NCBI RefSeq assembly: GCF_026712205.1
Contig: NZ_JAPPUW010000025.1
Span: 1-61,258, forward strand
Source of the DNA: Pelomonas aquatica
Lineage (GTDB): Bacteria; Pseudomonadota; Gammaproteobacteria; Burkholderiales; Burkholderiaceae_C
Reading direction: 5' to 3'
DNA: 61,258 nucleotides
Under the pieces are notes generated by a model. That model did no database searches. It was not told the origin of the DNA and worked only from the letters and a program-made list of their open reading frames with translations. A program made the position numbers and the translations under genes. How positions within the stretch are numbered: the stretch's first letter is position 1; each line of letters begins with the position of its first letter. Of the stretch, positions 1 through 61,258 are shown piece by piece.

Positions 1-163
1 GTGGTTGCGGCGGGGTCTTCTGCTCATACTCTCGTTCCTTTGTCGCCTCGCTCTCACGGGCCGATCAATGAACCGAGTTTCCACTCATCGCCGTGTTCAG
101 ATTTCCGGCACCAGCTCTGAGTGGTTCGCATGGCAGTCCTGCTCGTTGGGTTTGGCTGTGATG

Positions 164-589
164 TCAGCGAGGTGCTTTGTCGTCGGCCGGGTGTTCACAC
201 GTGCCGTCGCAAAGAGACGAAAAGGCCGTTGCGCAGGCCGAGGGGTCGCCGTTGCAGCAGTCGGACATCAGGTACTCCAGCAACCAGCGCATGCCCGCCA
301 TGCCTGCTCGGTAGACGACGGAGCGGCCCTGTCGGGAGCTAGTGACGAGCTGCGCACGGGCAAGGATCGCCAGATGGCCTGACGTAGTGTTCTGAGGGCA
401 CTGCAGCGCCGCGGCCACTTCGCCCACGGTCAGCCCGCAGGGCTCGTGGCTCACCAGCAGACGGAAAGTGGCCAGGCGGGTCTGCTGCCCCAGCGCAGCC
501 AGGGCGCCAAGGGCTCGCGCGCCGGAAGTGCCGAGATCCTCTGGCGCTGCAACAGAAGCTTCTGCAGATTCAAGGACTTCACTGCTCAT
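164..589 (-). CDS. arsR: ArsR/SmtB-family metalloregulator
   Basis: A 141-residue winged-helix repressor of the ArsR/SmtB family, expected to release its operator when it binds As(III) or a related thiophilic metal. The HTH covers roughly residues 45-90 (EVAAAL...SGHLAILARA). The C-terminal third is cysteine-rich (SDCCNGDPSAC near residue 110, plus SSLCDGTC), which is a plausible metalloid site. The start is the ATG at 589. It is divergent from the ars operon, with about 150 bp of shared intergenic DNA likely to hold both promoters. The family call is firm; the inducer is inferred from context. Confidence 0.85.
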   Translation of the reverse strand: MSSEVLESAEASVAAPEDLGTSGARALGALAALGQQTRLATFRLLVSHEPCGLTVGEVAAALQCPQNTTSGHLAILARAQLVTSSRQGRSVVYRAGMAGMRWLLEYLMSDCCNGDPSACATAFSSLCDGTCEHPADDKAPR

Positions 590-740
590 GTAGCGACATA
601 TCGGGATACCTGGAGATATCGCTAGTTTTCCGTTCGCTTGTGACGGACGCGTGACAGATCCGTGAACCGAACGGCCTACGACGCCGCGGTGCGACCCGGT
701 CGGCTTTTCAAATCTACGTTATTTCCACTACAATCGAACA

Positions 741-1061
741 ATGGAAGAAAAAGACGTCGTGCGCCTGCTTGGGGCGCTTGCGCAGGAACACCGCCTCAGA
801 GTCTTCAGGGCTTTGGTGGTGACGGGGCCTGCCGGCCTCACACCCGGCGTGATCGCCGAGGGCACCGGGTTGGCGCCAGCCACGCTGTCGTTCCACCTGA
901 AGGAATTGGTGAACTCCGGCCTTGTGACCCAGGAGCGCCAAGGTCGCCACCTGATCTACCGGCCGTCTTTCGAGCACATGAACTCGCTGCTCGCCTACCT
1001 GACCCAGAACTGCTGCCAAGGCAAGGCCTGCCTCGAACCGGCGGCGGCGTGCGACTGCTGA
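741..1061 (+). CDS. arsR: ArsR arsenical-responsive repressor, first gene of ars operon
   Basis: A 106-residue ArsR-family repressor. The HTH (APATLSFHLKEL, around residues 52-63) is followed by a C-terminal NCCQGKAC segment (about residues 92-99), so the putative As(III) thiolates sit behind the winged helix as in the atypical ArsR subgroup. It leads a tightly packed operon with arsI, two arsC, the aquaporin gene and arsH. No clear Shine-Dalgarno precedes the ATG, and a TACAAT hexamer at 729-734 could be a -10 box, which would make the message nearly leaderless. It is a close relative of the repressor encoded at 4209-4526. Confidence 0.9.
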   Translation: MEEKDVVRLLGALAQEHRLRVFRALVVTGPAGLTPGVIAEGTGLAPATLSFHLKELVNSGLVTQERQGRHLIYRPSFEHMNSLLAYLTQNCCQGKACLEPAAACDC

Positions 1062-1072
1062 GCAGACCTCAG

Positions 1073-1543
1073 ATGAAACGCTTTCACGTACACCTGAACG
1101 TCGAGAACCTCGCCCAGAGCGTGGCCTTCTATTCCAAGCTTTTCGGTGCCGAGCCGACCCGCGTCGAGGCGGACTACGCAAAGTGGATGCTGGAAGACCC
1201 ACGCATCAATTTCGCGATCTCGACCCGCGGCAGCCAGGCAGGCATCGACCACCTGGGCTTCCAGGCCGACAGCGCCGAGGAACTGGCCGAGCTGAAGGCC
1301 CGCGCGCAGTCGGCTGACGTGGCGTTGCTCGATGAAGGGGCGACCAGCTGCTGCTACGCCGAGAGCGAAAAGCACTGGATCACCGACCCGCAGGGCATCG
1401 CCTGGGAGCACTTCCACACGCTGGGCAATATTCCTGTCTTCAGCGAGAAGCAGGATCCTGCTCCGGCGGCGAGTGCCTGTTGCGCGCCGCGCGGCAAGCC
1501 CATCGGCATTCCCGTGAAGTCGTCTTCTTCCTCTTGCTGCTGA
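1073..1543 (+). CDS. arsI: ArsI-type C-As bond lyase (vicinal oxygen chelate fold)
   Basis: A 156-residue glyoxalase/bleomycin-resistance-fold protein of the ArsI/CadI family. Members are Fe(II)-dependent dioxygenases that cleave the carbon-arsenic bond of trivalent methylated or aromatic arsenicals. Visible ligands match the family: His5, His60 and Glu112 for iron, and the vicinal pair Cys93-Cys94 (TSCCYA) that binds the trivalent arsenical. The protein continues into a tail with CCAPRG and a final SSCC, longer than needed for the fold. It lies 11 bp after arsR and 7 bp before arsC. CadI (cadmium-induced) is the alternative label; the vicinal Cys pair and the context favour ArsI. Confidence 0.88.
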   Translation: MKRFHVHLNVENLAQSVAFYSKLFGAEPTRVEADYAKWMLEDPRINFAISTRGSQAGIDHLGFQADSAEELAELKARAQSADVALLDEGATSCCYAESEKHWITDPQGIAWEHFHTLGNIPVFSEKQDPAPAASACCAPRGKPIGIPVKSSSSSCC

Positions 1544-1550
1544 GACCGCA

Positions 1551-2045
1551 ATGTCTGACCGCGCTTACAACGTTCTCTTCATCTGCACCGGCAACTCGGC
1601 GCGCTCTGTCATGGCCGAGGGCCTGTTGAATGGCTTGGCCAACGGCCGTTTCAAAGTCTACTCAGCCGGCAGTCATCCCAACGGCACGGTCAACCCGCTG
1701 GCCTTGCAGACGCTGGCCTCGCTGCATCTCCCCACTGAGGGCTATCGCAGCAAGAGCTGGGACGAATTCGCCAAGCCGGGTACGCCCATCATGGATTTCG
1801 TGTTCACCGTCTGCGACTCGGCCGCCGGCGAGGTGTGCCCCATCTGGCCGGGCCAGCCCATGACCGCCCATTGGGGAGTGACCGACCCCGGCCACGCGGA
1901 AGGCAGCGACGCTGTCAGGCTGCAGGCCTTCCTGGACGTCGCCATCACCCTCAAGCGCCGCATCGAATTGCTGCTGGCGTTGCCCATCGCCAAGCTGGAA
2001 CCCCTGGCCATCCAAGACGAAATCAAACAGATCGGCACTCGCTGA
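1551..2045 (+). CDS. arsC: Arsenate reductase, low-molecular-weight phosphatase fold (first copy)
   Basis: A 164-residue arsenate reductase of the LMW protein tyrosine phosphatase superfamily, reducing As(V) to As(III) in the cytoplasm. The P-loop CX5R is Cys12-Arg18 (CTGNSAR). The shuttle cysteines are probably Cys88 and Cys96 (VCDSAAGEVCP), and the general-acid loop is WGVTDP. It sits 7 bp after arsI and 8 bp before a second arsC of the same family. The two paralogues are clearly diverged, so this is not a recent tandem duplication. Confidence 0.93.
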   Translation: MSDRAYNVLFICTGNSARSVMAEGLLNGLANGRFKVYSAGSHPNGTVNPLALQTLASLHLPTEGYRSKSWDEFAKPGTPIMDFVFTVCDSAAGEVCPIWPGQPMTAHWGVTDPGHAEGSDAVRLQAFLDVAITLKRRIELLLALPIAKLEPLAIQDEIKQIGTR

Positions 2046-2053
2046 GCGCTCCC

Positions 2054-2557
2054 ATGACCACCCACGTCCTCATCCTCTGCACCCACAACTCCGCCCGCAG
2101 CGTCCTCAGCGAGGGCATGCTCAACCACTGGGCCCAGAAGCTCGACAAGGACGTCAAGGCGCATAGCGCTGGCAGCGCCCCGAGCGGTCGCATCAATCCG
2201 TTTGCCGTCGAAGCACTGCAGAACGCAGGGGTGGACACCAGCGGGTACTACAGCAAGAGCTGGGACCAGTTCAGCCAGGACGGCGCGCCACCGCTGTCCA
2301 TCGTCATCACCGTCTGCGACAGCGCCGCAGCTGAGCAGTGCCCGGTGTTCTTCGGCGGCAACGGCCAGCCGGTGAAGGTGCACTGGGGCTATCCCGACCC
2401 GTCCAACGCTGAGGGCGGCGACGAGGGCAAGCGCCGCGCTTTCGAGCTGACGCGCCAGGCCATCGGCTACCGCATGCTGCAACTCCTGCAGTTGCCCTTC
2501 GAGGACCTGAGCAAGGCTGAACTGCAGCAGGCCCTGGTCGAGATCTACAAGAGCTGA
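2054..2557 (+). CDS. arsC: Arsenate reductase, low-molecular-weight phosphatase fold (second copy)
   Basis: A 167-residue paralogue of the preceding gene. The P-loop is Cys9-Arg15 (CTHNSAR), the redox pair region is VCDSAAAEQCP and the acid loop is WGYPDP. It starts at the ATG at 2054, 8 bp after the previous stop, and ends 2 bp before the aquaporin gene, so the cluster is probably one transcript. Different P-loop neighbours (THN versus TGN) may mean different reductants, for example thioredoxin versus glutaredoxin/mycothiol-like systems. That split is inference. Confidence 0.93.
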   Translation: MTTHVLILCTHNSARSVLSEGMLNHWAQKLDKDVKAHSAGSAPSGRINPFAVEALQNAGVDTSGYYSKSWDQFSQDGAPPLSIVITVCDSAAAEQCPVFFGGNGQPVKVHWGYPDPSNAEGGDEGKRRAFELTRQAIGYRMLQLLQLPFEDLSKAELQQALVEIYKS

Positions 2558-2559
2558 GC

Positions 2560-3249
2560 ATGAGCCTGTCCCGCAAACTCCTCGCCGAAGGATTGGGCAC
2601 GGCGCTGCTGCTGGCCGTCGTGATCGGCTCTGGAATCATGGCCGAGCGCCTGTCCGGCGGCAATGTCGCCATCGCGTTGCTGGCCAACACGCTGGCTACC
2701 GTCGGCGGCCTCTACGTGTTGATCGAGGTCTTCGGCCCAATCAGCGGCGCGCACTTCAACCCCGCTGTTAGCGCCGTCATGGCTTGGCGCGGCGAGTTGC
2801 CCGTCGGCGCCCTCGTGCCCTACATCGCTGCCCAGCTCGTTGGCGCCATGTTGGGCGCGTGGCTCGTGCACGCCATGTTCGACATGAGCATCGTGCAGTT
2901 CTCCACCAAGCTGCGCACCGGCACCGGCCAGTGGATCGCCGAGGGCGTCGCCACCTTCGGCCTGCTGCTCGTCATCCTGCGCGCGCCGGCCGGCCGTGTC
3001 TCTGCGATGGTGGCGGCCTATATCGGCGCGGCCTACTGGTTCACGGCGTCAACCTCCTTCGCCAACCCGGCCGCCGTTTTCGGCCGCATGTTCAGCGACA
3101 GCTTCGCCGGCATCGCGCCCAGCAGCGCGCCGGGCTTTGTCGGCGCTCAATTGATCGGTGCGGCCGTGGCTGTAGTTGTCCATCAACTGCTGTCGGCACC
3201 GGCCACTGCGGCCGAGTCGACCGCCGCTGGCGAGGCCCGCCATGTCTGA
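2560..3249 (+). CDS. aqpS: Aquaporin/glycerol-facilitator family channel (AqpS-like, arsenite exit)
   Basis: A 229-residue MIP-family channel with six predicted membrane segments and both half-helix signature motifs (FNPAV near residue 66 and ANPAAV near residue 168). In some ars operons, such as that of Sinorhizobium, an aquaglyceroporin takes the place of ArsB or Acr3 and lets As(III) formed by ArsC flow out down its gradient. No arsenite pump lies in this operon, so the same role is inferred here. The stop overlaps the start of arsH by 8 bp. Confidence 0.9.
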
Positions 3250-3973
3250 GCCACTGTTCCCCGACGCCACCTTCCCCGCGCTGCGAGCCGACCTATTCGA
3301 CGTGCCTACGCAGGAACGGCTGGCCGTCTCGGTGCCGCCGCAGCACCGCCCGCGCTTCTTGATGCTTTACGGCTCGCTGCGCGAGCGCTCCTACAGCCGG
3401 CTGCTGACCTTCGAGGCCGCCCGCCTGCTGGAGGCCATGGGCGCGGAGGTGCGCATTTTCAATCCCAGCGGCCTGCCGCTGCCCGACGACGCGCCAGACA
3501 CCCATCCCAAGGTGCTGGAGCTGCGCGAGCTGGCGGCGTGGTCCGAAGGCATGGTCTGGTGCTCACCCGAGCGACACGGCGCCATGACCGGCATCATGAA
3601 GGCGCAGATCGACTGGATTCCGTTGTCGTCCGGCTCCGTGCGGCCCACGCAAGGCAAGACGCTGGCCGTCATGCAGGTGTCCGGCGGCTCGCAGTCCTTC
3701 AACGCCGTCAACCAGATGCGCGTGCTGGGTCGCTGGATGCGCATGCTGACCATCCCCAACCAGTCTTCCGTGGCCAAGGCCTTCGCCGAGTTCACCGAAG
3801 ACGGTCGCATGAAGCCCTCGTCTTTCTACGACCGCGTCGTGGACGTGATGGAGGAGCTGTTCAAGTTCACGCTGCTGACCCGCGACCTCGGGCCCTATCT
3901 CGTGGACCGCTACAGCGAGCGTAAGGAGAGTGCCGAGGAACTGTCCAAGCGCGTGAACCAGCGCGCGATCTGA
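3242..3973 (+). CDS. arsH: ArsH organoarsenical oxidase (NADPH-dependent FMN reductase)
   Basis: A 243-residue flavodoxin-like protein of the ArsH family. It has the FMN-binding motif [10 protein letters not shown] (about residues 43-52), [10 protein letters not shown] near 113-122 and the [12 protein letters not shown] segment. ArsH uses NADPH and FMN to oxidise trivalent methyl- and aryl-arsenicals to less toxic pentavalent forms. With ArsI this gives the operon two routes against organoarsenicals. The ATG at 3242 overlaps the aquaporin reading frame, which suggests translational coupling. Confidence 0.95.
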
Positions 3974-4208
3974 CACCCCACGGGGCCACGGCCCCGTTTC
4001 TCTGGCACAGGTAGTTGCTATTCACATCCAAATGCCCGAGTCCTCAGCTGGCAGCCTGCTGCGCGAAGTCGCCCGCATGTACACCCGCGCCCGGCGGGGC
4101 GTGGCGCGACGTGAGCTGGCGGCAGCCCGAGGTTGCAGATTTGGAGTGCAACGCATTGAAGTCGGCTGCCACGCCTCCGCTGGGGTGCCTTGACCCGCAG
4201 GACGTGAG

Positions 4209-4526
4209 CTACTCGACCTGGGGGCAGGCGTGCGACGACTGAGTTCCCTTGCGGCAGCTCTGGGTCAGATAGCTAACGACGGAGTCCATCCGGCCGCAGT
4301 CCGCGCGGTAGATCAGATTCCGGCTGGCACGCTGTTGAGTCACAAGGCCGGCGTTGACCAGTTCCTTGAGGTGAAAAGACAGCGTGGCCGGCGCCACTCC
4401 CAAAGCTTCATGAATCGCGCCAGGCGTCAATCCAGCGTCGCCGACCACCACCAGCGCGCGGAACACCTGTAGGCGCATCGGTTGCGCCAACGCAGCCAAC
4501 CCCTTGACGACATCAGCTTCTTCCAT
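4209..4526 (-). CDS. arsR: ArsR-family repressor divergent from the ADO-like gene
   Basis: A 105-residue ArsR-family protein close in sequence to the repressor at 741-1061; both share APATLSFHLKELVN in the recognition helix. The metal-site region differs: SCRKG replaces NCCQG, and a single Cys follows in SSHACPQ, so the thiolate geometry is changed. It is transcribed away from the ADO-like gene at 4850 across a 323 bp gap and is the obvious candidate to control that cluster. Recognition helices this similar suggest the two repressors may read overlapping operators. Confidence 0.9.
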   Translation of the reverse strand: MEEADVVKGLAALAQPMRLQVFRALVVVGDAGLTPGAIHEALGVAPATLSFHLKELVNAGLVTQQRASRNLIYRADCGRMDSVVSYLTQSCRKGTQSSHACPQVE

Positions 4527-4849
4527 ATTTCCGTCTTTATGGAATCAATTTGACATTGCAAGCACGCGTGAGGTGGCAGAAGTGCCGGAAATCTCCCCCT
4601 GAGATACGGGGGTAGACGCCGGTGAGAGTGGAGCGATCGGTGCGAACGCAGGTCGTGGTCCCGCGGCGCCGTTTCTCCCATGAGACAGCACCCATTTCTC
4701 AGATCTGAGTGCGTCCCGAAATCCATGATCTACACGCTTCCAGGTGCATAAGAACTAAGCAACTAGGGATGTGTGCAGAAGACGGCCTTGTCTATTATGA
4801 GCATGCATGCACACACCTGCACGCATTTTTATTTTTAACCGGAGCGGTC
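4527..4849 (+). promoter_or_regulatory. Divergent promoter/operator region between arsR and the ADO-like gene
   Basis: A 323 bp gene-free stretch. TTCCATA near 4521-4527 and TATGGAA near 4539-4545 form an imperfect dyad overlapping the arsR start and could be an ArsR operator. Before the ADO-like gene the DNA turns AT-rich (about 4820-4840), and GGAG at 4841-4844 sits 5 bp before the ATG. I cannot fix -35 and -10 boxes with confidence. No further open frame with support is seen here. Confidence 0.45.
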
Positions 4850-5725
4850 ATGGATGCAATGGCACAAACGCAGGGCGGGTCGCGAGACGCGGCTCTGCAA
4901 GCACTTTCCAGTTCGCGTGCAGAGCGGCACGGCAAGGACAAGCGGTACTTCGACCTGATGGCCTACATCGTGTCGAACACGATCTCTGGCGAGATCATGG
5001 CTGTCGAGAACTACTCGGAGATGGTCCCCATCATGGGCGACACCGAGGCCAAGATCGAGACGGTCAAGCAGGCCAACGAGGAGTCCAAGCACATTCGCAT
5101 GCTGGCGAGCCTGGGCAAGCGTCTGGACTACCCGGTCAAGACCGAGATCGTCGAGCCGCAGTGGAAGGCGATTCGCGGCCACTTCTCCTCCGCGGTCAAG
5201 AAGAAGGACCTGGCGGCCTGCCTGATCATCCAGGACCTGATGACCGAGACCATGGCCATCGTCTTGTACAAGACGCTCGGCCGCGACACGGACTCCGACA
5301 CCGCGCAGGTTGCCGGCCTGATCCTGTCCGACGAGATCGAGCACCTGGGTATCGGCGCCCGCCGCATCAAGGCCATGCTCGAGAAGGATCCCGAAACGGT
5401 GCACGACGCACTCGTTTGGGCGCATCACCGCGTGATGCCCGAGCTGTTCAGCATGATCAGCACGAGCTGCCACTCGCTGTGCGCCGAGCTGTCCGTCGAC
5501 TGCGGCGGCATCGGCCTCGACAGCATCGCCACGGACATCGAGAAGCTGCGTGTCGACGCCCTCGATGCCTACATGGAGACGCTGGATCTCGTCGGCTTTG
5601 ACCACAAGGTCACGATGCCGCTGATCGCCAGCATGTCCAGCTACGGCGTGCAACCCAAGGCGGACCTGCGTCTGCGCTCGGATGCGCCTTCGGCCTGCAG
5701 CACGCAAGCCGGCGCCTGCTGCTGA
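4850..5725 (+). CDS. ADO-like ferritin-fold diiron protein (aldehyde-deformylating oxygenase homologue)
   Basis: A 291-residue helical protein that aligns along its length with cyanobacterial aldehyde-deformylating oxygenase, which turns fatty aldehydes into alkanes. All six carboxylate/histidine iron ligands appear at the expected spacing: Glu48 (SGEIM), Glu78 and His81 (EESKH), Glu133 (MTETM), Glu162 and His165 (DEIEH). The segment LIIQDLMTET and the ending MSSYG also match the family. Extra features are an N-terminal extension and a tail ending CSTQAGACC. Placement in an ArsR-controlled operon with a matching acyl reductase-type gene at 7143 suggests an aldehyde pathway. Substrate and product are unknown, and another diiron oxygenase activity is possible. 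Confidence 0.8.
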   Translation: MDAMAQTQGGSRDAALQALSSSRAERHGKDKRYFDLMAYIVSNTISGEIMAVENYSEMVPIMGDTEAKIETVKQANEESKHIRMLASLGKRLDYPVKTEIVEPQWKAIRGHFSSAVKKKDLAACLIIQDLMTETMAIVLYKTLGRDTDSDTAQVAGLILSDEIEHLGIGARRIKAMLEKDPETVHDALVWAHHRVMPELFSMISTSCHSLCAELSVDCGGIGLDSIATDIEKLRVDALDAYMETLDLVGFDHKVTMPLIASMSSYGVQPKADLRLRSDAPSACSTQAGACC

Positions 5726-5758
5726 GTCGTCGAGCTAGACAGTAAATGAGGCGGCGCT

Positions 5759-6682
5759 ATGAATGACTTGAGAGCGATGCTCGAGTTCATCGTCTATGAA
5801 GGCGCAATCCTGGCGCTGCTCTTCTTCACCATCGCGTTCGCGGTTGCGATGCTCCAGCAAAGTCTGGGCAACAAGCTGAATGACGCGCTGGGGAAGACTT
5901 CGCTTGAAACAGGCACGGTGCTGGCGGCGACCGCCGGGGCAGTCACGCCGTTCTGTTCATGCTCGACCGTGCCTGTGCTGTCCGGCATGTTGCGGGCGAG
6001 GGTTCGCTTCGGCATTTGCTTCACCTTCCTGATCTCGTCGCCGGTGATCAACGAGGGCGTGCTGCTGGTGCTGCTGCGGGAGTTCTCGCTGGCGATTGCA
6101 GTCGTGTTCCTGCTGGTGGCCGGCCTGCTGTCGATCGCATTCGGCATCGCGCTGGATCGGCTTGGGTTTGCCAGGTTTCTGCGGCTTGCCGGGCCGGGCT
6201 TCGACATCGATGACGCCGTGAGGGTGAGTTCGCCAGGCGGGGCTCCGGCGACGCCGTGGGGCATGCGTGCGCGCTTCGCGGTCATGGCAGCGCTCAACGA
6301 GTTGCGCGCCTCAGGACCCTACCTCGCGGTTGGCATCGCGATCGGCGCCCTGATCTACGGCTATGTGCCGGAAGACGCCATCGCGCAACTGCAGCACCAG
6401 TTCCCCGGGCTGCTGCTAATCCTGGTGATGGCCATTGCGGGCCTGCCGTTCTACGTCAACGCGACCATGGTGATTCCGATTGCCGTGGCGCTGCTTGGCA
6501 AGGGCGTCGCCATCGGCCCCGTCGCTGCTTTCCTGGTGTCCGCCGCGGGCACCAGCATCCCCGAAATGATCCTGCTGACGAAGCTCTTCCGCGCTCCGTT
6601 GGTGGTGTCGCACGTGGTCGCCATCGTCGTATCGGCCACGGTCATCGGCGTCGTCCTCGAGTGGGCGTCGCGGTTCATTTAA
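5759..6682 (+). CDS. ArsP-like / DUF318 permease
   Basis: A 307-residue membrane protein with about eight predicted helices and the signature TPFCSCSTVP at residues 63-72 (Cys66, Cys68), typical of the ArsP/UPF0718 permease family. A paired second half-motif, FYVNATMVIPIAVAL, lies near residue 229. ArsP exports trivalent organoarsenicals such as methylarsenite and roxarsone(III). The neighbouring ADO-like and ArsD-like genes fit export of an arsenic-containing or thiol-reactive compound, but the substrate here is inferred. It begins 33 bp after the ADO-like gene. Confidence 0.8.
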   Translation: MNDLRAMLEFIVYEGAILALLFFTIAFAVAMLQQSLGNKLNDALGKTSLETGTVLAATAGAVTPFCSCSTVPVLSGMLRARVRFGICFTFLISSPVINEGVLLVLLREFSLAIAVVFLLVAGLLSIAFGIALDRLGFARFLRLAGPGFDIDDAVRVSSPGGAPATPWGMRARFAVMAALNELRASGPYLAVGIAIGALIYGYVPEDAIAQLQHQFPGLLLILVMAIAGLPFYVNATMVIPIAVALLGKGVAIGPVAAFLVSAAGTSIPEMILLTKLFRAPLVVSHVVAIVVSATVIGVVLEWASRFI

Positions 6683-6696
6683 CAAAGGAGACGAAG

Positions 6697-7140
6697 GTGT
6701 TCAACCCCAGCAATCTGCTCAAGATGATCTTGCCCTGCTGCGCAACCGGATCGTCTGACCCCGGAGCGATGAAGGCCCTGCTCGACAAGAACAACATCGG
6801 CATCCTTTCTGCCGCCTGCTGCGACTCGACCGCAGGCGCCAAAGACGAGGGCTTGAAGAAGAGCCTGCGGGAGGCGATGGAGAAGTCGGGCGACAACCGC
6901 GCCGTCATCGTCGACACGATCACCAGCGCCCAGCAGCAGTTGCGCAGCCTTGAAGCACAAGCCGACCCCGGCCAGAAGCAGCTGATCCAAAGCGTGGTCA
7001 CGCTGTTCCAAGCCAACGGCCTCTCGATCTTTCCGCTCCTGATCATCAACGGTCGCGTCGCCTTCTATGGCGGCATCCCGACCGCGGAAATGATTCAAGA
7101 GCGCCTTGAAAAACAACCCTTGACCGCATTGGGTGCCTGA
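6697..7140 (+). CDS. ArsD-like thioredoxin-fold protein with two vicinal Cys pairs
   Basis: A 147-residue protein starting at a GTG with an AAAGGAG ribosome site 7 bp upstream. Vicinal cysteines stand at Cys14-Cys15 (LPCCATG) and Cys41-Cys42 (AACCDS), and the end (IFPLLIINGRVAFYGGIPTA) matches the cis-Pro strand and last helix of ArsD-type thioredoxin folds. ArsD hands As(III) to the ArsA ATPase, but no arsA is present, so here it may pass metalloid or an organoarsenical to the permease just upstream. Compared with classical ArsD (about 120 residues), it has an added helical insert near residues 50-90. Confidence 0.6.
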   Translation: MFNPSNLLKMILPCCATGSSDPGAMKALLDKNNIGILSAACCDSTAGAKDEGLKKSLREAMEKSGDNRAVIVDTITSAQQQLRSLEAQADPGQKQLIQSVVTLFQANGLSIFPLLIINGRVAFYGGIPTAEMIQERLEKQPLTALGA

Positions 7141-7142
7141 CC

Positions 7143-8354
7143 ATGGACAAGACACTGCGCGCCGTGCCCTTTACGGCCAGCCACATCCTCGTGACCGGCG
7201 CGACCGGCTACATGGGTGCACTGATCGTTGCCTCGTTGTTGCGCGATACGGCAGCGCAGGTCACTTGCCTCACGCGGTCCATGCATGACCGCCAGGCACT
7301 GCTCGAGCCCATCATCGAAGAATGGATGGCGCAAGGCCCGGAGCCCTGGACGCCCGAAGTGGCCCAGCGCATCGCGCAAATCCAACTGCCTGCCGATCTC
7401 GCCGACGTGCCCGACCTCGGGCCGCAGCTGGACGGTGTCGACGAGATCATCCATTGCGCGGGCTGCCTGGACTACTACGACCTGCCCAAGCTGCAGGAGG
7501 TCAACGTTGCCTACACCGCGCACCTGCTGATCCTGGCAAGGCATCTGACCTTGAAGCGCTTCGTCTACATCTCGACGGCGTATTCGTCGGGCTATCAGCC
7601 TCACATCACCGCCGAAGCGCAACTGCCCGACCCGCCGGCCGATCCGACGCAATACACGCGCACCAAGCGCGACGCCGAGCGGCTGGTCGCCGCGAGCGGC
7701 GTGCCTTTCCTGATCATCCGCCCGTCCATCCTCATCGGCAGCAGCACCACGGGCCGCTACAGCGGCAAGCGCTACGGTCTGTACCAGCAGTGGATGGGGC
7801 TCGAGCGCCTGGCATGCGATCGCTATCACGCCGAGTTCCACACCGTCGCGCCCGAACTGCCCTTGAATGTCCTTCATCAGGACGCCTTCTGCGACGCATT
7901 TAAGGACGCCTATCACTGGCTGCCCAACGGCGCTTGGATGAATCTCGTGTCCAACCCGCAGACCTCGCCATCGATGCGAGACCTCTGGGACATGTGGTTC
8001 GAGGTCACGCGCCCGCAGACCATTTACTACTACGCCGGCTTCGACGACGTGCCGTTCAAGGCGATCCCGACCCGGCAGCGCGCCTACCTGACCTTCGCCC
8101 AGGTCAATCTGGAAATCGCCTCGCATCACTGGCAGTTCGAGACGCAGTGGCTGGATCTGCTGAAGGCCGCTGGGCTGCAGTTCGCCGACGCGACGGTGGA
8201 CTCGGTGCGGATCTGCCAGAACCGGTTCGTCCAGTCTTCCGAGCAAGTGGGCAAGTACCTGGCGGCGCACGGCGCGGAACTCGCTCCGCATCCGAAGGTC
8301 ATCGAGGTCCCCTCCGAAACAAAGGTGGCTGAGCGCGCGGTCGCGCACAGCTGA
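7143..8354 (+). CDS. Thioester/fatty-acyl reductase-type SDR (NAD_binding_4 family)
   Basis: A 403-residue extended short-chain dehydrogenase. It shows the nucleotide motif TGATGYMG (18-25), the active-site Tyr171-x3-Lys175 (YTRTK) and an upstream Ser/Thr in YISTAYSSG. This subgroup includes carboxylic/thioester reductase domains and the male-sterility-type acyl-CoA reductases, which release aldehydes from acyl thioesters. In one operon with an ADO homologue it would supply the aldehyde, echoing the cyanobacterial acyl reductase plus ADO alkane pathway. It is not a clear orthologue of cyanobacterial AAR, so the pairing is functional inference. It starts 2 bp after the ArsD-like gene. Confidence 0.72.
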   Translation: MDKTLRAVPFTASHILVTGATGYMGALIVASLLRDTAAQVTCLTRSMHDRQALLEPIIEEWMAQGPEPWTPEVAQRIAQIQLPADLADVPDLGPQLDGVDEIIHCAGCLDYYDLPKLQEVNVAYTAHLLILARHLTLKRFVYISTAYSSGYQPHITAEAQLPDPPADPTQYTRTKRDAERLVAASGVPFLIIRPSILIGSSTTGRYSGKRYGLYQQWMGLERLACDRYHAEFHTVAPELPLNVLHQDAFCDAFKDAYHWLPNGAWMNLVSNPQTSPSMRDLWDMWFEVTRPQTIYYYAGFDDVPFKAIPTRQRAYLTFAQVNLEIASHHWQFETQWLDLLKAAGLQFADATVDSVRICQNRFVQSSEQVGKYLAAHGAELAPHPKVIEVPSETKVAERAVAHS

Positions 8355-8365
8355 GAAGTGTTGCC

Positions 8366-9235
8366 ATGAATCTCCGACTCCCCACTCTCGCCGCCACACT
8401 CGCTCTCGGCCTTGCGCTCGTCGCACCTGGCCTGGCCGCGGCGCAGGGCATCCTCGAACGCGTCAAGCAGGCCGGCGTCGTCCGCATCGGCACGGGTAAC
8501 GACACGCCGCCGATGAACTACCTCGACGACACCGGTAAGTGGACCGGCTTCGACGTGGAGCTGGGCGATGAGATTGCCAAGCGCCTGGGTGTGCGCGTCG
8601 AGCGCGTCGCGGTCAACAACAAGACGCGTATCGCCTTCCTCGCCAACGGGCAGATCGACATGGCACTGTCGAACATCAGCCGCACGCTCGGGCGCGAGGA
8701 ACAGGTCGACTTCGTCGATCCGCCGTACCTTTTCACCGCCAAGGTCTTCTACGCGAAGAAGGGCCGCTTCAAGTCCCTGGCCCAGCTGGGTGGGAAACGC
8801 ATCGGCGTGAACCAGGGATCTAACGCCTTCACGGCGGCGCCGGCCGAGCTGGCCAAGCACTCCAAGCTTGAACCGCAGATCCTGTCCTTCCAGAAGAACG
8901 CTGAGTGCTTCCTCGCGCTCAAGCAGGGAAAGATCGACGCGTTCACGCAGGACACCCCCATCATCGCTGCGGTCGTCGGCGCAGAGGGCTCCGCGTTCGA
9001 GGCTGTCGGCGCTGGCTACAGCCCTGGCCTCTACTCGATTGGCGTGCCGCAGAACGACAGCAAATGGCGCTATGCCGTCAGCGTCGCGCTGCAGTCCGTC
9101 ATCAAGGACGGCACCTACGAGCAGCTCTATCAGGCCTGGTTCGGGCCCAAGGGCAAATATCCCCTGCCACTCAACGCGCGCCCCCGCCTGCCCGCCGATG
9201 TCTACGGCGAAGCAGCCATGGTCTGGCCGGACTGA
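8366..9235 (+). CDS. Family 3 periplasmic substrate-binding protein of a polar amino acid ABC transporter
   Basis: A 289-residue protein with a Sec signal peptide (residues 1-26, cleavage near AAAQG) and the family 3 solute-binding layout, including RIGTGNDTPPMNYLDDTGK, GFDVELGDEIAKRLG and the GVNQGSNA loop. The relatives bind glutamine, glutamate, cystine or similar polar amino acids. It is the first of four genes (binding protein, ATPase, two permeases) forming a complete importer inside the arsenic-linked cluster. The ligand cannot be read from sequence; cystine or a glutamate-like arsenical would fit the setting. Confidence 0.87.
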   Translation: MNLRLPTLAATLALGLALVAPGLAAAQGILERVKQAGVVRIGTGNDTPPMNYLDDTGKWTGFDVELGDEIAKRLGVRVERVAVNNKTRIAFLANGQIDMALSNISRTLGREEQVDFVDPPYLFTAKVFYAKKGRFKSLAQLGGKRIGVNQGSNAFTAAPAELAKHSKLEPQILSFQKNAECFLALKQGKIDAFTQDTPIIAAVVGAEGSAFEAVGAGYSPGLYSIGVPQNDSKWRYAVSVALQSVIKDGTYEQLYQAWFGPKGKYPLPLNARPRLPADVYGEAAMVWPD

Positions 9236-9277
9236 GTCCTTGCATCTGAGCTGATCCCAGCGCTCCAGGGAGGAGTC

Positions 9278-10021
9278 ATGATCGATTGCAAATGTGTGAT
9301 CAAGCGCCTGGCGGGACGTGAAGTCCTCAAGGGTGTCGACCTGCACGTCGTCAGTGGCGAGACGCTGGTCCTGTGCGGCCCAAGCGGCGCAGGAAAGACG
9401 ACCTTCCTGCGCGCCATCAACGGCCTCGAGCCCATCGACGGCGGAAGCATCACGATTGACGGCTGCCCGGTGTGGCCGAGCAAGAGGGGGGCGCGCGAAC
9501 TCAAGGGCAAGGTCGGCATGCTGTTCCAGCACTTCAACCTGTTCGATCACCTGAGCGCCCTGGACAACATCTGTCTGGCACCGCGGCAGGTTCTCGGCGT
9601 GTCCAAGGCGGAGGCCGAGCGACGAGCACTGGAGCTCCTCGACGATCTCGGACTCGCAGGCAAGGGGGCCCATCACCCATCGCAACTATCGGGCGGCGAG
9701 AAGCAGCGCGTGGCGCTGGCGCGCTGCCTGGCGATGAAGCCCTCGGTGATGCTGCTGGACGAACCGACCTCGGCGCTCGATCCGGCCAGAACCGCGCAGA
9801 TCGCGGAACTCGTGCGCAAGCTCAAGAGGTCCAACGTGGCGACCATCATCGTCAGCCACGACCAGCAGTTTGCCTATGAGGTTGCCGATCGCATGGTGTC
9901 GCTCGAATCCGGGCGCCTGGTGAACCTGCACGACGACTCATCCTGCTGTGCGGCCGTTGCATCGCTGAAGCATGCCGCGCGCTCGATGCGCCCCAGCTTC
10001 TCTGCACCTGCGCCGGTCTGA
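9278..10021 (+). CDS. Polar amino acid ABC transporter ATP-binding protein
   Basis: A 247-residue GlnQ/HisP-type ATPase. It has Walker A GPSGAGKTT (residues 35-43), Q-loop FQHFNLFDHL, signature LSGGEKQRVALARCLAM, Walker B VMLLDEP and the switch His (SHDQQF). It powers the importer formed with the two permeases that follow. The C-terminal extension carries DDSSCCAAV, a vicinal cysteine pair not normal for GlnQ proteins and reminiscent of tails on other proteins in this cluster. GGAGG about 7 bp before the ATG is a good ribosome site. Confidence 0.93.
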   Translation: MIDCKCVIKRLAGREVLKGVDLHVVSGETLVLCGPSGAGKTTFLRAINGLEPIDGGSITIDGCPVWPSKRGARELKGKVGMLFQHFNLFDHLSALDNICLAPRQVLGVSKAEAERRALELLDDLGLAGKGAHHPSQLSGGEKQRVALARCLAMKPSVMLLDEPTSALDPARTAQIAELVRKLKRSNVATIIVSHDQQFAYEVADRMVSLESGRLVNLHDDSSCCAAVASLKHAARSMRPSFSAPAPV

Positions 10022-10030
10022 GGCATCGCC

Positions 10031-10753
10031 ATGATGACCTACGACTTCGACTGGGCGTTCCTGGCCAAGCCGCAATTCCGCGACATGGTCTTGGATGGCA
10101 TCGCGAGCACGGCCGCCCTGGCCGTGCTCTCCGGTCTGCTGTCGTTCCTGCTGGGCAGCCTGCTTGCTGCAGCGCGCCTGTGGCCGTCGGCCTGGGTGCG
10201 CGTCCCGGCCAACTCGGTCGCGGAGGTCGTGCGCAACATCCCCGCGCTGTTCTGGATCCTCTTCTTCTACTTCGTGTTGCCGGAACTGCTGCCGGATCCC
10301 ATGGGCGCGGCACTGCATGCCTGGGGCGGTTACTCCTTTGCCGCTGGTGTCATGGGACTGGCCGTCGACAACGGCGTCTACCTCTCCGACATCGTTCGCA
10401 ACGGAATGATCAAGGTGTGTCGAGGGCAGCGAGACGCCGCTGCCAGCTGTGGCATGTCGGTATGGCAGGAGTGCATGTGGGTGCTGTGCCCACAGTCGCT
10501 GCGAAACATGATGCCGGCGATCACGAATCGCATGATTCACAACTTCAAGAACACGTCGCTGTGCGTGGCGATCGCGCTGCCGGAGTTGACGTGGGCCACG
10601 CAGCAGATCGAGTCGATCACTTTCAAGGGCCTCGAGGCCACGCTGGTCGCCACTGCCGTCTATGCGATCGGCTCCTTGCTCATCGCATCGGCGATGTCCT
10701 ATCGGCGCCGCATCAAGCTGGATGCGCCAACCGCTGCTGATGCAGCCGCGTGA
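10031..10753 (+). CDS. Polar amino acid ABC transporter permease (first)
   Basis: A 240-residue inner-membrane permease of the HisM/GlnP type with about five membrane helices. The cytoplasmic coupling loop (GQRDAAASCGMSVWQECMWVLCPQSLRNM) holds the usual EAA-region position, but Asp and Cys replace some common residues. Two adjacent ATG codons (10031, 10034) are equally usable. The stop overlaps a possible GTG start of the next permease, so the two are translationally linked. Confidence 0.9.
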   Translation: MMTYDFDWAFLAKPQFRDMVLDGIASTAALAVLSGLLSFLLGSLLAAARLWPSAWVRVPANSVAEVVRNIPALFWILFFYFVLPELLPDPMGAALHAWGGYSFAAGVMGLAVDNGVYLSDIVRNGMIKVCRGQRDAAASCGMSVWQECMWVLCPQSLRNMMPAITNRMIHNFKNTSLCVAIALPELTWATQQIESITFKGLEATLVATAVYAIGSLLIASAMSYRRRIKLDAPTAADAAA

Positions 10754-10755
10754 CC

Positions 10756-11496
10756 ATGGACCTGCGGCTTTTCCTCATCGGCACCTTCCCCGAAGGCGTC
10801 ATCGGCGGTCTTGGACTGAACTTGATGATCGCCTGCTCGGCATTCATCACGAGCTTCTTGCTCGGCCACATGCTGGCAGTCGGCCGCCTGAGCCGTCTTG
10901 CCCCGCTGCGGTGGGCGTGCACGGGCTATATCGAGCTCGTACGTTCCGTTCCGCTGCTGATCGTGCTCTTCTGGTTCTTCTTCGCGGTGCCCATCCTGCT
11001 GAAGACGCCCGCGTCCCCGATTTGGACGGCGCTGATCGCGCTGACCGCCTATGGCGCGGCCTACCAGGCCGAGTACATCCGATCAGGCATCCGCTCTGTC
11101 GCCGCTGGCGAGATCGAGGCCGCCCGATCGCTCGGACTATCCGCCGCCAACGTCTGGCTGCAGGTCATCTTGCCGCAGGCCCATCGCCGCATGCTGCCGA
11201 CCTACGCCAGCTACTTCACCTCCATGTTCAAGGACAGCTCGGCGCTGTACCTCGTAGGCCTCGTCGACCTCATGCAGACAGGCTTGATTGCCGCCGAACG
11301 CAACCCCGACCGCATGTTGCAGTCCTACCTGACTGTGGGCGGCCTGTTCTTCATCGTTTGCTGGCTGGGCACGCGCGCCGGGAAGTTCCTCGAATGGAAG
11401 TTCGCACTGCGTGATCCCGGTTCGGCTGGCTCAAGCGCGCACCCACCCTCGCCGTCACCCAACCCCATCAAGGAGAACAAGCATGCACATGCGTAA
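10756..11496 (+). CDS. Polar amino acid ABC transporter permease (second)
   Basis: A 246-residue permease, partner of the preceding one, with five to six membrane segments and a canonical EAA loop (AGEIEAARSLGLSAANVWLQVILPQA). I chose the ATG at 10756; a GTG at 10750 that overlaps the previous stop is an alternative. The last 14 bp overlap the OsmC gene start, so importer and OsmC protein are expressed together. Confidence 0.9.
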   Translation: MDLRLFLIGTFPEGVIGGLGLNLMIACSAFITSFLLGHMLAVGRLSRLAPLRWACTGYIELVRSVPLLIVLFWFFFAVPILLKTPASPIWTALIALTAYGAAYQAEYIRSGIRSVAAGEIEAARSLGLSAANVWLQVILPQAHRRMLPTYASYFTSMFKDSSALYLVGLVDLMQTGLIAAERNPDRMLQSYLTVGGLFFIVCWLGTRAGKFLEWKFALRDPGSAGSSAHPPSPSPNPIKENKHAHA

Positions 11497-11956
11497 TCAG
11501 ACTGAGCGCCACTTTGGCGCTCGTATCGAGTTCGTCGAAGGCTTCAAGTTCAAGTCGCAGGCGTTCGAAGGCGAGGCCCTGCATGGCGCGCCGGTCATCA
11601 CCGATGAGCCCGATCCTGTCGGCAGCAATGCCGGGCCGTCCACGCCTTCGATGCTGGCGATGGCCGTCGGGCACTGCCTCTCGGCGAGCCTGGTCGAGAC
11701 GCTCCGGCACACGGGCATCTATGTCCTGTCCTTGTCCACCGAGGCCATTGCCATCGTTGTTCCCAACGATGAAGGCAACCCGCGGATCAAGGAGATCAGG
11801 GTCACGATCACGCCGGTCGTGGAGAAGCCGTCCGGGAACATCGCCCGCTGCATCGCGGTGTTCGAGAACTACTGCACCGTGTGCCAGTCGATCCGGCCGG
11901 CCATTCCGGTGCATGTCGAAGTCCCGGTCGTCATCAAGTCGCCCGTCGCGGCCTGA
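11483..11956 (+). CDS. OsmC-family thiol peroxidase-like protein
   Basis: A 157-residue OsmC/Ohr-fold protein. The two family cysteines are visible in AVGHCLSASL (about residue 64) and ENYCTVCQSI (about residues 131 and 134). OsmC proteins reduce organic or fatty-acid hydroperoxides through a Cys pair. The ATG at 11483 has AAGGAG 7 bp upstream, which decides the start. In a cluster with an O2-using diiron enzyme, it may clear lipid peroxides or repair thiols; that role is inferred. The extra Cys of the CTVC motif is unusual. Confidence 0.82.
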   Translation: MHMRNQTERHFGARIEFVEGFKFKSQAFEGEALHGAPVITDEPDPVGSNAGPSTPSMLAMAVGHCLSASLVETLRHTGIYVLSLSTEAIAIVVPNDEGNPRIKEIRVTITPVVEKPSGNIARCIAVFENYCTVCQSIRPAIPVHVEVPVVIKSPVAA

Positions 11957-11994
11957 GCCGAGAGCGTCAAACAACCAAGCAAGGAGACACCAAG

Positions 11995-12720
11995 ATGTCC
12001 AAGCAAGAGCAAGTCGTCGTTGCCGTGAGCGGCCTGACCAAGGGGTATTCACAGGGCGGCGCCAACGTCGCGGTGCTCAACGGGTTGAAGATGTCGATCC
12101 GGCGCGGCGAGTCCGTGGCCATTCTTGGAGTCTCTGGAACTGGCAAGTCCACCTTGCTCAACATCCTCGGCGGCATCGACCCGGCGGACAGCGGTCAGAT
12201 GTCGGTCGAAGGACAGGACATCGTCAAGCTCGACGCCGAGGGACTGGCGCGGTATCGGCGCGAGAAGGTCGGCTTCATCTTTCAGTTCTACAACCTGATC
12301 CCGACGTTGACTGCGGTCGAGAACGTCATGACCGGCTGGGAAGCAGCAGGCAAGCCTTCCAACCTGGGCGACAAGGCCGCGCGGGACATCCTGGCCTCGC
12401 TGGGCTTGCGCGACAAGCTGGACCGTTTTCCCGAGCAGTTGTCGGGCGGTGAGCAGCAACGGGTCGCCATTGCGCGCGCCCTGGTCAAGCGGCCCGCCAT
12501 CGTGCTCGCCGACGAACCCACCGGCAATCTGGACCCCAAGACGGCGGCGGCCACGACGGAGCTTCTGCTGGAGCAGGCCAGGCAGTTCGCGAGCGCATTG
12601 ATCATCGTGACGCACAACCCGTCCATTGGCCAGCACACCGACCGCACGCTCGTCCTGCGCAATGGCGTCCTGGAGGAGCAGCAGCACGCTGCTTCGGCCC
12701 CAGAGGCGTACGCAGCATGA
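11995..12720 (+). CDS. LolD/MacB-type ABC transporter ATPase
   Basis: A 241-residue ATPase of the MacB/LolD/FtsE class, with Walker A GVSGTGKST (about residues 44-52), signature LSGGEQQRVAIARALV, Walker B IVLADEP and TGNLDPKT. It pairs with the FtsX-domain permease that starts 4 bp inside its 3' end. This class does not act as a usual pump; it extracts lipids or lipoproteins from the inner membrane or drives mechanotransmission. The start has AAGGAG 9 bp upstream. Confidence 0.92.
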   Translation: MSKQEQVVVAVSGLTKGYSQGGANVAVLNGLKMSIRRGESVAILGVSGTGKSTLLNILGGIDPADSGQMSVEGQDIVKLDAEGLARYRREKVGFIFQFYNLIPTLTAVENVMTGWEAAGKPSNLGDKAARDILASLGLRDKLDRFPEQLSGGEQQRVAIARALVKRPAIVLADEPTGNLDPKTAAATTELLLEQARQFASALIIVTHNPSIGQHTDRTLVLRNGVLEEQQHAASAPEAYAA

Positions 12721-15071
12721 TCGCGCGCCAACTTGTCGCAGCCATGCGCCGCGCGGCATGGCAGATGAAGGGGCGACTCTTTGCCGCCGGACTGATCATG
12801 GGCACGGCGCTCGCCATGTTCGTTGGCGTGTACAGCGCCATCGACAGCCTCTTCGACTCGAGGGCGGGTTGGTACAAAGAGTTCAACGTCGCCAAGCTCG
12901 AGTTGCGTGTTGTTCCCGAAGACAACATCAACATTCCGAGGCTTGAGGGCATCGATGGCGTTCAGGCCGTCGAGCGCCGTTTGATGCTTCCCGGCAATAT
13001 CGATACCAAGGCCGGCGCCAAGCTCTACGCGGTGATGATCGCGACGGAGAAGTCGCCCATCGTGAACCGGCTGCGCATTGACGAGGGGCAGGATCTCGAT
13101 CCGTCTCAACCGACGGCTGTGGTGATCGAGCGGTCGATGGCGCAGCATCACGACTACAAGGTGGGCGACAAGTTCCGCCTCAACATCGGCAAGGATCACT
13201 ACGACCTGACCGTGCGCGGCATCGCCATGTCGCCTGAGTTCCTGATCGACAGCGCGAACCCGAACTTCTTCCTGCCCAGCAAGGGCTCGCTGGGCGCCGT
13301 ATTCGTTCCCTACTCCCTGGTGCAACCCCGCCTGGGCTACCAGTTGGTCAACAGCCTGCTCGTCGACATCAAGGACGGGGCAGACCATCGCGCCGTTGAG
13401 AAAGCGGCCCTGAAGGCGCTCAGCAAGAAGGTCACGGTTGAGGAAAGTCTGCCGCTGGAGCGGCAGTTCGGTCACCTCTATCTCGAGCTGGACCTCGGTG
13501 CGTTCGAGATCTTCGTGCCCGCCATCGTGCTGATCTTCGTGTTGACCGCGTTGGTGATCACGGTGTTCCTGCTGTACCAATGGATCAACGAGAAGAAGGC
13601 CGAGATCGGCGTGATGATGTCGATCGGCTATCGGACGCGGGACATCATGCTGTCCTTCGCGATGCCGGCGGCCCTGATCGGGATGATCGCCATCATCTCG
13701 GGCACCTTGCTGAGCTTCGTTCTCCTGTACGGCTTCGGGACGGACTACGCCAAGGCCCTCGGCCTTCCAGAGCCCAACCTGACCCTGCGCGCGTTGCCCC
13801 TCGTCCAGGGCTATCTCGGCTTGTTAGCGATCCTGATCGTCGCGACCGCGATCCCCTTGCGCAGCATCCTGCGCATGACGCCTCGAGAAGCGGTGCGCGG
13901 CAACACGCAAGACAGCGGCACCGTCGCAGGCAAGGTCAGCGCAGGACTCGGTCGACTCAGCCAATCGGTGGCTTGGCGCTATGCCGTGCGCAACCTGCAA
14001 CGCGGCAAGGGCCTGGCCCTGATGTCTGTCGTGGCGGTGGCCTTGTCTCTGGGCGCCTCGCTGTCCTACTTTGTTTCGCTCACCTCCTTCGAGCAGAGCA
14101 TCGTGAAGCGATTCAGCACGGACGATTGGGACGTCGCGGTCGACTTCCTCGCGCCCGTCTGGACGGACGAGCTCGCCGACATCAAGAAGACGGCTGGTGT
14201 AACGCGTACCGACGCCTACCTGCGTGGGACCATCAAGGTCCAAAAGGGCGACAAGGTCGAGCCGTCCTTCCTGCTCGGCATCGATCCCGCAAGCGGCGCC
14301 CGTCAGCTGCGCATGATTGCCGGCCGCAAGGTGCAGGCGGGTGAACGAGACGCCATCGTGCTTGAGCGCAAGACGGCGGACACCCTGGGCGTGGGCGTCG
14401 GGGACGAGGTGTCCATCGATGTGAGGGACAAGGCCTGGAAGACCAAGGTCGTCGGCATCTTCTCCGGCGTGCTGCCCGGCGAGTCCTACGCGTCGCTGGC
14501 TGATGCCCAGGCTTGGTTTGACATGGACGACCAGGTCACGGGCATGTTCCTGAAGACCGGCGCAGGCTTCGGGCAACTCGACGAGCTCTACAAGCTCGAC
14601 CGAGTGGGCCGAGTGACCTCGAAGGCGAACCTTGTCCACGAGTTCGTCGTCCACCTGAAGGAGATCGCCGGCATCGTGTACCTCGCCTTCATCTTCAGCC
14701 TCCTGGTGGCGGTGCTGTTCCTGTTCTCCACCACGGCCTATGGGGTGCTGAGGCGGCTGGCCGAGTATTCGACGCTGCGCACGATTGGCTTCGCCGACCG
14801 CACGGTCCTCAAGATGATCCTGTTCGAGGTTGCCACCATCGGCGCCGTTGGCACCGTGGTCGCCGTCGCGGCCGGCATCGCGATATCCACTGGGCTGAAT
14901 GGCGTGTTGAGCAATGCGTGGTTCCAGGTCGATACGACCATCACGCTGCAGGACATGCTGGTCGTGCTGCTGCCCGCACTGATCTTCCTGCCTCTGACGG
15001 CCATTCCTCCCTTCAAGACCATTGTTCGCGCCGGCATGGTGCCGACGCTTCGCCGGAGGGCGTTCGGATGA
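12717..15071 (+). CDS. FtsX-domain ABC permease (LolCE-like, duplicated)
   Basis: A 784-residue membrane protein with two repeats of the same plan: a first helix (about 20-40 and 435-460), a large periplasmic domain, and a three-helix FtsX block (about 255-385 and 640-770). LolC and LolE are separate half-size proteins, whereas here both halves are fused, as in other lipid-handling ABC3 permeases. With the LolD-like ATPase upstream and the LolA-like and barrel proteins downstream, it forms a full route from inner to outer membrane. The cargo is unknown. Confidence 0.87.
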   Translation: MIARQLVAAMRRAAWQMKGRLFAAGLIMGTALAMFVGVYSAIDSLFDSRAGWYKEFNVAKLELRVVPEDNINIPRLEGIDGVQAVERRLMLPGNIDTKAGAKLYAVMIATEKSPIVNRLRIDEGQDLDPSQPTAVVIERSMAQHHDYKVGDKFRLNIGKDHYDLTVRGIAMSPEFLIDSANPNFFLPSKGSLGAVFVPYSLVQPRLGYQLVNSLLVDIKDGADHRAVEKAALKALSKKVTVEESLPLERQFGHLYLELDLGAFEIFVPAIVLIFVLTALVITVFLLYQWINEKKAEIGVMMSIGYRTRDIMLSFAMPAALIGMIAIISGTLLSFVLLYGFGTDYAKALGLPEPNLTLRALPLVQGYLGLLAILIVATAIPLRSILRMTPREAVRGNTQDSGTVAGKVSAGLGRLSQSVAWRYAVRNLQRGKGLALMSVVAVALSLGASLSYFVSLTSFEQSIVKRFSTDDWDVAVDFLAPVWTDELADIKKTAGVTRTDAYLRGTIKVQKGDKVEPSFLLGIDPASGARQLRMIAGRKVQAGERDAIVLERKTADTLGVGVGDEVSIDVRDKAWKTKVVGIFSGVLPGESYASLADAQAWFDMDDQVTGMFLKTGAGFGQLDELYKLDRVGRVTSKANLVHEFVVHLKEIAGIVYLAFIFSLLVAVLFLFSTTAYGVLRRLAEYSTLRTIGFADRTVLKMILFEVATIGAVGTVVAVAAGIAISTGLNGVLSNAWFQVDTTITLQDMLVVLLPALIFLPLTAIPPFKTIVRAGMVPTLRRRAFG

Positions 15072-15847
15072 GCAAGCAGACCTACATCACCACAGCCCTG
15101 CTGGTGCTGGCTTCGGCAGTCAACGCTGCCGACGGCAACAGCGTCATCAAGGATTCCGAGCGGCGCATCAAGAGTGCCACCGAGAAGACCATCTATCGGA
15201 TGGAGCTGCTGGACGGCGCCGGGCAGGTCCAGCAGACGCGCGGCATCGAGCTGTACTACAAGAAGGTCGAGGGAACCGAGACCACGCTGTTCAAGTTCAC
15301 GACGCCCCCGGTCATCCAGGGCACCGGCCTGCTGATCGTGGATGGTGGCAAACCAGTCAACGACATCTGGATGTACCTGCCGGCGACGCGCAAGATCCGT
15401 CGCATCGCCGGGTCGGAGAAGTCCAACTGGTTCATGGGTACCGAGTTCACCCATGAAGATTTCGAGGACTACAAGACCAGTGCCTACAGCTTCACGCTGG
15501 ACAAGGAAGACGAAGCCTGCGGCGAGCAGCAAAAGTGCTTCGTCGTGACGGCTTCGGCTAGCGATGCAGCCGAGAAAGAGGCGTCTGGCTACGGCAAGAA
15601 GACGTACTGGATCGAGAAGCAGACGCTGTATCCCGTCCGGATCGACTACTTCGACAAAGCAGGCGCGCCAGCGAAGCGGCTCGACGTACGAAAGCTGGCC
15701 AAGTCGGGCGAATACTGGCGGCCGCAGGTCTACGAAATGCGCAACCTGGCCAACGGCAGGACCACGCGCCTGACCGCTTCCTCTCGCGAGGTTGACGGCA
15801 AGCTGGATGACTTCTACGTGTCCCAGCGCTATCTGCGATCCGAATGA
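15068..15847 (+). CDS. LolA-like outer-membrane lipoprotein-sorting protein
   Basis: A 259-residue periplasmic protein with a signal peptide (about residues 1-20, ending SAVNAADG). The body is the LolA-like half-barrel of the outer membrane lipoprotein-sorting family, with the hallmark strand pattern DIWMYLPATRKIRRIAGSEKSNWFMGTEFTHEDFEDY. This family ferries a hydrophobic cargo across the periplasm and is often next to RND or ABC lipid exporters. Its ATG overlaps the FtsX gene stop, and its own stop overlaps the barrel gene. Confidence 0.85.
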   Translation: MSKQTYITTALLVLASAVNAADGNSVIKDSERRIKSATEKTIYRMELLDGAGQVQQTRGIELYYKKVEGTETTLFKFTTPPVIQGTGLLIVDGGKPVNDIWMYLPATRKIRRIAGSEKSNWFMGTEFTHEDFEDYKTSAYSFTLDKEDEACGEQQKCFVVTASASDAAEKEASGYGKKTYWIEKQTLYPVRIDYFDKAGAPAKRLDVRKLAKSGEYWRPQVYEMRNLANGRTTRLTASSREVDGKLDDFYVSQRYLRSE

Positions 15848-17022
15848 GGCCAGCCAAGTGCGCTGCCTGGGCGCCGCTGGTTGCGAGCCTCTTGCTGGCT
15901 TCTGGCGCGCAAGCGTCTGACGCCACCTGGGGGCTGAAGTCGACAGCCCTGGTCGGCACACCAATCGCGGACGCCGGCGACCGCTCCAGCCGGCTGACCT
16001 TGGAGCCATCCCTGAAGTGGCAGGTGCAAGGCATCGAGCTTCGCGCCAGAGAGCGCCTGCGCCGCATCGCCGGCGCGGGCGCTCATCGCGGGGACGCTGA
16101 CCTGCGCGAGCTCACGGCAGCATGGCGCGGGGATGACATCACCGTGACCGTGGGAGCCCAGCAGTTGAACTGGGGGCGTATGGACATCCTGCGGGTAACC
16201 GACGTGATCAATCCTATCGACACCTACGACTTGTTCTACGAAGAGCTGCCCGAAGCCAAGCTCGCGCAGTGGATGGCCAACTTCGAGTGGCAGGGCGAAG
16301 GTCAGACACTGCAGTTCATCGTCTCGCCTCAGGTGCCCGTCGACCGTCTGCCGACCCAGGCCATGGGCCTGCCCGTCCAGACGGATCGGCCGTCTACGTC
16401 GCTGAGCAACGCCACGCTTGCCGTCCGCTACGGCGTGGAAGCCGCCGGGTGGAACGCGGATTTCCTGGCTCTGCATGGATGGCTCTCTGCACCGACCTTG
16501 CAGCCCGTGATCGAGTCGACTGGGCCCAAGCTGCTCGGCCGGCTGTCACGGCAGACGGGTGTCGGTTTCTCCGCAGACAAACCCGTCGGCCCGGCTGTCA
16601 TTCGCCTGGAAGCGTTGTACGCGCGCATAACGCCCGAAGTTGATGCCGTGGGAACTGCGCCTGGCACCAGGACGCAGGCCTCGTTCGGATTGGGTGTCGA
16701 CGTGAGGCACGGCCCATGGTTCTTTGCGGCGCAAGCCATCGCGGCCCACGACCGAGGCACGACCGCCGGCTCCGGCAACAACGCCTTTCTGAGCCTCATC
16801 GTGCAACGGAAGTGGCTTCAGGATCGCCTGGCGGGCCGGGCAATGCATATCCGCGATTCCAGGAACGGGTCGTCGTGGAGCTCGTTGCAAATGGCCTATG
16901 AACTCACCGCCAACCAGCTGCTGCAGCTGCAATGCGATCGGTTCGACGGCGCGCCATCGACGCCATTCGGCGCTTTTGCAGACCGAAGCCGCGTTGCCGC
17001 GTCGGTCAGGTTGCAGTTCTAG
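15844..17022 (+). CDS. DUF1302-like outer-membrane beta-barrel protein
   Basis: A 392-residue exported protein: signal peptide to about residue 25 (SGAQASDA), then repeated amphipathic strands and a C-terminal SVRLQF typical of barrel insertion. The segment QQLNWGRMDILRVTDVINP resembles the DUF1302 family, whose members accompany LolA-like proteins and lipid exporters. It is the last gene of the co-directional cluster. Porin-like or acceptor function for the exported cargo is inferred. Confidence 0.7.
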   Translation: MRPAKCAAWAPLVASLLLASGAQASDATWGLKSTALVGTPIADAGDRSSRLTLEPSLKWQVQGIELRARERLRRIAGAGAHRGDADLRELTAAWRGDDITVTVGAQQLNWGRMDILRVTDVINPIDTYDLFYEELPEAKLAQWMANFEWQGEGQTLQFIVSPQVPVDRLPTQAMGLPVQTDRPSTSLSNATLAVRYGVEAAGWNADFLALHGWLSAPTLQPVIESTGPKLLGRLSRQTGVGFSADKPVGPAVIRLEALYARITPEVDAVGTAPGTRTQASFGLGVDVRHGPWFFAAQAIAAHDRGTTAGSGNNAFLSLIVQRKWLQDRLAGRAMHIRDSRNGSSWSSLQMAYELTANQLLQLQCDRFDGAPSTPFGAFADRSRVAASVRLQF

Positions 17023-17027
17023 GGTGT

Positions 17028-17444
17028 TCAGCGAAGCTGATCTGGGGGGCAGCAAACCTGGGCGGCATGTCGCAGATGCGACAGGAGCAATTCGAGCTTG
17101 CCAATGATGGCGGGACCATCGAGCTCGTACTCCGTGAACCGTTGGACGCGGTGGCTGCGCACGAAGCCGGCTTGCTCCAGAAACGCGAGGTGCCTGGACA
17201 CCACCGACCGATCCTGGACGAGGTGTTGGGCGACCTCCTGGACGTTCGAACGGCCTTCCTGCAGCAGGATCAAAACGATCTGCTGGCGAACTGGCTCCGC
17301 AATGGCCTTGAAGAAGTTCGCATCGAGCGTACTGGCCAGCGCTTCGACGGCGTTGTTCTTGGCCCGCTTTGATATGGCGCGTGGCTTGGGTTGCTCTGTC
17401 GCCACCGGTGCTTCCATATCTCGAGGTTTCTTGGCGACCAACAT
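17028..17444 (-). CDS. ArsR-family regulator closing the cluster
   Basis: An ArsR/SmtB winged-helix protein, 138 residues if begun at the ATG at 17444; another ATG at 17417 is possible. The HTH covers VQEVAQHLVQDRSVVSRHLAFLEQ, and the protein ends in HAAQVCCPPDQLR, so a vicinal Cys pair lies at the extreme C terminus. It is convergent with the barrel gene, and the two stops are 5 bp apart. It differs from the other three ArsR proteins in the window and could sense a different ligand. The basic N-terminal extension (PKPRAISKRAK) is unusual. Confidence 0.82.
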   Translation of the reverse strand: MLVAKKPRDMEAPVATEQPKPRAISKRAKNNAVEALASTLDANFFKAIAEPVRQQIVLILLQEGRSNVQEVAQHLVQDRSVVSRHLAFLEQAGFVRSHRVQRFTEYELDGPAIIGKLELLLSHLRHAAQVCCPPDQLR

Positions 17445-17546
17445 GGCTGTGATGCTAACTGTGAGTGGATGCCCGTGCCAAGGCGCGGATGTTTGCAAAG
17501 ATCAAAAATGAAACGTCTGCCGGCTCACAGAGGCCGGCCTGAAGAG

Positions 17547-17999
17547 CTACAGCTTCACCGTTAGGCGCCACGAGATCGCATGAGGCCGAATGCTGGCGCA
17601 TACCGGCCCCCCATCGCCAGCCGTTCCAAGAATACGAGCTTCGATGGCGCAGGCTGGGTCACCCACAGCGGACTCGATCAGGGGGCGAGGAATCGCGGCC
17701 AGCTTGACCTTTGCTCTGCGCTCCCAGCACGATGCCGATTGGCCAGCGAGAGTGCCGGAGTTCAGGTAGATGAAGCGGTCGGCCGGCGCGCCTTGCGCAT
17801 AGGGGCCGCGAAAGTTGAATGCCCCATCCACAAGGGGCGGCCCGAGACGCATGGTGATGGCAAACGCAACGGATTCGACATCCGATGCATAGGGCGGCAG
17901 CAGCTCGTCGCGGCCCCGTTGCACAGCAAACACAACCCCAGGTGGCGGCGCCAAGACCGTCAGCAAGAGTTGAAGTACAGGTGCGGCGCTCTGCTGCAT
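17547..17999 (-). CDS. DUF5990 family protein
   Basis: A 150-residue cytoplasmic protein of the uncharacterised DUF5990 family. Recognisable segments are VFAVQRGRDELLPP near the start, FNFRGPYAQGAPADRFIYLNSGT in the middle and SCWERRAKVKL. I took the ATG at 17999 (MQQSAA), which puts the conserved region at the N terminus; the frame stays open upstream. No function is known. It separates the arsenic-linked cluster from the mer genes and shares no obvious operon with either. Confidence 0.65.
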   Translation of the reverse strand: MQQSAAPVLQLLLTVLAPPPGVVFAVQRGRDELLPPYASDVESVAFAITMRLGPPLVDGAFNFRGPYAQGAPADRFIYLNSGTLAGQSASCWERRAKVKLAAIPRPLIESAVGDPACAIEARILGTAGDGGPVCASIRPHAISWRLTVKL

Positions 18000-18246
18000 G
18001 GGTTCCGTCCAAGTCGTCAGCCGGCGGCTAGCGTCGATGCTCGGGGAGCGAGCATCTTTACCTCCGGCCTCACATTGGAGCAGCAGCGCAGTCACTGCTC
18101 TGAACCTGGCCTTCAGATCGGCGAGCTTGCCCTAGTTGAAGTTGGTCACCAACGTAGCGCTGTCCAGAACTCGGCGTCGCATCAAAAGTCGTCAGGCAGG
18201 GGCTGCGCCGGCATCCACAACGGTTGCTTGACGCGGGCTTAGTGGT

Positions 18247-18645
18247 TCAGTCCGCCGTCAGCGCATGGATGATGGGGCAGTTGCCCTGCGCCTCCCCCGT
18301 GTCGCACTGCTGCAGCAAAGCCGTCAGCGCCTTGCGCATCGCCCTCAGGTCGGCGAGCTTGTCCTCGATGACCTGCAGCTTGTGCGTGGCCAGCTCGCGC
18401 GTCTCGGCACAGGCACAGGCCTCGTCCAGTGCGAGCAGGCTGCCCACCTCTTCGAGCGTGAAGCCCAGCACCTGGGCCCGCTTGATGAAGCGCACGCGCT
18501 TGATGGCGGCCGGGTCATAGCGCCTGTGCCCGCCCATGGGCTTATCGGGCTCGGCCATCAGGCCGCGGCGCTGGTAGTAGCGGATGGTCTCCACGTTCAC
18601 GCCGGCCTCGTCGGCCAGCCGCCCTATCGTCAACTCACTTGTCAT
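18247..18645 (-). CDS. merR: MerR mercury-responsive activator/repressor
   Basis: A 132-residue MerR with N-terminal winged HTH (TIGRLADEAGVNVETIRYYQRRGL) and the three Hg(II) ligands at the diagnostic spacing: Cys79, Cys114 and Cys123 (35 and 9 residues apart, as in Tn501 MerR). It is divergent from merT and binds the operator at 18654-18685. It represses without Hg(II) and underwinds the promoter when mercury is bound. Confidence 0.95.
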   Translation of the reverse strand: MTSELTIGRLADEAGVNVETIRYYQRRGLMAEPDKPMGGHRRYDPAAIKRVRFIKRAQVLGFTLEEVGSLLALDEACACAETRELATHKLQVIEDKLADLRAMRKALTALLQQCDTGEAQGNCPIIHALTAD

Positions 18646-18653
18646 CTGCCCCC

Positions 18654-18685
18654 TTGACTCCGTACCATGGTACGGACTCTAGACT
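18654..18685 (+). promoter_or_regulatory. merT promoter and MerR operator
   Basis: A -35 TTGACT (18654-18659) and a -10-like TAGACT (18680-18685) are separated by 20 bp. The long spacer carries the perfect 16 bp palindrome CCGTACCATGGTACGG (18660-18675). Overlong spacing with a central dyad is the MerR-family promoter design. The merT ATG follows at 18722. Confidence 0.88.
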
Positions 18686-18721
18686 GTCGGCCGTCGTGTA
18701 GGTGCACCCCGGTGGAGGGCA

Positions 18722-19063
18722 ATGTCCAAGGTCAAGAGTTCGTTGGTCGCCAGCGTGCTGGCGGCGGTTGGTGCGTCGGTGTGCTGCGTCGGGCCGCTGG
18801 TGCTGCTCACGCTGGGCATTGGCGGCGCCTGGGTCTCCAGCCTGACCGCGCTGGAGCCGCTGAGGCCCTGGTTCATCGCCCTGACGCTGCTGTTCCTGGG
18901 CCTGGCGTTCCGGCGCCTGTACCTGCAACCGCAGGTCTGCGAACCCGGCTCTGCGTGCGCCGAGCCCATCGTCCTCCAGCGCCAGCGGCTGATCTTCTGG
19001 GCCATTGCGCTGGCGTTGTTTGTGTTGTTGTCGGTGCCCGGACTGGCGCCGCTTTTTCTCTGA
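18722..19063 (+). CDS. merT: MerT mercuric ion transporter
   Basis: A 113-residue inner-membrane protein with three predicted helices. The Hg(II)-binding pair Cys21-Cys22 (ASVCCVG) is in the first helix, and a second pair (VCEPGSACAE) lies in the cytoplasmic loop. MerT takes Hg(II) from MerP and brings it into the cell. Normally MerA then reduces it, but no merA follows here. It is the first gene of merT-merP-GDCCVxC. Confidence 0.95.
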   Translation: MSKVKSSLVASVLAAVGASVCCVGPLVLLTLGIGGAWVSSLTALEPLRPWFIALTLLFLGLAFRRLYLQPQVCEPGSACAEPIVLQRQRLIFWAIALALFVLLSVPGLAPLFL

Positions 19064-19074
19064 AGGGACTCCCC

Positions 19075-19353
19075 ATGCGCAAGTTGCTCACCGCCGCGCT
19101 CGTCACGCTGATGCCACTGGCCGCGTTCGCGGCCACACCGCAGACCGCCGTGCTCGACCTCCAGAACATGACCTGCGCGCTGTGCCAGGTCACGGTGAAG
19201 AAATCGCTGGAGCAAGTGGCCGGCGTGAGCCAGGCCCGCGTCGACTTCACGAAGAAGACAGCTACGGTGACGTTTGATGCCGACAAGACCAACGCGACGG
19301 CGCTGGCCAAGGCCACGACCGATGCAGGCTTTCCCTCAACGGTCCACAAATGA
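19075..19353 (+). CDS. merP: MerP periplasmic mercury-binding protein
   Basis: A 92-residue HMA-fold protein with signal peptide (about 1-20, ending AAFAA) and the metal site MTCALC (Cys34, Cys37). It scavenges Hg(II) in the periplasm and passes it to MerT. The stop overlaps the next ATG by 4 bp. Confidence 0.95.
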   Translation: MRKLLTAALVTLMPLAAFAATPQTAVLDLQNMTCALCQVTVKKSLEQVAGVSQARVDFTKKTATVTFDADKTNATALAKATTDAGFPSTVHK

Positions 19354-19577
19354 CCCCGACCGCGCCCCAGCTTGAGTCAGTGCTGACCTGCCCCGAATGC
19401 GGCCACGCCAGACGCGAGGTGATGCCCACCGACGCCTGCCAGTTCTTCTACGAATGCGAGCACTGCAAGGCCGTGCTGCGGCCCAAGGCCGGTGGCTGCT
19501 GCGTGTTCTGCTCGTATGGCTCGGTCAAGTGCCCGCCGGTGCAGATGCAGCAGGGCTGCTCGAGCTGCGGCGCCTGA
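19350..19577 (+). CDS. GDCCVxC-type heavy-metal protein
   Basis: A 75-residue cysteine-rich protein with CPECGHARREVM, FYECEHC, the family box GGCCVFCSYGS (canonical form GDCCVxC; the acidic residue is Gly here) and KCPP, twelve cysteines in all. Such proteins recur beside mer and other metal operons, but no activity is assigned. It overlaps merP (ATGA) and so is translated with it. It may act as a cytoplasmic metal sink in place of MerA; that is speculation. Confidence 0.8.
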   Translation: MTPTAPQLESVLTCPECGHARREVMPTDACQFFYECEHCKAVLRPKAGGCCVFCSYGSVKCPPVQMQQGCSSCGA

Positions 19578-19644
19578 AGGCTACCAACTGATTGGGTACC
19601 CCCCAATGACGAGGGTCGCCAATGTAGCCGCGCAGGCCCGGCGC

Positions 19645-20106
19645 CTAGTGGCCGTGGACTGAGCGCAGGTGGCTGTGCTCCTTCGTCGCAGCCGTAGCGG
19701 CCGCTGGGTCTTGTGCCGCCTCGGCCAGGCCGGCCAGGATGCCGCACTGGTCGGCCGCCCGCGCGGCGCCGCAGCGCAGACGCAACTCCTTCAGTTCGCG
19801 CTCCAGTGAGCGCAGTTCCTTGATGCGCCTGGAGACATGGCCAATGTGCTCGTCCAGCAGTGCGTTCACGTCCCCACAGTCACCGGAAGGCTCGTCCTTG
19901 AATCGCAGCAGCACGCGCACCTCGTCCAGCGACATGTCCAGCCCACGGCAGTAGCGGATGAACTGCAGTCGCTCCAGGTGGGGCGGCTCGTAGATGCGGA
20001 AGTTGCCGCCCGTGCGCGCTGGTGGCGGCAGCAAGCCTTCGCGCTCGTAGTAGCGGATCGTCTCGATCGGCGTGGCCGAGGCGGTCGACAGCTCGCCAAT
20101 TTTCAT
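19645..20106 (-). CDS. cadR: CadR/PbrR-type MerR-family regulator (Cd/Pb/Zn)
   Basis: A 153-residue MerR-family regulator with HTH KIGELSTASATPIETIRYYEREGL and metal ligands Cys77 and Cys112, with Cys121 near the usual third position. The tail is histidine-bearing (HSHLRSVHGH), as in CadR. The chosen ATG at 20106 gives the standard MerR N terminus; the frame is open upstream. It is divergent from the P-type ATPase gene and should control it from the operator at 20145-20175. Confidence 0.9.
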   Translation of the reverse strand: MKIGELSTASATPIETIRYYEREGLLPPPARTGGNFRIYEPPHLERLQFIRYCRGLDMSLDEVRVLLRFKDEPSGDCGDVNALLDEHIGHVSRRIKELRSLERELKELRLRCGAARAADQCGILAGLAEAAQDPAAATAATKEHSHLRSVHGH

Positions 20107-20144
20107 GAACAGCCCCTGAAGGATTGTGGAAAGTGTAGAGGGGC

Positions 20145-20175
20145 TTGACTCTGGAGCCACTACAGGTTGTCCAAT
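20145..20175 (+). promoter_or_regulatory. cadA promoter with CadR/PbrR operator
   Basis: A -35 TTGACT at 20145-20150 is followed by the imperfect dyad CTGGAGCCACTACAGG (20151-20166) in an overlong spacer, the arrangement recognised by CadR/PbrR. The -10 (near 20169-20175) is weak. It lies 18 bp before the first possible cadA start. Confidence 0.7.
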
Positions 20176-20192
20176 GGCGATCTTGCTGAACG

Positions 20193-22469
20193 ATGCCGCC
20201 CCCAATGCCCCACTCTGAACATGCCCACACCGGCCACGAGCACGGGCACCACGACCATCACCACGGGCATGAGCACAACCATGCGCCGGCGAAGGCCTGC
20301 GGCACAGCCACCTGTGGTGGTGGAGCCTGCACCTCCGCAGCGGCTCCGGCGGCCGCGCTGGTTGACGGTGGGCTGCTCTTGCGCATCCCGTCCATGGACT
20401 GCCCCACCGAAGAGGGGCAGATCCGTCGGGCGCTGGAGGGCTTCGCCGAAGTGCGGCGCCTGCAGTTTGATCTGGCGGGGCGGGCCCTGGCCATCGATGC
20501 GCCGCCTGCCTCCTGGGATGCCGTCACCACAGCCATCAACGCTGCCGGGTTCAAGACCGAGACGCTGTCCGCACCACCGGCTGCCGAAGACACCGCCAAG
20601 GCGCAACGCGCCGAATTGGGGCGGCTGATCGCGGCCCTGGTCGTGGCCATCGGTGCCGAGTTGGTCCACTTCCTCGCGCCGGACGCGCTGCCGTGGCGAG
20701 TCGCGGGCATGGGCATCGCGGCGGGCGCCATCGCTTTGTCGGGCACGGCGGTCTTTCGCAAGGGCGTGGCCGCGCTATTCCGGGGCCAGCTCAACATCAA
20801 CGCGCTGATGAGCGTCGCCGTTGCTGGCGCGTTCGCCATCGGCCAATGGCCCGAGGCGGCGATGGTCATGGCGCTGTACTCGCTGGCCGAACTTATCGAG
20901 GCGAGATCGGTCGAGCGCGCGCGCAACGCCATCACGGGCCTGCTGCAGCTGTCGCCGGCTCGGGTCGAGGTGCGCCAGGCCGATGATGTCTGGACCAGCG
21001 TCGAAGCCAAGGCCGTGGCCGTGGGCGCCATCGCACGGGTCAAGCCCGGAGAACGCTTCGCGCTCGACGGCCGGGTGACCGCAGGGCAAAGCGCTGTCGA
21101 CCAGTCTCCGGTCACGGGCGAGAGCATTCCCGTCGACAAGGCGATCGGCGACGAGGTGTTTGCCGGCACCATCAACCAGAGCGGGTCGCTGGAGTTCGAG
21201 GTCACCAAGCCGGCCAGCGATACCGTCCTGGCGCGCATCATTCACGCCGTCGAAGCCGCCCAAGGCCAGCGCGCGCCGACGCAGCGCTTCGTCGACCGCT
21301 TCGCGGCCATCTACACCCCTGCGGTCTTCGTGCTCGCGCTCGCCGTGGCCGTGGGCACGCCGCTGGCGCTGGGCTGGCCATGGCTGACGGGGATCTACAA
21401 GGCTTTGGTGCTGCTGGTCATCGCCTGCCCCTGCGCCCTGGTCATCTCCACGCCCGTCACCGTCGTGAGCGGCCTGGCCGCCGCGGCGCGCCGAGGCATC
21501 CTGATCAAGGGTGGTGTCTACCTGGAGAATGCGCGCAAGCTGAGCGTTGTGGCGCTCGACAAGACCGGCACGCTGACCGAGGGCAAGCCCAAGCTGGTCG
21601 CGCAGGTGATGAGAACCCAGGCGCTGCCGGAGGATCAGGTGCTGCGCATCGCACGCAGTCTTGCTGGCCGGTCTGATCACCCGGTCTCCAAGGCCATTGC
21701 CGCTGGACTGGCTGGCGAGGCGTCCGTGGTCCAGAACTTCGGTGCCGAGTTGGGGCGCGGCGTCCACGGCTCGGTGGACGGCCAGGACTACGTGCTGGGT
21801 AACCACCGCTGGATTCACGAACGCGGCCACTGCTCAGCCGAGCTTGAGGCGCTGATGCATGAGCATGAGGCTCAAGGTCGGACCATCACCGTCCTGGCTA
21901 ACGCCCAAGAGGTGTTGGCGCTCTTCGCCGTTGCCGACACGACCAAGGAGTCCAGCAGGCAGGCCATTGCCGAGTTGAAGGCACTGGGCGTGCGGACCGT
22001 GATGCTGACCGGCGACAACCCGTCCACGGCGCAGAACATCGCCAAACAGGTGGGCATCGATGATGTTCGCGCCGACCTGCTGCCGCAGGACAAGCAGAAG
22101 GCGGTCGAGCAGTTGGGCGCCAGCGGCGAGGTCGGTATGGTCGGTGACGGCGTCAACGACTCCCCCAGCCTCGCGGCGGCGGCCATTGGCTTCTCGATGG
22201 GCGGCGCCGGCACCGACACGGCGAAAGAAGCGGCCGACGTCCTCATCATGAACGACGATCTGCGCAAAGTGCCCGAGACCATCCGCTTGTCGCAAAAGAC
22301 CTACTCGGTGCTCTGGCAGAACATCGCACTTGCGCTGGGCATCAAAGCGGTGTTCTTCGTCCTGGCAGTCTTCGGCAGCGCCACCATGTGGATGGCCGTC
22401 TTTGCTGACATGGGTGCGAGCCTGCTGGTTGTCTTCAACGGCCTGCGCCTTTTGAAGAGCACTCGCTAA
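20193..22469 (+). CDS. cadA: Heavy-metal P1B-type ATPase (Cd/Pb/Zn exporter)
   Basis: A 758-residue efflux ATPase. It begins with a His-rich stretch (HEHGHHDHHHGHEHNH), then an HMA-like domain with MDCPTEE, the membrane metal site CPC (residues 412-414), the phosphorylation motif DKTGT (Asp456), a TGDNPSTA hinge and GDGVNDSPSLAAA. It exports divalent soft metals from the cytoplasm. ATG 20193 and ATG 20205 (MPHSEHAH) are both possible. Context with cadR and a pbrT-like gene makes Cd/Pb the likely substrates. Confidence 0.93.
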   Translation: MPPPMPHSEHAHTGHEHGHHDHHHGHEHNHAPAKACGTATCGGGACTSAAAPAAALVDGGLLLRIPSMDCPTEEGQIRRALEGFAEVRRLQFDLAGRALAIDAPPASWDAVTTAINAAGFKTETLSAPPAAEDTAKAQRAELGRLIAALVVAIGAELVHFLAPDALPWRVAGMGIAAGAIALSGTAVFRKGVAALFRGQLNINALMSVAVAGAFAIGQWPEAAMVMALYSLAELIEARSVERARNAITGLLQLSPARVEVRQADDVWTSVEAKAVAVGAIARVKPGERFALDGRVTAGQSAVDQSPVTGESIPVDKAIGDEVFAGTINQSGSLEFEVTKPASDTVLARIIHAVEAAQGQRAPTQRFVDRFAAIYTPAVFVLALAVAVGTPLALGWPWLTGIYKALVLLVIACPCALVISTPVTVVSGLAAAARRGILIKGGVYLENARKLSVVALDKTGTLTEGKPKLVAQVMRTQALPEDQVLRIARSLAGRSDHPVSKAIAAGLAGEASVVQNFGAELGRGVHGSVDGQDYVLGNHRWIHERGHCSAELEALMHEHEAQGRTITVLANAQEVLALFAVADTTKESSRQAIAELKALGVRTVMLTGDNPSTAQNIAKQVGIDDVRADLLPQDKQKAVEQLGASGEVGMVGDGVNDSPSLAAAAIGFSMGGAGTDTAKEAADVLIMNDDLRKVPETIRLSQKTYSVLWQNIALALGIKAVFFVLAVFGSATMWMAVFADMGASLLVVFNGLRLLKSTR

Positions 22470-22526
22470 ATTTTTCGGCCACACAGGCTCGCGTCGCGCG
22501 GGCCATCTTTTTGCACAAGAACCGAA

Positions 22527-24467
22527 ATGAGTCTCACTAAGACAGCACGCCGCGGCGCCCAAGTCCTCGCAGTCCTTGCTGCGGTCCTCTTCTCAGGCGT
22601 GCTGCAAGCGTCAGAAGCCGACGTGAAGCGCGTTTGGCAAATCCTCGACTACCTGGCCGTCGACTACGCGGGTGCGGTCAAGGACGGCAAGGTGGTTTCG
22701 CAGTCCGAATACGACGAGATGAAGGAGTTCGTGCTGACGGCGCGAACCAAAATCACAGCATTGGAAGCCAAGAGCGAGCAGGCTGCGCTGATTGCCCAGG
22801 CTACTGAGCTGGAGGCGGCCATCGGCGCCCGAGCCGAGGCGAGCAAGGTCGGCACGCTGTCCAAGGCTTTGGCCAAGCATCTTGTCGCCGCCTATCCGGT
22901 CCCGCTGGCGCCTTCGACCATCCCAGACGTCAAACTCGGCGCGAAGGTCTACGCGGAAAACTGCGCGAGTTGCCACGGCACAACCGGCGACGGCATGGGC
23001 CCCGTCGGTAAGGCCCTGAACCCTCTGCCGGTCGCGTTCACCGACAAAGAGCGTGCGCGCCAACGCAGCCTCTTTGCTCTCTACCAAGCTGTATCCCAAG
23101 GCATCACCGGGACAGCGATGCCCGCGTTCGGCCAGCTCTCGGATGACGACCGATGGGCGGTGGCCACCTACCTGGGCACCTTCGCACACGACCGCAACGA
23201 GGTTGAGCAAGGCAAGAAGGTCTGGGCTGAGGACGAGAAGGCGAAGGTCGCGGTCCCCAGCTTTGACCGCTTCGTTGGCCTGACGCAGAACGACTTGGCC
23301 GAGTCGCTGGGCACGAAAGACGCGAGCTTGGTCATGGCCTACCTGCACGCAAATCCGGACGTGCTGAACCAGGTTCCCGCAGGCGGCATGACGCTCGCGC
23401 GCAAGCAGCTCATCGATAGCTTGGCGGCCTACAAGGCAGGTGACGTCAAGAAGGCCCAAGACCTTGCCTTGTCGTCCTACCTGGATGGAGTCGAGCCCTA
23501 CGAGCAGGCCCTCGCGGCCAAGGATGGCTCGTTGAAGAACCAGATTGAAGTGGCGATGAGCCGCTACCGGTCGAACATTTCGGACAGATCCTCCGTGGAC
23601 ATGGTGGCCGCATCGGCGGCTGAAGTGGAGCAGCTCTTTACGCTTGGCGACAAGGTGCTTGCGGACTCACGGGCGGACGCAACGGCTGCCTTCTTGGGCA
23701 GTCTGACCATCCTGCTGCGCGAGGGTCTTGAGGCCCTTCTTGTCGTGGTGGCCATGATTGCGTTCCTGCGCAAGGCGGAGCGTCCAGATGTCCTGGCATA
23801 CGTTCACGCGGGCTGGTTGACAGCGCTCCTCGCAGGCGCGGCGACCTGGGGTGCGGCAACGTATCTCGTCACCATCACCGGCGCGAACCGGGAAGTGACG
23901 GAGGGGTTGTCGAGCCTCTTCGCTGCGGCCGTGCTTGTGAGCGTCGGCGTCTGGATGCACCAGAAGAGCGTCGCCGGACAGTGGCAGGCCTACTTGCGCG
24001 AGCGCATGTCCGCAGCCTTGAACCGAAAGTCGGCGTTCGTCATGTTCGGCCTGGCCTTCATTGCCGTGTATCGCGAGGTCTTCGAGACCATCCTGTTCTA
24101 CGCGGCGCTTTGGGGTCAGGGCAACGACCACGCCATCCTGGCCGGCCTGGCTGCCGGTGTCCTGTCTCTGGCAGCAATCACCGTCTTGCTGCTGCGCTTC
24201 AGCGCGAGGTTGCCCATCGGCAAGTTCTTCTCCGCCAGCTCCTGGCTTGTCGCCGTGCTTGCCGTCGTTCTCACCGGCAAGGGCGTAGCAGCGCTGCAGG
24301 AGGCCGGGTGGATTGCCCCGAGTGCGCTCACCGCTCCAAGGTTGGAACTGCTTGGTGTGTACCCATCCACCATCGGGCTCACCGCGCAGGCGGTCGTTCT
24401 GGCGTTCGTGCTGGGATTCTTCCTTTGGCATGGCCGCACGCAGTCCAAGCCGGAGCAGCACGGATGA
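22527..24467 (+). CDS. pbrT: PbrT-like cytochrome c / FTR1 permease fusion
   Basis: A 646-residue fusion. After a signal sequence, a c-type cytochrome domain carries the haem motif CASCH (146-150). The C-terminal half is an FTR1 iron/lead permease with seven helices and the paired metal motifs REGLEA (about 398) and REVFE (about 516). In Cupriavidus metallidurans this arrangement is PbrT, a Pb(II) uptake protein in the pbr operon. It starts 57 bp after the ATPase gene. Ferrous iron uptake is the alternative role. Confidence 0.87.
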   Translation: MSLTKTARRGAQVLAVLAAVLFSGVLQASEADVKRVWQILDYLAVDYAGAVKDGKVVSQSEYDEMKEFVLTARTKITALEAKSEQAALIAQATELEAAIGARAEASKVGTLSKALAKHLVAAYPVPLAPSTIPDVKLGAKVYAENCASCHGTTGDGMGPVGKALNPLPVAFTDKERARQRSLFALYQAVSQGITGTAMPAFGQLSDDDRWAVATYLGTFAHDRNEVEQGKKVWAEDEKAKVAVPSFDRFVGLTQNDLAESLGTKDASLVMAYLHANPDVLNQVPAGGMTLARKQLIDSLAAYKAGDVKKAQDLALSSYLDGVEPYEQALAAKDGSLKNQIEVAMSRYRSNISDRSSVDMVAASAAEVEQLFTLGDKVLADSRADATAAFLGSLTILLREGLEALLVVVAMIAFLRKAERPDVLAYVHAGWLTALLAGAATWGAATYLVTITGANREVTEGLSSLFAAAVLVSVGVWMHQKSVAGQWQAYLRERMSAALNRKSAFVMFGLAFIAVYREVFETILFYAALWGQGNDHAILAGLAAGVLSLAAITVLLLRFSARLPIGKFFSASSWLVAVLAVVLTGKGVAALQEAGWIAPSALTAPRLELLGVYPSTIGLTAQAVVLAFVLGFFLWHGRTQSKPEQHG

Positions 24468-24517
24468 CGACACGGGGCCAGCGTGTGTGAACCCAGGCCG
24501 CTAAACTGCCAACGCTG

Positions 24518-24904
24518 ATGACTATCCGTCGCCTCCACCGCCTGACCGCTGCGTTCCTCGTGGCGCTGTCCTTCCTGCTGCCGCTTCAGGTCGCGTGGGG
24601 CGCTGCGGCCGCGTATTGCGAACACGAGACGACGACTCAGGGAGCCAAGCACTTCGGGCACCACCAGCACGAGCACAAGGCCGACGCGCACGATGCTGAA
24701 GCGAAGAAGTCCGTGGCGAAGAAGTTGGTCGTCGACAACGACTGTGCTTCTTGCCACATCAGCAGCTCGGCCATAGCCGCCGATGCAGCAGCTGGCCTGT
24801 GGCCTGCAGGCCTCGCGGCCGGCTTGGTCGCCGTCACCTCCGACGCACATGCGTCTGCGCCCACCAGGGCGCCAGACCGCCCTCAGTGGCGCCGTCTCGC
24901 CTAG
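24518..24904 (+). CDS. czcI: CzcI-like periplasmic cation-efflux accessory protein
   Basis: A 128-residue secreted protein with a signal peptide (residues 1-29). A His-rich metal patch (KHFGHHQHEHKADAH) and the CASCHISS segment are typical of CzcI, a small protein at the head of czc operons thought to modulate expression. The CxxCH resembles a haem motif but is family-conserved in CzcI. It lies 70 bp before czcC. Confidence 0.8.
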   Translation: MTIRRLHRLTAAFLVALSFLLPLQVAWGAAAAYCEHETTTQGAKHFGHHQHEHKADAHDAEAKKSVAKKLVVDNDCASCHISSSAIAADAAAGLWPAGLAAGLVAVTSDAHASAPTRAPDRPQWRRLA

Positions 24905-24973
24905 CCGGCGAGACAGGAGGACTTCCAACCACACCCCTCTCGCCGAATCCCTGGTTTCAACCTATGAGATTCG

Positions 24974-26191
24974 ATGAGAAGAATTCTTTGGCCGCTCGGG
25001 CTGGCGGCAGCATTGCTCAGCCCATTCACCGTCCGCGCTCAGCAGACGACAGACACCCTCACCCTTGAACAGGCGCTCGAGCTGGCGACATCGCGCAGCT
25101 TCGTGGTGTCGGCAGCGCAGCGTGAGCTTGAGGCCCAGGACGGCTCCGTCCGACAGGCGGGCGCATTTCGCAACCCCGAACTCGCGGCAAGCGTCGAGGA
25201 CACGCGCAGCGCGACACGGACGACAACGACCACGTTGAACATCCCGTTGGAGCTGGCCGGCAAGCGCACGGCCCGCGTCAATGCGGCACAGCGGGCTCGC
25301 GACCTGGCTGAGGTCGAACTGACCAATGCGAAGGCCCAGGTTCGCTCGTCAGTCATCGCCGCCTACTTCACCGTCCTCGCCGCGCAGGAGCGCTCCAAGC
25401 TCGCTGCCAACTCGGCGGACCTCGCGACCAGCGGTGCCCAGGCCGTGACCAAGCGCGTGGCCGCCGGCAAGGTCTCCCCCGTGGACGCCACCCGCGCCCA
25501 GGTCGACCAGGCCAACGCGCAGCTCGAAGTCACAGAGGCACAAGCCGCGCTGACGACTGCCCGTCACGCCCTGGTCGCGCTTTGGGGCGACACGGAACCG
25601 CGCTTCGCCAGCGTCGCGGGAGACATCAGCGTCGTCCCTGAACGCGCACCTCTCCCTGAGCTGGTGAGCCGACTTGAGGAAGCCCCCGCGCTGCTGGCTG
25701 CCCGTACCGAGGTAGAGCGTCGCAAGGCCTTGGTGGACGTCGAGCGCAGCAAGGCCGTGCCCGACGTAACCCTCAGCGTCGGCGCCAAGCGCGACAACGA
25801 GATGGGGCGCACCCAGGCCATCGTCGGCCTGTCCATCCCGCTGCCGCTCTTTGACCGCAACCAGGGCGCGGTTTACGAGGCCAGCAAGCGGGCCGACAAG
25901 GCGGAGGACGAGTTCCAGGCCGCGCGCCTGCGCGTCCTTGCCGAGTTGCAGACAGCGGCAGTGCAGCTGTCCATCGCACGCACCTCGCTGCAGGCGCTGC
26001 AGTCGACGGTCCTGCCCGCAGCGCAGCTGGCTTATGACTCGGCCAGCAAGGGCTTCGAGGCTGGGAAGTTCGGCTTCCTCGACGTCATCGACGCGCAGCG
26101 CTCGCTGCTGCAAGCCCGGGCGCGCTACCTGAGCACGCTCTCCAACGCATACCAGGCCGCCACGGCCATCGACCGTCTGCTCGGTCGGTAA
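24974..26191 (+). CDS. czcC: CzcC outer-membrane factor of a cation RND efflux system
   Basis: A 405-residue TolC-like protein with a signal peptide (about 1-22, TVRAQ) and two repeats of long coiled-coil segments (about 90-200 and 290-390). It is the outer-membrane duct of the CzcCBA tripartite pump. czcB follows 15 bp downstream. Confidence 0.92.
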   Translation: MRRILWPLGLAAALLSPFTVRAQQTTDTLTLEQALELATSRSFVVSAAQRELEAQDGSVRQAGAFRNPELAASVEDTRSATRTTTTTLNIPLELAGKRTARVNAAQRARDLAEVELTNAKAQVRSSVIAAYFTVLAAQERSKLAANSADLATSGAQAVTKRVAAGKVSPVDATRAQVDQANAQLEVTEAQAALTTARHALVALWGDTEPRFASVAGDISVVPERAPLPELVSRLEEAPALLAARTEVERRKALVDVERSKAVPDVTLSVGAKRDNEMGRTQAIVGLSIPLPLFDRNQGAVYEASKRADKAEDEFQAARLRVLAELQTAAVQLSIARTSLQALQSTVLPAAQLAYDSASKGFEAGKFGFLDVIDAQRSLLQARARYLSTLSNAYQAATAIDRLLGR

Positions 26192-26206
26192 GAACGGAAC
26201 ACGAAC

Positions 26207-27442
26207 ATGGCAATCACAAAGAAACAGCGCATCGCGATGGCGGTCATCGTCCTTGTCGGCCTGCTGGCCGGCGGTGGCCTGCTGCTCACCGAGCGACACA
26301 AGACCGGCGAAGCGGCCGAACAGGCCGAAGCGGCGGGGCACGCTCACAAGGAAGGCGATGGCGACGACAAGAAGGCGGCGTCTGCATCCAAGGAGGCGCA
26401 CGAAGAACATGAGGAGCGCTCGGTCAAGTTGACCGAGGACCAGGTCAAGAAGGCGGGCATCGCCGTGCAAGTCGCAGGTCCGGCCAAGCTCCAAGCTGCC
26501 GCCGAGTTCACCGGCGAAATCCGGTTCAACGAGGACCGTACGGCCCATGTGGTGCCGCGCATGGCCGGCGTGGCCGAGCAGGTCGTCGCCAACCTGGGCC
26601 AATCAGTGCGCAAGGGCGAGGTTCTGGCCGTCATCGCCAGCAACTCGCTGTCCGAGCAACGCAGCGAACTGCTGACTGCCCAGGAGCGCCGCGATGCGGC
26701 CCGCGTCACCTACGAACGCGAGAAGAAGCTCTGGCAGGAGAAGATTTCTGCCGAGCAGGACTACCTGCAGGCCCAGTCCGCGCTGCGGGAAGCCGACATC
26801 GCCGTCCGCAACGCGACCCAGAAGCTCGCGGCCGTTGGCGCCACCGGCTCATCGGTCAACCTCAACCGCTTCGAGCTGCGCGCGCCCTTCGACGGCACGG
26901 TGGTCGAGAAGCACCTGGCGCTCGGTGAGGCCGTCAAGGAAGACGCCAGCATCTTCACCGTCTCCGACCTGAGGACGGTTTGGGCGGAGTTCAACGTCGC
27001 ACCTAAGGACCTGGCCACGGTCCGCGTGGGTCAGCGAGTCTCGGTTTCTTCTACGGCCTTTGAGAGCAAGGTGCAGGGCACCATCTCCTACGTGGGCGCG
27101 CTGCTCGGTGAGCAAACCCGCACCGCCCGTGCCCGCGTGACGCTCACCAACCCTGATGGCGCATGGCGGCCGGGCTTGTTCGTCACCGTGTCGGTGTACG
27201 GCGAGAACCAGGACGTGGCGCTGACGGTGCCGGCCGATGCGGTCCAGACCATCGAGAACCAGACCATGGTCTTCAAGGCCGTGTCCGGCGGCTTCGAGGC
27301 GCTGCCTGTGAAGGTCGGCCGCTCTGACGGTCGCGTGGCGGAAGTCGTGAGTGGCCTGAAGGCTGGCGACCAAGTCGCGTCCAAGAACACGTTTGTCCTC
27401 AAGTCCGAGCTGGGCAAAGCCAGCGCCGGGCACGAGCACTGA
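26207..27442 (+). CDS. czcB: CzcB membrane-fusion protein
   Basis: A 411-residue periplasmic adaptor: one N-terminal membrane anchor, then an acidic and histidine-bearing stretch (residues 45-75), a barrel-sandwich/coiled-coil hairpin (RMAGVAEQVVANLGQSVRKGEVLAVI) and beta-barrel domains. It ends in KASAGHEH. It joins the RND pump CzcA to CzcC. The spacing to czcA is 14 bp. Confidence 0.93.
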   Translation: MAITKKQRIAMAVIVLVGLLAGGGLLLTERHKTGEAAEQAEAAGHAHKEGDGDDKKAASASKEAHEEHEERSVKLTEDQVKKAGIAVQVAGPAKLQAAAEFTGEIRFNEDRTAHVVPRMAGVAEQVVANLGQSVRKGEVLAVIASNSLSEQRSELLTAQERRDAARVTYEREKKLWQEKISAEQDYLQAQSALREADIAVRNATQKLAAVGATGSSVNLNRFELRAPFDGTVVEKHLALGEAVKEDASIFTVSDLRTVWAEFNVAPKDLATVRVGQRVSVSSTAFESKVQGTISYVGALLGEQTRTARARVTLTNPDGAWRPGLFVTVSVYGENQDVALTVPADAVQTIENQTMVFKAVSGGFEALPVKVGRSDGRVAEVVSGLKAGDQVASKNTFVLKSELGKASAGHEH

Positions 27443-27456
27443 GCCGGAGGACTCAC

Positions 27457-30400
27457 ATGTTTGAACGCATCATCCGCTTCTGCATCGAGCAGCGATGGCT
27501 GGTCATGCTGGCCGTGCTGGCCATGGCCGCCCTCGGGACCTACAGCTACACCAAGCTGCCCATCGACGCTGTCGTCGACATCTCCAACGTGCAGGTCGTC
27601 GTCAACAGCCAGGCGCCGGGTTATTCGCCGCTGGAGACCGAGCAGCGCGTCACGTATCCCATCGAGACCGTCATGGCGGGCTTGCCAGGCCTCGAGCAAA
27701 CACGCTCGCTCTCGCGCTACGGGCTGTCTCAGGTGACGGTCATCTTCAAGGATGGCACCGACATCTACTTCGCGCGCCAGCTCGTCAACCAACGCCTGCA
27801 GGAGGCGCGCGAGCGGCTGCCCGTCGGCGTGACGCCCAGCATGGGCCCCATCTCCACGGGCCTCGGCGAGATCTACCTGTGGACGGTGGAGGCCGTGAAG
27901 GGGGCCAGGAAGCCGGACGGCACGGCCTACACACCCACCGATCTGCGCGAAATCCAGGACTGGGTCGTCAAGCCGCAGTTGCGCAACGTGCCGGGCGTGA
28001 CCGAAATCAACTCCATCGGTGGCTTCGCGAAGCAGTACGTCGTGGCGCCCAACCTGGAGCGGCTGGGCGCCTTCGGCCTCAGCCTGGCCGACGTGGTCAA
28101 CGCGCTGGAGAAGAACAACGCCAACCTGGGCGCCGGCTACATCGAGCGGCGCGGCGAGCAGTACCTCGTGCGCGCGCCGGGCCAGGTCAAGTCCATGGAG
28201 GACATAGCCGAAATCATCATCGGCACGGCACAGGGCCAACCCATCCGCATCCGGGATGTCGCCGCCGTCGAGCTGGGCCGCGAGCTGCGCACCGGCGCGG
28301 CCACCGAGAACGGCCAGGAGGTCGTGCTGGGCACCGTCTTCATGCTGATGGGCGAGAACAGCCGCACCGTCTCGCGTGCAGTGGACCGGCAGATGGAGGC
28401 CATCAACAAGACGCTGCCTTCCGGCGTCAAGGCCGTCACGGTCTATGACCGGACCACGCTGGTCGACAAAGCCATCAAGACCGTCCAGAAGAACCTGGTG
28501 GAAGGCGCGCTGCTGGTCGTCGCGGTGCTGTTCGCCTTCCTGGGCAACTTCCGCGCGGCGCTCATCACGGCGACGGTGATCCCGCTGTCCATGCTCTTCA
28601 CCTTCACCGGCATGGTGAAGTACGGCATCAGTGCCAACCTGATGAGCCTGGGCGCCCTGGACTTCGGCATCATCGTCGACGGCGCCGTGGTCATCATCGA
28701 GAACGCCGTGCGCCGCCTGGCCCACGTCCAAGCGCACAAGGGCCGAGCGCTGACGCGGGCCGAACGCTTCCACGAGGTGTTCGCTGCCGCCAAGGAGGCT
28801 CGTCGCCCGCTGCTGTTCGGACAGCTCATCATCATGGTGGTCTACGTGCCCATCCTGGCCCTGACCGGCGTGGAGGGCAAGATGTTCCATCCCATGGCCT
28901 ACACGGTGCTGCTGGCGCTGTTGGGCGCGATGGTGCTGTCGGTGACCTTCGTGCCTGCCGCCGTGGCGCTGTTCATCGGCGAGCGCGTCACCGAGAAGGA
29001 AAACCGCCTGATGGACTGGGCCAAGCGACGCTACGAGCCCGCACTCAAGGCGACGCTGGGCAATGCGCTCGTCGTGATGACCTTCGCAACGGTCATGGTC
29101 GCCCTGTCTGTCATCGTGGCCACCAAGCTGGGCAGCGAGTTCGCCCCCAACCTCAACGAGGGTGACTTCGCCATTCAGGCGCTGCGCATCCCGGGCACGA
29201 GCTTGACGCAGTCCGTGGAGATGCAGAAGCAGCTCGAGGCCACGCTGACGGCCAAGTTCCCCGAGATTGACCGCATCTTCGCCCGCACCGGCACGGCCGA
29301 GATTGCGGCGGACCCGATGCCGCCCAACATCAGCGATGGCTACATCATGCTCAAGCCCCTGGACCAATGGCCCGAGCCCCGCAAGACGCGCGACGAGCTG
29401 CTGGCAGCCATCCGCGAGGAGGCCGCCAAGGTCCCTGGCAACAACTACGAGTTCTCGCAGCCAATCCAGCTTCGTTTCAACGAACTCATCAGCGGCGTAC
29501 GGTCGGACGTTGCAGTCAAGGTCTTCGGCGACGACAACGACCAGCTCAACAAGACGGCCAACGAGATTGCCGCGGCGCTGCAGAAGGTGCCCGGCGCCAC
29601 CGAGGTGAAGGTGGAGCAGACGACGGGCCTGCCCATGCTCTCGGTCAACATCGACCGCGCCAAGGCCACGCGCTACGGCTTGAACATGACCGACGTGCAG
29701 GAAGCGGTGGCGACTGCTGTCGGTGGCCGGGAAGCCGGTACGTTCTTCCAGGGCGACCGGCGTTTTGACATCCTCGTGCGACTGCCAGAAGACGTTCGGC
29801 AGGATGTGGAAGCGCTGAAGCGTCTCCCCATCCCGCTCCCAAAGGCCGGTGGCGAAGGACGCGCGGCCTACATCCCGCTCGGCGAGGTGGCAACGCTTGA
29901 GGTTTCACCAGGGCCCAACCAGGTCTCTCGCGAAAACGGCAAGCGCAGGGTGGTGGTCAGTGCCAACGTGACCGGTCGCGACCTGGGCTCGTTTGTGGCT
30001 GACGCACAGTCTGCGATGACGAACGTGAAGATTCCGACGGGCTACTGGACCGCCTGGGGCGGCACCTTCGAGCAACTGCAGTCCGCCTCACAGCGCCTGC
30101 AAATCGTGGTGCCGCTGGCGCTGGCCATGGTGTTCGCCTTGCTCTTCACCATGTTCGGCAACGCCAAAGACGGCCTGCTGGTCTTCACGGGCATCCCGTT
30201 TGCGCTCACCGGTGGCGTCCTGGCGCTGTGGCTGCGTGGCATCCCGCTGTCGATTTCAGCGGCGGTTGGTTTCATCGCTCTATCGGGTGTCGCGGTACTG
30301 AACGGCCTGGTCATGCTGTCGTTCATCCGCAGCCTCCGCGAGGAGGGCAAGAGTCTCGATGAAGCCATCTGGGAAGGCGCCTTGACCCGCCTGCGCCCGG

Positions 30401-30621
30401 TGCTGATGACGGCCCTGGTTGCATCGCTTGGCTTCGTGCCTATGGCCATCGCGACCGGCACCGGCGCCGAGGTGCAGCGGCCGCTTGCGACGGTGGTCAT
30501 CGGAGGCATCCTGTCCTCGACCGCGCTGACGTTGCTTGTGCTGCCGTTGCTGTATCGGTGGGCACATCGACGGGATGGCGACGAGGTCGAGGTTCCAACT
30601 GCGAGCCTGATGAAGGCCTAG
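27457..30621 (+). CDS. czcA: CzcA heavy-metal RND efflux pump
   Basis: A 1054-residue proton-driven RND pump of the HME class, with twelve predicted membrane helices and two large periplasmic loops. The proton-relay motif DFGIIVDGAVVIIEN is in helix 4 (about residues 405-420), as in Co/Zn/Cd exporters. Full length and intact. It is the last gene of czcICBA; no czcD or czcRS two-component pair follows, because the operon abuts transposon remnants. Confidence 0.95.
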   Translation: MFERIIRFCIEQRWLVMLAVLAMAALGTYSYTKLPIDAVVDISNVQVVVNSQAPGYSPLETEQRVTYPIETVMAGLPGLEQTRSLSRYGLSQVTVIFKDGTDIYFARQLVNQRLQEARERLPVGVTPSMGPISTGLGEIYLWTVEAVKGARKPDGTAYTPTDLREIQDWVVKPQLRNVPGVTEINSIGGFAKQYVVAPNLERLGAFGLSLADVVNALEKNNANLGAGYIERRGEQYLVRAPGQVKSMEDIAEIIIGTAQGQPIRIRDVAAVELGRELRTGAATENGQEVVLGTVFMLMGENSRTVSRAVDRQMEAINKTLPSGVKAVTVYDRTTLVDKAIKTVQKNLVEGALLVVAVLFAFLGNFRAALITATVIPLSMLFTFTGMVKYGISANLMSLGALDFGIIVDGAVVIIENAVRRLAHVQAHKGRALTRAERFHEVFAAAKEARRPLLFGQLIIMVVYVPILALTGVEGKMFHPMAYTVLLALLGAMVLSVTFVPAAVALFIGERVTEKENRLMDWAKRRYEPALKATLGNALVVMTFATVMVALSVIVATKLGSEFAPNLNEGDFAIQALRIPGTSLTQSVEMQKQLEATLTAKFPEIDRIFARTGTAEIAADPMPPNISDGYIMLKPLDQWPEPRKTRDELLAAIREEAAKVPGNNYEFSQPIQLRFNELISGVRSDVAVKVFGDDNDQLNKTANEIAAALQKVPGATEVKVEQTTGLPMLSVNIDRAKATRYGLNMTDVQEAVATAVGGREAGTFFQGDRRFDILVRLPEDVRQDVEALKRLPIPLPKAGGEGRAAYIPLGEVATLEVSPGPNQVSRENGKRRVVVSANVTGRDLGSFVADAQSAMTNVKIPTGYWTAWGGTFEQLQSASQRLQIVVPLALAMVFALLFTMFGNAKDGLLVFTGIPFALTGGVLALWLRGIPLSISAAVGFIALSGVAVLNGLVMLSFIRSLREEGKSLDEAIWEGALTRLRPVLMTALVASLGFVPMAIATGTGAEVQRPLATVVIGGILSSTALTLLVLPLLYRWAHRRDGDEVEVPTASLMKA

Positions 30622-30633
30622 AAGGAAGTAGCG

Positions 30634-31137
30634 ATGTCCGCTGGCGATGGATTGCAGCTGCTCGATTTCACGTCGCCAGCGCATTGGCTCTGGACTGACC
30701 GGCAGCTGCGGGAAGAGGTCGGTGATGGCAGCGGCAAGCGACGGCGATACAAGCTGGCGAATTGGCTCCGGCGCGAAGAGCGCGCCTACGAGCTGATCCG
30801 GCCGCTGGTTGAGGGCCGAACGCTGGAACAGATCGTGTTTGACGGCGCATTGCCTCGGCTGCTCCGCGAGCGCGCTGAGCAGCTGGACTGCTCGCAGGTG
30901 GCGGTTCGGCGAGCACTGAACGCCTACCTGTTTGGCCTCTGCAACCGACGCGCATTGCTGCCGTGGTACGGCCGATGCGGTGGACCTGGGCGCCAGCGCT
31001 ACTGCAAGGCAGCAACCGGGCGGCCAACATCACGCCCATCGGCCTGCTTGGCGGGTTCGGCGCAGCGGGCTTTGTCATCTGGTTCAGCACCAGGCAGTCC
31101 AGTGCATTGGACCGCGACGGCTAGCGACGGCGCTTGA
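30634..31137 (+). pseudogene. Truncated TnsB/TniA-like DDE transposase (N-terminal remnant)
   Basis: The frame opens 12 bp after czcA. Its first 125 or so residues look like the DNA-binding head of a Mu/Tn7-type transposase: an acidic start with WTDRQLREEVG, RYKLANWLRREERAYELIRP, then RERAEQLDCSQVAVRRALNAYLFG and NRRALLPWYGRCGGPGRQR. After about 31015 the sequence is no longer family-like, and the catalytic core is absent. It is probably a scar of the element that once carried the metal genes. The family call rests on pattern only. Confidence 0.5.
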
Positions 31138-31191
31138 AGACCTTTTCCACAGGTCCGAGCAGCTCCCATGACTCGCAACCGAGGCCCTTAG

Positions 31192-32375
31192 GGACACGCT
31201 GATCAATAGGCCAGTAGAGCGATCTGCGACCGGCCAACGCACGGTTCGCGGCGAAGCGATTTGAATTCGATCCGATCGGCGACCGCGTCTCTGCTTTTGG
31301 GGCCGTTTGCAGCCCCATCTGGCCGTTCAAGACGCACCTCGGGCTTGCAGGTCCAACAACGATCGCTTGGCGATCACGAGATTGGCCAGACCGAACAGGC
31401 TGAACAGCTGCCCCTGGTTCTTCGCCATGCCCTTGTAGCGAGCCTTGCGATGGCGGAACAGGTTCTTCACCACATGGAAGGGGTGCTCGACCTTGGCTCG
31501 CATGGCGGCCTTCAACTGTTCGGCTTTGTCCAGCAGCCGCGCCCACTTCTTCGTCAGGTCCAGCGCCCGGCGCTTGCCCGGCTGCATGGCGACTAACCAG
31601 GTCGGCCCCATGGCCTCTTCGCGCTTGTCCACGCCACGGTAGCCGGCATCGCCGAAGGCCGACGTCTCCTGTCCATGCAGCAGAGCACCAGCCTGCGTCA
31701 CATCGTTGACGTTGGCCGCCGTGCCGATGACCGTGTGCACCAGCCCCGACTCGGCATCCACACCGATGTGCGCCTTCATCCCGAAGTGCCACTGATTGCC
31801 CTTCTTCGTTTGGTGCATGTCGGGATCGCGTTCGCCCGTCGCGTTCTTCGTCGAGCTGGGCGCGGCGATGATCGTCGCGTCCACGATGGTGCCCGAGCGC
31901 ATCAGCAGGCCTTGCTCGGCCAGGTGGGCGTTGATCTCGTCGAACAGCGTCTTGGTCAGGTCGTTGGCCAGCAACAGGCGCCGGAACTTCAGCAGCGTCG
32001 TTGCGTCGGGCACCGCCTCACGCGACAGGTCAATGCCGACGAAGTCGCGCATCGACTGGCTGTCGTACAGCGCGTCCTCCAGGGCCTCGTCGGCCAGGCC
32101 GTACCACTGCTGCAGGCAGTACATGCGCAGCATCTTCGGCACGCCGATGGGCGGGCGCCCGACCCGGCCGCTGCGTGGGTACGACGGTGCAATGGCCGCC
32201 TCCAGCCGCGACCACGGCACGATGCGCTCCATGTCGGCGAGAAACATCTCGCGGCGCGTGCGCTTCTTCTTCAAGGCGTACTCGGCGCTGGCAAAGCTGC
32301 GTTGACTCATATCGCGATGCTGCCGTCGCCAGGCCCAACGCGCATCGCGGTCAGCCCGGATAAATCAGCGTCTCC
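31192..32375 (-). mobile_element. IS5-family insertion sequence, 1184 bp
   Basis: The ends read inward as GGACACGCTGAT (31192-31203) and GGAGACGCTGAT (the complement of 32364-32375), an 11/12 match. Both are flanked by TTAG (31188-31191 and 32376-32379), the 4 bp target duplication typical of the family (YTAR-like sites). Removing the element rebuilds an intact XRE gene, which confirms the boundaries. Confidence 0.9.
31327..32310 (-). CDS. IS5-family transposase
   Basis: A 327-residue DDE transposase with N-terminal PPIGVPKMLRMYCLQQWYGLADEALEDALYDS and catalytic regions around IVDATII (first Asp), FGDAGYRGVDKR (second Asp) and VEHPFHVVKNLFRHRKARYKG (Glu region, Y-(2)-R-(3)-E-(6)-K type). It appears complete and potentially active. 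It is the only gene of the element. Confidence 0.95.
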   Translation of the reverse strand: MSQRSFASAEYALKKKRTRREMFLADMERIVPWSRLEAAIAPSYPRSGRVGRPPIGVPKMLRMYCLQQWYGLADEALEDALYDSQSMRDFVGIDLSREAVPDATTLLKFRRLLLANDLTKTLFDEINAHLAEQGLLMRSGTIVDATIIAAPSSTKNATGERDPDMHQTKKGNQWHFGMKAHIGVDAESGLVHTVIGTAANVNDVTQAGALLHGQETSAFGDAGYRGVDKREEAMGPTWLVAMQPGKRRALDLTKKWARLLDKAEQLKAAMRAKVEHPFHVVKNLFRHRKARYKGMAKNQGQLFSLFGLANLVIAKRSLLDLQARGAS

Positions 32376-32675
32376 TTAGCCAGCTTGAGCAGCGCAAGCA
32401 GCGTGGGCTGGCTTACTCCCCGCTCGAGCCGGCTGATATAGGAGCGTTCGATGCCCGTCTCCAGGGCCAGCGCTTCTTGGGACATCCCGGCCTTCAGTCG
32501 CGATGCCTTCGCCGTCTTCCCGAAGACCTTGGCAATGCCCTCGTCGAGGCTGCTGTAGCCCTTGGGGCGACCGGGTTTAGGAGCGTTCTTGGGGCGGATT
32601 GGCATCCGCCCAAGGCTCCGAGAATGGAGCTATCTAAGCCACGTTATACATAACTCAAATCCATCGGGAAATGCA

Positions 32676-32978
32676 TCAGGATGGCGGGCGCTCGGATGCC
32701 TTTCCGCGCAGCACGCGCAACTGGGACGTGCCGTACGGCCCCAGTTCGGCATGCAGCTCGCTGAGGAACTTGATGAAGTCGATTTCCAGCGCGATCAGCC
32801 AGTCGCGAAGCTCGATGACGTCGAGCCTGCGTTCGCCGCTCTCCACCTTGCTGACCAGGGCCTGATCGCGGCCCAAGCGGTCGGCAAGGTCGGCTTGGCG
32901 GAGGCGCTTTCCGAGGCGCGCAAGCTGAAGCTTCTCCAGGAATATCTCGTTGTGACGGGTGTGAAGAGTCTTGGCCAT
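32676..32978 (-). CDS. XRE-family regulator, module copy A
   Basis: A 100-residue HTH protein beginning MAKTLHTRHNEIF. The helix-turn-helix covers LRQADLADRLGRDQALVSKVESGERRL, followed by IELRDWLIALEIDFIKFLSEL. The ATG at 32978 is chosen because the paralogue in copy B (45166-45555) starts at the same place (MSKALHSRHNKIF). It is divergent from the gene at 33163, with 184 bp between starts, and is likely to control that gene and itself. Confidence 0.8.
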   Translation of the reverse strand: MAKTLHTRHNEIFLEKLQLARLGKRLRQADLADRLGRDQALVSKVESGERRLDVIELRDWLIALEIDFIKFLSELHAELGPYGTSQLRVLRGKASERPPS

Positions 32979-33162
32979 GGTGATTTCAGCGCCGGACCCT
33001 AGCTCATGTCGTGCCGTATTCGGTAAGCGCATTTTTGCCCCGATGGCGGGCTCGCCCTTGGGCTGTTTTGCTTGGGGTAGATGCGCGGGCCGCGCAAAAT
33101 TACTCTGAGTTATTTAAACCTCAGGCGATCACCTTGTGGTCGCCGCCATCACACCGCAACCT

Positions 33163-33663
33163 ATGTTCGTTTCGCACCCCGAGTACGAGTTCCCGATCCC
33201 ACCCGCCCTCGAAGAGCCAGGCTCCCAGCACTGGCGCATGATGGAGCTGAGTCTGCATGCGCCATGGTTCCTGCTCTCGGTGGAGGTCGTCGATCCGGAT
33301 GTGCCCGACCTGGGCATCACGCGCACCCTGTGCATCGCCTGGGAGTACGACTTGGCCGACGTGCTGCGGCCGCTCGACGCCGACCGGGTCAAGGGCATCG
33401 TCTGCATGATGCCGGCCTGGCAGTCGCCCACCGGCCAGTGGTGGTCCCGCGAGATCCGCGAGGTATGGGTCTATAGCTCGCCCGGTGGCAAGCACGTCGT
33501 TCTGGCCGACATCGCCGGCGAGAAGTTCGACTGCGGCCTGATCCCGGAGCACGTCGGCGACATTGAGATGGAGTTGCTGCTGCGCGTCGATCCGAAGCCA
33601 GCAGGCCGAGGCCCCAACCGCCGAGCACACCGAGCCGCTCGCCACGGGAAGAAAAGCTCATGA
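33163..33663 (+). CDS. Conserved unknown protein, module copy A
   Basis: A 166-residue protein of no family I recognise, starting MFVSHPEYEF. The core (about 1-140) is conserved with the copy B protein at 45697, including EPGSQHWRMMEL, APWFLLSV and IVCMMPAW; the C-terminal 25 residues are basic and diverged (RRAHRAARHGKKSS). No signal peptide or membrane segment is seen. Its stop overlaps the start of the next gene (ATGA). The repeated pairing with a divergent XRE gene suggests a two-part control unit. Confidence 0.6.
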   Translation: MFVSHPEYEFPIPPALEEPGSQHWRMMELSLHAPWFLLSVEVVDPDVPDLGITRTLCIAWEYDLADVLRPLDADRVKGIVCMMPAWQSPTGQWWSREIREVWVYSSPGGKHVVLADIAGEKFDCGLIPEHVGDIEMELLLRVDPKPAGRGPNRRAHRAARHGKKSS

Positions 33664-34001
33664 GCAGCGCAGGCGGTAGAGGTGTTCACGGCATCGTTTC
33701 AAGCGGGCGCGAGGAGCATCACGTCGAACGCCACTTTGATATCCGCAAGCAGATCATGCTGGGCTTCTTCAATGGCCGAGAACAGTACGACGTTTTGATC
33801 GATCCGGGCCAGGGGACGCTGATGTTCAACGGCCGAGATATCTACTGGCTGACCGACAACGAGCAGCGGATGTCGGACACGATCAACAACGCCATCGAAA
33901 TCTGGCTCAGCGACGGCAGCATTGAAGAAGTGTTGGTGCCATCAAGCGCTTCAAGAGTGGCTAGATCGGACGGGCCCTCAGGCCGAAAGCATGAGGAATA
34001 G
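33660..34001 (+). CDS. Hypothetical protein
   Basis: A 113-residue protein of unknown function, coupled to the gene upstream by a 4 bp overlap. The middle (RHFDIRKQIMLGFFNGREQYDVLIDPG) and FNGRDIYWLTDNEQ suggest a small mixed alpha/beta fold. No copy of it is seen in module B, where a different gene (46221) takes this place. It overlaps the next gene by 11 bp. Confidence 0.5.
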   Translation: MSSAGGRGVHGIVSSGREEHHVERHFDIRKQIMLGFFNGREQYDVLIDPGQGTLMFNGRDIYWLTDNEQRMSDTINNAIEIWLSDGSIEEVLVPSSASRVARSDGPSGRKHEE

Positions 34002-34224
34002 CCCACCCCCATCAATGGTGACTCGGCTGAAGCGCCGTCCCGACGGTACCCGGCAAGTGGTGCTGCCTGAAGGCACTGTGCCGTGGCGGCTGGGTCAGCG
34101 CGTGTGGTTCTATGTCGGCTTTGGTCAGATTGAAGTCTCACCGAAGCCACAGGGCCGCCGCGGCGATCGCCGACACACCGGCCGTATTCGACGGGGCTTC
34201 AAGTCGCTGCTGAACAAGGGCTAG
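33991..34224 (+). CDS. Small basic hypothetical protein
   Basis: A 77-residue, strongly basic protein (TRLKRRPDGTRQVVLPEGTVPWRLGQ and a tail RRGDRRHTGRIRRGF). The start at 33991 overlaps the preceding gene; an ATG at 34015 is an alternative. Possible nucleic-acid binding from charge alone; no family recognised. Confidence 0.4.
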   Translation: MRNSPPPSMVTRLKRRPDGTRQVVLPEGTVPWRLGQRVWFYVGFGQIEVSPKPQGRRGDRRHTGRIRRGFKSLLNKG

Positions 34225-34324
34225 GGCGAATGGCCATGGGGCGGCGTACGACAGTCGCCACCATCTTCGGCGCTGGCGACTTTCGCCGGCCCCGCAACCG
34301 TCCCGTCACCGACGATTCCCGCAT

Positions 34325-34361
34325 TTCCCGCTGAATGCGGAAGTTCCGCATCGAGCGGGAA
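34325..34361. terminator. Long hairpin between convergent genes
   Basis: Two 18-nt arms, 34325-34342 and 34344-34361, pair with only two mismatches around a single-base centre; the inner 8 bp (ATGCGGAA / TTCCGCAT) are perfect. It lies between the convergent stops at 34224 and 34435, so a bidirectional terminator is the simplest reading. It lacks a clear T tract, and a protein-binding or recombination site is also possible. Confidence 0.5.
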
Positions 34362-34434
34362 CGTGCGGATTTCATGAGATTCGAGAGACGCAGGCCGCCG
34401 TTCGAGACGGGCCTCTACAGCAGACGGCTGGCCA

Positions 34435-35133
34435 TCAGTCGGGCATCGCATTGGCCAGCGCCATGCGCACTTCATCGTTGCCCGCCAATCCCAGCAATAC
34501 GATCCAAGCGGTCTCAGGATTGGCCGGCACCCGTATATCGTCCTTGCCAGGCTCGAATGCCAGGCCAATCTTGACGTGGGTCCAGAGGACATCTTTCAGG
34601 TATCGAACCTCCACCTCGAGCCTGGCGCGGGACTGCGCCAGCATCAGCTGTTGATTGGCAGCAGCCTCTTCGTCGAACGGGTTGGATACATGCAGGTGCT
34701 CACCAGCGAGTTCGTAGATCTGCACGAAGCGCTCGACCGTCTCCTTCTCCTTCCCGGCCTCGAAGTGCTTGGTGCCATCTTTGAGCAGCAGCATGTCGCC
34801 CAACGGGCGTGGCAGGTAGTGCGGCGTGATTTCGGCCAGGCGCTTCAAGATCTGCCCCACCTTCCAGTCACGCCGGTAGTTCGGGTTGTCCTTCGCCTCG
34901 GCTCGGAGCGCCGCATAGCGGGCCTCGTCTGCCATGACGCCACCGAAGGTCACCAACTCCACGATCTTGCGGACCTGCAGCCACATGAACTCGTTGTCGA
35001 GGTCGGCCGTCAAGGTCCTTGGCTTCTTGGCGCCCAACACTCTGTCGATGGCGCGCAGGCGTTGCTTGACCTCCACCATCGCCGACCGGTAACGCTCGTG
35101 TGGCTGGATTGGCGATCCTGAACTGTCGCTCAT
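34435..35133 (-). CDS. Hypothetical helical protein
   Basis: A 232-residue soluble protein, mostly helical by composition. Segments such as YRSAMVEVKQRLRAIDRVLG, MWLQVRKIVELVTFGGVM and VERFVQIYELAGEHLHVSNPF would suit a HEPN-like bundle, but I see no certain RX4-6H motif. It lies downstream of the RES toxin genes on the same strand, 99 bp past their stop, and has no counterpart in copy B. Function unknown. Confidence 0.5.
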   Translation of the reverse strand: MSDSSGSPIQPHERYRSAMVEVKQRLRAIDRVLGAKKPRTLTADLDNEFMWLQVRKIVELVTFGGVMADEARYAALRAEAKDNPNYRRDWKVGQILKRLAEITPHYLPRPLGDMLLLKDGTKHFEAGKEKETVERFVQIYELAGEHLHVSNPFDEEAAANQQLMLAQSRARLEVEVRYLKDVLWTHVKIGLAFEPGKDDIRVPANPETAWIVLLGLAGNDEVRMALANAMPD

Positions 35134-35232
35134 AAGGCCTCAGGCTCTTCGATGAAGGAGTTTGTCGATTGTGGGCGAGCTCGGTTGGTCGCTGGCTGGA
35201 TGACATGCCCTTCACCGATCCGAGGTTTGCGA

Positions 35233-35811
35233 TCAGACAAGCGGCAGCCCCGCGCCGCGCGCCACCGTCACCACCAGGCGGTGCAGGTTGCCTGTCTCAA
35301 CTTCAATCAAGCGCTGCCTACTGCGCGTGCGAATGCCGGGCAAGACCGGCTCGAAGAGTGCAAAGCAAATGCCGCCGTGCCGCTGAGCCGAGTGATAGGC
35401 CAGGCCGTCGTAACCCGCGGCTGCCGCCTGAACGGACAGCGCCTGGGTTTCGGCGAACCGGGTGGCCTGCAACACGGGCCACTCGGCGGCGTGCAGGGTG
35501 AGATCCAGCAGGCTGAGCTCCTTGCCAGGCTGGGCCCACACAACCTCGCGGCGTCGGAGGAAGTCGAGCGACAGCCATTCCTGCTCGCGGCGGCCGAAGG
35601 CCTCGTAGCCAGCCGTCTCGGGAGAGTCGGCAAAGTAGGCGACGCGTTGGTCAGGCTGACAGAAGCGGCCACTCCGAGCGCCGGCGGGAGCTACGCGAAG
35701 TTGGCCGATGGGGCGGTGTCCCGGGCGCGAGCGAGCCAGTTGAATCCTGTAGAGGTCTTGGCTCGGGATCAGGCGGTAGGGAGGATGTTCATCGAAGGTG
35801 TCTAGATTCAT
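35233..35811 (-). CDS. RES-domain toxin (NAD-degrading), copy A
   Basis: A 192-residue RES-domain protein. The named residues are visible in order: Arg in LYRIQLARSRPG, the Ser-x-Glu region YFADSPETAGYEAF, and the C-terminal HRLVVTVARGAG. RES toxins of type II toxin-antitoxin systems consume NAD+ (phosphorylase or glycohydrolase activity) and stop growth. It starts 9 bp after the antitoxin gene, the usual antitoxin-first order. The copy B paralogue (48166-48744) is broken, so this is the only intact toxin of the pair. Confidence 0.82.
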   Translation of the reverse strand: MNLDTFDEHPPYRLIPSQDLYRIQLARSRPGHRPIGQLRVAPAGARSGRFCQPDQRVAYFADSPETAGYEAFGRREQEWLSLDFLRRREVVWAQPGKELSLLDLTLHAAEWPVLQATRFAETQALSVQAAAAGYDGLAYHSAQRHGGICFALFEPVLPGIRTRSRQRLIEVETGNLHRLVVTVARGAGLPLV

Positions 35812-35820
35812 CGTGGAGGG

Positions 35821-36279
35821 TCAGAGACCCTCCGCGCCGGCCAGCAACAACACCCGATCAGCTTGACCCTGTTCCAGCGCCTGGCGAGGGGTAGCCCCGC
35901 CAAGCCCGCCGTGAGGGGTCTCAAGGAACGACAGCATGGTCCAGCCATCGACTGTGCCCAGCGCCTTGGCCAGCTTGGGTACGACGTCCCACAAGGCCGG
36001 TTCGAACTGCCACACGGGCAGTCTGAAGCCGCGAGTCGTCCGGGGAAGGCCGATGGCGCGTCCCTTGGCAATCCATGCGTTGATCGTCACTCGACTGGTA
36101 CCGGCAATCTTTGCCGCCTGATCAGTGTTCACCATGTCGTCGGCCTCCAGACGCGAGTTGCGCGCGGCCAGGCTGCTGCGAAGCAGAGCTTGGGTTTCAG
36201 AAGCCGAGACATAGGGTGATGGTTGTTCGCCGTGCGCCTCATCGGGGCGCTGCGCGGAGGTGGTTGAGGGGTAGGTCAT
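35821..36279 (-). CDS. Xre/MbcA/ParS-type antitoxin, copy A
   Basis: A 152-residue antitoxin. The N-terminal half contains an HTH-like segment (VNTDQAAKIAGTSRVTINAWIAKGR), and the C-terminal toxin-binding half ends FLETPHGGLGGATPRQALEQGQADRVLLLA, matching DUF2384. Both are standard for partners of RES toxins. The ATG at 36279 gives the same length as the copy B protein; an upstream start would add 5 residues. Autoregulation through the repeat at 36844-36865 is likely. Confidence 0.82.
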   Translation of the reverse strand: MTYPSTTSAQRPDEAHGEQPSPYVSASETQALLRSSLAARNSRLEADDMVNTDQAAKIAGTSRVTINAWIAKGRAIGLPRTTRGFRLPVWQFEPALWDVVPKLAKALGTVDGWTMLSFLETPHGGLGGATPRQALEQGQADRVLLLAGAEGL

Positions 36280-36315
36280 CGTTGATTCAGGCAACGCGTG
36301 CCTTCAAGTTCGCCC

Positions 36316-36825
36316 TCATGGGAGATTCCGCCCATCAACCTTCGCGGCGCTGAAAAAGCCTAGCGCCCGACGCACCACGGACATGACGCGAACCCGCCGC
36401 GGCGCGGTCAGCTTCATCGACCGGTAGAACGTATTCAGCAGGCTGACGAGGTTGCGCCATCGCAATCGCCGGCTGAGCAGGAAGCGCTGAGCACCCGACA
36501 GGACTTCCAGCGCGGCGCTACGGTAGGCCACCGCCCAGCGGTACTGGTCCAGCGCAGCGCTGATCTCGTTCAGGAAATGCGGGGGCAGCGAAACCGTCGC
36601 TGCCTTGATGCGCTGGGCCTCGCGCAGCACCTCCAGCATGATGTCGTCGACGCCAAGTGCATCTCGAACCTCGCGTGCATAGCGCACCACTTCGTTCCAG
36701 CCTGCGGCCCCGGCTGTCCGCTCCCAGTCGGTCACGCCATACCGGCGCAGACGTTGCATTTCCGCCAGGACTGTCTCCAGTCGGGCGTCGTGCGCTGCCA
36801 GCAGGTGGTAGTCGTACCAGGTCAC
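36316..36825 (-). CDS. Conserved unknown protein upstream of the RES/Xre pair, copy A
   Basis: A 169-residue protein beginning at a GTG (36825). It is about two-thirds identical by eye to the copy B protein (49250-49774), most strongly in IKAATVSLPPHFLNEISAAL and the basic end VRRALGFFSAAKVDGRNLP. No family recognised and no membrane segment. Being first in the antitoxin-toxin transcript in both copies suggests a third component of the system. Confidence 0.6.
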   Translation of the reverse strand: MTWYDYHLLAAHDARLETVLAEMQRLRRYGVTDWERTAGAAGWNEVVRYAREVRDALGVDDIMLEVLREAQRIKAATVSLPPHFLNEISAALDQYRWAVAYRSAALEVLSGAQRFLLSRRLRWRNLVSLLNTFYRSMKLTAPRRVRVMSVVRRALGFFSAAKVDGRNLP

Positions 36826-36843
36826 GAATTGGATAATTCAGTG

Positions 36844-36865
36844 AAGTTCGTTAAGTTCGATTATA
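36844..36865 (-). promoter_or_regulatory. Conserved promoter/operator of the three-gene RES unit, copy A
   Basis: This 22 bp stretch is repeated at 49773-49794 with a single mismatch, at the same place before the unknown-antitoxin-toxin unit. It contains the direct repeat AAGTTCGTT / AAGTTCGAT. Conservation between otherwise diverged copies argues for an antitoxin operator. Confidence 0.5.
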
Positions 36866-37236
36866 GGGGTCATCGCCGACCACGCAAGTCCAGAGGCCGC
36901 TTGATGGCGCTCCTGGCGCTTGATACCGGCGTCCGCATTCAAGTGATCGGCTTTCAGCGTCATACCCGGCGGGACTTGCCGAATATCTCGGGCTTCGCCT
37001 GCTGGTTCCCGGCCAACGCGTCACGCTATTGATCGACAGAGGAGTGCGGGGTGGTCTCCGCCCACGGGTGGTTTCAGAGGCCGACGTCGTATCAGCCTGA
37101 GCAGCCGGACGGGATGGTGCGTCCCGCCGACCAATTGGTACGAATCGCAAGCGGCACCTTCGCCTAGAGCCGATGGCCCGATGCACACAACCCGCCCGGC
37201 GCATTCTTCGGAAACGTGCCGGGCTTGGTGACCGAA
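36866..37236. other. Gene-free stretch before the IS21-family element
   Basis: About 370 bp with no gene I can support. A short open frame ends at 37032, with product MALLALDTGVRIQVIGFQRH in its middle, but it has no ribosome site or recognisable relatives. One end of the IS21-family element must lie within this stretch; I could not find its terminal repeats by eye. Confidence 0.4.
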
Positions 37237-37965
37237 CTAGCGCTTCGACTGCTTCCGCATGGACTCGCCCTTGAGCTCGATTTGATGCGAGCTGTGGAGG
37301 ACGCGGTCCAGAACAGCGTCGGCGATCGTGGGGTCGCCGATGTAGTCGTGCCACTTCTCGATGGGCAACTGTGAGGTCAGCACCAGCGAATTGGTGCCGT
37401 GGCAGTCATCGATGAGGTCGAACAAGTCCTGCCGCTGACGGGCACCCAAGGCGGTGAGGCCCCAGTCGTCAAGGATCAGCAAACGAGCCTTCGCCAGCTG
37501 CGCCCGAAGCTTTGGCAGGCTTCCATCGGCGCGGCACACCTCGAACTCCTCGAGCAGCTTGCTGAAACGCCGGTACAGGACGGGCATCCCTTTTCGGATG
37601 GCCTGATGGCCAAGCGCACAGGTCAGCCAGGTCTTGCCCACTCCCGTCGGTCCAGTGACCACAAGATGCTGAGTGCCGATCCAGTCACAGCTGAGCAGGG
37701 CGCTGAACTTCCTCTTGTCCAGGCCACGCTCTGCACGGAAATCGACGTCCTCCGGCGCTGCGGTCACCTTGAGTCGCGCCGATTTCAGCAGGCGAGCCAT
37801 GCGGCCACTCTCGCGCCGCGAGATCTCGGCGTCGACCAGCATGGAGAACCTGTCCTCGAAGGGGAGGTCTTGCAAGCTGCTGGATGCACGTTGGCGCTCG
37901 AACGCCTCTGCCATGCCATACAGCCGGAGCGTGGCCAGCGATTCCACCGTGTTTTTAATCAGCAT
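37237..37965 (-). CDS. istB: IstB-like AAA+ ATPase helper of transposition
   Basis: A 242-residue AAA+ protein with Walker A GPTGVGKT, Walker B LLILDDWG and the N-terminal IstB domain (LYGMAEAFERQRAS). IstB directs IstA to target DNA. It overlaps istA by 7 bp. Confidence 0.95.
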   Translation of the reverse strand: MLIKNTVESLATLRLYGMAEAFERQRASSSLQDLPFEDRFSMLVDAEISRRESGRMARLLKSARLKVTAAPEDVDFRAERGLDKRKFSALLSCDWIGTQHLVVTGPTGVGKTWLTCALGHQAIRKGMPVLYRRFSKLLEEFEVCRADGSLPKLRAQLAKARLLILDDWGLTALGARQRQDLFDLIDDCHGTNSLVLTSQLPIEKWHDYIGDPTIADAVLDRVLHSSHQIELKGESMRKQSKR

Positions 37966-39491
37966 GACGTGCCCCCCTTGTTGGCGTAGTACCCGGCGCC
38001 TCGGACGTTGTGATGCAGTGGCAAGCCGACTTGCCGCGGTTCGTCTTGATGGGCGTCGCGGTACCGGCCGGTGCTCAGTAGGGACCGGACGGTCTTGAGC
38101 GTGGGCGACTTGATCTGTAGCGCTCGCTCGCAGGCCTGCTCAAGGCGGTTTTCACCGTACTGGCGGCTGAGCTTCTTCAGCGAGTCACAAGCCGGGAGCC
38201 CCAACGCCGGCACTGGTCGGTCAAACTGCTGTTCGACCACGGCCACGGTGCTCGCGCCGACAGATCGTGCCCAGTCCAGAAACCGATCGGGCGTGCGTTC
38301 CGCATAAGCGCGGTGCTTTGGTGGCAGGTGCAAGGGGTCCGTGCTGGTCTTGCCCTCGGCGCACCGTGCATGCGCGGCAATCCGGGCGCCCCTGTGAAAG
38401 ATTTCGATGGTCTTCAGGGCCGCGCGAGCTTCTACGGTCTCGCCGACCAAATGGAACGGCACGGAGTACCACGCACGCTCGACGTTGACGTGGTAGTCCG
38501 GTCCGACGGTCAGTGGGGCCGTCCAGTTGGCCCATTCGAAACGATCAGCCGGCAACGGCTGGAGATGTTGCCGCTCTTCCTGCTCAAGGCGTTCTTGACG
38601 GCAGCCAGGCAGCTTCTTGAAAGGACGCAGATTGAGTGCGTCACAAAGGCGTCGAATCTCTGCGTTGAGTTCACTGAGCGAGAAAAACTGCATTCTTCTC
38701 AGACATGCCAGGATCCACCGTTGAGCTATTTGCACGGAGACCTCGACCTTTGCCTTGTCTTTAGGATGCCGGCTACGGGTTGGCATGACTACCGTGCCAT
38801 AGTGGTTTGCCAGTTCAAGGTAGATTCGATTGAGCTTGAAGTTCGCCCCTGGCTTGATGACCGCCGCTTTCAGATTGTCAGGCACGATGACCTTCGGAAC
38901 GCCACCGAAGTAGTTCAGCATCTGGACGTTCGCCTCCACCCAGTCGGGAGAACTCTGGCTTTCAACTGCAAGCGCAAACGTGAAATTCGAGAACCCTAGC
39001 ACCCCGACAAACAATTCGACGACTACTTTCTCGCTCGTTTCCTTGTTGATGTAGTGCGGCCGCTTCCCGCTGAAGTCCACGAAGGCTTTATCGCCGGGCA
39101 GGTGTACTTGGCGCATGCTCAAGGACAAATGCCCCTTGAACTCTCGATAGTGGTGTGTAAATTGAGAATACGAGAGTGCATCATCGGGCGCAGGCAATCG
39201 ATACTCTTCCCAGAGCAATTGCAGCGTCACCATTGGGAGCGCCATCTGCTCATGAATATGAGCGAAATCCGGCATGCGCCTAATTGTCAGTTGGCCAGTT
39301 TTCTTGTTGAGAATCTCGTCCAGCTCGGCGGCAGTCTTCGTACATATCTGTTGCCATTGCAAGCCATGCTCGGCTGCCAGCAATCTGTAGCGACGTACCG
39401 TGTTTTTTGACACCGCCACGGCCTGGCCGATCTCTCGGTCAGAAAATGAGGTGGTCAGAATCAGCCGCAAGATGTCGCGGATCTTGTTCAT
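37959..39491 (-). CDS. istA: IstA-like transposase of the IS21 family
   Basis: A 510-residue DDE transposase with N-terminal HTH (SDREIGQAVAVSKNTVRRY), the rve core (KAFVDFSGKRP... VPDNLKAAVIKPG... HPKDKAKVEV) and a C-terminal Mu-transposase-like domain. Catalytic Asp (VDFSG), Asp (VPDNL) and Glu (KAKVE) are in order. It appears intact. Confidence 0.95.
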   Translation of the reverse strand: MNKIRDILRLILTTSFSDREIGQAVAVSKNTVRRYRLLAAEHGLQWQQICTKTAAELDEILNKKTGQLTIRRMPDFAHIHEQMALPMVTLQLLWEEYRLPAPDDALSYSQFTHHYREFKGHLSLSMRQVHLPGDKAFVDFSGKRPHYINKETSEKVVVELFVGVLGFSNFTFALAVESQSSPDWVEANVQMLNYFGGVPKVIVPDNLKAAVIKPGANFKLNRIYLELANHYGTVVMPTRSRHPKDKAKVEVSVQIAQRWILACLRRMQFFSLSELNAEIRRLCDALNLRPFKKLPGCRQERLEQEERQHLQPLPADRFEWANWTAPLTVGPDYHVNVERAWYSVPFHLVGETVEARAALKTIEIFHRGARIAAHARCAEGKTSTDPLHLPPKHRAYAERTPDRFLDWARSVGASTVAVVEQQFDRPVPALGLPACDSLKKLSRQYGENRLEQACERALQIKSPTLKTVRSLLSTGRYRDAHQDEPRQVGLPLHHNVRGAGYYANKGGTSC

Positions 39492-39752
39492 TCAGTCTCC
39501 TTGCTCGCTGGCCCGTCGCCAGCAAAGTTCCGGATGACGCCTGGTCGTCAGCACGCACAGCGATGCTTGACACGCGAGCATGGAAGGAAGAGACTGAAGG
39601 CGGATCTAGCGATAGTCCACTTTCACCGGGGCCTCGTGAGCTGTAACTCTCGAGGCCCTTTTTCCATTCCGATCGTGACCAGACGCAGGTGTCGATGAAG
39701 GACGTTGCTGGCTAGGTCATGCTGAGGTCCTCCTCTGAGGGGGGTTGGCGGT

Positions 39753-39992
39753 TTATGCCGCCACTCGGGCCGTGCTGCGACGCTCATAGAGCCACCGTGC
39801 GACCTCCTGAGTGAGTGCGAAGCGGCCACGTCGGTTCGGGACGGTGAACGTGGGCACGGGCACGGTTCCGCGCAACGTCGCTTGACGAAAAGCGCCTGCA
39901 GTCGAGAAGCCCAACACCCTTCTCAGCTCTCTACCCCCGAGGACCGGCCCGTACTGCTCCAAGAGCTGCGCTCTCAGTTCCTGCTCCGTCAT
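39753..39992 (-). CDS. Small helix-turn-helix protein
   Basis: A 79-residue protein if begun at the ATG at 39992 (MTEQELRAQLLEQYG); a GTG at 40028 would add 12 residues. GGRELRRVLGFSTAGAFRQAT followed by NRRGRFALTQEVARWLYERR resembles an excisionase/AlpA- or PrtN-like winged helix. It is divergent from the gene at 40127, whose expression it may control. It ends near the IS21-family element. Confidence 0.5.
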   Translation of the reverse strand: MTEQELRAQLLEQYGPVLGGRELRRVLGFSTAGAFRQATLRGTVPVPTFTVPNRRGRFALTQEVARWLYERRSTARVAA

Positions 39993-40126
39993 CGTGGCGG
40001 TGGGTGCGCGGCAGTCCTCTTGCGTCACGTTGTTCTCGCGTCAGTTGCGCTTCGTGACGAATCCTAGGACCGGCAAGTTGTGCCGTCGAGGAGTGACAAT
40101 GCGCTCGAACTTTACCCCTCCGGCCG

Positions 40127-41203
40127 ATGCGAAAAATTCGCCAAGTCATTGGTACAGATCGATTTTCTCTGGAGGAGTTCTTTGCCCATGCCGGTTTCCA
40201 GGCGGGCACGTCAATCAGCGGCGGTCAGCGCCGCGACGTCGTAGACGCCCTGGCCACGGTGGCTTGGTTCCGGCACCTACGAGGGCGCTCGCAGGACACA
40301 TCCCCGTACGCCATAGGCCGCAGCGTTGAGCCAGACGCCTACTGGAAGACGGAGGAGCGAGTCCGCTTCCACCGCAATAAATGGCCGAAATACGAGCGCG
40401 GGAAGCATCGTCCCGATGCTGCGTTGACGAACCTGGCTGAGCAGGTTTATCCCGGGAGTGCTAGGGAGCTCAATTCCGCGTTATGGCGGTTTCTGAAAAA
40501 AATCCCTGAATCTTCCAAGGCTCTCGGCGAGCTTGAACAACTTCTCGAGCCCGAAGTGCGCCTTCAAATTGCTCGATGGCAGCCACGAATTCAAGCCAGT
40601 AAGAATGGCTCAATCGGAAGACTCGCTACAGCTTTCGAAAGAATCGGCACAGTAGATGCGCTGACTGCAATGCTGATTCTGTGTCAATCTGCGCGACTGG
40701 AGGGCCGAACAGCGCAGGCGCATGAGTGGACCCTTTACATTTACCGCTGCATGCTGATGCTTGGCTCATTTTGGATGTCTCGCGGTATTGCAAGGCCGCT
40801 ATTCGAATTGATCGAGCAGCGATTCTTGAAAGAAGTTTCGCACCTCGGCTGTCGCTATAGCTTTCCGGCGGTTCTTTATGGCCAAGCTATTGGAAAATTG
40901 GAGAGCGTGCTCTGGCACATAAAGGATGCTCCGTATCATCTGATGAGCGAACGTCAAAGGAACAGATATACCCAGCGAATATTGGATGGCAATTTTGGCT
41001 GGGATCTGAAGTTCGCCTTTAATCCGTACGAAACGCTCCTTTCGTCCGATTCAGCAAGCGAGGCAACAGCGGAATCATGCTTGCGGAAAATGCGAATATT
41101 TGTCTGGGCATGGAATATGCTGCATAGTTACAGGGCGCACCCAAATATGCCGCCAAGCTCAGTGTTTGACGGAACGGACCTGACAGCTCGTCGAACCGAT
41201 TGA
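40127..41203 (+). CDS. Hypothetical protein, low-GC gene
   Basis: A 358-residue soluble protein with no family I recognise. It begins MRKIRQVIGTDRFSLEEFF, has a basic central part (RVRFHRNKWPKYERGKHRP) that repeats a plasmid-like motif style, and a helical C-terminal half (AHEWTLYIYRCMLMLGSFW). GC content and codon choice from about 40.4 kb on are clearly lower than in neighbours, a sign of separate transfer. It is divergent from the small HTH gene. Confidence 0.5.
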   Translation: MRKIRQVIGTDRFSLEEFFAHAGFQAGTSISGGQRRDVVDALATVAWFRHLRGRSQDTSPYAIGRSVEPDAYWKTEERVRFHRNKWPKYERGKHRPDAALTNLAEQVYPGSARELNSALWRFLKKIPESSKALGELEQLLEPEVRLQIARWQPRIQASKNGSIGRLATAFERIGTVDALTAMLILCQSARLEGRTAQAHEWTLYIYRCMLMLGSFWMSRGIARPLFELIEQRFLKEVSHLGCRYSFPAVLYGQAIGKLESVLWHIKDAPYHLMSERQRNRYTQRILDGNFGWDLKFAFNPYETLLSSDSASEATAESCLRKMRIFVWAWNMLHSYRAHPNMPPSSVFDGTDLTARRTD

Positions 41204-41213
41204 GGTCGCGTAG

Positions 41214-41320
41214 CGGTTGCGGTCAGGCTCAGCGCCTTGGTCAACGCGCCAGCCGCGGTGATCAACGTCAGCGCGATGGTCAACGACAGCACCTTGGTCG
41301 GCGACAGCGGATAGGTCAGT
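41214..41320. repeat. Degenerate short tandem repeats around GTCAACG
   Basis: The motif GTCAACG or ATCAACG followed by a CAGCGC-like block recurs three to four times at spacings of about 18-20 bp (near 41237, 41260 and 41279, with a weaker copy near 41298). It lies between the stops of two convergent genes. A minus-strand frame here would encode a repetitive hydrophobic peptide, but I do not call it a gene. Confidence 0.4.
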
Positions 41321-41361
41321 CCAAGCGGGCCGGTCATCACCGGTGCGGTGAGTCAGCCTAT

Positions 41362-42537
41362 TCAGGCACGGTGGTCAAAGCAGGCCAGCGCCCGCAGAAG
41401 ATCGACGGTCGACTGCTGCTCCGTGGCGATGAACGCGTCTGCCGCCTGCCCGAACGCATGTCGTTCGGCCGCCGATGCATCGCTGATTTGTTGCGAAGAA
41501 AAGCCGACGATCCTCAGCAACTGCGTATGCACCTGGGCCGTGTATGCCTTGATGACCCGCGCGTGGTCGAAAGGGGCGGCTGACGCGCCTAGGTGCAACT
41601 CGACCTGCCGAAACAAGCCTGCCAACTCACTGATCAGCCCGTGGACGTTGTTCGGATAGGCGACGCCAACACCGACCGGATCCAGATTGATGTGTCGATA
41701 AGACGGGATCGAGCTGGAGGCGCCGAAATCGAGAATGGCCGCGTTGCAACTCCAGTTCGACAGCGTGGGACTTCCCTGGTTCAAGCGGTGTGCAAAGAAA
41801 TAGCCCAGCTGCATCGCCGCAGCCTCGCCTACGAGGTTCAGCCAACGAAACACACCGTCGCTGCCCTTCGCCTCGCGAAAGCGCATGAGCATGTCAGCAA
41901 CTCGCGCGTCATCCGCAGAGCCGTCACGCTCGACGAAACTTTTGAATCCCAATGCACGGGCGAAATGACCGATTCGCATAAACCTGCGGCGAATTACCAG
42001 CACCAGCGTTTCGGTCTTGTCAACGGCATCCCAGAAGACCGATTGCCCGTAGGTCATGATCGCCAACGTCCGGATCGCGCCGAACGGGCACTCGGCATGG
42101 AAGATCTCGGCAAAGATCGCTTCCCTGACCGCCTCTTCCAGGTAGGCATCCCCGGAGGCATGGCTGAAATCGTCGCTTACACCCAGCAGCGGTGTCCTGC
42201 CCACGCCCTTCACATAGTATTGATTTAGGAATGCCGCGCGGCCCGCGCCGCCGTTGCCGGCGAGCCCGCGTCCGCCGTAGCGATCCGCCGCTGCGAAATG
42301 CTCCCCGGGCCCGTGGCTCGTCACCCTGTAGGCGCATTGATCGAGGAGGTGACTCCTATACGCCTCCTCATCTCGGCCAAGGGCGCTGAATACAGGATCA
42401 TCCTCCGCCAGCGCCCAGTTCACCCATGCGAGGCTGGCTTGCTCGACGCGAGCCATCGGCATGCGAACGGATGCAGCGACGGGCCAGTCTTGATGCAATG
42501 GTGGTTGCAGGAGGTCCAGCTCGCCGTGATCAACCAT
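41362..42537 (-). CDS. Divergent SelO-like pseudokinase (predicted protein AMPylase)
   Basis: A 391-residue protein (ATG at 42537; a TTG at 42618 is an alternative). It follows the core of the SelO/YdiU family in order: YGGRGLAGNGGAGRA, the Lys loop VKGVGRTP (Lys110), REAIFAEIFHAECPFGAIRTLAIMT, RRRFMRIGHFARAL (Arg188) and the active-site end NWSCNAAILDFGAS with Asn261 and Asp270. SelO flips ATP and transfers AMP to redox proteins. This version is much shorter than SelO (about 480 residues) and strongly diverged, with HGVMNTDN replaced by RLNQGSPTLSN. It is co-transcribed with a DCC oxidoreductase and a thioredoxin, its likely functional partners. Confidence 0.68.
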   Translation of the reverse strand: MVDHGELDLLQPPLHQDWPVAASVRMPMARVEQASLAWVNWALAEDDPVFSALGRDEEAYRSHLLDQCAYRVTSHGPGEHFAAADRYGGRGLAGNGGAGRAAFLNQYYVKGVGRTPLLGVSDDFSHASGDAYLEEAVREAIFAEIFHAECPFGAIRTLAIMTYGQSVFWDAVDKTETLVLVIRRRFMRIGHFARALGFKSFVERDGSADDARVADMLMRFREAKGSDGVFRWLNLVGEAAAMQLGYFFAHRLNQGSPTLSNWSCNAAILDFGASSSIPSYRHINLDPVGVGVAYPNNVHGLISELAGLFRQVELHLGASAAPFDHARVIKAYTAQVHTQLLRIVGFSSQQISDASAAERHAFGQAADAFIATEQQSTVDLLRALACFDHRA

Positions 42538-42988
42538 ATGTCCGATGGTTCCATACCATTCTGACGGCAAGCGCCGGATCGGGTTTTTGGCAGGGGCGGG
42601 TCCGATACCCTTCGCCAAAAAAACGGGCGATGCCGGCGATGGGGGTCAGGAGCCAATCGCGAAGGCCCTTTGGGATGAGCATCAAATGGCGCATCCATCG
42701 CGGCCAACGGCGCGCCATGCCTAGCGCACCGAGAATTGCATCCGAATTCGTGTCGATGCGTTCGGCTGACAGTAGGATGAACTTGGCAAGCGGTGCACGC
42801 CGCCGCAATGCCACGCCCATTTCGGATTCGGCGGATGTAAACAGAAGGTCACCGCCGGTGGCCGCAGCTAGAAACTTCACCCAGATATTGCAGGTCGCGC
42901 ATTTGCCATCAAACAGGAACACCTTGTCAGCGGGCTGCAGGACGACCGGGACCGGGGTGGCGGCGGTGAGTTTTCGCAATGACCTCAT
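42530..42988 (-). CDS. DCC-family thiol-disulfide oxidoreductase (DUF393)
   Basis: A 152-residue protein with the family box DGKCATCN (residues 27-34, Cys30 and Cys33), a thioredoxin-like fold and a basic C-terminal part (RWMRHLMLIPKGLRDWLLTPIAG). DCC proteins are poorly characterised redox proteins. It begins 5 bp after the thioredoxin gene and overlaps the SelO-like start by 8 bp, so the three are translated together. Confidence 0.85.
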   Translation of the reverse strand: MRSLRKLTAATPVPVVLQPADKVFLFDGKCATCNIWVKFLAAATGGDLLFTSAESEMGVALRRRAPLAKFILLSAERIDTNSDAILGALGMARRWPRWMRHLMLIPKGLRDWLLTPIAGIARFFGEGYRTRPCQKPDPALAVRMVWNHRTYG

Positions 42989-42993
42989 TTCGC

Positions 42994-43332
42994 CTAACCG
43001 TTTGTCAGAATCGCCTGCGCCTTCTCTGCCATTGACTTGAGCAGCGCCGTCGACGTGGGAAACCTGCACTCGCCCAGCGCCTGATCGCCGCCGACAAACA
43101 GGAACGACGGTATGGACGTCAGAGAAAATGCCTCCCAGACGTCGGGCATTGTATCGGTGCAAACCGTTCCAAAATGAATCGGCAGGCCGGCAGCCTTCAA
43201 TTCGTCATATAACGGCTTGGCCACGCTACAGGCTGCACAAGATTTGGAATAGATATACAACAGCCCAATTTGATCCCGAGCTCCGATCATGGAATTGACC
43301 TGCTCCATGTCGAGGTCGTCGCCGAATGCCAT
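42994..43332 (-). CDS. Thioredoxin-family protein
   Basis: A 112-residue thioredoxin fold with active site SCAAC (Cys32, Cys35; WCGPC is usual), cis-Pro region LTSIPSFLFVGG, and no signal peptide. The unusual CAAC dipeptide would give a redox potential different from housekeeping thioredoxin. It may reduce the DCC protein or be an AMPylation target of the SelO-like protein; that is inference. Confidence 0.85.
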   Translation of the reverse strand: MAFGDDLDMEQVNSMIGARDQIGLLYIYSKSCAACSVAKPLYDELKAAGLPIHFGTVCTDTMPDVWEAFSLTSIPSFLFVGGDQALGECRFPTSTALLKSMAEKAQAILTNG

Positions 43333-43340
43333 CCGCGCTC

Positions 43341-43949
43341 CTACTTCTCGCCTGCTGCAGGGCAGTTGTTATGTTCGTCGATCATTTTTTTATACACATC
43401 AAGGCTTGGCCAACCAATAGCGGCACGACGCGCATTCACCGCCTCGAGGCTGTCATATGGTTGAAATTGAAGGTTACATTTCCCGTGGACCGCAAGCTGC
43501 GTCCCATACTTCTGTTGTTTCCCCTCGCTCACCGCGACGCGGTCGACGAGAAATGCAAGCTGCTGGCGCTGTTGCGTGTCGCCTTTCGCAATTGCACGCT
43601 CAATCAGGCCAACAGCATGCTTCTGCAACGTGGCGTCTCGATCCGCGTGCTGCGTGATCAACCATGCGTTGTCAACGTCGGCATCCGAATGCACCGGCCT
43701 TGCCGGCCATCCGCATGCAGACAACAGCCCCTTGAGTCGCCGCGTGTTTTCTCGATCCACGATTTCCGTGAGATTTAAAAACCGCGGCGTTTTCCTGGCG
43801 GTGGCCAGCTCGTCAAGATCCCATGTACTGCGCACGGCTTGATCGGAACTTGCCATCTGCGCGAGATCGGCACTGAAGTTCTTGCAATCAGGTCGAATAT
43901 TGGTGGCGGAGATGGCTTGGCTGAGCGCCACGAGGAAAAATGCGTACAT
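43341..43949 (-). CDS. DUF6624-containing protein with short signal-like start
   Basis: A 202-residue protein. The N terminus (MYAFFLVALSQAISA) looks like a short signal peptide. The C-terminal half has the DUF6624 pattern: CGWPARPVHSDADVDNAWLITQHADRD, then FLVDRVAVSEGKQQKYGTQ. No activity is assigned to the domain. It heads a four-gene operon with 8 bp to the thioredoxin gene. GC content is lower than the island average. Confidence 0.68.
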   Translation of the reverse strand: MYAFFLVALSQAISATNIRPDCKNFSADLAQMASSDQAVRSTWDLDELATARKTPRFLNLTEIVDRENTRRLKGLLSACGWPARPVHSDADVDNAWLITQHADRDATLQKHAVGLIERAIAKGDTQQRQQLAFLVDRVAVSEGKQQKYGTQLAVHGKCNLQFQPYDSLEAVNARRAAIGWPSLDVYKKMIDEHNNCPAAGEK

Positions 43950-44301
43950 TCAATCGGACTCGCCAGAGGACTCGCAATAAATTTAGCAGCTACCCGTGCC
44001 GTCGGATGCGTTGCGATGCATTCATGTTAGGGGTGGGGGAATATTCACCTGAATCGCTGCACCTTTCGTAGAGGCCAGTTGGTGTGAGTCAAACCTCGAC
44101 GGTCTGACGTTCGGCGAGTTGCCGGTAGTAGTGTGCTACGCGCTCTGCCTGATTGAGTCGTGGCCGCCGGATGCGTGGCAGCGATGCGATGGCTCACGTT
44201 TCCCCGTGTCTGGCTAGCGGTGAGCGAGCGTAGAGCGCACCTTATAAGGTGTAGTCCTTTAAGGTACGGAATGAGCCAATGCGGGTCGATTGACGCCCGC
44301 A
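43950..44301 (+). promoter_or_regulatory. Divergent intergenic region with palindromic XRE operators
   Basis: About 350 bp between the DUF6624 gene and the XRE gene at 44302. It holds the perfect 14 bp palindrome CACCTTATAAGGTG (44238-44251) and, 4 bp later, the related half-sites CCTTTAAGG (44256-44264). Tandem dyads of this kind before a small XRE gene are typical of autoregulated controller operators. No gene is supported in the rest of the stretch. Confidence 0.6.
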
Positions 44302-44631
44302 ATGAGTTCCAAGGCTTCCATTCCCGACTTCGGCAAGGCGCTGCGCGCCGTGAGGCTGGAGCGCGACCTCTCACAGGAAGACTTCTACGAGGTCTCCGGG
44401 CGGACGTACGTCAGTCGGCTCGAACACAACGGCGCCGATCCATCGCTGAACAAGATCGTCCAGTTGGCCCAGGTCATGGGCACCCACCCCCTGACGCTCC
44501 TCACGCTGGCCTTCTGCGGCAAGGGGACGCCCGCCGAGGTCGAGCGGCTGCTCGACGGCGTGAAGGAAGAGATCGCCTCATTCAAAGACCTGCGCCTGGG
44601 GCGGCGCGACCGGCGCAGGCCTGGGCAATGA
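44302..44631 (+). CDS. XRE-family regulator
   Basis: A 109-residue HTH_XRE protein: FGKALRAVRLERDLSQEDFYEVSGRTYVSRLEHNGADPSLNKI is the DNA-binding unit, followed by a helical linker. It overlaps the next HTH gene by 4 bp (ATGA). The operator-like palindromes 38-64 bp upstream suggest autoregulation. It resembles the N-terminal part of the split XRE gene at 31121-32605. Confidence 0.82.
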   Translation: MSSKASIPDFGKALRAVRLERDLSQEDFYEVSGRTYVSRLEHNGADPSLNKIVQLAQVMGTHPLTLLTLAFCGKGTPAEVERLLDGVKEEIASFKDLRLGRRDRRRPGQ

Positions 44632-44876
44632 CCGCTCGGGCGTGCCAGGGATTGGCCCACGCCGTGTTCCTTGACGAGCTGGTTCGACTTCGCATGCAGG
44701 CCAGTCTCACTCCGCAAGAGCTCGCTCAGCGCTTGGGCGTCAAGGTATGTATCGTGACGCGGGCCGAGGCAGGCATGCGGCGCGTCGGCGTCGTGGAACT
44801 GCAGCTCTGGGCTTTCGCGTGCGGATCGACCCTGGAAGATTTCGGACGGCGCCTGGACGCCCGTGTTCCTCAATAG
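44628..44876 (+). CDS. Small XRE-family regulator
   Basis: An 82-residue HTH protein (LTPQELAQRLGVKVCIVTRAEAGMRRVGVVELQLWAFACG) coupled to the XRE gene before it. Its helix-turn-helix is followed by the ELxLW box shared with the XRE proteins at 32676 and 45166, so the three are relatives. Its 3' end overlaps the convergent BPSL0761-like gene by 7 bp. Confidence 0.72.
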   Translation: MTARACQGLAHAVFLDELVRLRMQASLTPQELAQRLGVKVCIVTRAEAGMRRVGVVELQLWAFACGSTLEDFGRRLDARVPQ

Positions 44877-45169
44877 AAATGCCGCAGTATCACCAGCAAG
44901 CTGTATCGGCGGCCTTTTGAGCAGGCCGAACTCACGCGCATACGCTGGAACAGGTCCCTGGCGGCCGCCAGAACATTGGCGTACTGAATCTGCAGCGACT
45001 CCAGGTCGTGGTCACCACAGTCCCTGATCATGGCAAACGCGGGGTAGCGGATGAGCAGCTCGGCCGACGCCTCGCGCCAGTTTTCGGGCAGTGCTACGTC
45101 GACTGACTGCTCCTCAAGCGCCTCACGCCCCCAGATCAGGTTGCGCCGTCTCTCGTCTGGCGTTGTCAT
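44870..45169 (-). CDS. BPSL0761-family small protein
   Basis: A 99-residue protein starting MTTPDERRRNLIWGREALEE and continuing ASAELLIRYPA, the pattern of the BPSL0761 family found beside small XRE genes in Burkholderiales accessory DNA. Function unknown. It overlaps the stop of the XRE gene at 45166 by 4 bp, so both are one transcript. Confidence 0.65.
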   Translation of the reverse strand: MTTPDERRRNLIWGREALEEQSVDVALPENWREASAELLIRYPAFAMIRDCGDHDLESLQIQYANVLAAARDLFQRMRVSSACSKGRRYSLLVILRHFY

Positions 45170-45555
45170 CGCCGCACCTGTCGCTTGGCGGGCTTCGCCT
45201 GCGCCGGCGTCGCCGTCGACTGGTCCATGGACAGGCCGGCCTGTACGAGTTGGCTCAACGGACTGCGCGCCAGCCGGTGGGGAGGCTTGGCCCGTAGTCG
45301 TATCGCCTCAAGAAGCCGCAATTCGACATCCAGCTCGTTCAAGAACTCCAGGAACTCGACACCCAGGGCGGCGAGCCACTGCCGCAGCTCAATGATGTGG
45401 AGGGTTGTCTGGCCGGATTCGACGTAGCTGACCCAGCCCTGGCTGCGGCCGAGCAACTTGCAAAGGTCGGCTTGCCGAAGCTGGCGGGACTCTCGCAGCT
45501 TGCGAAGCTTGTCCAGGAAGATCTTGTTGTGACGACTGTGCAGGGCTTTGGACAT
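45166..45555 (-). CDS. XRE-family regulator, module copy B
   Basis: A 129-residue relative of the copy A regulator at 32676. It begins MSKALHSRHNKIFLDKL, with HTH LRQADLCKLLGRSQGWVSYVESGQTTL and IELRQWLAALGVEFLEFLNEL. It has an extra 30-residue basic and alanine/proline-rich tail (TPAQAKPAKRQVRR). It is divergent from the unknown gene at 45697, as in copy A. Confidence 0.8.
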   Translation of the reverse strand: MSKALHSRHNKIFLDKLRKLRESRQLRQADLCKLLGRSQGWVSYVESGQTTLHIIELRQWLAALGVEFLEFLNELDVELRLLEAIRLRAKPPHRLARSPLSQLVQAGLSMDQSTATPAQAKPAKRQVRR

Positions 45556-45696
45556 GGACGCGATGGTTCTCAGCCTCGCACCGTAGCTGAGCCGGCGCCA
45601 TATCAGGAATTTTGATATGGCCGCGTGGGTCGAACAATTCATGGGAGTTCAACAATCCGGCCGCTGAACCTGTAGCTGTTCACGACCGCGCACCCA

Positions 45697-46224
45697 ATGT
45701 TCGTGTCCCAGCCGCAATATGAATTTCCGTTCCCGCCGGCCCTGGAGCAGCCCGGCTCCCAGCACTGGCGCATGGTCGAACTGACCTTGCATGCTCCCTG
45801 GTTCCTGTTGTCGGTGGACGTCGTCGACGCTGAGATTCGCGACTGCAGCATGACGCGCACCGTCTGCATCGCCTGGGATTACGACCTGGCCGAAGTGCTT
45901 CGGGGGCTCGATCCCGATCTTGTCCGGGGGATCGTCTGCATGATGCCGGCCTGGGCATCCCCCAACGGTCAATGGTCGTCGCGAGAGGTCCGCGAGGTTT
46001 GGATGTGCAGTTCCCCGGCCGGGCAGAGCGTGCTGCTGCTTGACGCGGCCGGTCAGGAGTTCGACTGTGGGTTGGTGCCGGAGCACGTGGAGCCGACTAC
46101 GAAGGATCTTTTGCTGCGTGTCTCGCCCGCCAAGCCTGGGCGCCAGCCGCACAGCCGGCGCAAGACACCGCCTGCGGGAAACCGCCGCACTCGTCGGGCC
46201 GGCGCGCGCAAGGACGCCGCATGA
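45697..46224 (+). CDS. Conserved unknown protein, module copy B
   Basis: A 175-residue paralogue of the copy A protein at 33163 (MFVSQPQYEF, EQPGSQHWRMVEL, APWFLLSV, IVCMMPAW and FDCGLVPEHV are all shared). The basic, lysine/arginine-rich C terminus differs. No family recognised. Its stop overlaps the next ATG by 4 bp, as its copy A counterpart does. Confidence 0.6.
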   Translation: MFVSQPQYEFPFPPALEQPGSQHWRMVELTLHAPWFLLSVDVVDAEIRDCSMTRTVCIAWDYDLAEVLRGLDPDLVRGIVCMMPAWASPNGQWSSREVREVWMCSSPAGQSVLLLDAAGQEFDCGLVPEHVEPTTKDLLLRVSPAKPGRQPHSRRKTPPAGNRRTRRAGARKDAA

Positions 46225-46595
46225 GCGATAGCGAGCCGGGGGCTCCCGCCATTGCCTTCGTCAATCTGAGGGATGCGCCGGCGGCCGACGCACAGCCGCG
46301 CATGGAGGTGCATTCCTGGCGCTCTATCCGGGCGCCAGCCGGAACTCTGCACCTGGTGACCCTCAGGGACCTTACCGAAGAGCGCGGTACCGTTCGCGTC
46401 ACCTCGGCGATCACGGCCGTCGACAAGGAAGCCGGAATCGTGACCACCTCATCGGGTCGACAGTACGCGCTGATGCGCCCGGCCGAGGAGCGCGAGTTCG
46501 AGCGCGACCTGCTACAGGGCGGGGCTGTCAGGTTGGGCCTGGGCGACGCCGTAGACGTCAGCGTGCTCGCTTGGGATCAGGTCGAAATCGGCTGA
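46221..46595 (+). CDS. Hypothetical protein
   Basis: A 124-residue protein coupled to the preceding gene. LHLVTLRDLTEERGTVRVTSAI, then VTTSSGRQYALMRPAEEREFERDLL, suggests a small beta-rich fold. It occupies the slot taken by an unrelated gene (33660) in copy A. Function unknown. Confidence 0.5.
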   Translation: MSDSEPGAPAIAFVNLRDAPAADAQPRMEVHSWRSIRAPAGTLHLVTLRDLTEERGTVRVTSAITAVDKEAGIVTTSSGRQYALMRPAEEREFERDLLQGGAVRLGLGDAVDVSVLAWDQVEIG

Positions 46596-46645
46596 TGTCG
46601 AGTTGCGACTTCGACGTTCAGTTGCGACTTTAACGAGAAACGCCA

Positions 46646-46917
46646 ATGGTTATTTCCGCCAGCGTCGCTGCCTTCATCGGCGGGCAGCGCGAGCTACTGT
46701 TCCGGCTGGAGCAATTTGCCGATACCCCGGATACCGTCACCTGCTGGCCATTGCGGCGCCCATGGCCGACGGCGACTTGGCGCCCTGGCTCGCAGAATGG
46801 CCGATTCAGCCTGCCTTCACCCTGCGGGTGTTGCCCATCGACGCGCTGGCCCGGAAAGGCGGCTTGGAGTTGGTCGAGCAGCAGTTGATCCGGATCGCCG
46901 CCTGCGTCGTCGCATAG
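46646..46917 (+). pseudogene. Frameshifted remnant of a small hypothetical gene
   Basis: An ATG at 46646 opens MVISASVAAFIGGQRELLFR, but the natural-looking continuation (YRHLLAIAAPMADGDLAPW, then a normal C-terminal end at 46917) is in the next frame. A shift near 46725-46735 is the simplest explanation. Alternatively, a short gene begins at the ATG at 46761. The following 206 bp to 47124 hold no gene. Confidence 0.35.
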
Positions 46918-47123
46918 CCTTCAGAAAGTACGTACTTCGTGTGTTGTAGCTACTTCAAGTGGGCGACTCTGCCGCAGGCCAGGCACCTCACGACCCTTGA
47001 CCAGGGCACGCCTGCATCTCCAGTCGTCCGGCAAGGGAGCGATCCTCTCGGACGAAGGGACTGGCGCGGTGGCAGACATGGAATGGCGGTCACCGTTAAG
47101 CTCCACGGGGAGCGAATCAGCTG

Positions 47124-48149
47124 ATGGATGCCCGCCTGATGATCGATGCACCTACCGCGGAAGCCCGGTTCTGGGCTGCGATCGAGGACCTGGATGCGGC
47201 CCAGCCGGACGAGTATTTCTATCGGGTCGACTCGCACCGCAGCGTGCGGACTATCCGGCGCCACCCGGTTCTGCGGCCATTGCGCTGGGATTCCAAGGAC
47301 CGCTTTCCGCATAGGGCCCTGATCGAGGCCACACGCACCATGCGCCCCGGGCAGGCGATCTTCCGGCTGTCGTTTTGGCGCGCGCTGGCGCCGGCCATGA
47401 AGGATTGGAAGTGCCGGTCCAGCGAACACACCATGATCCTCATGCGGGTGCGGCGCAGTGTGGTGGGTCAGGCGCTGCCCGGCTGGACCTTCGACAACGA
47501 CGACCATCTGGATGACGCCGAGCTCATTTGGAAGGTGGGCAGCGTCGAAGAGGATCTGAACGACTTCTACGCCGGCGGCGTGCCGCTGGAAAAGGTCGAG
47601 GTATTCGACGCAGAGGGCGGTCGATGGTCAGCTTGGCACGCCAATACGGCGACGGCGCCAGATCGCGTCCGCCTGCCTGCGATCGGCTGGTCGCCCGTCG
47701 CCATCCACCCTCGCCAGGGGCCAGGCATGGCGTACTGGGCAGCCGTTCCGGAGCCCGGGCCGCGGACTCGCGAAGCCGCCTTCTGGTGTCTGCTCACACT
47801 GGACGAGGAGGCGCCCGGCAACCTCGGCGGCGAAATCCCCGCAATCACCCGCGTCATGACGCACCTGCTGCTGGGGCAGCTGCGCGAACTCGCCCTCAGC
47901 CGTGTCCATGTGCTGACGCTGGCGCCGGACCGCGACCGCGTCTGGGCCGAGCAGTTCGACACGTCCTGGTCGGCTGGCGCGACGCGTTGGCCCGGCTGGC
48001 TACGACCTGAGCCTGAGCCGGTGCTCCAGCTTGAGCGGTGCGCGCGCTTGAGGCGCGAAGAGCTGGCGGCGCTGGTGGCAGCGTCACGCCTTCCGGACGC
48101 TCGGCCGGAGTTCAAGCGATCGATCTGGACATGGGCCTGGGACCGTTGA
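47124..48149 (+). CDS. Hypothetical protein
   Basis: A 341-residue soluble protein of no recognised family. It has tryptophan-rich segments (DEYFYRVDSHRSVRTIRRHP, FWRALAPAMKDWKCR) and a helical middle (ITRVMTHLLLGQLRELALSRVHVL). It is convergent with the broken RES toxin gene (16 bp between stops) and unique to copy B. Full length unknown; it appears intact. Confidence 0.5.
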   Translation: MDARLMIDAPTAEARFWAAIEDLDAAQPDEYFYRVDSHRSVRTIRRHPVLRPLRWDSKDRFPHRALIEATRTMRPGQAIFRLSFWRALAPAMKDWKCRSSEHTMILMRVRRSVVGQALPGWTFDNDDHLDDAELIWKVGSVEEDLNDFYAGGVPLEKVEVFDAEGGRWSAWHANTATAPDRVRLPAIGWSPVAIHPRQGPGMAYWAAVPEPGPRTREAAFWCLLTLDEEAPGNLGGEIPAITRVMTHLLLGQLRELALSRVHVLTLAPDRDRVWAEQFDTSWSAGATRWPGWLRPEPEPVLQLERCARLRREELAALVAASRLPDARPEFKRSIWTWAWDR

Positions 48150-48165
48150 GCCTCCCGGCTCGGCT

Positions 48166-48744
48166 TCATGCAAGTGGCAGACCGCTGCCCCGGGCAACAG
48201 TGGCCACGACGCGGTGCAGGTTGCCGGTCTCAGGGTCGATCAGGCGTTGGCGCCAGCGGGCGCGAATGGCTGGGAGGACGTGCTCGAAGAGTGCATAGCA
48301 GATGCCGGCGTAGCGCTGTGCCGACAGGTAGGCGATGCCGTCGTAGCCAGCTGAAGCGGCGCGGGCGGCCAGGCCCTGGGTCGGGCCGAAACGGGTCGAC
48401 TGCAGCGCCGGGTAATCGGCCGCATGCGGCGTCATGTCGAGCAAGGTTATGCCGTCGGCCACACCGGCACAGAGCAGCTCGCCGCAGCGCAGGCGGTCCA
48501 GCGAAAGAAGCGTTTGCTCGCGGCGCCCGAACGCCTCGTAGCCGGCTGTCTCTGGCGAGTCGGCGAAGTAGGCGACGCGCTAGTCCGGCAGGCAGAAGCG
48601 GCCGCTCAGCGCGCCAGGCAGCGACACGCGGAGGGGGCCGACGGCGCGGTTGCCGGGACGTGAGCGCACCGGCTGGATCCTGAAGAGGTGTCGGTCTGGC
48701 GTCAGCCGATACGGTGCGAGTTCATCGAAGGCTTGGAAGTTCAT
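48166..48744 (-). pseudogene. RES-domain toxin, copy B, broken by an amber codon
   Basis: From the ATG at 48744 the frame follows the copy A toxin over 192 codons, but a TAG (plus strand CTA at 48580-48582) replaces the Gln codon in the PDQRVAYFAD region. The rest (AYFADSPETAGYEAF and HRVVATVARGSG) remains open and close to copy A, so the loss seems recent. Its antitoxin partner is intact. Confidence 0.85.
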
Positions 48745-48753
48745 CTTGGAGGG

Positions 48754-49212
48754 TCAGAGACCCTCCGCGCTGGCCAACGCCAACACCCGATCTGCTTGGC
48801 CCTGTTCGAGAGCCTGGCGGGGGGGAACCCCACCAAGGCCGCCGTGCGGGGTCTCCAGAAACGCCAGCAGGGTCCAGCCATCGAGGGTGCCCAACGCCTT
48901 GGTCAGCTTGGGAATCACGTCCCACAGCATCGGCTCGAACTGCCATGCCGGCAGCCGAAAGCCGCGCTGCATGCGTGGCACGCCAATGGCGCGCCCCTTG
49001 GCAATCCAGGCGTTGATCGTCACTCGAGTAGTCCCGGCCAGCTTGGCCGCTTGATCGGTGTTCACCATGTCGGAGGCCTCCAGGCGCGCGTTGCGCGCGG
49101 CCAGACTGCTGCGGAGCAGTGCTTGGGTTTCAGAGGCCGAGACATAGGGTGTTGCTTGTTCGCCGGGCGCCTCATCGGGGCGACGCGCGGAGGTGGTTGA
49201 GGGATAAGTCAT
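48754..49212 (-). CDS. Xre/MbcA/ParS-type antitoxin, copy B
   Basis: A 152-residue antitoxin paralogue of 35821-36279, with HTH VNTDQAAKLAGTTRVTINAWIA and toxin-binding end FLETPHGGLGGVPPRQALE. With its own toxin dead it could still neutralise the copy A toxin or co-regulate both units. The ATG at 49212 gives the same length as copy A. Confidence 0.82.
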   Translation of the reverse strand: MTYPSTTSARRPDEAPGEQATPYVSASETQALLRSSLAARNARLEASDMVNTDQAAKLAGTTRVTINAWIAKGRAIGVPRMQRGFRLPAWQFEPMLWDVIPKLTKALGTLDGWTLLAFLETPHGGLGGVPPRQALEQGQADRVLALASAEGL

Positions 49213-49249
49213 CGTGGAGTCGCGCAATGCGCGCCAATTGAGTGAACCC

Positions 49250-49774
49250 TCATGGGAGATTCCGCCCATCGACCTTCGCGGCGCTGAAAAAGCCGAGGGC
49301 CCGGCGGACCAGCGAGATGCCTCGGACCCGCCTTGGCGGCCTCAACCTCACTGATCGGCAGAACGTGTCCAGCAGGCTGACGAGGTTGCGCAGGCGCAGC
49401 CGTCGGCCCAGCAGGAAGCGCCGGCAGTCGTTCAACAACTCCAGCGTGGCGGTCCGGTAGGCCGCCAGCCAGCGCTGCTGTTCCAGAGCAGCGCTGATCT
49501 CGTTTAGGAAGTGGGGCGGCAGCGAGACCGTCGCCGCCTTGATGCGCTGCACCTCGCGCAGCACTTCCACCATCGTGTCGTCGAGGCCCAGTCCGCGCAT
49601 CTCGCGGGCATGGCGAACCACCTCGTTCCAGCCGGCGGCGCCGGCGAGCCGCTCGCGCTCGGACAGGCCGTACCGGCGCAGCTGGCGCATCTCCGCCATG
49701 ACTGAGTCCAGTCCGGCGTCATGCGCTGCAAGCAGGTGGAGGGTGTCCCAGGTCAAAGCGGATAGCTCGGTCAA
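49250..49774 (-). CDS. Conserved unknown protein upstream of the RES/Xre pair, copy B
   Basis: Up to 174 residues from a TTG at 49774; another TTG at 49756 would match the GTG start in copy A. It shares IKAATVSLPPHFLNEISAAL and the end LVRRALGFFSAAKVDGRNLP with its paralogue at 36316. No known domain. Lack of an ATG in both copies suggests weak, controlled translation. Confidence 0.6.
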   Translation of the reverse strand: MTELSALTWDTLHLLAAHDAGLDSVMAEMRQLRRYGLSERERLAGAAGWNEVVRHAREMRGLGLDDTMVEVLREVQRIKAATVSLPPHFLNEISAALEQQRWLAAYRTATLELLNDCRRFLLGRRLRLRNLVSLLDTFCRSVRLRPPRRVRGISLVRRALGFFSAAKVDGRNLP

Positions 49775-49794
49775 GTTCGTTAAGTTGGATTATA
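49773..49794 (-). promoter_or_regulatory. Conserved promoter/operator of the RES unit, copy B
   Basis: A 22 bp stretch with one mismatch to 36844-36865, containing AAGTTCGTT and AAGTTGGAT repeats and a TATATA-like segment just after it. Confidence 0.5.
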
Positions 49795-49915
49795 TACAAC
49801 AGCGCTAGGGATGCAAGGCCAGCGACTCCACGCACCTAACCGGGGCGCACGCGGAGAACGGACCCCAGTAGACACACGGTTTAAAATACATATGATTTAC
49901 AACTATGTGTTGTAG

Positions 49916-50899
49916 ATGGCAGTCATGCCAACCCCTATGCGCGAACTAAGAGCCCTTGCCACGTTGTTGAAGGCGGCCGAACTCGGCAGCCTGACCAACG
50001 CCGCTGCCGACCAGGGCATCACGCCACAGGCCGCGAGCAAGACGCTGGCACAGCTGGAGCGGCAGCTCGGAGTCAAGCTGCTGGAGCGCACGACGCGGCG
50101 GCTGGCGCTGACACCCGAAGGTCAGGTGCTGGTCGACGCATCCCGACCGGCACTGGAGGCGATGAACGCAGCGTTGGACGCCGTGCGCAAGGCGTCGTTC
50201 AAGCCGCTCACCGGCCACCTGTCCATCGCAGCGCCGCGGATGGTGGTGTCGACCGTACTGGCGCCGGTGGTCGACGCCTTCAGCGCTTTGCATCCCAAGC
50301 TGAACCTGCACGTCAGGTCTGTCGACCAAGCGACGCCGGCGATTCAGGGGGAAGACGAGGTGTGCTTCAGTTTCGGGTCGATGCTGGAGCAGGACGTCAG
50401 CAGCACCTTCCTGTTGGAAGCGCTACTCCTGTACTGCGCCTCGCCGGGCTACCTGGCCAAGCACGGCGTGCCGCGTTCGGTAGAGGCCCTGTTCGCGCGC
50501 CAGGCCGGCGCGCCGGTGCCTGAGGTCCGGACGGGTAGCAGGGAGCGCGAGCCGATGCTGTCGACCAACGACGACCAATTCGAACTGCAGATCGCCCGGT
50601 CCGGTCGCATGGCCATGCAGCTGATCTCGCTGACGGCGATGCCGTACATCGAGGACGGTACGCTTGTGCCGCTACCGTCGCTGGGGGTCGATTCGGCCCA
50701 CCTGTTCATTTGCCACTACAGCGGTGAAGTGCTGCCGCAGGTCAGCGCCTTCGTCGAGTTCGCCCTGGACCGTCTGCAAGGTAGCCAGGCATTTGCACCA
50801 TCGGAAACCCGCCTGGCGGCGCTGGAGCGGGCGGCCACGCGGCGACGGCCTTCACCGAAGTCCTTCCGGCGACTGGAAGCGACGAGCTTGGCGCCATGA
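49916..50899 (+). CDS. LysR-family transcriptional regulator
   Basis: A 327-residue LysR regulator: N-terminal winged HTH (AAELGSLTNAAADQGITPQAASKTLAQLERQLG) and a periplasmic-binding-protein-like effector domain from about residue 95. The C-terminal 30 residues are basic. Its stop overlaps the start of the tyrosine recombinase gene (ATGA), so it is part of the transposon transcript, which is unusual for a LysR gene. Confidence 0.9.
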   Translation: MAVMPTPMRELRALATLLKAAELGSLTNAAADQGITPQAASKTLAQLERQLGVKLLERTTRRLALTPEGQVLVDASRPALEAMNAALDAVRKASFKPLTGHLSIAAPRMVVSTVLAPVVDAFSALHPKLNLHVRSVDQATPAIQGEDEVCFSFGSMLEQDVSSTFLLEALLLYCASPGYLAKHGVPRSVEALFARQAGAPVPEVRTGSREREPMLSTNDDQFELQIARSGRMAMQLISLTAMPYIEDGTLVPLPSLGVDSAHLFICHYSGEVLPQVSAFVEFALDRLQGSQAFAPSETRLAALERAATRRRPSPKSFRRLEATSLAP

Positions 50900-51948
50900 G
50901 CGCCACCGTTGAGCAGTACGTCCTAGCGGCCGACCGGGATAACACGGTCAAGAGCTATGCCGCAGCGCTGCGCAACTTCGAGCAAGTCTGGAGCGGGCTG
51001 CTGCCAGCGACGGCTGACACGGTGGCGCGCTACCTGGCCGAGCACGCCGAGGTCTACCGCATCAGCACGCTGCGTCTGCATCTGGCGGCACTGGCGCGAT
51101 GGCATGCCGACAACGGCTTCGGCGATCCCACCCGGTCGCCGCTGGTGCAGAAGGTGCTGCGCGGCGTCCGGGCCAAGCACGCCGTGCCGCAGAAGCGGGC
51201 CCGGCCGCTGCAGCTCGACGTGCTCGAGGCGGTGTCCGACTGGCTGCTGAAGGCGCAGGCGTCGGCACGCGAGCACGGCCGCCAGGCCGAGCAGCTGCGC
51301 CGCAGCCGCGACCGCGCGATGCTCCTGCTGGGCTTTTGGCGCGCCTTCCGATCCGACGAGCTGGCCAGCATGCGCATCGAGGAGGTCCAAGCCCAGCGGG
51401 GCAAAGGGCTGACCTGCCGGCCTCGAAAGACCAAGACCACTGACGAGGGCGAGGACCGTGCATTCCATTGCCCGGCGCTGTCGCGGCTGTGCCCGGTGGA
51501 CGCCTACCTCGACTGGATCGAGCTGAGCGGCCGCAAGATCGGGCCGGTGTTCCCTGGCATCGATCGTTGGGGCAACGTCTCAGAAGAGCACATGCTGAGC
51601 AAGACCGTGCTGCCGCTGTTGCGGCGCATCCTGCACGAGGCCGGCGCCGAGGAAGCCGCCACCTATTCCAGCCACTCGCTTCGCCGTGGTTTCGCCAACT
51701 GGGCCAGCAGCAACGGCTGGGACCTCAAAGAACTGATGGAGCACGTCGGCTGGCGCGACGTCAGCTCGGCATTGCGCTACGTCGATGTGTCTCACGCCGC
51801 GTTGAAGGGTAAGTTCGAGCGCGGCCTGGCCAATAGCCCTCCAGCGTCAGCACTGGGCACCACGGAGCCGAACAACTCGATGCAACCGACTGGCGGCGAT
51901 GATGCGCTCGCGCAGCCCAACGAGCGGCATCGCGTCCCACCACACTGA
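50896..51948 (+). CDS. Tyrosine recombinase linked to the Tn3-family transposase
   Basis: A 350-residue phage-integrase-type recombinase. The catalytic set is visible: Arg in FWRAFRSDELASMRI, the HSLRRGFANW box (His-x-x-Arg), the WxxH-like HVGWRDVSSALRYVDVS and the Tyr nucleophile there. Adjacent to a Tn3-family transposase with no serine resolvase, it probably resolves cointegrates, as TnpI or TnpS do. The ATG of the transposase follows its stop directly. Confidence 0.85.
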   Translation: MSATVEQYVLAADRDNTVKSYAAALRNFEQVWSGLLPATADTVARYLAEHAEVYRISTLRLHLAALARWHADNGFGDPTRSPLVQKVLRGVRAKHAVPQKRARPLQLDVLEAVSDWLLKAQASAREHGRQAEQLRRSRDRAMLLLGFWRAFRSDELASMRIEEVQAQRGKGLTCRPRKTKTTDEGEDRAFHCPALSRLCPVDAYLDWIELSGRKIGPVFPGIDRWGNVSEEHMLSKTVLPLLRRILHEAGAEEAATYSSHSLRRGFANWASSNGWDLKELMEHVGWRDVSSALRYVDVSHAALKGKFERGLANSPPASALGTTEPNNSMQPTGGDDALAQPNERHRVPPH

Positions 51949-54900
51949 ATGTCGACGGCCTCCGACTCGCACCGCCTCGCACTGCTCAGCGCCGCGGAAA
52001 TCGAAGCCCTGTATGGCTTCCCGAATTTTTCCGAGGAGGACCGGCAGGCCTACTTCGAGCTGTCCGAGCAGGAACTGGCTGTCGTCGAGGCGCGATATCG
52101 ATCCGTCGGACTTTTCTTGGCGCTGGAGCTCGGCTACTTCAAGGCCAAGCAGCGGTTTTTCGACTTCACGCTGGAGCAGGCCCAGCAGGACTTGCGCGTC
52201 CTCGCGGCCCGCTATTTTCCAGACTTCTCCCTCAAGTCACTCAAGCTGCCGTCCAGGCCGACCCGGACCGGGCTGCAGCAGGACATCCTCAAGCTGACCG
52301 GCTATCGGCTGTGCGACGCCCAAGGCATGAAGGACCTCGAAGGGCGGGCCGAGCGCCTGGCGACGCGCTCCACGCAGCCGCAGTACGTCCTTCGCGAGCT
52401 GATGCAGCATCTGGCCAACGAGAACGTGGTTCTGCCCGTGTACACGGCGCTCCAGGATCTCATCGGCCGGGTGTTGAACCGGGAGCGCCAGCGCGTCGTC
52501 AGCCGGCTTGAGGCGAGCCTTCCGCGCCGCGTCAAGACCCAGTTGATGGAATTGCTCGCGACCGGCGACGACGACAGCCTGTACCAGATCACCGCCCTCA
52601 AGAAGGAGGCCCGGGACTTCAGCCGCCGTGAGCTCAAGCAGGAGGTCCAGCGGCGCCAGGTGTTCAAGCCCCTGCACGATTTCGCCACCCAGTTCCTTGC
52701 AGAGGCCGGCCTGTCCAATGAAAGCAGCCGCTATTACGCCTCATTGGTCAGGTTCTACACGGTCTACAAGCTGCGGCGCCAGCCCCAGGGCACGTCCAGG
52801 CTGTACCTGCTGTGCTTCGCCCATCAGCGATTCCGGGAGATCAACGACAACCTGATCGAGGCCTTCATGCACCTGGTCTCGTCCTACAAGAAGGAAGCCA
52901 AGACGGCGGCCGACGAGGCCATGCGGCAGGCCCAGGTGGATGCCGCGAAGAATCTCGGCGCGGCGGGCCAGGTGCTACGCCTGTTCATCGATCCGGCCAC
53001 CCGCGCCGAGACTCCGTTTTCAAAGATTCAGGCCAAGGCGTTCAAGCTGCTGAAGCGAGAGCAGTTCCCGACGGTCGCCGACTACCTGCTCAACATCGAC
53101 TTCGACCGGACCGCCTACCAGTGGGCGCAGTACACCAAGCTGTCCAGTCGGTTCAAGATCAACCTGCGACACCTGTTCTGCGAGCTTGAATTCGGCGTCC
53201 GCGTGGACAACGCCCCGCTGCTCAAGGCCGTCGAATTCCTGCAGCGGGTGCTGCGCGAGGGCAAGTCACCACAGCAGATCCCGCCGCAGGATTTCCCCCA
53301 GCGCTTCATCGCCCAGGCCCACCGGCCTTATCTGTACCAGGACGCCGAGAACTTGCGCGGCAATGCCCGGGCAAAGAGGCTCATCGTCGATCGCTACGAA
53401 TTCCTGGTCTATCGAGAGTTGTGTGATGCCTTGCAAGCCGGCAACATCTTTGTCCGCCACAGCAACGAGTACAAGCGCTTCGAGGACGATCTCATCAGCG
53501 ATGAGCGCTGGGCTTCCAAGGACCAGCTCCTGAAGGACATCGGCGCGCCGCTATTGACCACGCAGATCGAGACGACGCTGGCCACACTGCGCCAAGCGCT
53601 GGCGGATCGTTTCGACGAGGTCAACCAGCGCATCATCGACTCGACCAATGAGCACATCCGTGTCCGCGGCAAGGGCGAGAACCGGCGCTGGACGCTGGCC
53701 TACCCCACGTCCGACGAGCCGGTCAACAGCCCTTTCTACACCCAGCTGCCGGGCATCGATATTGCCGACCTGCTGTGGTTCGTCGCCGGGCGCACGCAGT
53801 TTCTGAGCAAGTTCACCCACGTCCTGGAGCGCTACGTCAAGCAGCCGCCCGATCCGCGGCTGATCCTGGCCAGCCTGGTCGCCATGGGCACCAACATGGG
53901 CCTGGGCAAGATGGCGGAGGTCTCGGGCCTGGGGCTGGCGCCCTTGCAATCGGCCTCGCGCAACTTCCTACGTCTGGAAACGCTGAAGGCAGCCAACGAC
54001 GCGATCAGCAACGCCACCGCGCAGCTCCCGGCCTTCAAGCTCTACAACATCCAGGACAAGTTGCACTCCAGCAGCGACGGCCAGCGCTTCGAAACGCAGA
54101 TCAATACCTTCAACGCCCGGTACTCACCGAAGTATTTCGGGCTGAAGAAGGGCGTCAGCGCCTGCACCCTGGTCGCCAACCATGTGCCCATCAACGCGCG
54201 CATCATCGGCACCCAGGAACACGAGAGCCACTACGTCTTCGACCTGCTGTACAACAACACCTCGGACATCAAGCCCGAGCGCCACTCGACCGACACCCAT
54301 GGCACCAACCAGGTGAACTTCTGGATCTTGCAGGTGTTTGGCCACGGCTTCGCGCCGCGCTACAAGAACCTGCGCAAGAAGACCGAGACCCTGGTCGGCC
54401 CTGAGCCGCCGAGCCACTACGCCGACAAGCTCATTCAGCCGCAGCGCAAGTTCAACGAGAAGTTGATCGTTGCCGAGTGGCCCAACATCCAGCGCATCAT
54501 GGCCTCGCTGGCCGACAAGGACGTGAGCCAAGCCACTATCGTGCGCAAGCTCAGCAGCTATGCGCTGCAGAACCAGACCAAGAAGGCGCTCTGGGAGCTG
54601 GACGACATCTATCGCACGCTCTACGTGCTGGACTTCATCGACCATGCCGACCTGCGCCAAGCGGTGCAGAAGGCGCTCAACCGCGGCGAGGCCTACCACC
54701 GCTTCCGCAAGGCCGTGGCCTTTGTGAACACGGGCGCATTCCGCGTGAAGACTGAAGCGGAGCAGGCGCTGTGGAACGAATGCTCCCGGCTGATCGCCAA
54801 CGCGGTGATCTTCTACAACACGGCGTTGCTGTCCAAGATCTACGAGCAGAAGCTGGCCGCCGGCGATGACGTAGCCATCCAGATCCTGCGCGGCATCTCG

Positions 54901-55053
54901 CCTGTGGCCTGGCAGCACATCAATCTGTTTGGCAGCTTCGAGTTCAGCGAGACGCCGGCGACGGTCGACCTCGATGGCCTGGCCGCGCTGTACGAACGGG
55001 CTGACTACTGGCAGCAGGCGATGGCTGGGGACGATGCAGCCCCCGAGGTCTAA
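51949..55053 (+). CDS. tnpA: Tn3-family transposase
   Basis: A 1034-residue transposase. It has the N-terminal DUF4158-like region (LSAAEIEALYGFPNFSEEDRQAYFELSEQE), the DDE core (NMGLGKMAEVSGLG... VFDLLYNNTSDIKPERHSTDTHGTNQVNFW with the catalytic Asp, and a C-terminal Glu region near NTALLSKIYEQ) and normal length. It is intact. Terminal inverted repeats of the 38 bp class could not be matched by eye on either side. The right end must lie between 55054 and about 55450, before the truncated SMC gene. Confidence 0.95.
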   Translation: MSTASDSHRLALLSAAEIEALYGFPNFSEEDRQAYFELSEQELAVVEARYRSVGLFLALELGYFKAKQRFFDFTLEQAQQDLRVLAARYFPDFSLKSLKLPSRPTRTGLQQDILKLTGYRLCDAQGMKDLEGRAERLATRSTQPQYVLRELMQHLANENVVLPVYTALQDLIGRVLNRERQRVVSRLEASLPRRVKTQLMELLATGDDDSLYQITALKKEARDFSRRELKQEVQRRQVFKPLHDFATQFLAEAGLSNESSRYYASLVRFYTVYKLRRQPQGTSRLYLLCFAHQRFREINDNLIEAFMHLVSSYKKEAKTAADEAMRQAQVDAAKNLGAAGQVLRLFIDPATRAETPFSKIQAKAFKLLKREQFPTVADYLLNIDFDRTAYQWAQYTKLSSRFKINLRHLFCELEFGVRVDNAPLLKAVEFLQRVLREGKSPQQIPPQDFPQRFIAQAHRPYLYQDAENLRGNARAKRLIVDRYEFLVYRELCDALQAGNIFVRHSNEYKRFEDDLISDERWASKDQLLKDIGAPLLTTQIETTLATLRQALADRFDEVNQRIIDSTNEHIRVRGKGENRRWTLAYPTSDEPVNSPFYTQLPGIDIADLLWFVAGRTQFLSKFTHVLERYVKQPPDPRLILASLVAMGTNMGLGKMAEVSGLGLAPLQSASRNFLRLETLKAANDAISNATAQLPAFKLYNIQDKLHSSSDGQRFETQINTFNARYSPKYFGLKKGVSACTLVANHVPINARIIGTQEHESHYVFDLLYNNTSDIKPERHSTDTHGTNQVNFWILQVFGHGFAPRYKNLRKKTETLVGPEPPSHYADKLIQPQRKFNEKLIVAEWPNIQRIMASLADKDVSQATIVRKLSSYALQNQTKKALWELDDIYRTLYVLDFIDHADLRQAVQKALNRGEAYHRFRKAVAFVNTGAFRVKTEAEQALWNECSRLIANAVIFYNTALLSKIYEQKLAAGDDVAIQILRGISPVAWQHINLFGSFEFSETPATVDLDGLAALYERADYWQQAMAGDDAAPEV

Positions 55054-55454
55054 CGGCGAGATTGGGAGAAAGGGTGGTCAGCACCTGGATCTTCGCGACC
55101 CGCGGCAGGTCGACCGGTATGGCATTGAAGCCAAACCCACACTTTGGCGGGAGCATGCGGGCGTGTGCGGCCGCGTGCGCAGGCAAGTCCCATACTCGCG
55201 TTTCGATCAAATCCGCCGGAGGGCAAGCTTGCATCGCAAGTTCCTGCTCGTGTCGAGCGAGGGGGGGACAGGTGCCGCAGAGACGGTCGCTGGATGGGGC
55301 GGGGGAGGCGGATTTTTGGAAAGCCAAGCGCATCAAATGTAGGGAGCGTCCGCGCCCATCAAATGGGAGCAAAGGGTGCTCATAAGCAGAATAAAGTCTT
55401 TTCAAATCATATGCTTACGACAATTCTTTCATTTTCGGGGGTTGGGCAAAAATA
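55054..55454. other. Gene-poor stretch with the transposon right end
   Basis: About 400 bp after the transposase. No gene is supported. Composition switches near 55330 from GC-rich to AT-rich (from about 55375), which probably marks the transposon/SMC junction. The exact inverted repeat was not identified. Confidence 0.4.
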
Positions 55455-55963
55455 GCCTCGTCGATCCTTCTGTCGAGTTCATCCATGTCGGCATGTGGGA
55501 AGGCAAGGAGCGGCCGGTCCAGCCTGGCATGTCCGAGGGACAGAAGTCGGCCCTGCAGATGCTGTGGCTCATCCGCGAGTCCGAGTACCACCTGGAATGC
55601 GCGGTTCGCCGGCATTTAGGCGGCGGCTCCAAGAAGCGGCTGCGCAGCCGATCGCAACGCGTCCTGTTCTTCGACGGTCTCTTCAGCAACCTGACCGATC
55701 GTCGTCTCATCGACGAGGCGTTCAAGGGGCTGGGTGAGGCCGACAGCAGCCTGCAGCTGATCGGGCTTATCCACAACCCCGAGTACCGCAACAACTCGAA
55801 TATCTTCCCGACATATGTCGTTGGCCGGCGCGTCGGCAACCGCGATACGGAAGGCGGGCGAAGCTACATCCGGTTCGAAGACGGGCGGCCGGAGGGCTCG
55901 ATGGGTCTGGCCACCTTCATGCACAAGCGCCAACCGAACGGCAATGGGGCGCTCGATGGATGA
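55376..55963 (+). pseudogene. 3' remnant of a Wadjet/JetC-like SMC ATPase
   Basis: The frame begins in AT-rich junction DNA; recognisable SMC-type sequence starts near 55455. It holds the ABC signature GMSEGQKSALQMLW and Walker B VLFFDGLFSNL, then a C-terminal switch region (LIGLIHNPEY). Everything upstream, including Walker A and the coiled coil, is missing, so this is the last 170 residues of a large ATPase cut off by the transposon side. The stop overlaps the JetD-like start by 8 bp. Confidence 0.7.
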
Positions 55964-57065
55964 AGTCGTCGGCCCTTTGCTCGTGTGGTTGCGCCGGACC
56001 TCAGGTCCCAAGGGGCGCAAGCTCCTTGCGGCGGACGTAGCCTCTCGCGCGGCGAAGGCGCTCCGGACCGACCTGGTCTCTGTCTACGACGCATTGCGAC
56101 AGCTGCGGTCGAGCGAGCTGGTCTCGTACAAGCCCGACACGATGGGGATTCCATATGCGGGCTACCTGACCGTCGTCCCCGCCGAGGTCGATGTTTCGGC
56201 TTCGGAGACGGCCTGGCGCGAGGCCCTCGCGGCAGTCAAGGACGACGCTCAACTCGCCGACGCCCTGGCGGTGTCGCATGCGCTCTTCGACGGCCTGGAG
56301 GCCCTCGATATGCACCATGTCGTCCAGGGACTGATTCGAATCCGGGGCGTTGCGGCCTCGTTGGAGGACGAGTTCGGATTCAGCGTGAGCGCGCAGCACA
56401 TCCTCGGCTCCTCCAAGGTGTTGAGCCGCCTGCCGCTGGCCACGCTGAGGCTGCTGGGGGTGGATCGACTGCCGTCGACGCCTCGATACCTGGTGGTCGC
56501 TGGCCCACCGCAGCCCGTGGCTGTTCTCTTCATCGAAAACACGACCAGCTTCGAGGTGGCGGTGAAGGCCGGGCTCGACGCGCAAGTGGCCCTGGTCGCA
56601 GCCTATGGCTACGGCCTGAACATGATGTCGGACAGCAGTGCTGGCCTGGCGTTGTTGGAAAGCGTGAGGAGCAGGGGATGTGAGGTGCTGAGCCGCACTG
56701 GAAGCGGGCACAGCCTGGATCAGCTGTTTGGCCACCCACGGATGTTTTTTTGGGGCGACCTCGACCGGGAGGGGCTGCGAATCGCGATGGCCCTGAGGCA
56801 GCATTTGCCACAGCTGGAACTCAGCGGTTTATATGCGCCGATGCGGGCATTGGGCGCTCGGCGCGAGTCCTCGCATCCCTACGTTGGGCTCAGCGGCAAG
56901 GCGCTGCAAGCGGCCTGGATACCCGCGGGCGACAGCTTGCTGGACGGCCTCGCAGCTGCCTGCAACGACCGCGCGGTCGATCAGGAGACCCTTGACGTCA
57001 GGCAGTACAAGCCGCTGGCCCATGTGGGCTTGGCCGAAGCGTCGAGTCTGGCGCTCGGTGCTTGA
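55956..57065 (+). CDS. jetD: JetD-like nuclease of a Wadjet-type system
   Basis: A 369-residue protein. The N-terminal half is winged-helix-like (LLAADVASRAAKALRTDLVSVYDALRQLR). The C-terminal half resembles the Toprim-type DUF2220 domain: VAVLFIENTTSFEVAV (acidic Glu), AAYGYGLN, then MFFWGDLDREGLRIAMALRQHLP with the DxD acidic pair. In Wadjet, JetD cuts plasmid DNA that the SMC complex JetABC has looped. Here JetA and JetB are absent and JetC is truncated, so the nuclease is probably an orphan. Confidence 0.75.
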   Translation: MDEVVGPLLVWLRRTSGPKGRKLLAADVASRAAKALRTDLVSVYDALRQLRSSELVSYKPDTMGIPYAGYLTVVPAEVDVSASETAWREALAAVKDDAQLADALAVSHALFDGLEALDMHHVVQGLIRIRGVAASLEDEFGFSVSAQHILGSSKVLSRLPLATLRLLGVDRLPSTPRYLVVAGPPQPVAVLFIENTTSFEVAVKAGLDAQVALVAAYGYGLNMMSDSSAGLALLESVRSRGCEVLSRTGSGHSLDQLFGHPRMFFWGDLDREGLRIAMALRQHLPQLELSGLYAPMRALGARRESSHPYVGLSGKALQAAWIPAGDSLLDGLAAACNDRAVDQETLDVRQYKPLAHVGLAEASSLALGA

Positions 57066-57303
57066 GGCCATCCACGAATCGCAACAATTGAGAAGATCGC
57101 GGCCTCTGGCGGCCATGCAAGTCGGGCAGTCGTGACCAGCCGACGCAAGAACTCGCTGGGGCAGGGCGCCCAGGCGCCGGGGGAGGGCGGCGAGGCTTGG
57201 AAGTAGGGCGGTTCGGTGCCCAGTCAGCCGGAGTAGGGCGGTAGCACAGCGCCGCCAGAACCGAGCCGTTGGTGAAAACCAATGGGAATTGAGGGGAGAA
57301 GCA

Positions 57304-58431
57304 ATGCCAGATTACGTCTGCTCAGCGTGTTTTGAGGACGAGGACCTGAGCGCGTGGATAAGCCGGAACGGCGAGCACCAGCGTTGTGATTTCTGCGGCA
57401 GGATCGATGCGCCGGCCGTCGAGTTCAAGGGGGTCAGCGACTTCATTACAGCGTGCATTGAAAAGTACTGGGGCCGAGCGGTCGACCAGATGCCCTATGA
57501 GACCGCCGAAGGCGGCTATATCGGGGGCAACACGTGGGACACCTACGACCTGCTCAGAGACGAGATCGCGCTTTCCCTTCCGCGGGACCACAAGGGAAAG
57601 CTTTTCTACGCCTTGCTGCACGCGCTTCCGGATGAGACATGGTGCGACCACGATTGGACCTGCCTGGATCTTGATCAGGCGCTGCTGACGAGCTGGGAGA
57701 GCTTCTGCGAGACGGTGAAGCACAGGCGCCGCTTCTTTTTCCACAGCACCGGATCAGACGATGTCGATTCATACACGCCGGCTTCGCTGCTCGCCACGAT
57801 CGCAAGCGCAAGCCGGGAGATGGGCCTTGTCAGGGAAATAGAGGAGGGCACGTCCCTCTGGCGTGCGCGAACGAATCTGCCGTCTGACCGACGGGAGCTG
57901 GCCAGTGAATACGGCACGCCGCCTCTCGAGTTTGCGACCCAGAGCAACCGCATGAACCCGCCTGGCATCCCCATGCTCTACGTGGCTTCGTCCCGCAGAA
58001 CGGCGGTCATGGAAACGCGGGTAACGCGCGCCGACGTTGGCAGATGGCTGGCGTTGAAGCCTCTTCGGGTGCTGGATCTGCGCGAGCTCCCGGCGGTCCC
58101 GGGCTTGTTTTCAGAAGTCGGGCGCCAGCGGCGCCTGGTGCTTCGATTCCTGCACGCTTTTGCCGCCGACGTCATGAAGCCGGTCGAGCGTGATGAGCGC
58201 GTGCACATCGACTATCTGCCGTCCCAGGTGGTGACCGAGTTCCTGCGCGACTTTGCTTTCCCTGGCGGCCGACTGGACGGTATCGCCTATGGCAGCACGG
58301 TTCATAGGCAGGGCTGGAACGTCGTCCTCTTTGCAGAGCCTGTGCATCTCGGCTTGCAGGAATCCAACTGGCGAAAGGTGGACCCTTGGTTGAGATTTGA
58401 CGGCGCATCAGCGTTCAGTACGGAAAGCTGA
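57304..58431 (+). CDS. HEPN-associated N-terminal domain / RES-domain fusion
   Basis: A 375-residue protein with a zinc ribbon at the start (Cys6-x2-Cys9 and Cys28-x2-Cys31), a helical middle of the HEPN/RES N-terminal type (about 40-165), and a C-terminal RES domain (SLWRARTNLPSDR, GIPMLYVASSRRTAVMETRV, VVLFAEPVHLG). RES domains degrade NAD+; fused forms are candidate single-gene abortive-infection or toxin factors. The start has GGGGAG 7 bp upstream. No antitoxin gene is adjacent. Confidence 0.8.
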   Translation: MPDYVCSACFEDEDLSAWISRNGEHQRCDFCGRIDAPAVEFKGVSDFITACIEKYWGRAVDQMPYETAEGGYIGGNTWDTYDLLRDEIALSLPRDHKGKLFYALLHALPDETWCDHDWTCLDLDQALLTSWESFCETVKHRRRFFFHSTGSDDVDSYTPASLLATIASASREMGLVREIEEGTSLWRARTNLPSDRRELASEYGTPPLEFATQSNRMNPPGIPMLYVASSRRTAVMETRVTRADVGRWLALKPLRVLDLRELPAVPGLFSEVGRQRRLVLRFLHAFAADVMKPVERDERVHIDYLPSQVVTEFLRDFAFPGGRLDGIAYGSTVHRQGWNVVLFAEPVHLGLQESNWRKVDPWLRFDGASAFSTES

Positions 58432-58479
58432 AGCGGCTTTTGCGGCGAGCGAGGCTGCCGGACCTAGTAGCTTGACGCA

Positions 58480-59397
58480 CTAACCATAAAAGTCTGCTTC
58501 CCCCGGAGGTCTCGACTTGAAGCGCTTGTGCAGCCAGAAGTATTGATAAGGCTGGCGCCGGATCTGGGCTTCGATGACGGCATTCATGCGCGCCGCATCC
58601 GCAGCTGCGTCATTAGTCGGGAAGTTGTCCAGCGCAGGCTCGATAACCAAGGTGTAGCCGGTAGCCTCGCGCCTTGGGTAGCAAGGCAGTACTGCCGCGC
58701 CAGCGACCATGGCCATGCGCGAGAGGCCGGTGATGGTCGCGGCGTTCACACCGAAGAAGGGCACGAAAACTGAGTCTCGGTGTCCGAAGTCCTGGTCAGG
58801 CAGGTAGTACAGCCGGTAGCCGTCCCTCAGCGCACGAATGACGGCGCGTGTGCCTTGCTGTCGCGAAAAGATGATGCCGGTACCCAGCCGCAGCCGGCGG
58901 GTCCGGAAGAACTCGTCCAGCCAGGGGTCCTTTTGGCGCGAGTAGATGCTGACGAGTTCCGTCTCCAGCGACACGCGCAGGCCGGCCAGGTCCAAGCCGG
59001 TGAAGTGCGGCATCATCAAAATCACCGGTCTGCCTTCGTGCTGTTTCAGATGCTCCAGGCCTTCGATGCGCATCAGGCGCCGCAGGCGTTCGGGCGACGC
59101 AAACCAGCAGTACCCGTACTCCAACAGCATCTGAACCATGGCGACGAAATGACGCCGAAGCAGCCGGGTGCGATCGGCCTCAGTCCAGTCAGGCAGGCAA
59201 CGTCTGAGGTTTACTCGACCGATGTGGCGCCGGGAGGACGGGATCGAAGCGATGAGGTGGCCAACGAGCCAGCCCAGGGCCGAAATCGCCTTGAACGGTA
59301 GCCAGCTCAACAGCCAAACACAGGCAACGGTCGCTTTGAAGAACACTGAAGGACTCTTGTAGCTATGCAGATGCGGATCAGCGCTGAGCCGGCACAA
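58480..59397 (-). CDS. LpxL/HtrB-family lipid A or lysophospholipid acyltransferase
   Basis: A 305-residue inner-membrane acyltransferase with one N-terminal hydrophobic helix (KATVACVWLLSWLPFKAISALGWLVG), the catalytic HX4D box (HFTGLDLAG) and the FVPFFG segment. LpxL enzymes add secondary acyl chains to lipid A. Intact length. Its presence on mobile DNA beside defence genes suggests it alters the cell surface; that is inference. Confidence 0.88.
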   Translation of the reverse strand: MCRLSADPHLHSYKSPSVFFKATVACVWLLSWLPFKAISALGWLVGHLIASIPSSRRHIGRVNLRRCLPDWTEADRTRLLRRHFVAMVQMLLEYGYCWFASPERLRRLMRIEGLEHLKQHEGRPVILMMPHFTGLDLAGLRVSLETELVSIYSRQKDPWLDEFFRTRRLRLGTGIIFSRQQGTRAVIRALRDGYRLYYLPDQDFGHRDSVFVPFFGVNAATITGLSRMAMVAGAAVLPCYPRREATGYTLVIEPALDNFPTNDAAADAARMNAVIEAQIRRQPYQYFWLHKRFKSRPPGEADFYG

Positions 59398-59404
59398 AAC
59401 CGGA

Positions 59405-59682
59405 GGTCAACGCTGTGTGAGGCGGCCGTCCGCGTGGAAATGGGTGGTCAACGTTGTTCTCAGTGCGCCAGCGGGGGTCAACGCTGTGCGGACTGCCGAC
59501 GGCGTGCAGGTCTGCGCGACGGGGCCGGCGCTGAGGACAGGTCTGTGCGACAGTGCCAACCAGCTCACCGGGCCGTACGCTAACGTTGGGCGAAACGGCC
59601 ACAAGTAGGTGAAGGTTGGACAGGACGACCACGCCCAACGTTGCTGTCATATCGGCGGCCACCGCCGGTAAACGTTGGGCGA
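59405..59682. repeat. Cluster of AACGYTG motifs in a gene-free region
   Basis: The 59398-59829 interval has no supported gene. It holds GGTCAACGCTGTG at 59405-59417 and 59476-59488, GGTCAACGTTGTT at 59446-59458, AACGTTGGGCGA at 59582-59593 and 59671-59682, and its inverted form CGCCCAACGTT at 59632-59642. Six copies of one core in under 300 bp look like iterons, an operator array or recombination sites. Confidence 0.6.
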
Positions 59683-59829
59683 CGGATCCAAGGCCCCCAC
59701 GGCGCATCATCAGGCGGCTCCGCCGGAGGACATCGGTACAGGGATCACGTTGTCCAGCCATCAGGCCCATGGACCGGCTCCGTGCGCTTTACGGCAATCA
59801 GCAGGGTTCGCTCCGACGATGGATTTTTT

Positions 59830-59857
59830 ATTTGACATAATGCACATTGTCGCCAAT
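59830..59857 (+). other. dif-like Xer recombination site (candidate)
   Basis: Left arm ATTTGACATAA (59830-59840) matches 10 of 11 bases of the proteobacterial XerD arm ATTTAACATAA. A 6 bp centre TGCACA (59841-59846) and a weakly conserved right arm TTGTCGCCAAT (59847-59857) follow. The 120 bp direct repeat of the window starts exactly at the first base of the centre. This fits integration of a Xer-using element, but the right arm is poor. Confidence 0.45.
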
Positions 59858-59960
59858 GGATGGCGGCGACGAAGGGGGCCATTCTCTATGAGCCTGACCT
59901 TCTCCAGCATCAACACGATTCCCCGGAACCTGCCAGTTTGGCATTTGATCCTGGGCGATC
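59841..59960. repeat. 120 bp direct repeat, first copy
   Basis: Identical to 61139-61258, the last bases of the window. The left flanks differ (ATAA before this copy, AACT before the other). The distance between copies is 1298 bp. It covers the start of the HTH gene at 59888. Confidence 0.95.
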
Positions 59961-60301
59961 TGGGCGACCCGCCAGCGGACCGGATTGCCAAGGTCCTGGG
60001 CGTCGGCGCGCGCACGGTCTACCGCTGGAACCGTGCCGGCAACGCGCCCCGCAGTGCCTGCCTGGCCCTGTTCTGGCTCACGCGCTGGGGCCGCTCGCAG
60101 GTGCACTGCCAGGCCCAGAGCGACGCTGTGCTGGCCGTCCAGTATTCCGTCGCGCTCAAGGCCGAGCTGGCCCGGGTCCAGCTCCGTCTGGACAGCGTCC
60201 TGGCCATGCTCCCGCCGCCTCCGGGGGCTGGGGGCGAGCCCCCAGTGAGCCACGAAGTGGCGTGGCCTCAACTGACCGATTTACCAGCGGAGCGATCATG
60301 A
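59888..60301 (+). CDS. HTH protein of the terminal repeated unit
   Basis: A 137-residue protein. The HTH is DRIAKVLGVGARTVYRWNRAG; before it lies IPRNLPVWHLILGDLG and after it a helical, glutamine-bearing part. I do not recognise the family beyond a DNA-binding fold of the kind found in small phages and plasmids. The first 73 bases are duplicated at the window end. The stop overlaps an ATG at 60298, but no convincing gene follows from it. Confidence 0.62.
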   Translation: MSLTFSSINTIPRNLPVWHLILGDLGDPPADRIAKVLGVGARTVYRWNRAGNAPRSACLALFWLTRWGRSQVHCQAQSDAVLAVQYSVALKAELARVQLRLDSVLAMLPPPPGAGGEPPVSHEVAWPQLTDLPAERS

Positions 60302-60577
60302 AGAAAACCCAATCGATGCCGCGTGGTGCGCTGGTCCGGGAAAAACCGGTGGCCGTTCCGCGCCATCAGAAACCTGAAACCTCAGCGGCAGGTCGACGGC
60401 TGCCCGCCCGCCGAGGCGCGCGGGCGCGACACGTCGGGCGGGCGGCTGTTGGCCTGGCCGACCGCGCAGCGGGCGGTCCGGCCGCAGGCCGGCCGCTAAA
60501 TTTATTACTAGGACACTTTAGAACACACACAGGGGAAATCGGGGTTGAACGTGATGTCAAGTTGCTATCATCGGGCG
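60302..60577. other. GC-rich inverted-repeat stretch in the terminal unit
   Basis: About 275 bp without a supported gene. The first part is very GC-rich with short inverted repeats (GGCCGCAGGCCGGCC near 60480). It then turns abruptly AT-rich (TAAATTTATTACTAGG at about 60498-60513). A frame opening at 60298 runs through it and into the next gene but has no family features. The pattern would suit a replication origin or terminator. Confidence 0.4.
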
Positions 60578-60904
60578 ATGGCGACCCAGACAACCACGGT
60601 GCGGCTCCCCGAGCTGCTCAAGTCCGAGGCGGAGTCCTTCGCGGCCTCGCTCGGGATCTCGCTCAACGCCTTGATGGCCGTTGCCCTGCGGGATTACCTG
60701 GATGGGCGTACAGGATCGGCCTCCCGGCCGTCGCCTGCCTCGTCGGTTCCGTCACCTGTTACGGAATCCGCTCCGGTGGCGAAACCCGCCACGCAGGCCC
60801 AGACCTACCGGGCGCCTCGCAGTCGCTCGGACCCCTGCCCCTGCGGTGCCCGGAACGGCGATGGCCACCCGCTGCGCTGGAAGCAGTGCCACGGCAAGCC
60901 CTGA
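60578..60904 (+). CDS. Ribbon-helix-helix protein with SEC-C-like tail
   Basis: A 108-residue protein. The start TTTVRLPELLKSEAESFAASLGISLNALMAVALRDYL is a ribbon-helix-helix DNA-binding unit, as in plasmid copy-control or antitoxin proteins. After a Pro/Ser linker it ends DPCPCGARNGDGHPLRWKQC, a SEC-C-like zinc motif. The pairing is unusual. The upstream TTGCTATCAT may be its promoter -10. Confidence 0.68.
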   Translation: MATQTTTVRLPELLKSEAESFAASLGISLNALMAVALRDYLDGRTGSASRPSPASSVPSPVTESAPVAKPATQAQTYRAPRSRSDPCPCGARNGDGHPLRWKQCHGKP

Positions 60905-61103
60905 GCGCGTCCCGCGCCCTCGGGAAGGGGGTGGCCTATGCCTGACCGATATCGCGCCTCTGCGGCCGTTCTGGTGGCTCGCCGATGGTCTTGGCTGACT
61001 CGCTGGGCACTCGCGGAGCGGGTCTACCCCCTGCCCTGGCCTCGTCGCTTCGCCCTGGTCCTGGCTGTCCGTTGCATCACCGTTGACCTCGTTAGGTCGG
61101 ACC

Positions 61104-61136
61104 TGTGGATAACGGTCAAAATGTGCCTGTGGAAAA
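61104..61136. promoter_or_regulatory. DnaA-box-like sites before the repeat
   Basis: TGTGGATAA (61104-61112) is a perfect DnaA box in reverse orientation, and TGTGGAAAA (61128-61136) is a near match. They lie immediately before the second copy of the 120 bp repeat. A replication role for the terminal unit is possible. Confidence 0.45.
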
Positions 61137-61138
61137 CT

Positions 61139-61258
61139 TGCACATTGTCGCCAATGGATGGCGGCGACGAAGGGGGCCATTCTCTATGAGCCTGACCTTC
61201 TCCAGCATCAACACGATTCCCCGGAACCTGCCAGTTTGGCATTTGATCCTGGGCGATC
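61139..61258. repeat. 120 bp direct repeat, second copy, at window end
   Basis: Exact copy of 59841-59960 that ends with the window. It contains the first 71 bases of the HTH gene again, with the ATG at 61186, so a second unit seems to begin here. Confidence 0.95.

Follow-up and report, generated by a model that had tools for sequence, protein, structure and literature searches.

The stretch of DNA analysed here (the window) comprises 61,258 nucleotides of Pelomonas aquatica (contig NZ_JAPPUW010000025.1 of assembly GCF_026712205.1, positions 1-61,258). Between positions 4850 and 17022 it carries 13 genes, all in one direction and flanked by two ArsR genes, whose identities were assigned using Pfam and NCBIfam profile scans (Table 1). 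The spacings between the 13 genes are, in order, 33, 14, 2, 11, 42, 9, -4, -14, 38, -4, -4 and -4 bp, in agreement with a preliminary description of this locus as a co-directional run with small gaps or overlaps and an ArsR gene at both ends. The limits given in that description (4209-17444) are about right, although an ars operon with arsI, arsC, aqpS and arsH directly precedes the cluster. Within this operon, ArsI and ArsH score above their NCBIfam cut-offs, as does the ArsR at 741-1061, while ArsC and AqpS were recognised through matches to LMWPc and MIP, respectively, and the ArsR at 164-589 and the first ArsC were identified by eye. Mercury was also considered in place of arsenic, as a mer-like operon adjoins the cluster (18247-19353).

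Table 1. Genes and sequence features of the cluster and of the adjoining ars genes in the window.
Feature	Positions	Strand	Basis and remarks
ars genes adjoining the cluster	164-3973	+, first ArsR -	ArsR 164-589 (-), ArsR 741-1061, ArsI, two LMWP-type ArsC, MIP (AqpS), ArsH
ArsR-family metalloregulator (arsR1)	4209-4526	-, divergent	Pfam HTH_20/HTH_5; NCBIfam NF033788 barely above cut-off
TGCA-rich inverted repeats, possible regulator site	4798-4826		5' of ADO-like gene; lead only
ADO-like diiron protein (ADOL), 291 aa	4850-5725	+	Six ADO metal ligands; Cys triad C207/C211/C218; CC tail
ArsP-like permease	5759-6682	+	PF03773, 138 bits; TPFCSCST motif invariant among the aligned ArsP-like proteins
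ArsD-like thioredoxin-fold protein	6697-7140	+	Invariant vicinal Cys pair C41-C42; Pfam match sub-threshold
SDR related to thioester-reductase domains	7143-8354	+	NAD_binding_4 (PF07993), 96 bits
Amino-acid-type periplasmic binding protein	8366-9235	+	SBP_bac_3 (PF00497)
GlnQ-like importer ATPase	9278-10021	+	Best NCBIfam match GlnQ, under its cut-off
Importer permease 1	10031-10753	+	PF00528
Importer permease 2	10750-11496	+	PF00528
OsmC-family protein	11483-11956	+	PF02566, 42 bits; ORF from 11411
LolD/MacB-like export ATPase	11995-12720	+	TIGR02211, 219 bits, below cut-off; ORF from 11881
784-aa permease (LolCE/ADOP-like)	12717-15071	+	Two FtsX (PF02687) and two MacB_PCD (PF12704) matches
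LolA-like periplasmic lipid carrier	15068-15847	+	PF17131, 156 bits; ORF from 14918
Outer-membrane barrel, DUF1302-like	15844-17022	+	PF06980, 23.1 bits (cut-off 23.2)
ArsR-family regulator (arsR2)	17028-17444	-, convergent	PF01022, 35 bits; ORF to 17498

The cluster was compared across 20 loci, including the window, after removal of duplicates (L005, the same as L008, and L006, the same as L018). Six other loci from beta- and gammaproteobacteria, two of them with local changes, share the gene order of the window at 28-85% identity, and together with the window they make up the seven loci, with the full order and a Lol-type exporter, that are referred to as type I. Another 11 loci retain the four leading genes (for the ADO-like, ArsP-like and ArsD-like proteins and the thioester-reductase-like SDR), and in eight type II loci among these the remaining genes are swapped for counterparts: a PstSCAB-type importer, an acyl ligase, an MMPL-LolA fusion and a different barrel. 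Two type III loci (L019 and L021) possess ADOL and the SDR, without ArsP or an exporter. Because the cluster is conserved in distant genomes, chance assembly is excluded, and the earlier view of the cluster as one unit holds. Against the refuting condition set in that description, namely homologous segments that occur separately with no shared order, the outcome is mixed: seven loci share the full order, and in others the four-gene core is present but the importer, OsmC and the Lol-type genes are absent. The ArsP and ArsD-like genes lie between ADOL and the SDR in 17/20 loci, and in L007 their place is taken by an ArsM-like gene, the only one found inside the cluster at any of the 20 loci. OsmC is present in all seven type I loci and was not found in the examined flanks of the 13 loci belonging to types II and III. 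A tree of the SDR splits type I, with the four beta loci nearer type III and the other three nearer type II. Genes for enzymes of acyl chains or hydrophobic substrates also lie near some loci (ferredoxin, P450 and FA_desaturase-family genes at L009, a desaturase gene at L021 and an FA_hydroxylase gene at L019).

ADOL scores 67.1 bits against the aldehyde-deformylating oxygenase model TIGR04059, below the equivalog cut-off of 222.65; it has all six ADO metal ligands and a predicted ADO fold. The sequence alignment of ADOL to ADO stops before the Cys triad, and the structure prediction shows middling confidence for this Cys segment (pLDDT about 67-71). Selenocysteine was considered, as in-frame stops were flagged in some homologues, and was set aside for L025, the one inspected, where the stop was an ordinary one that the gene model had overrun. 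The SDR scores 83.2 bits against the thioester reductase model TIGR01746, below the cut-off of 213, and its nearest solved structures are the MxaA and AusA reductase domains. Its catalytic residues (S144, Y171 and K175) and its nucleotide motif (T18, G19, G22 and G25) are invariant in 20/20 loci.

The ArsP family is known for organoarsenical efflux. The ArsP-like permease of the window scores 138.4 bits against PF03773 (cut-off 32.3), and its sole NCBIfam matches are SO_0444 Cu/Zn efflux and SaoE, both under cut-off. The ArsD-like protein matches PF06953 at 15.5 bits (E = 0.022), below the Pfam cut-off of 27 bits, and its kinship with ArsD is supported by profile-profile comparison and by fold, which is thioredoxin-like with an N-terminal vicinal Cys pair. 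Whereas C12, C13 and C18 are invariant in six aligned ArsD proteins, the third Cys (C18) is absent at the equivalent place in 17 ArsD-like proteins. A PDB sequence search with the ArsD-like protein gave no sound match among the best 60 of 130 (best E = 0.026).

In type I, the periplasmic protein of the importer resembles amino-acid-binding proteins, and its alignment to AncQR keeps an Arg and an Asp that are presumably ligand-binding residues, whereas in full type II clusters the importer is PstSCAB, of the phosphate type. Thus, the uptake of a polar thiol or amino acid, with which the preliminary description began its single pathway, is not a general step; the arsenic link that it proposed is supported, and the rest of that reading, a lipophilic product carried across the envelope, fits the genes. 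The export ATPase scores 218.9 bits where the LolD model requires 307.75. The LolA-like carrier matches a family (LolA_like) that is related to LolA and is not LolA itself, with no NCBIfam match at 1e-8, and the DUF1302 match of the barrel is weak because it falls just under its cut-off. The type II exporter is composed of an MMPL protein fused to LolA, which scores below the HAE3 cut-off, together with a barrel. That the exporter is swapped for another of like kind in eight type II loci suggests that hydrophobic export is the constant.

With respect to regulation, arsR1 resembles by eye the ArsR at 741-1061, and both score barely above the NF033788 cut-off; a search for an operator common to the two found no shared 9-mer. 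A promoter consensus scan of positions 4400-17600 returned a single promoter-like site (17481-17452, minus strand), with 1.9 expected, and the eight terminator-like sites in the same interval (7.2 expected) are at chance level. TGCA-rich stretches also lie 5' of the ADO-like gene in L007, L008 and L009, and are noted as a lead only. The ArsR bracket does not extend to the loci in general, as a LuxR-family gene near the cluster replaces arsR2 in 14/20.

Within the flanks examined, eight of the 19 other loci have no arsenic marker; counted per stretch, markers were found in 11/52 compared with 1/20 in the control, a modest excess. An arsenite methyltransferase match was found in six of the 20 genomes (two above cut-off), and the window genome has no match to this family at E 1e-30, a result that offers no support for a methylated arsenic lipid in that genome. 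The distribution of the cluster is patchy: a draw from the family recovered the window's own and two others of 299, a draw from the order its own and one of 399, a draw from the phylum only its own of 398, and a draw from Pseudomonas four of 199, three of which were already known. This pattern suggests horizontal transfer. Plasmid and virus carriage were considered and set aside: P0001 has no relatives in the plasmids searched, and neither P0001 nor A1 has any in the viral contigs searched.

Given a gene unit conserved in two architectures within an arsenic neighbourhood, together with the folds predicted for its proteins and their conserved catalytic and thiol residues, we propose, with confidence somewhat short of even, that the cluster assembles and exports a lipid as an arsenic-linked system, one that would take an acyl thioester through an aldehyde to a Cn-1 product, handle As(III) and export to the outer membrane. 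The SDR would turn the acyl thioester into a fatty aldehyde, the acid having first been activated by the acyl ligase in full type II clusters, and ADOL would convert the aldehyde to a product with one carbon fewer. The vicinal Cys pair of the ArsD-like protein may hand As(III) to the ADOL Cys triad or to ArsP, with the outcome that arsenic would join the lipid or be kept off it. In type I the LolD/FtsX pump, and in type II the MMPL pump, would pull the product from the inner membrane, and the LolA-like carrier would take it across the periplasm to exit via the barrel. Counting against this proposal are the scores under the NCBIfam cut-offs for ADO, thioester reductase and LolD, the window genome having no arsenite methyltransferase match, the type III loci, the loci with no arsenic marker in their flanks and the modest excess of markers over the control, the division of type I in the SDR tree and the middling confidence of the Cys segment. 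Perhaps the exported product is an alkyl-arsenical, with arsenic in the lipid, which is the version that we favour. As to how the C-As bond might arise, ADO generates an alkyl radical as formate leaves the fatty aldehyde; it is conceivable, if quite improbable, that in ADOL this radical is captured by As(III) delivered by the ArsD-like protein and held on the Cys triad, yielding a long-chain alkyl-arsenical that would be further methylated where ArsM is present and exported to the outer membrane. Such a route, if true, would need neither SAM nor enolpyruvate chemistry, and would explain why the alkyl chains of seafood arsenic hydrocarbons (C15, C17, C21:6) are one carbon below common fatty acids. 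Our literature search found no paper tying an ADO-like enzyme to arsenic.

The same enzymes and exporters would also fit a role in which arsenic does no more than trigger the system: the cell would place an ordinary product (hydrocarbon, aldehyde or alcohol) in its outer membrane, making the membrane less permeable, and arsenic would be handled separately by ArsP and the ArsD-like protein. The type III loci with ADOL and SDR and no ArsP, the acyl-chain and hydrophobic-substrate genes near L009, L019 and L021, and the window genome without an arsenic methyltransferase match are all in line with this. We nevertheless consider it somewhat less likely than the main reading, since the ArsP and ArsD-like genes sit inside the core, with an ArsM-like gene substituting in L007, and since the Cys triad is invariant in 78/78 sequences and has, to our knowledge, no role where cyanobacterial ADO simply makes alkanes.

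Detoxification or breakdown is an improbable alternative, in which the cell takes up an organoarsenical, either lipophilic or resembling an amino acid, the diiron enzyme cuts it and ArsP ejects the arsenic. The amino-acid-type importer of type I, the adjoining ArsI and ArsH and the organoarsenical efflux of the ArsP family would suit it, but it does not account for the reductase, the acyl ligase, the LolA carriers or the outward pumps and does not sit well with the phosphate-type importer of full type II clusters. Least probable is thiol or membrane-lipid repair under metalloid stress, with OsmC, SDR and ADOL processing reactive fatty aldehydes or oxidised lipids for removal; the constant OsmC of type I and the ArsR genes at both ends of the window cluster speak for it, whereas OsmC was not found in the examined type II and III flanks and a dedicated envelope-spanning export would be unusual for such a role.

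The described arsenic systems that we know of oxidise, reduce, methylate or pump arsenic, or make small organoarsenicals. In this cluster, arsenic genes are coupled to genes for apparent fatty-aldehyde chemistry and for an apparent exporter that would span the envelope. Its two architectures have a common core and different pumps. In the passages concerned, one source attributes arsenic-lipid synthesis in algae to ‘several yet unknown pathways’ (PMC11009773), and for C-As bonds a review names the bsn route besides SAM-dependent and radical SAM enzymes (PMC12159101). The presence of the cluster in culturable bacteria (Pseudomonas, Azohydromonas) would open the origin of arsenic lipids to test by gene deletion and lipid profiling.

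In keeping with the preliminary description, we found no described arsenic system of such composition. The bisenarsan (bsn) cluster of Streptomyces, as outlined in that review, is likewise arsenic-linked; its product is an acylated organoarsenical, and resistance genes accompany it (PMC12159101); in Pfam scans, the 13 window genes have no EPSP-synthase, mutase, decarboxylase or PKS domain, and no bisenarsan-type C-As genes (EPSP-synthase-like, phosphoglycerate-mutase-like) are among them. The arsinothricin (arsQML) and arsenosugar clusters, in the same account, similarly link arsenic-metabolite genes to ars genes (PMC12159101), whereas no radical SAM domain occurs among the 13 genes and an ArsM-like gene lies inside the cluster in L007 only. 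Type II and III loci fit the neighbourhood of arsenic islands (aioBA, ars, pst, phn), where aioBA and pst-type genes are described alongside ars genes; the abstract of that work, however, holds no lipid module, and the words decarbonylase, LolA and fatty are absent from its main text (PMC3834237). With the cyanobacterial alkane pathway (acyl-ACP reductase and aldehyde-deformylating oxygenase), the cluster shares a reductase gene near an ADO-fold enzyme, the six metal ligands and the fold. It differs in that its reductase belongs with thioester-reductase domains, in that ADOL scores below the NCBIfam ADO cut-off and has its invariant Cys triad past the ADO-alignable part, and in the addition of arsenic and export genes. 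Finally, the LolD-like ATPase, FtsX permease and LolA-like carrier, and the MMPL fusion of type II, recall LolCDE-LolA sorting and MMPL/HAE3 exporters, but they score under the LolD and HAE3 cut-offs, the FtsX halves are fused, the system has its own barrel, and the biosynthetic genes lie in the same run.

In the window, itself an entire 61-kb contig of a 5.1-Mb genome, thirteen co-directional genes follow one another at spacings of -14 to +42 bp, and domain scans place ArsR-family genes on the opposite strand at both flanks of this run. The gene names offered in the preliminary description are each backed by domain scans, although several of the matches lie under cut-offs: the ArsD-like gene scores under the Pfam cut-off, the barrel gene scores just under its own, and none of the window genes reaches the NCBIfam cut-offs for LolD, ADO or thioester reductase.

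An alignment of the ADO-like diiron protein (ADOL), run against a genome collection described as covering 84,980 species, returned 18 homologous loci, a set that is not exhaustive because only exact pattern matches were detected. A whole-genome search added G530, giving 20 loci with the window, and gene order was compared across them by script. The thioester-reductase-like SDR gene follows ADOL with at most two intervening genes in all 20, and the ArsP-like and ArsD-like genes that complete the core are present in 17. Seven loci (type I: the window and L007-L012) share the window's order of importer, OsmC, LolD/FtsX, LolA-like carrier and barrel. At L007 an ArsM-like gene (248 bits, against an arsenite methyltransferase cut-off of 263) occupies the place expected for the ArsP and ArsD-like genes, while at L012 two open frames are matched by the binding protein. 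At L009, an arsR2-like gene sits between OsmC and LolD along with ferredoxin, P450 and FA_desaturase-family genes, these three suggesting further oxidation of an aliphatic chain. In eleven loci (type II: L013-L018, L020, L022-L024 and G530) the core reads ADOL-ArsP-ArsD-like-SDR, and eight of them also hold a complete, divergently oriented set of genes for PstSCAB, an acyl ligase, an MMPL-LolA fusion and a barrel; no acyl ligase was detected at G530, the core alone was seen at L020, and a contig end cuts L023 upstream. The remaining two (type III: L019 and L021) carry two ADOL genes and an SDR. An extra Pseudomonas locus, G1242, left out of the type definitions, holds a complete type II set, its barrel gene followed by one for an ArsC-like protein.

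Features of the window and of homologous loci, with the arsenic markers found near the latter
Locus	Feature	Position (nt)	Basis
Window	ars operon: ArsR, ArsI, two ArsC, MIP, ArsH	164-3973	
Window	thirteen-gene run	4850-17022	
Window	mer-like genes adjoining the cluster: MerR-family regulator, MerT, MerP-like protein	18247-19353	Pfam; MerP-like by eye
Window	more metal-resistance genes, including a second MerR-family regulator	19645-30621	by eye
Window	P-type ATPase	20193-22469	by eye
Window	CzcCBA-like RND efflux	24974-30621	by eye
Window	mobile region: transposase, IstAB-like genes, integrase-like gene	31327-60904	by eye
Window	two similar blocks in mobile region	near 32.7-36.8 kb and 45.2-49.8 kb	by eye
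Window	Tn3-like transposase	51949-55053	by eye
L009	ferredoxin, P450, FA_desaturase-family genes inside type I cluster	17181-20033	
L019 (Sphingomonas pokkalii)	two ADOL paralogues in tandem plus SDR, close to arsenite oxidase genes; no ArsP	9100-12015 and 15625-18735	
L020	RND efflux run (ACR_tran) upstream of core, replacing usual type II parts	3781-9634	
L048 (Pseudomonas)	type II cluster, then arsR, arsB, arsC, arsH	581-3473	arsR, arsB by eye
L059 (Pseudomonas)	type II cluster, then arsR, arsB, arsC, arsH; also ArsO-like and ArsN-like genes	21-5006	arsR, arsB, ArsO-like, ArsN-like by eye
L007	marker: ArsM-like		
L011	markers: ACR3, ArsC		
L014	marker: ArsC, weak		100 bits
L015	markers: AqpS, ArsC, ArsI		
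L016, L022, L024	markers: ArsC, ArsH		
L016, L022	ArsR and ArsB ahead of ArsC		by eye
L018, L019	marker: AioBA		
L020	marker: AqpS		
G530	markers: ACR3, ArsC, ArsI		

Identity distances among the four core proteins correlate at r 0.89-0.96 (0 of 1000 permutations as high) and those of pairs involving OsmC or the binding protein, over 6-7 loci, at r 0.66-0.93 (3 to 27 of 1000), values that indicate co-inheritance and not interaction because relatedness is left in the numbers. Type II is a single clade in both the ADOL and SDR trees (100/100); type I holds together in the ADOL tree (94/93) but not in the midpoint-rooted SDR tree, where its four beta loci lie nearer type III and the remaining three nearer type II. 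ADOL is rare: it occurred in the own genome plus 2 of 299 in a family draw, the own plus 1 of 399 in an order draw, the own alone of 398 in a phylum draw, and 4 of 199 Pseudomonas genomes. A protein search at E 1e-10 found 485 relatives, 120 of them listed.

A LuxR-family gene accompanies all eleven type II loci and three of type I (L010, L011 and L012); arsR2 takes its place in the window, L007 and L009, and no regulator was identified at L008. GTACTAT lies upstream of ADOL in 11 of the 13 LuxR loci scanned (absent from L012 and L014), and the longer motif TATGTACTAT has a single occurrence in each of seven loci, located there, several motif-bearing loci being near relatives. Shuffled sequences reach ATGTACTAT upstream of ADOL in at most 1 of 300, and the 10-mer is also found there in G530 and G1242. 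At the three type I LuxR loci even the top-scoring site is weak (shuffle p 0.06, 0.15 and 0.71), and the window, L007, L008 and L009 show four to seven TGCA per 350 bp upstream of ADOL instead of the GTACTAT motif.

We searched stretches around the 19 loci besides the window for ten arsenic marker proteins (matches of at least 95 bits), and 11 loci have at least one; none at this threshold was found in the stretches examined at L008, L009, L010, L012, L013, L017, L021 and L023. Per stretch, this amounts to 11 of 52 at the loci, against 1 of 20 in a control of 20-kb stretches taken at random in six of the genomes, the one match being to AioA at 28%. The excess is modest, some queries derive from these very loci, and one counted match is the ArsM-like gene within the cluster itself. 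AioA exceeds its curated cut-off in 4 of 20 genomes, within about 7 kb of ADOL at L018 and L019 and on another contig in the other two, and the arsenite methyltransferase family has matches at E 1e-30 in 6 of 20, two over the cut-off; the window's genome gave no match to AioA, nor to the methyltransferase family at E 1e-30.

Type I and full type II loci all combine a reductase and an ADO-fold enzyme with an importer and a chain of pump, carrier and barrel, and they also carry two thiol-bearing arsenic-type proteins, swapped for the ArsM-like one at L007. A single arsenic-linked pathway had been proposed, leading from import of a polar thiol or amino acid through a lipophilic product to the outer membrane; its import step does not hold as a constant because type I and type II use importers of different classes, and the constant feature is the outward lipid route. 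We tentatively favour a lipid product carrying arsenic. That arsenic instead triggers a plain lipid barrier ranks second and seems rather unlikely, and organoarsenical breakdown, ranked third, appears improbable. The boldest form of the arsenic-carrying lipid, a hypothetical C-As bond made via alkyl-radical capture, is consistent with the parts and would be a long shot.

Judged by titles and abstract openings, none of the papers listed for ADO or fatty aldehyde decarbonylase paired with arsenic or arsenite oxidase was relevant; a term search of PMC3954881 finds arsP once and decarbonylase absent. Among the core proteins, TPFCSCST is present in all 17 ArsP sequences and a vicinal Cys pair in all 17 ArsD-like ones, and all 20 SDR sequences retain the catalytic residues. 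The ArsD-like protein matches ArsD at E 2.7e-6 with the Cys pairs aligned, and its predicted model (pLDDT 83.0) is thioredoxin-like, with ArsD among tied structural matches; the solved structures nearest to the SDR by sequence are the reductase domains of MxaA and AusA.
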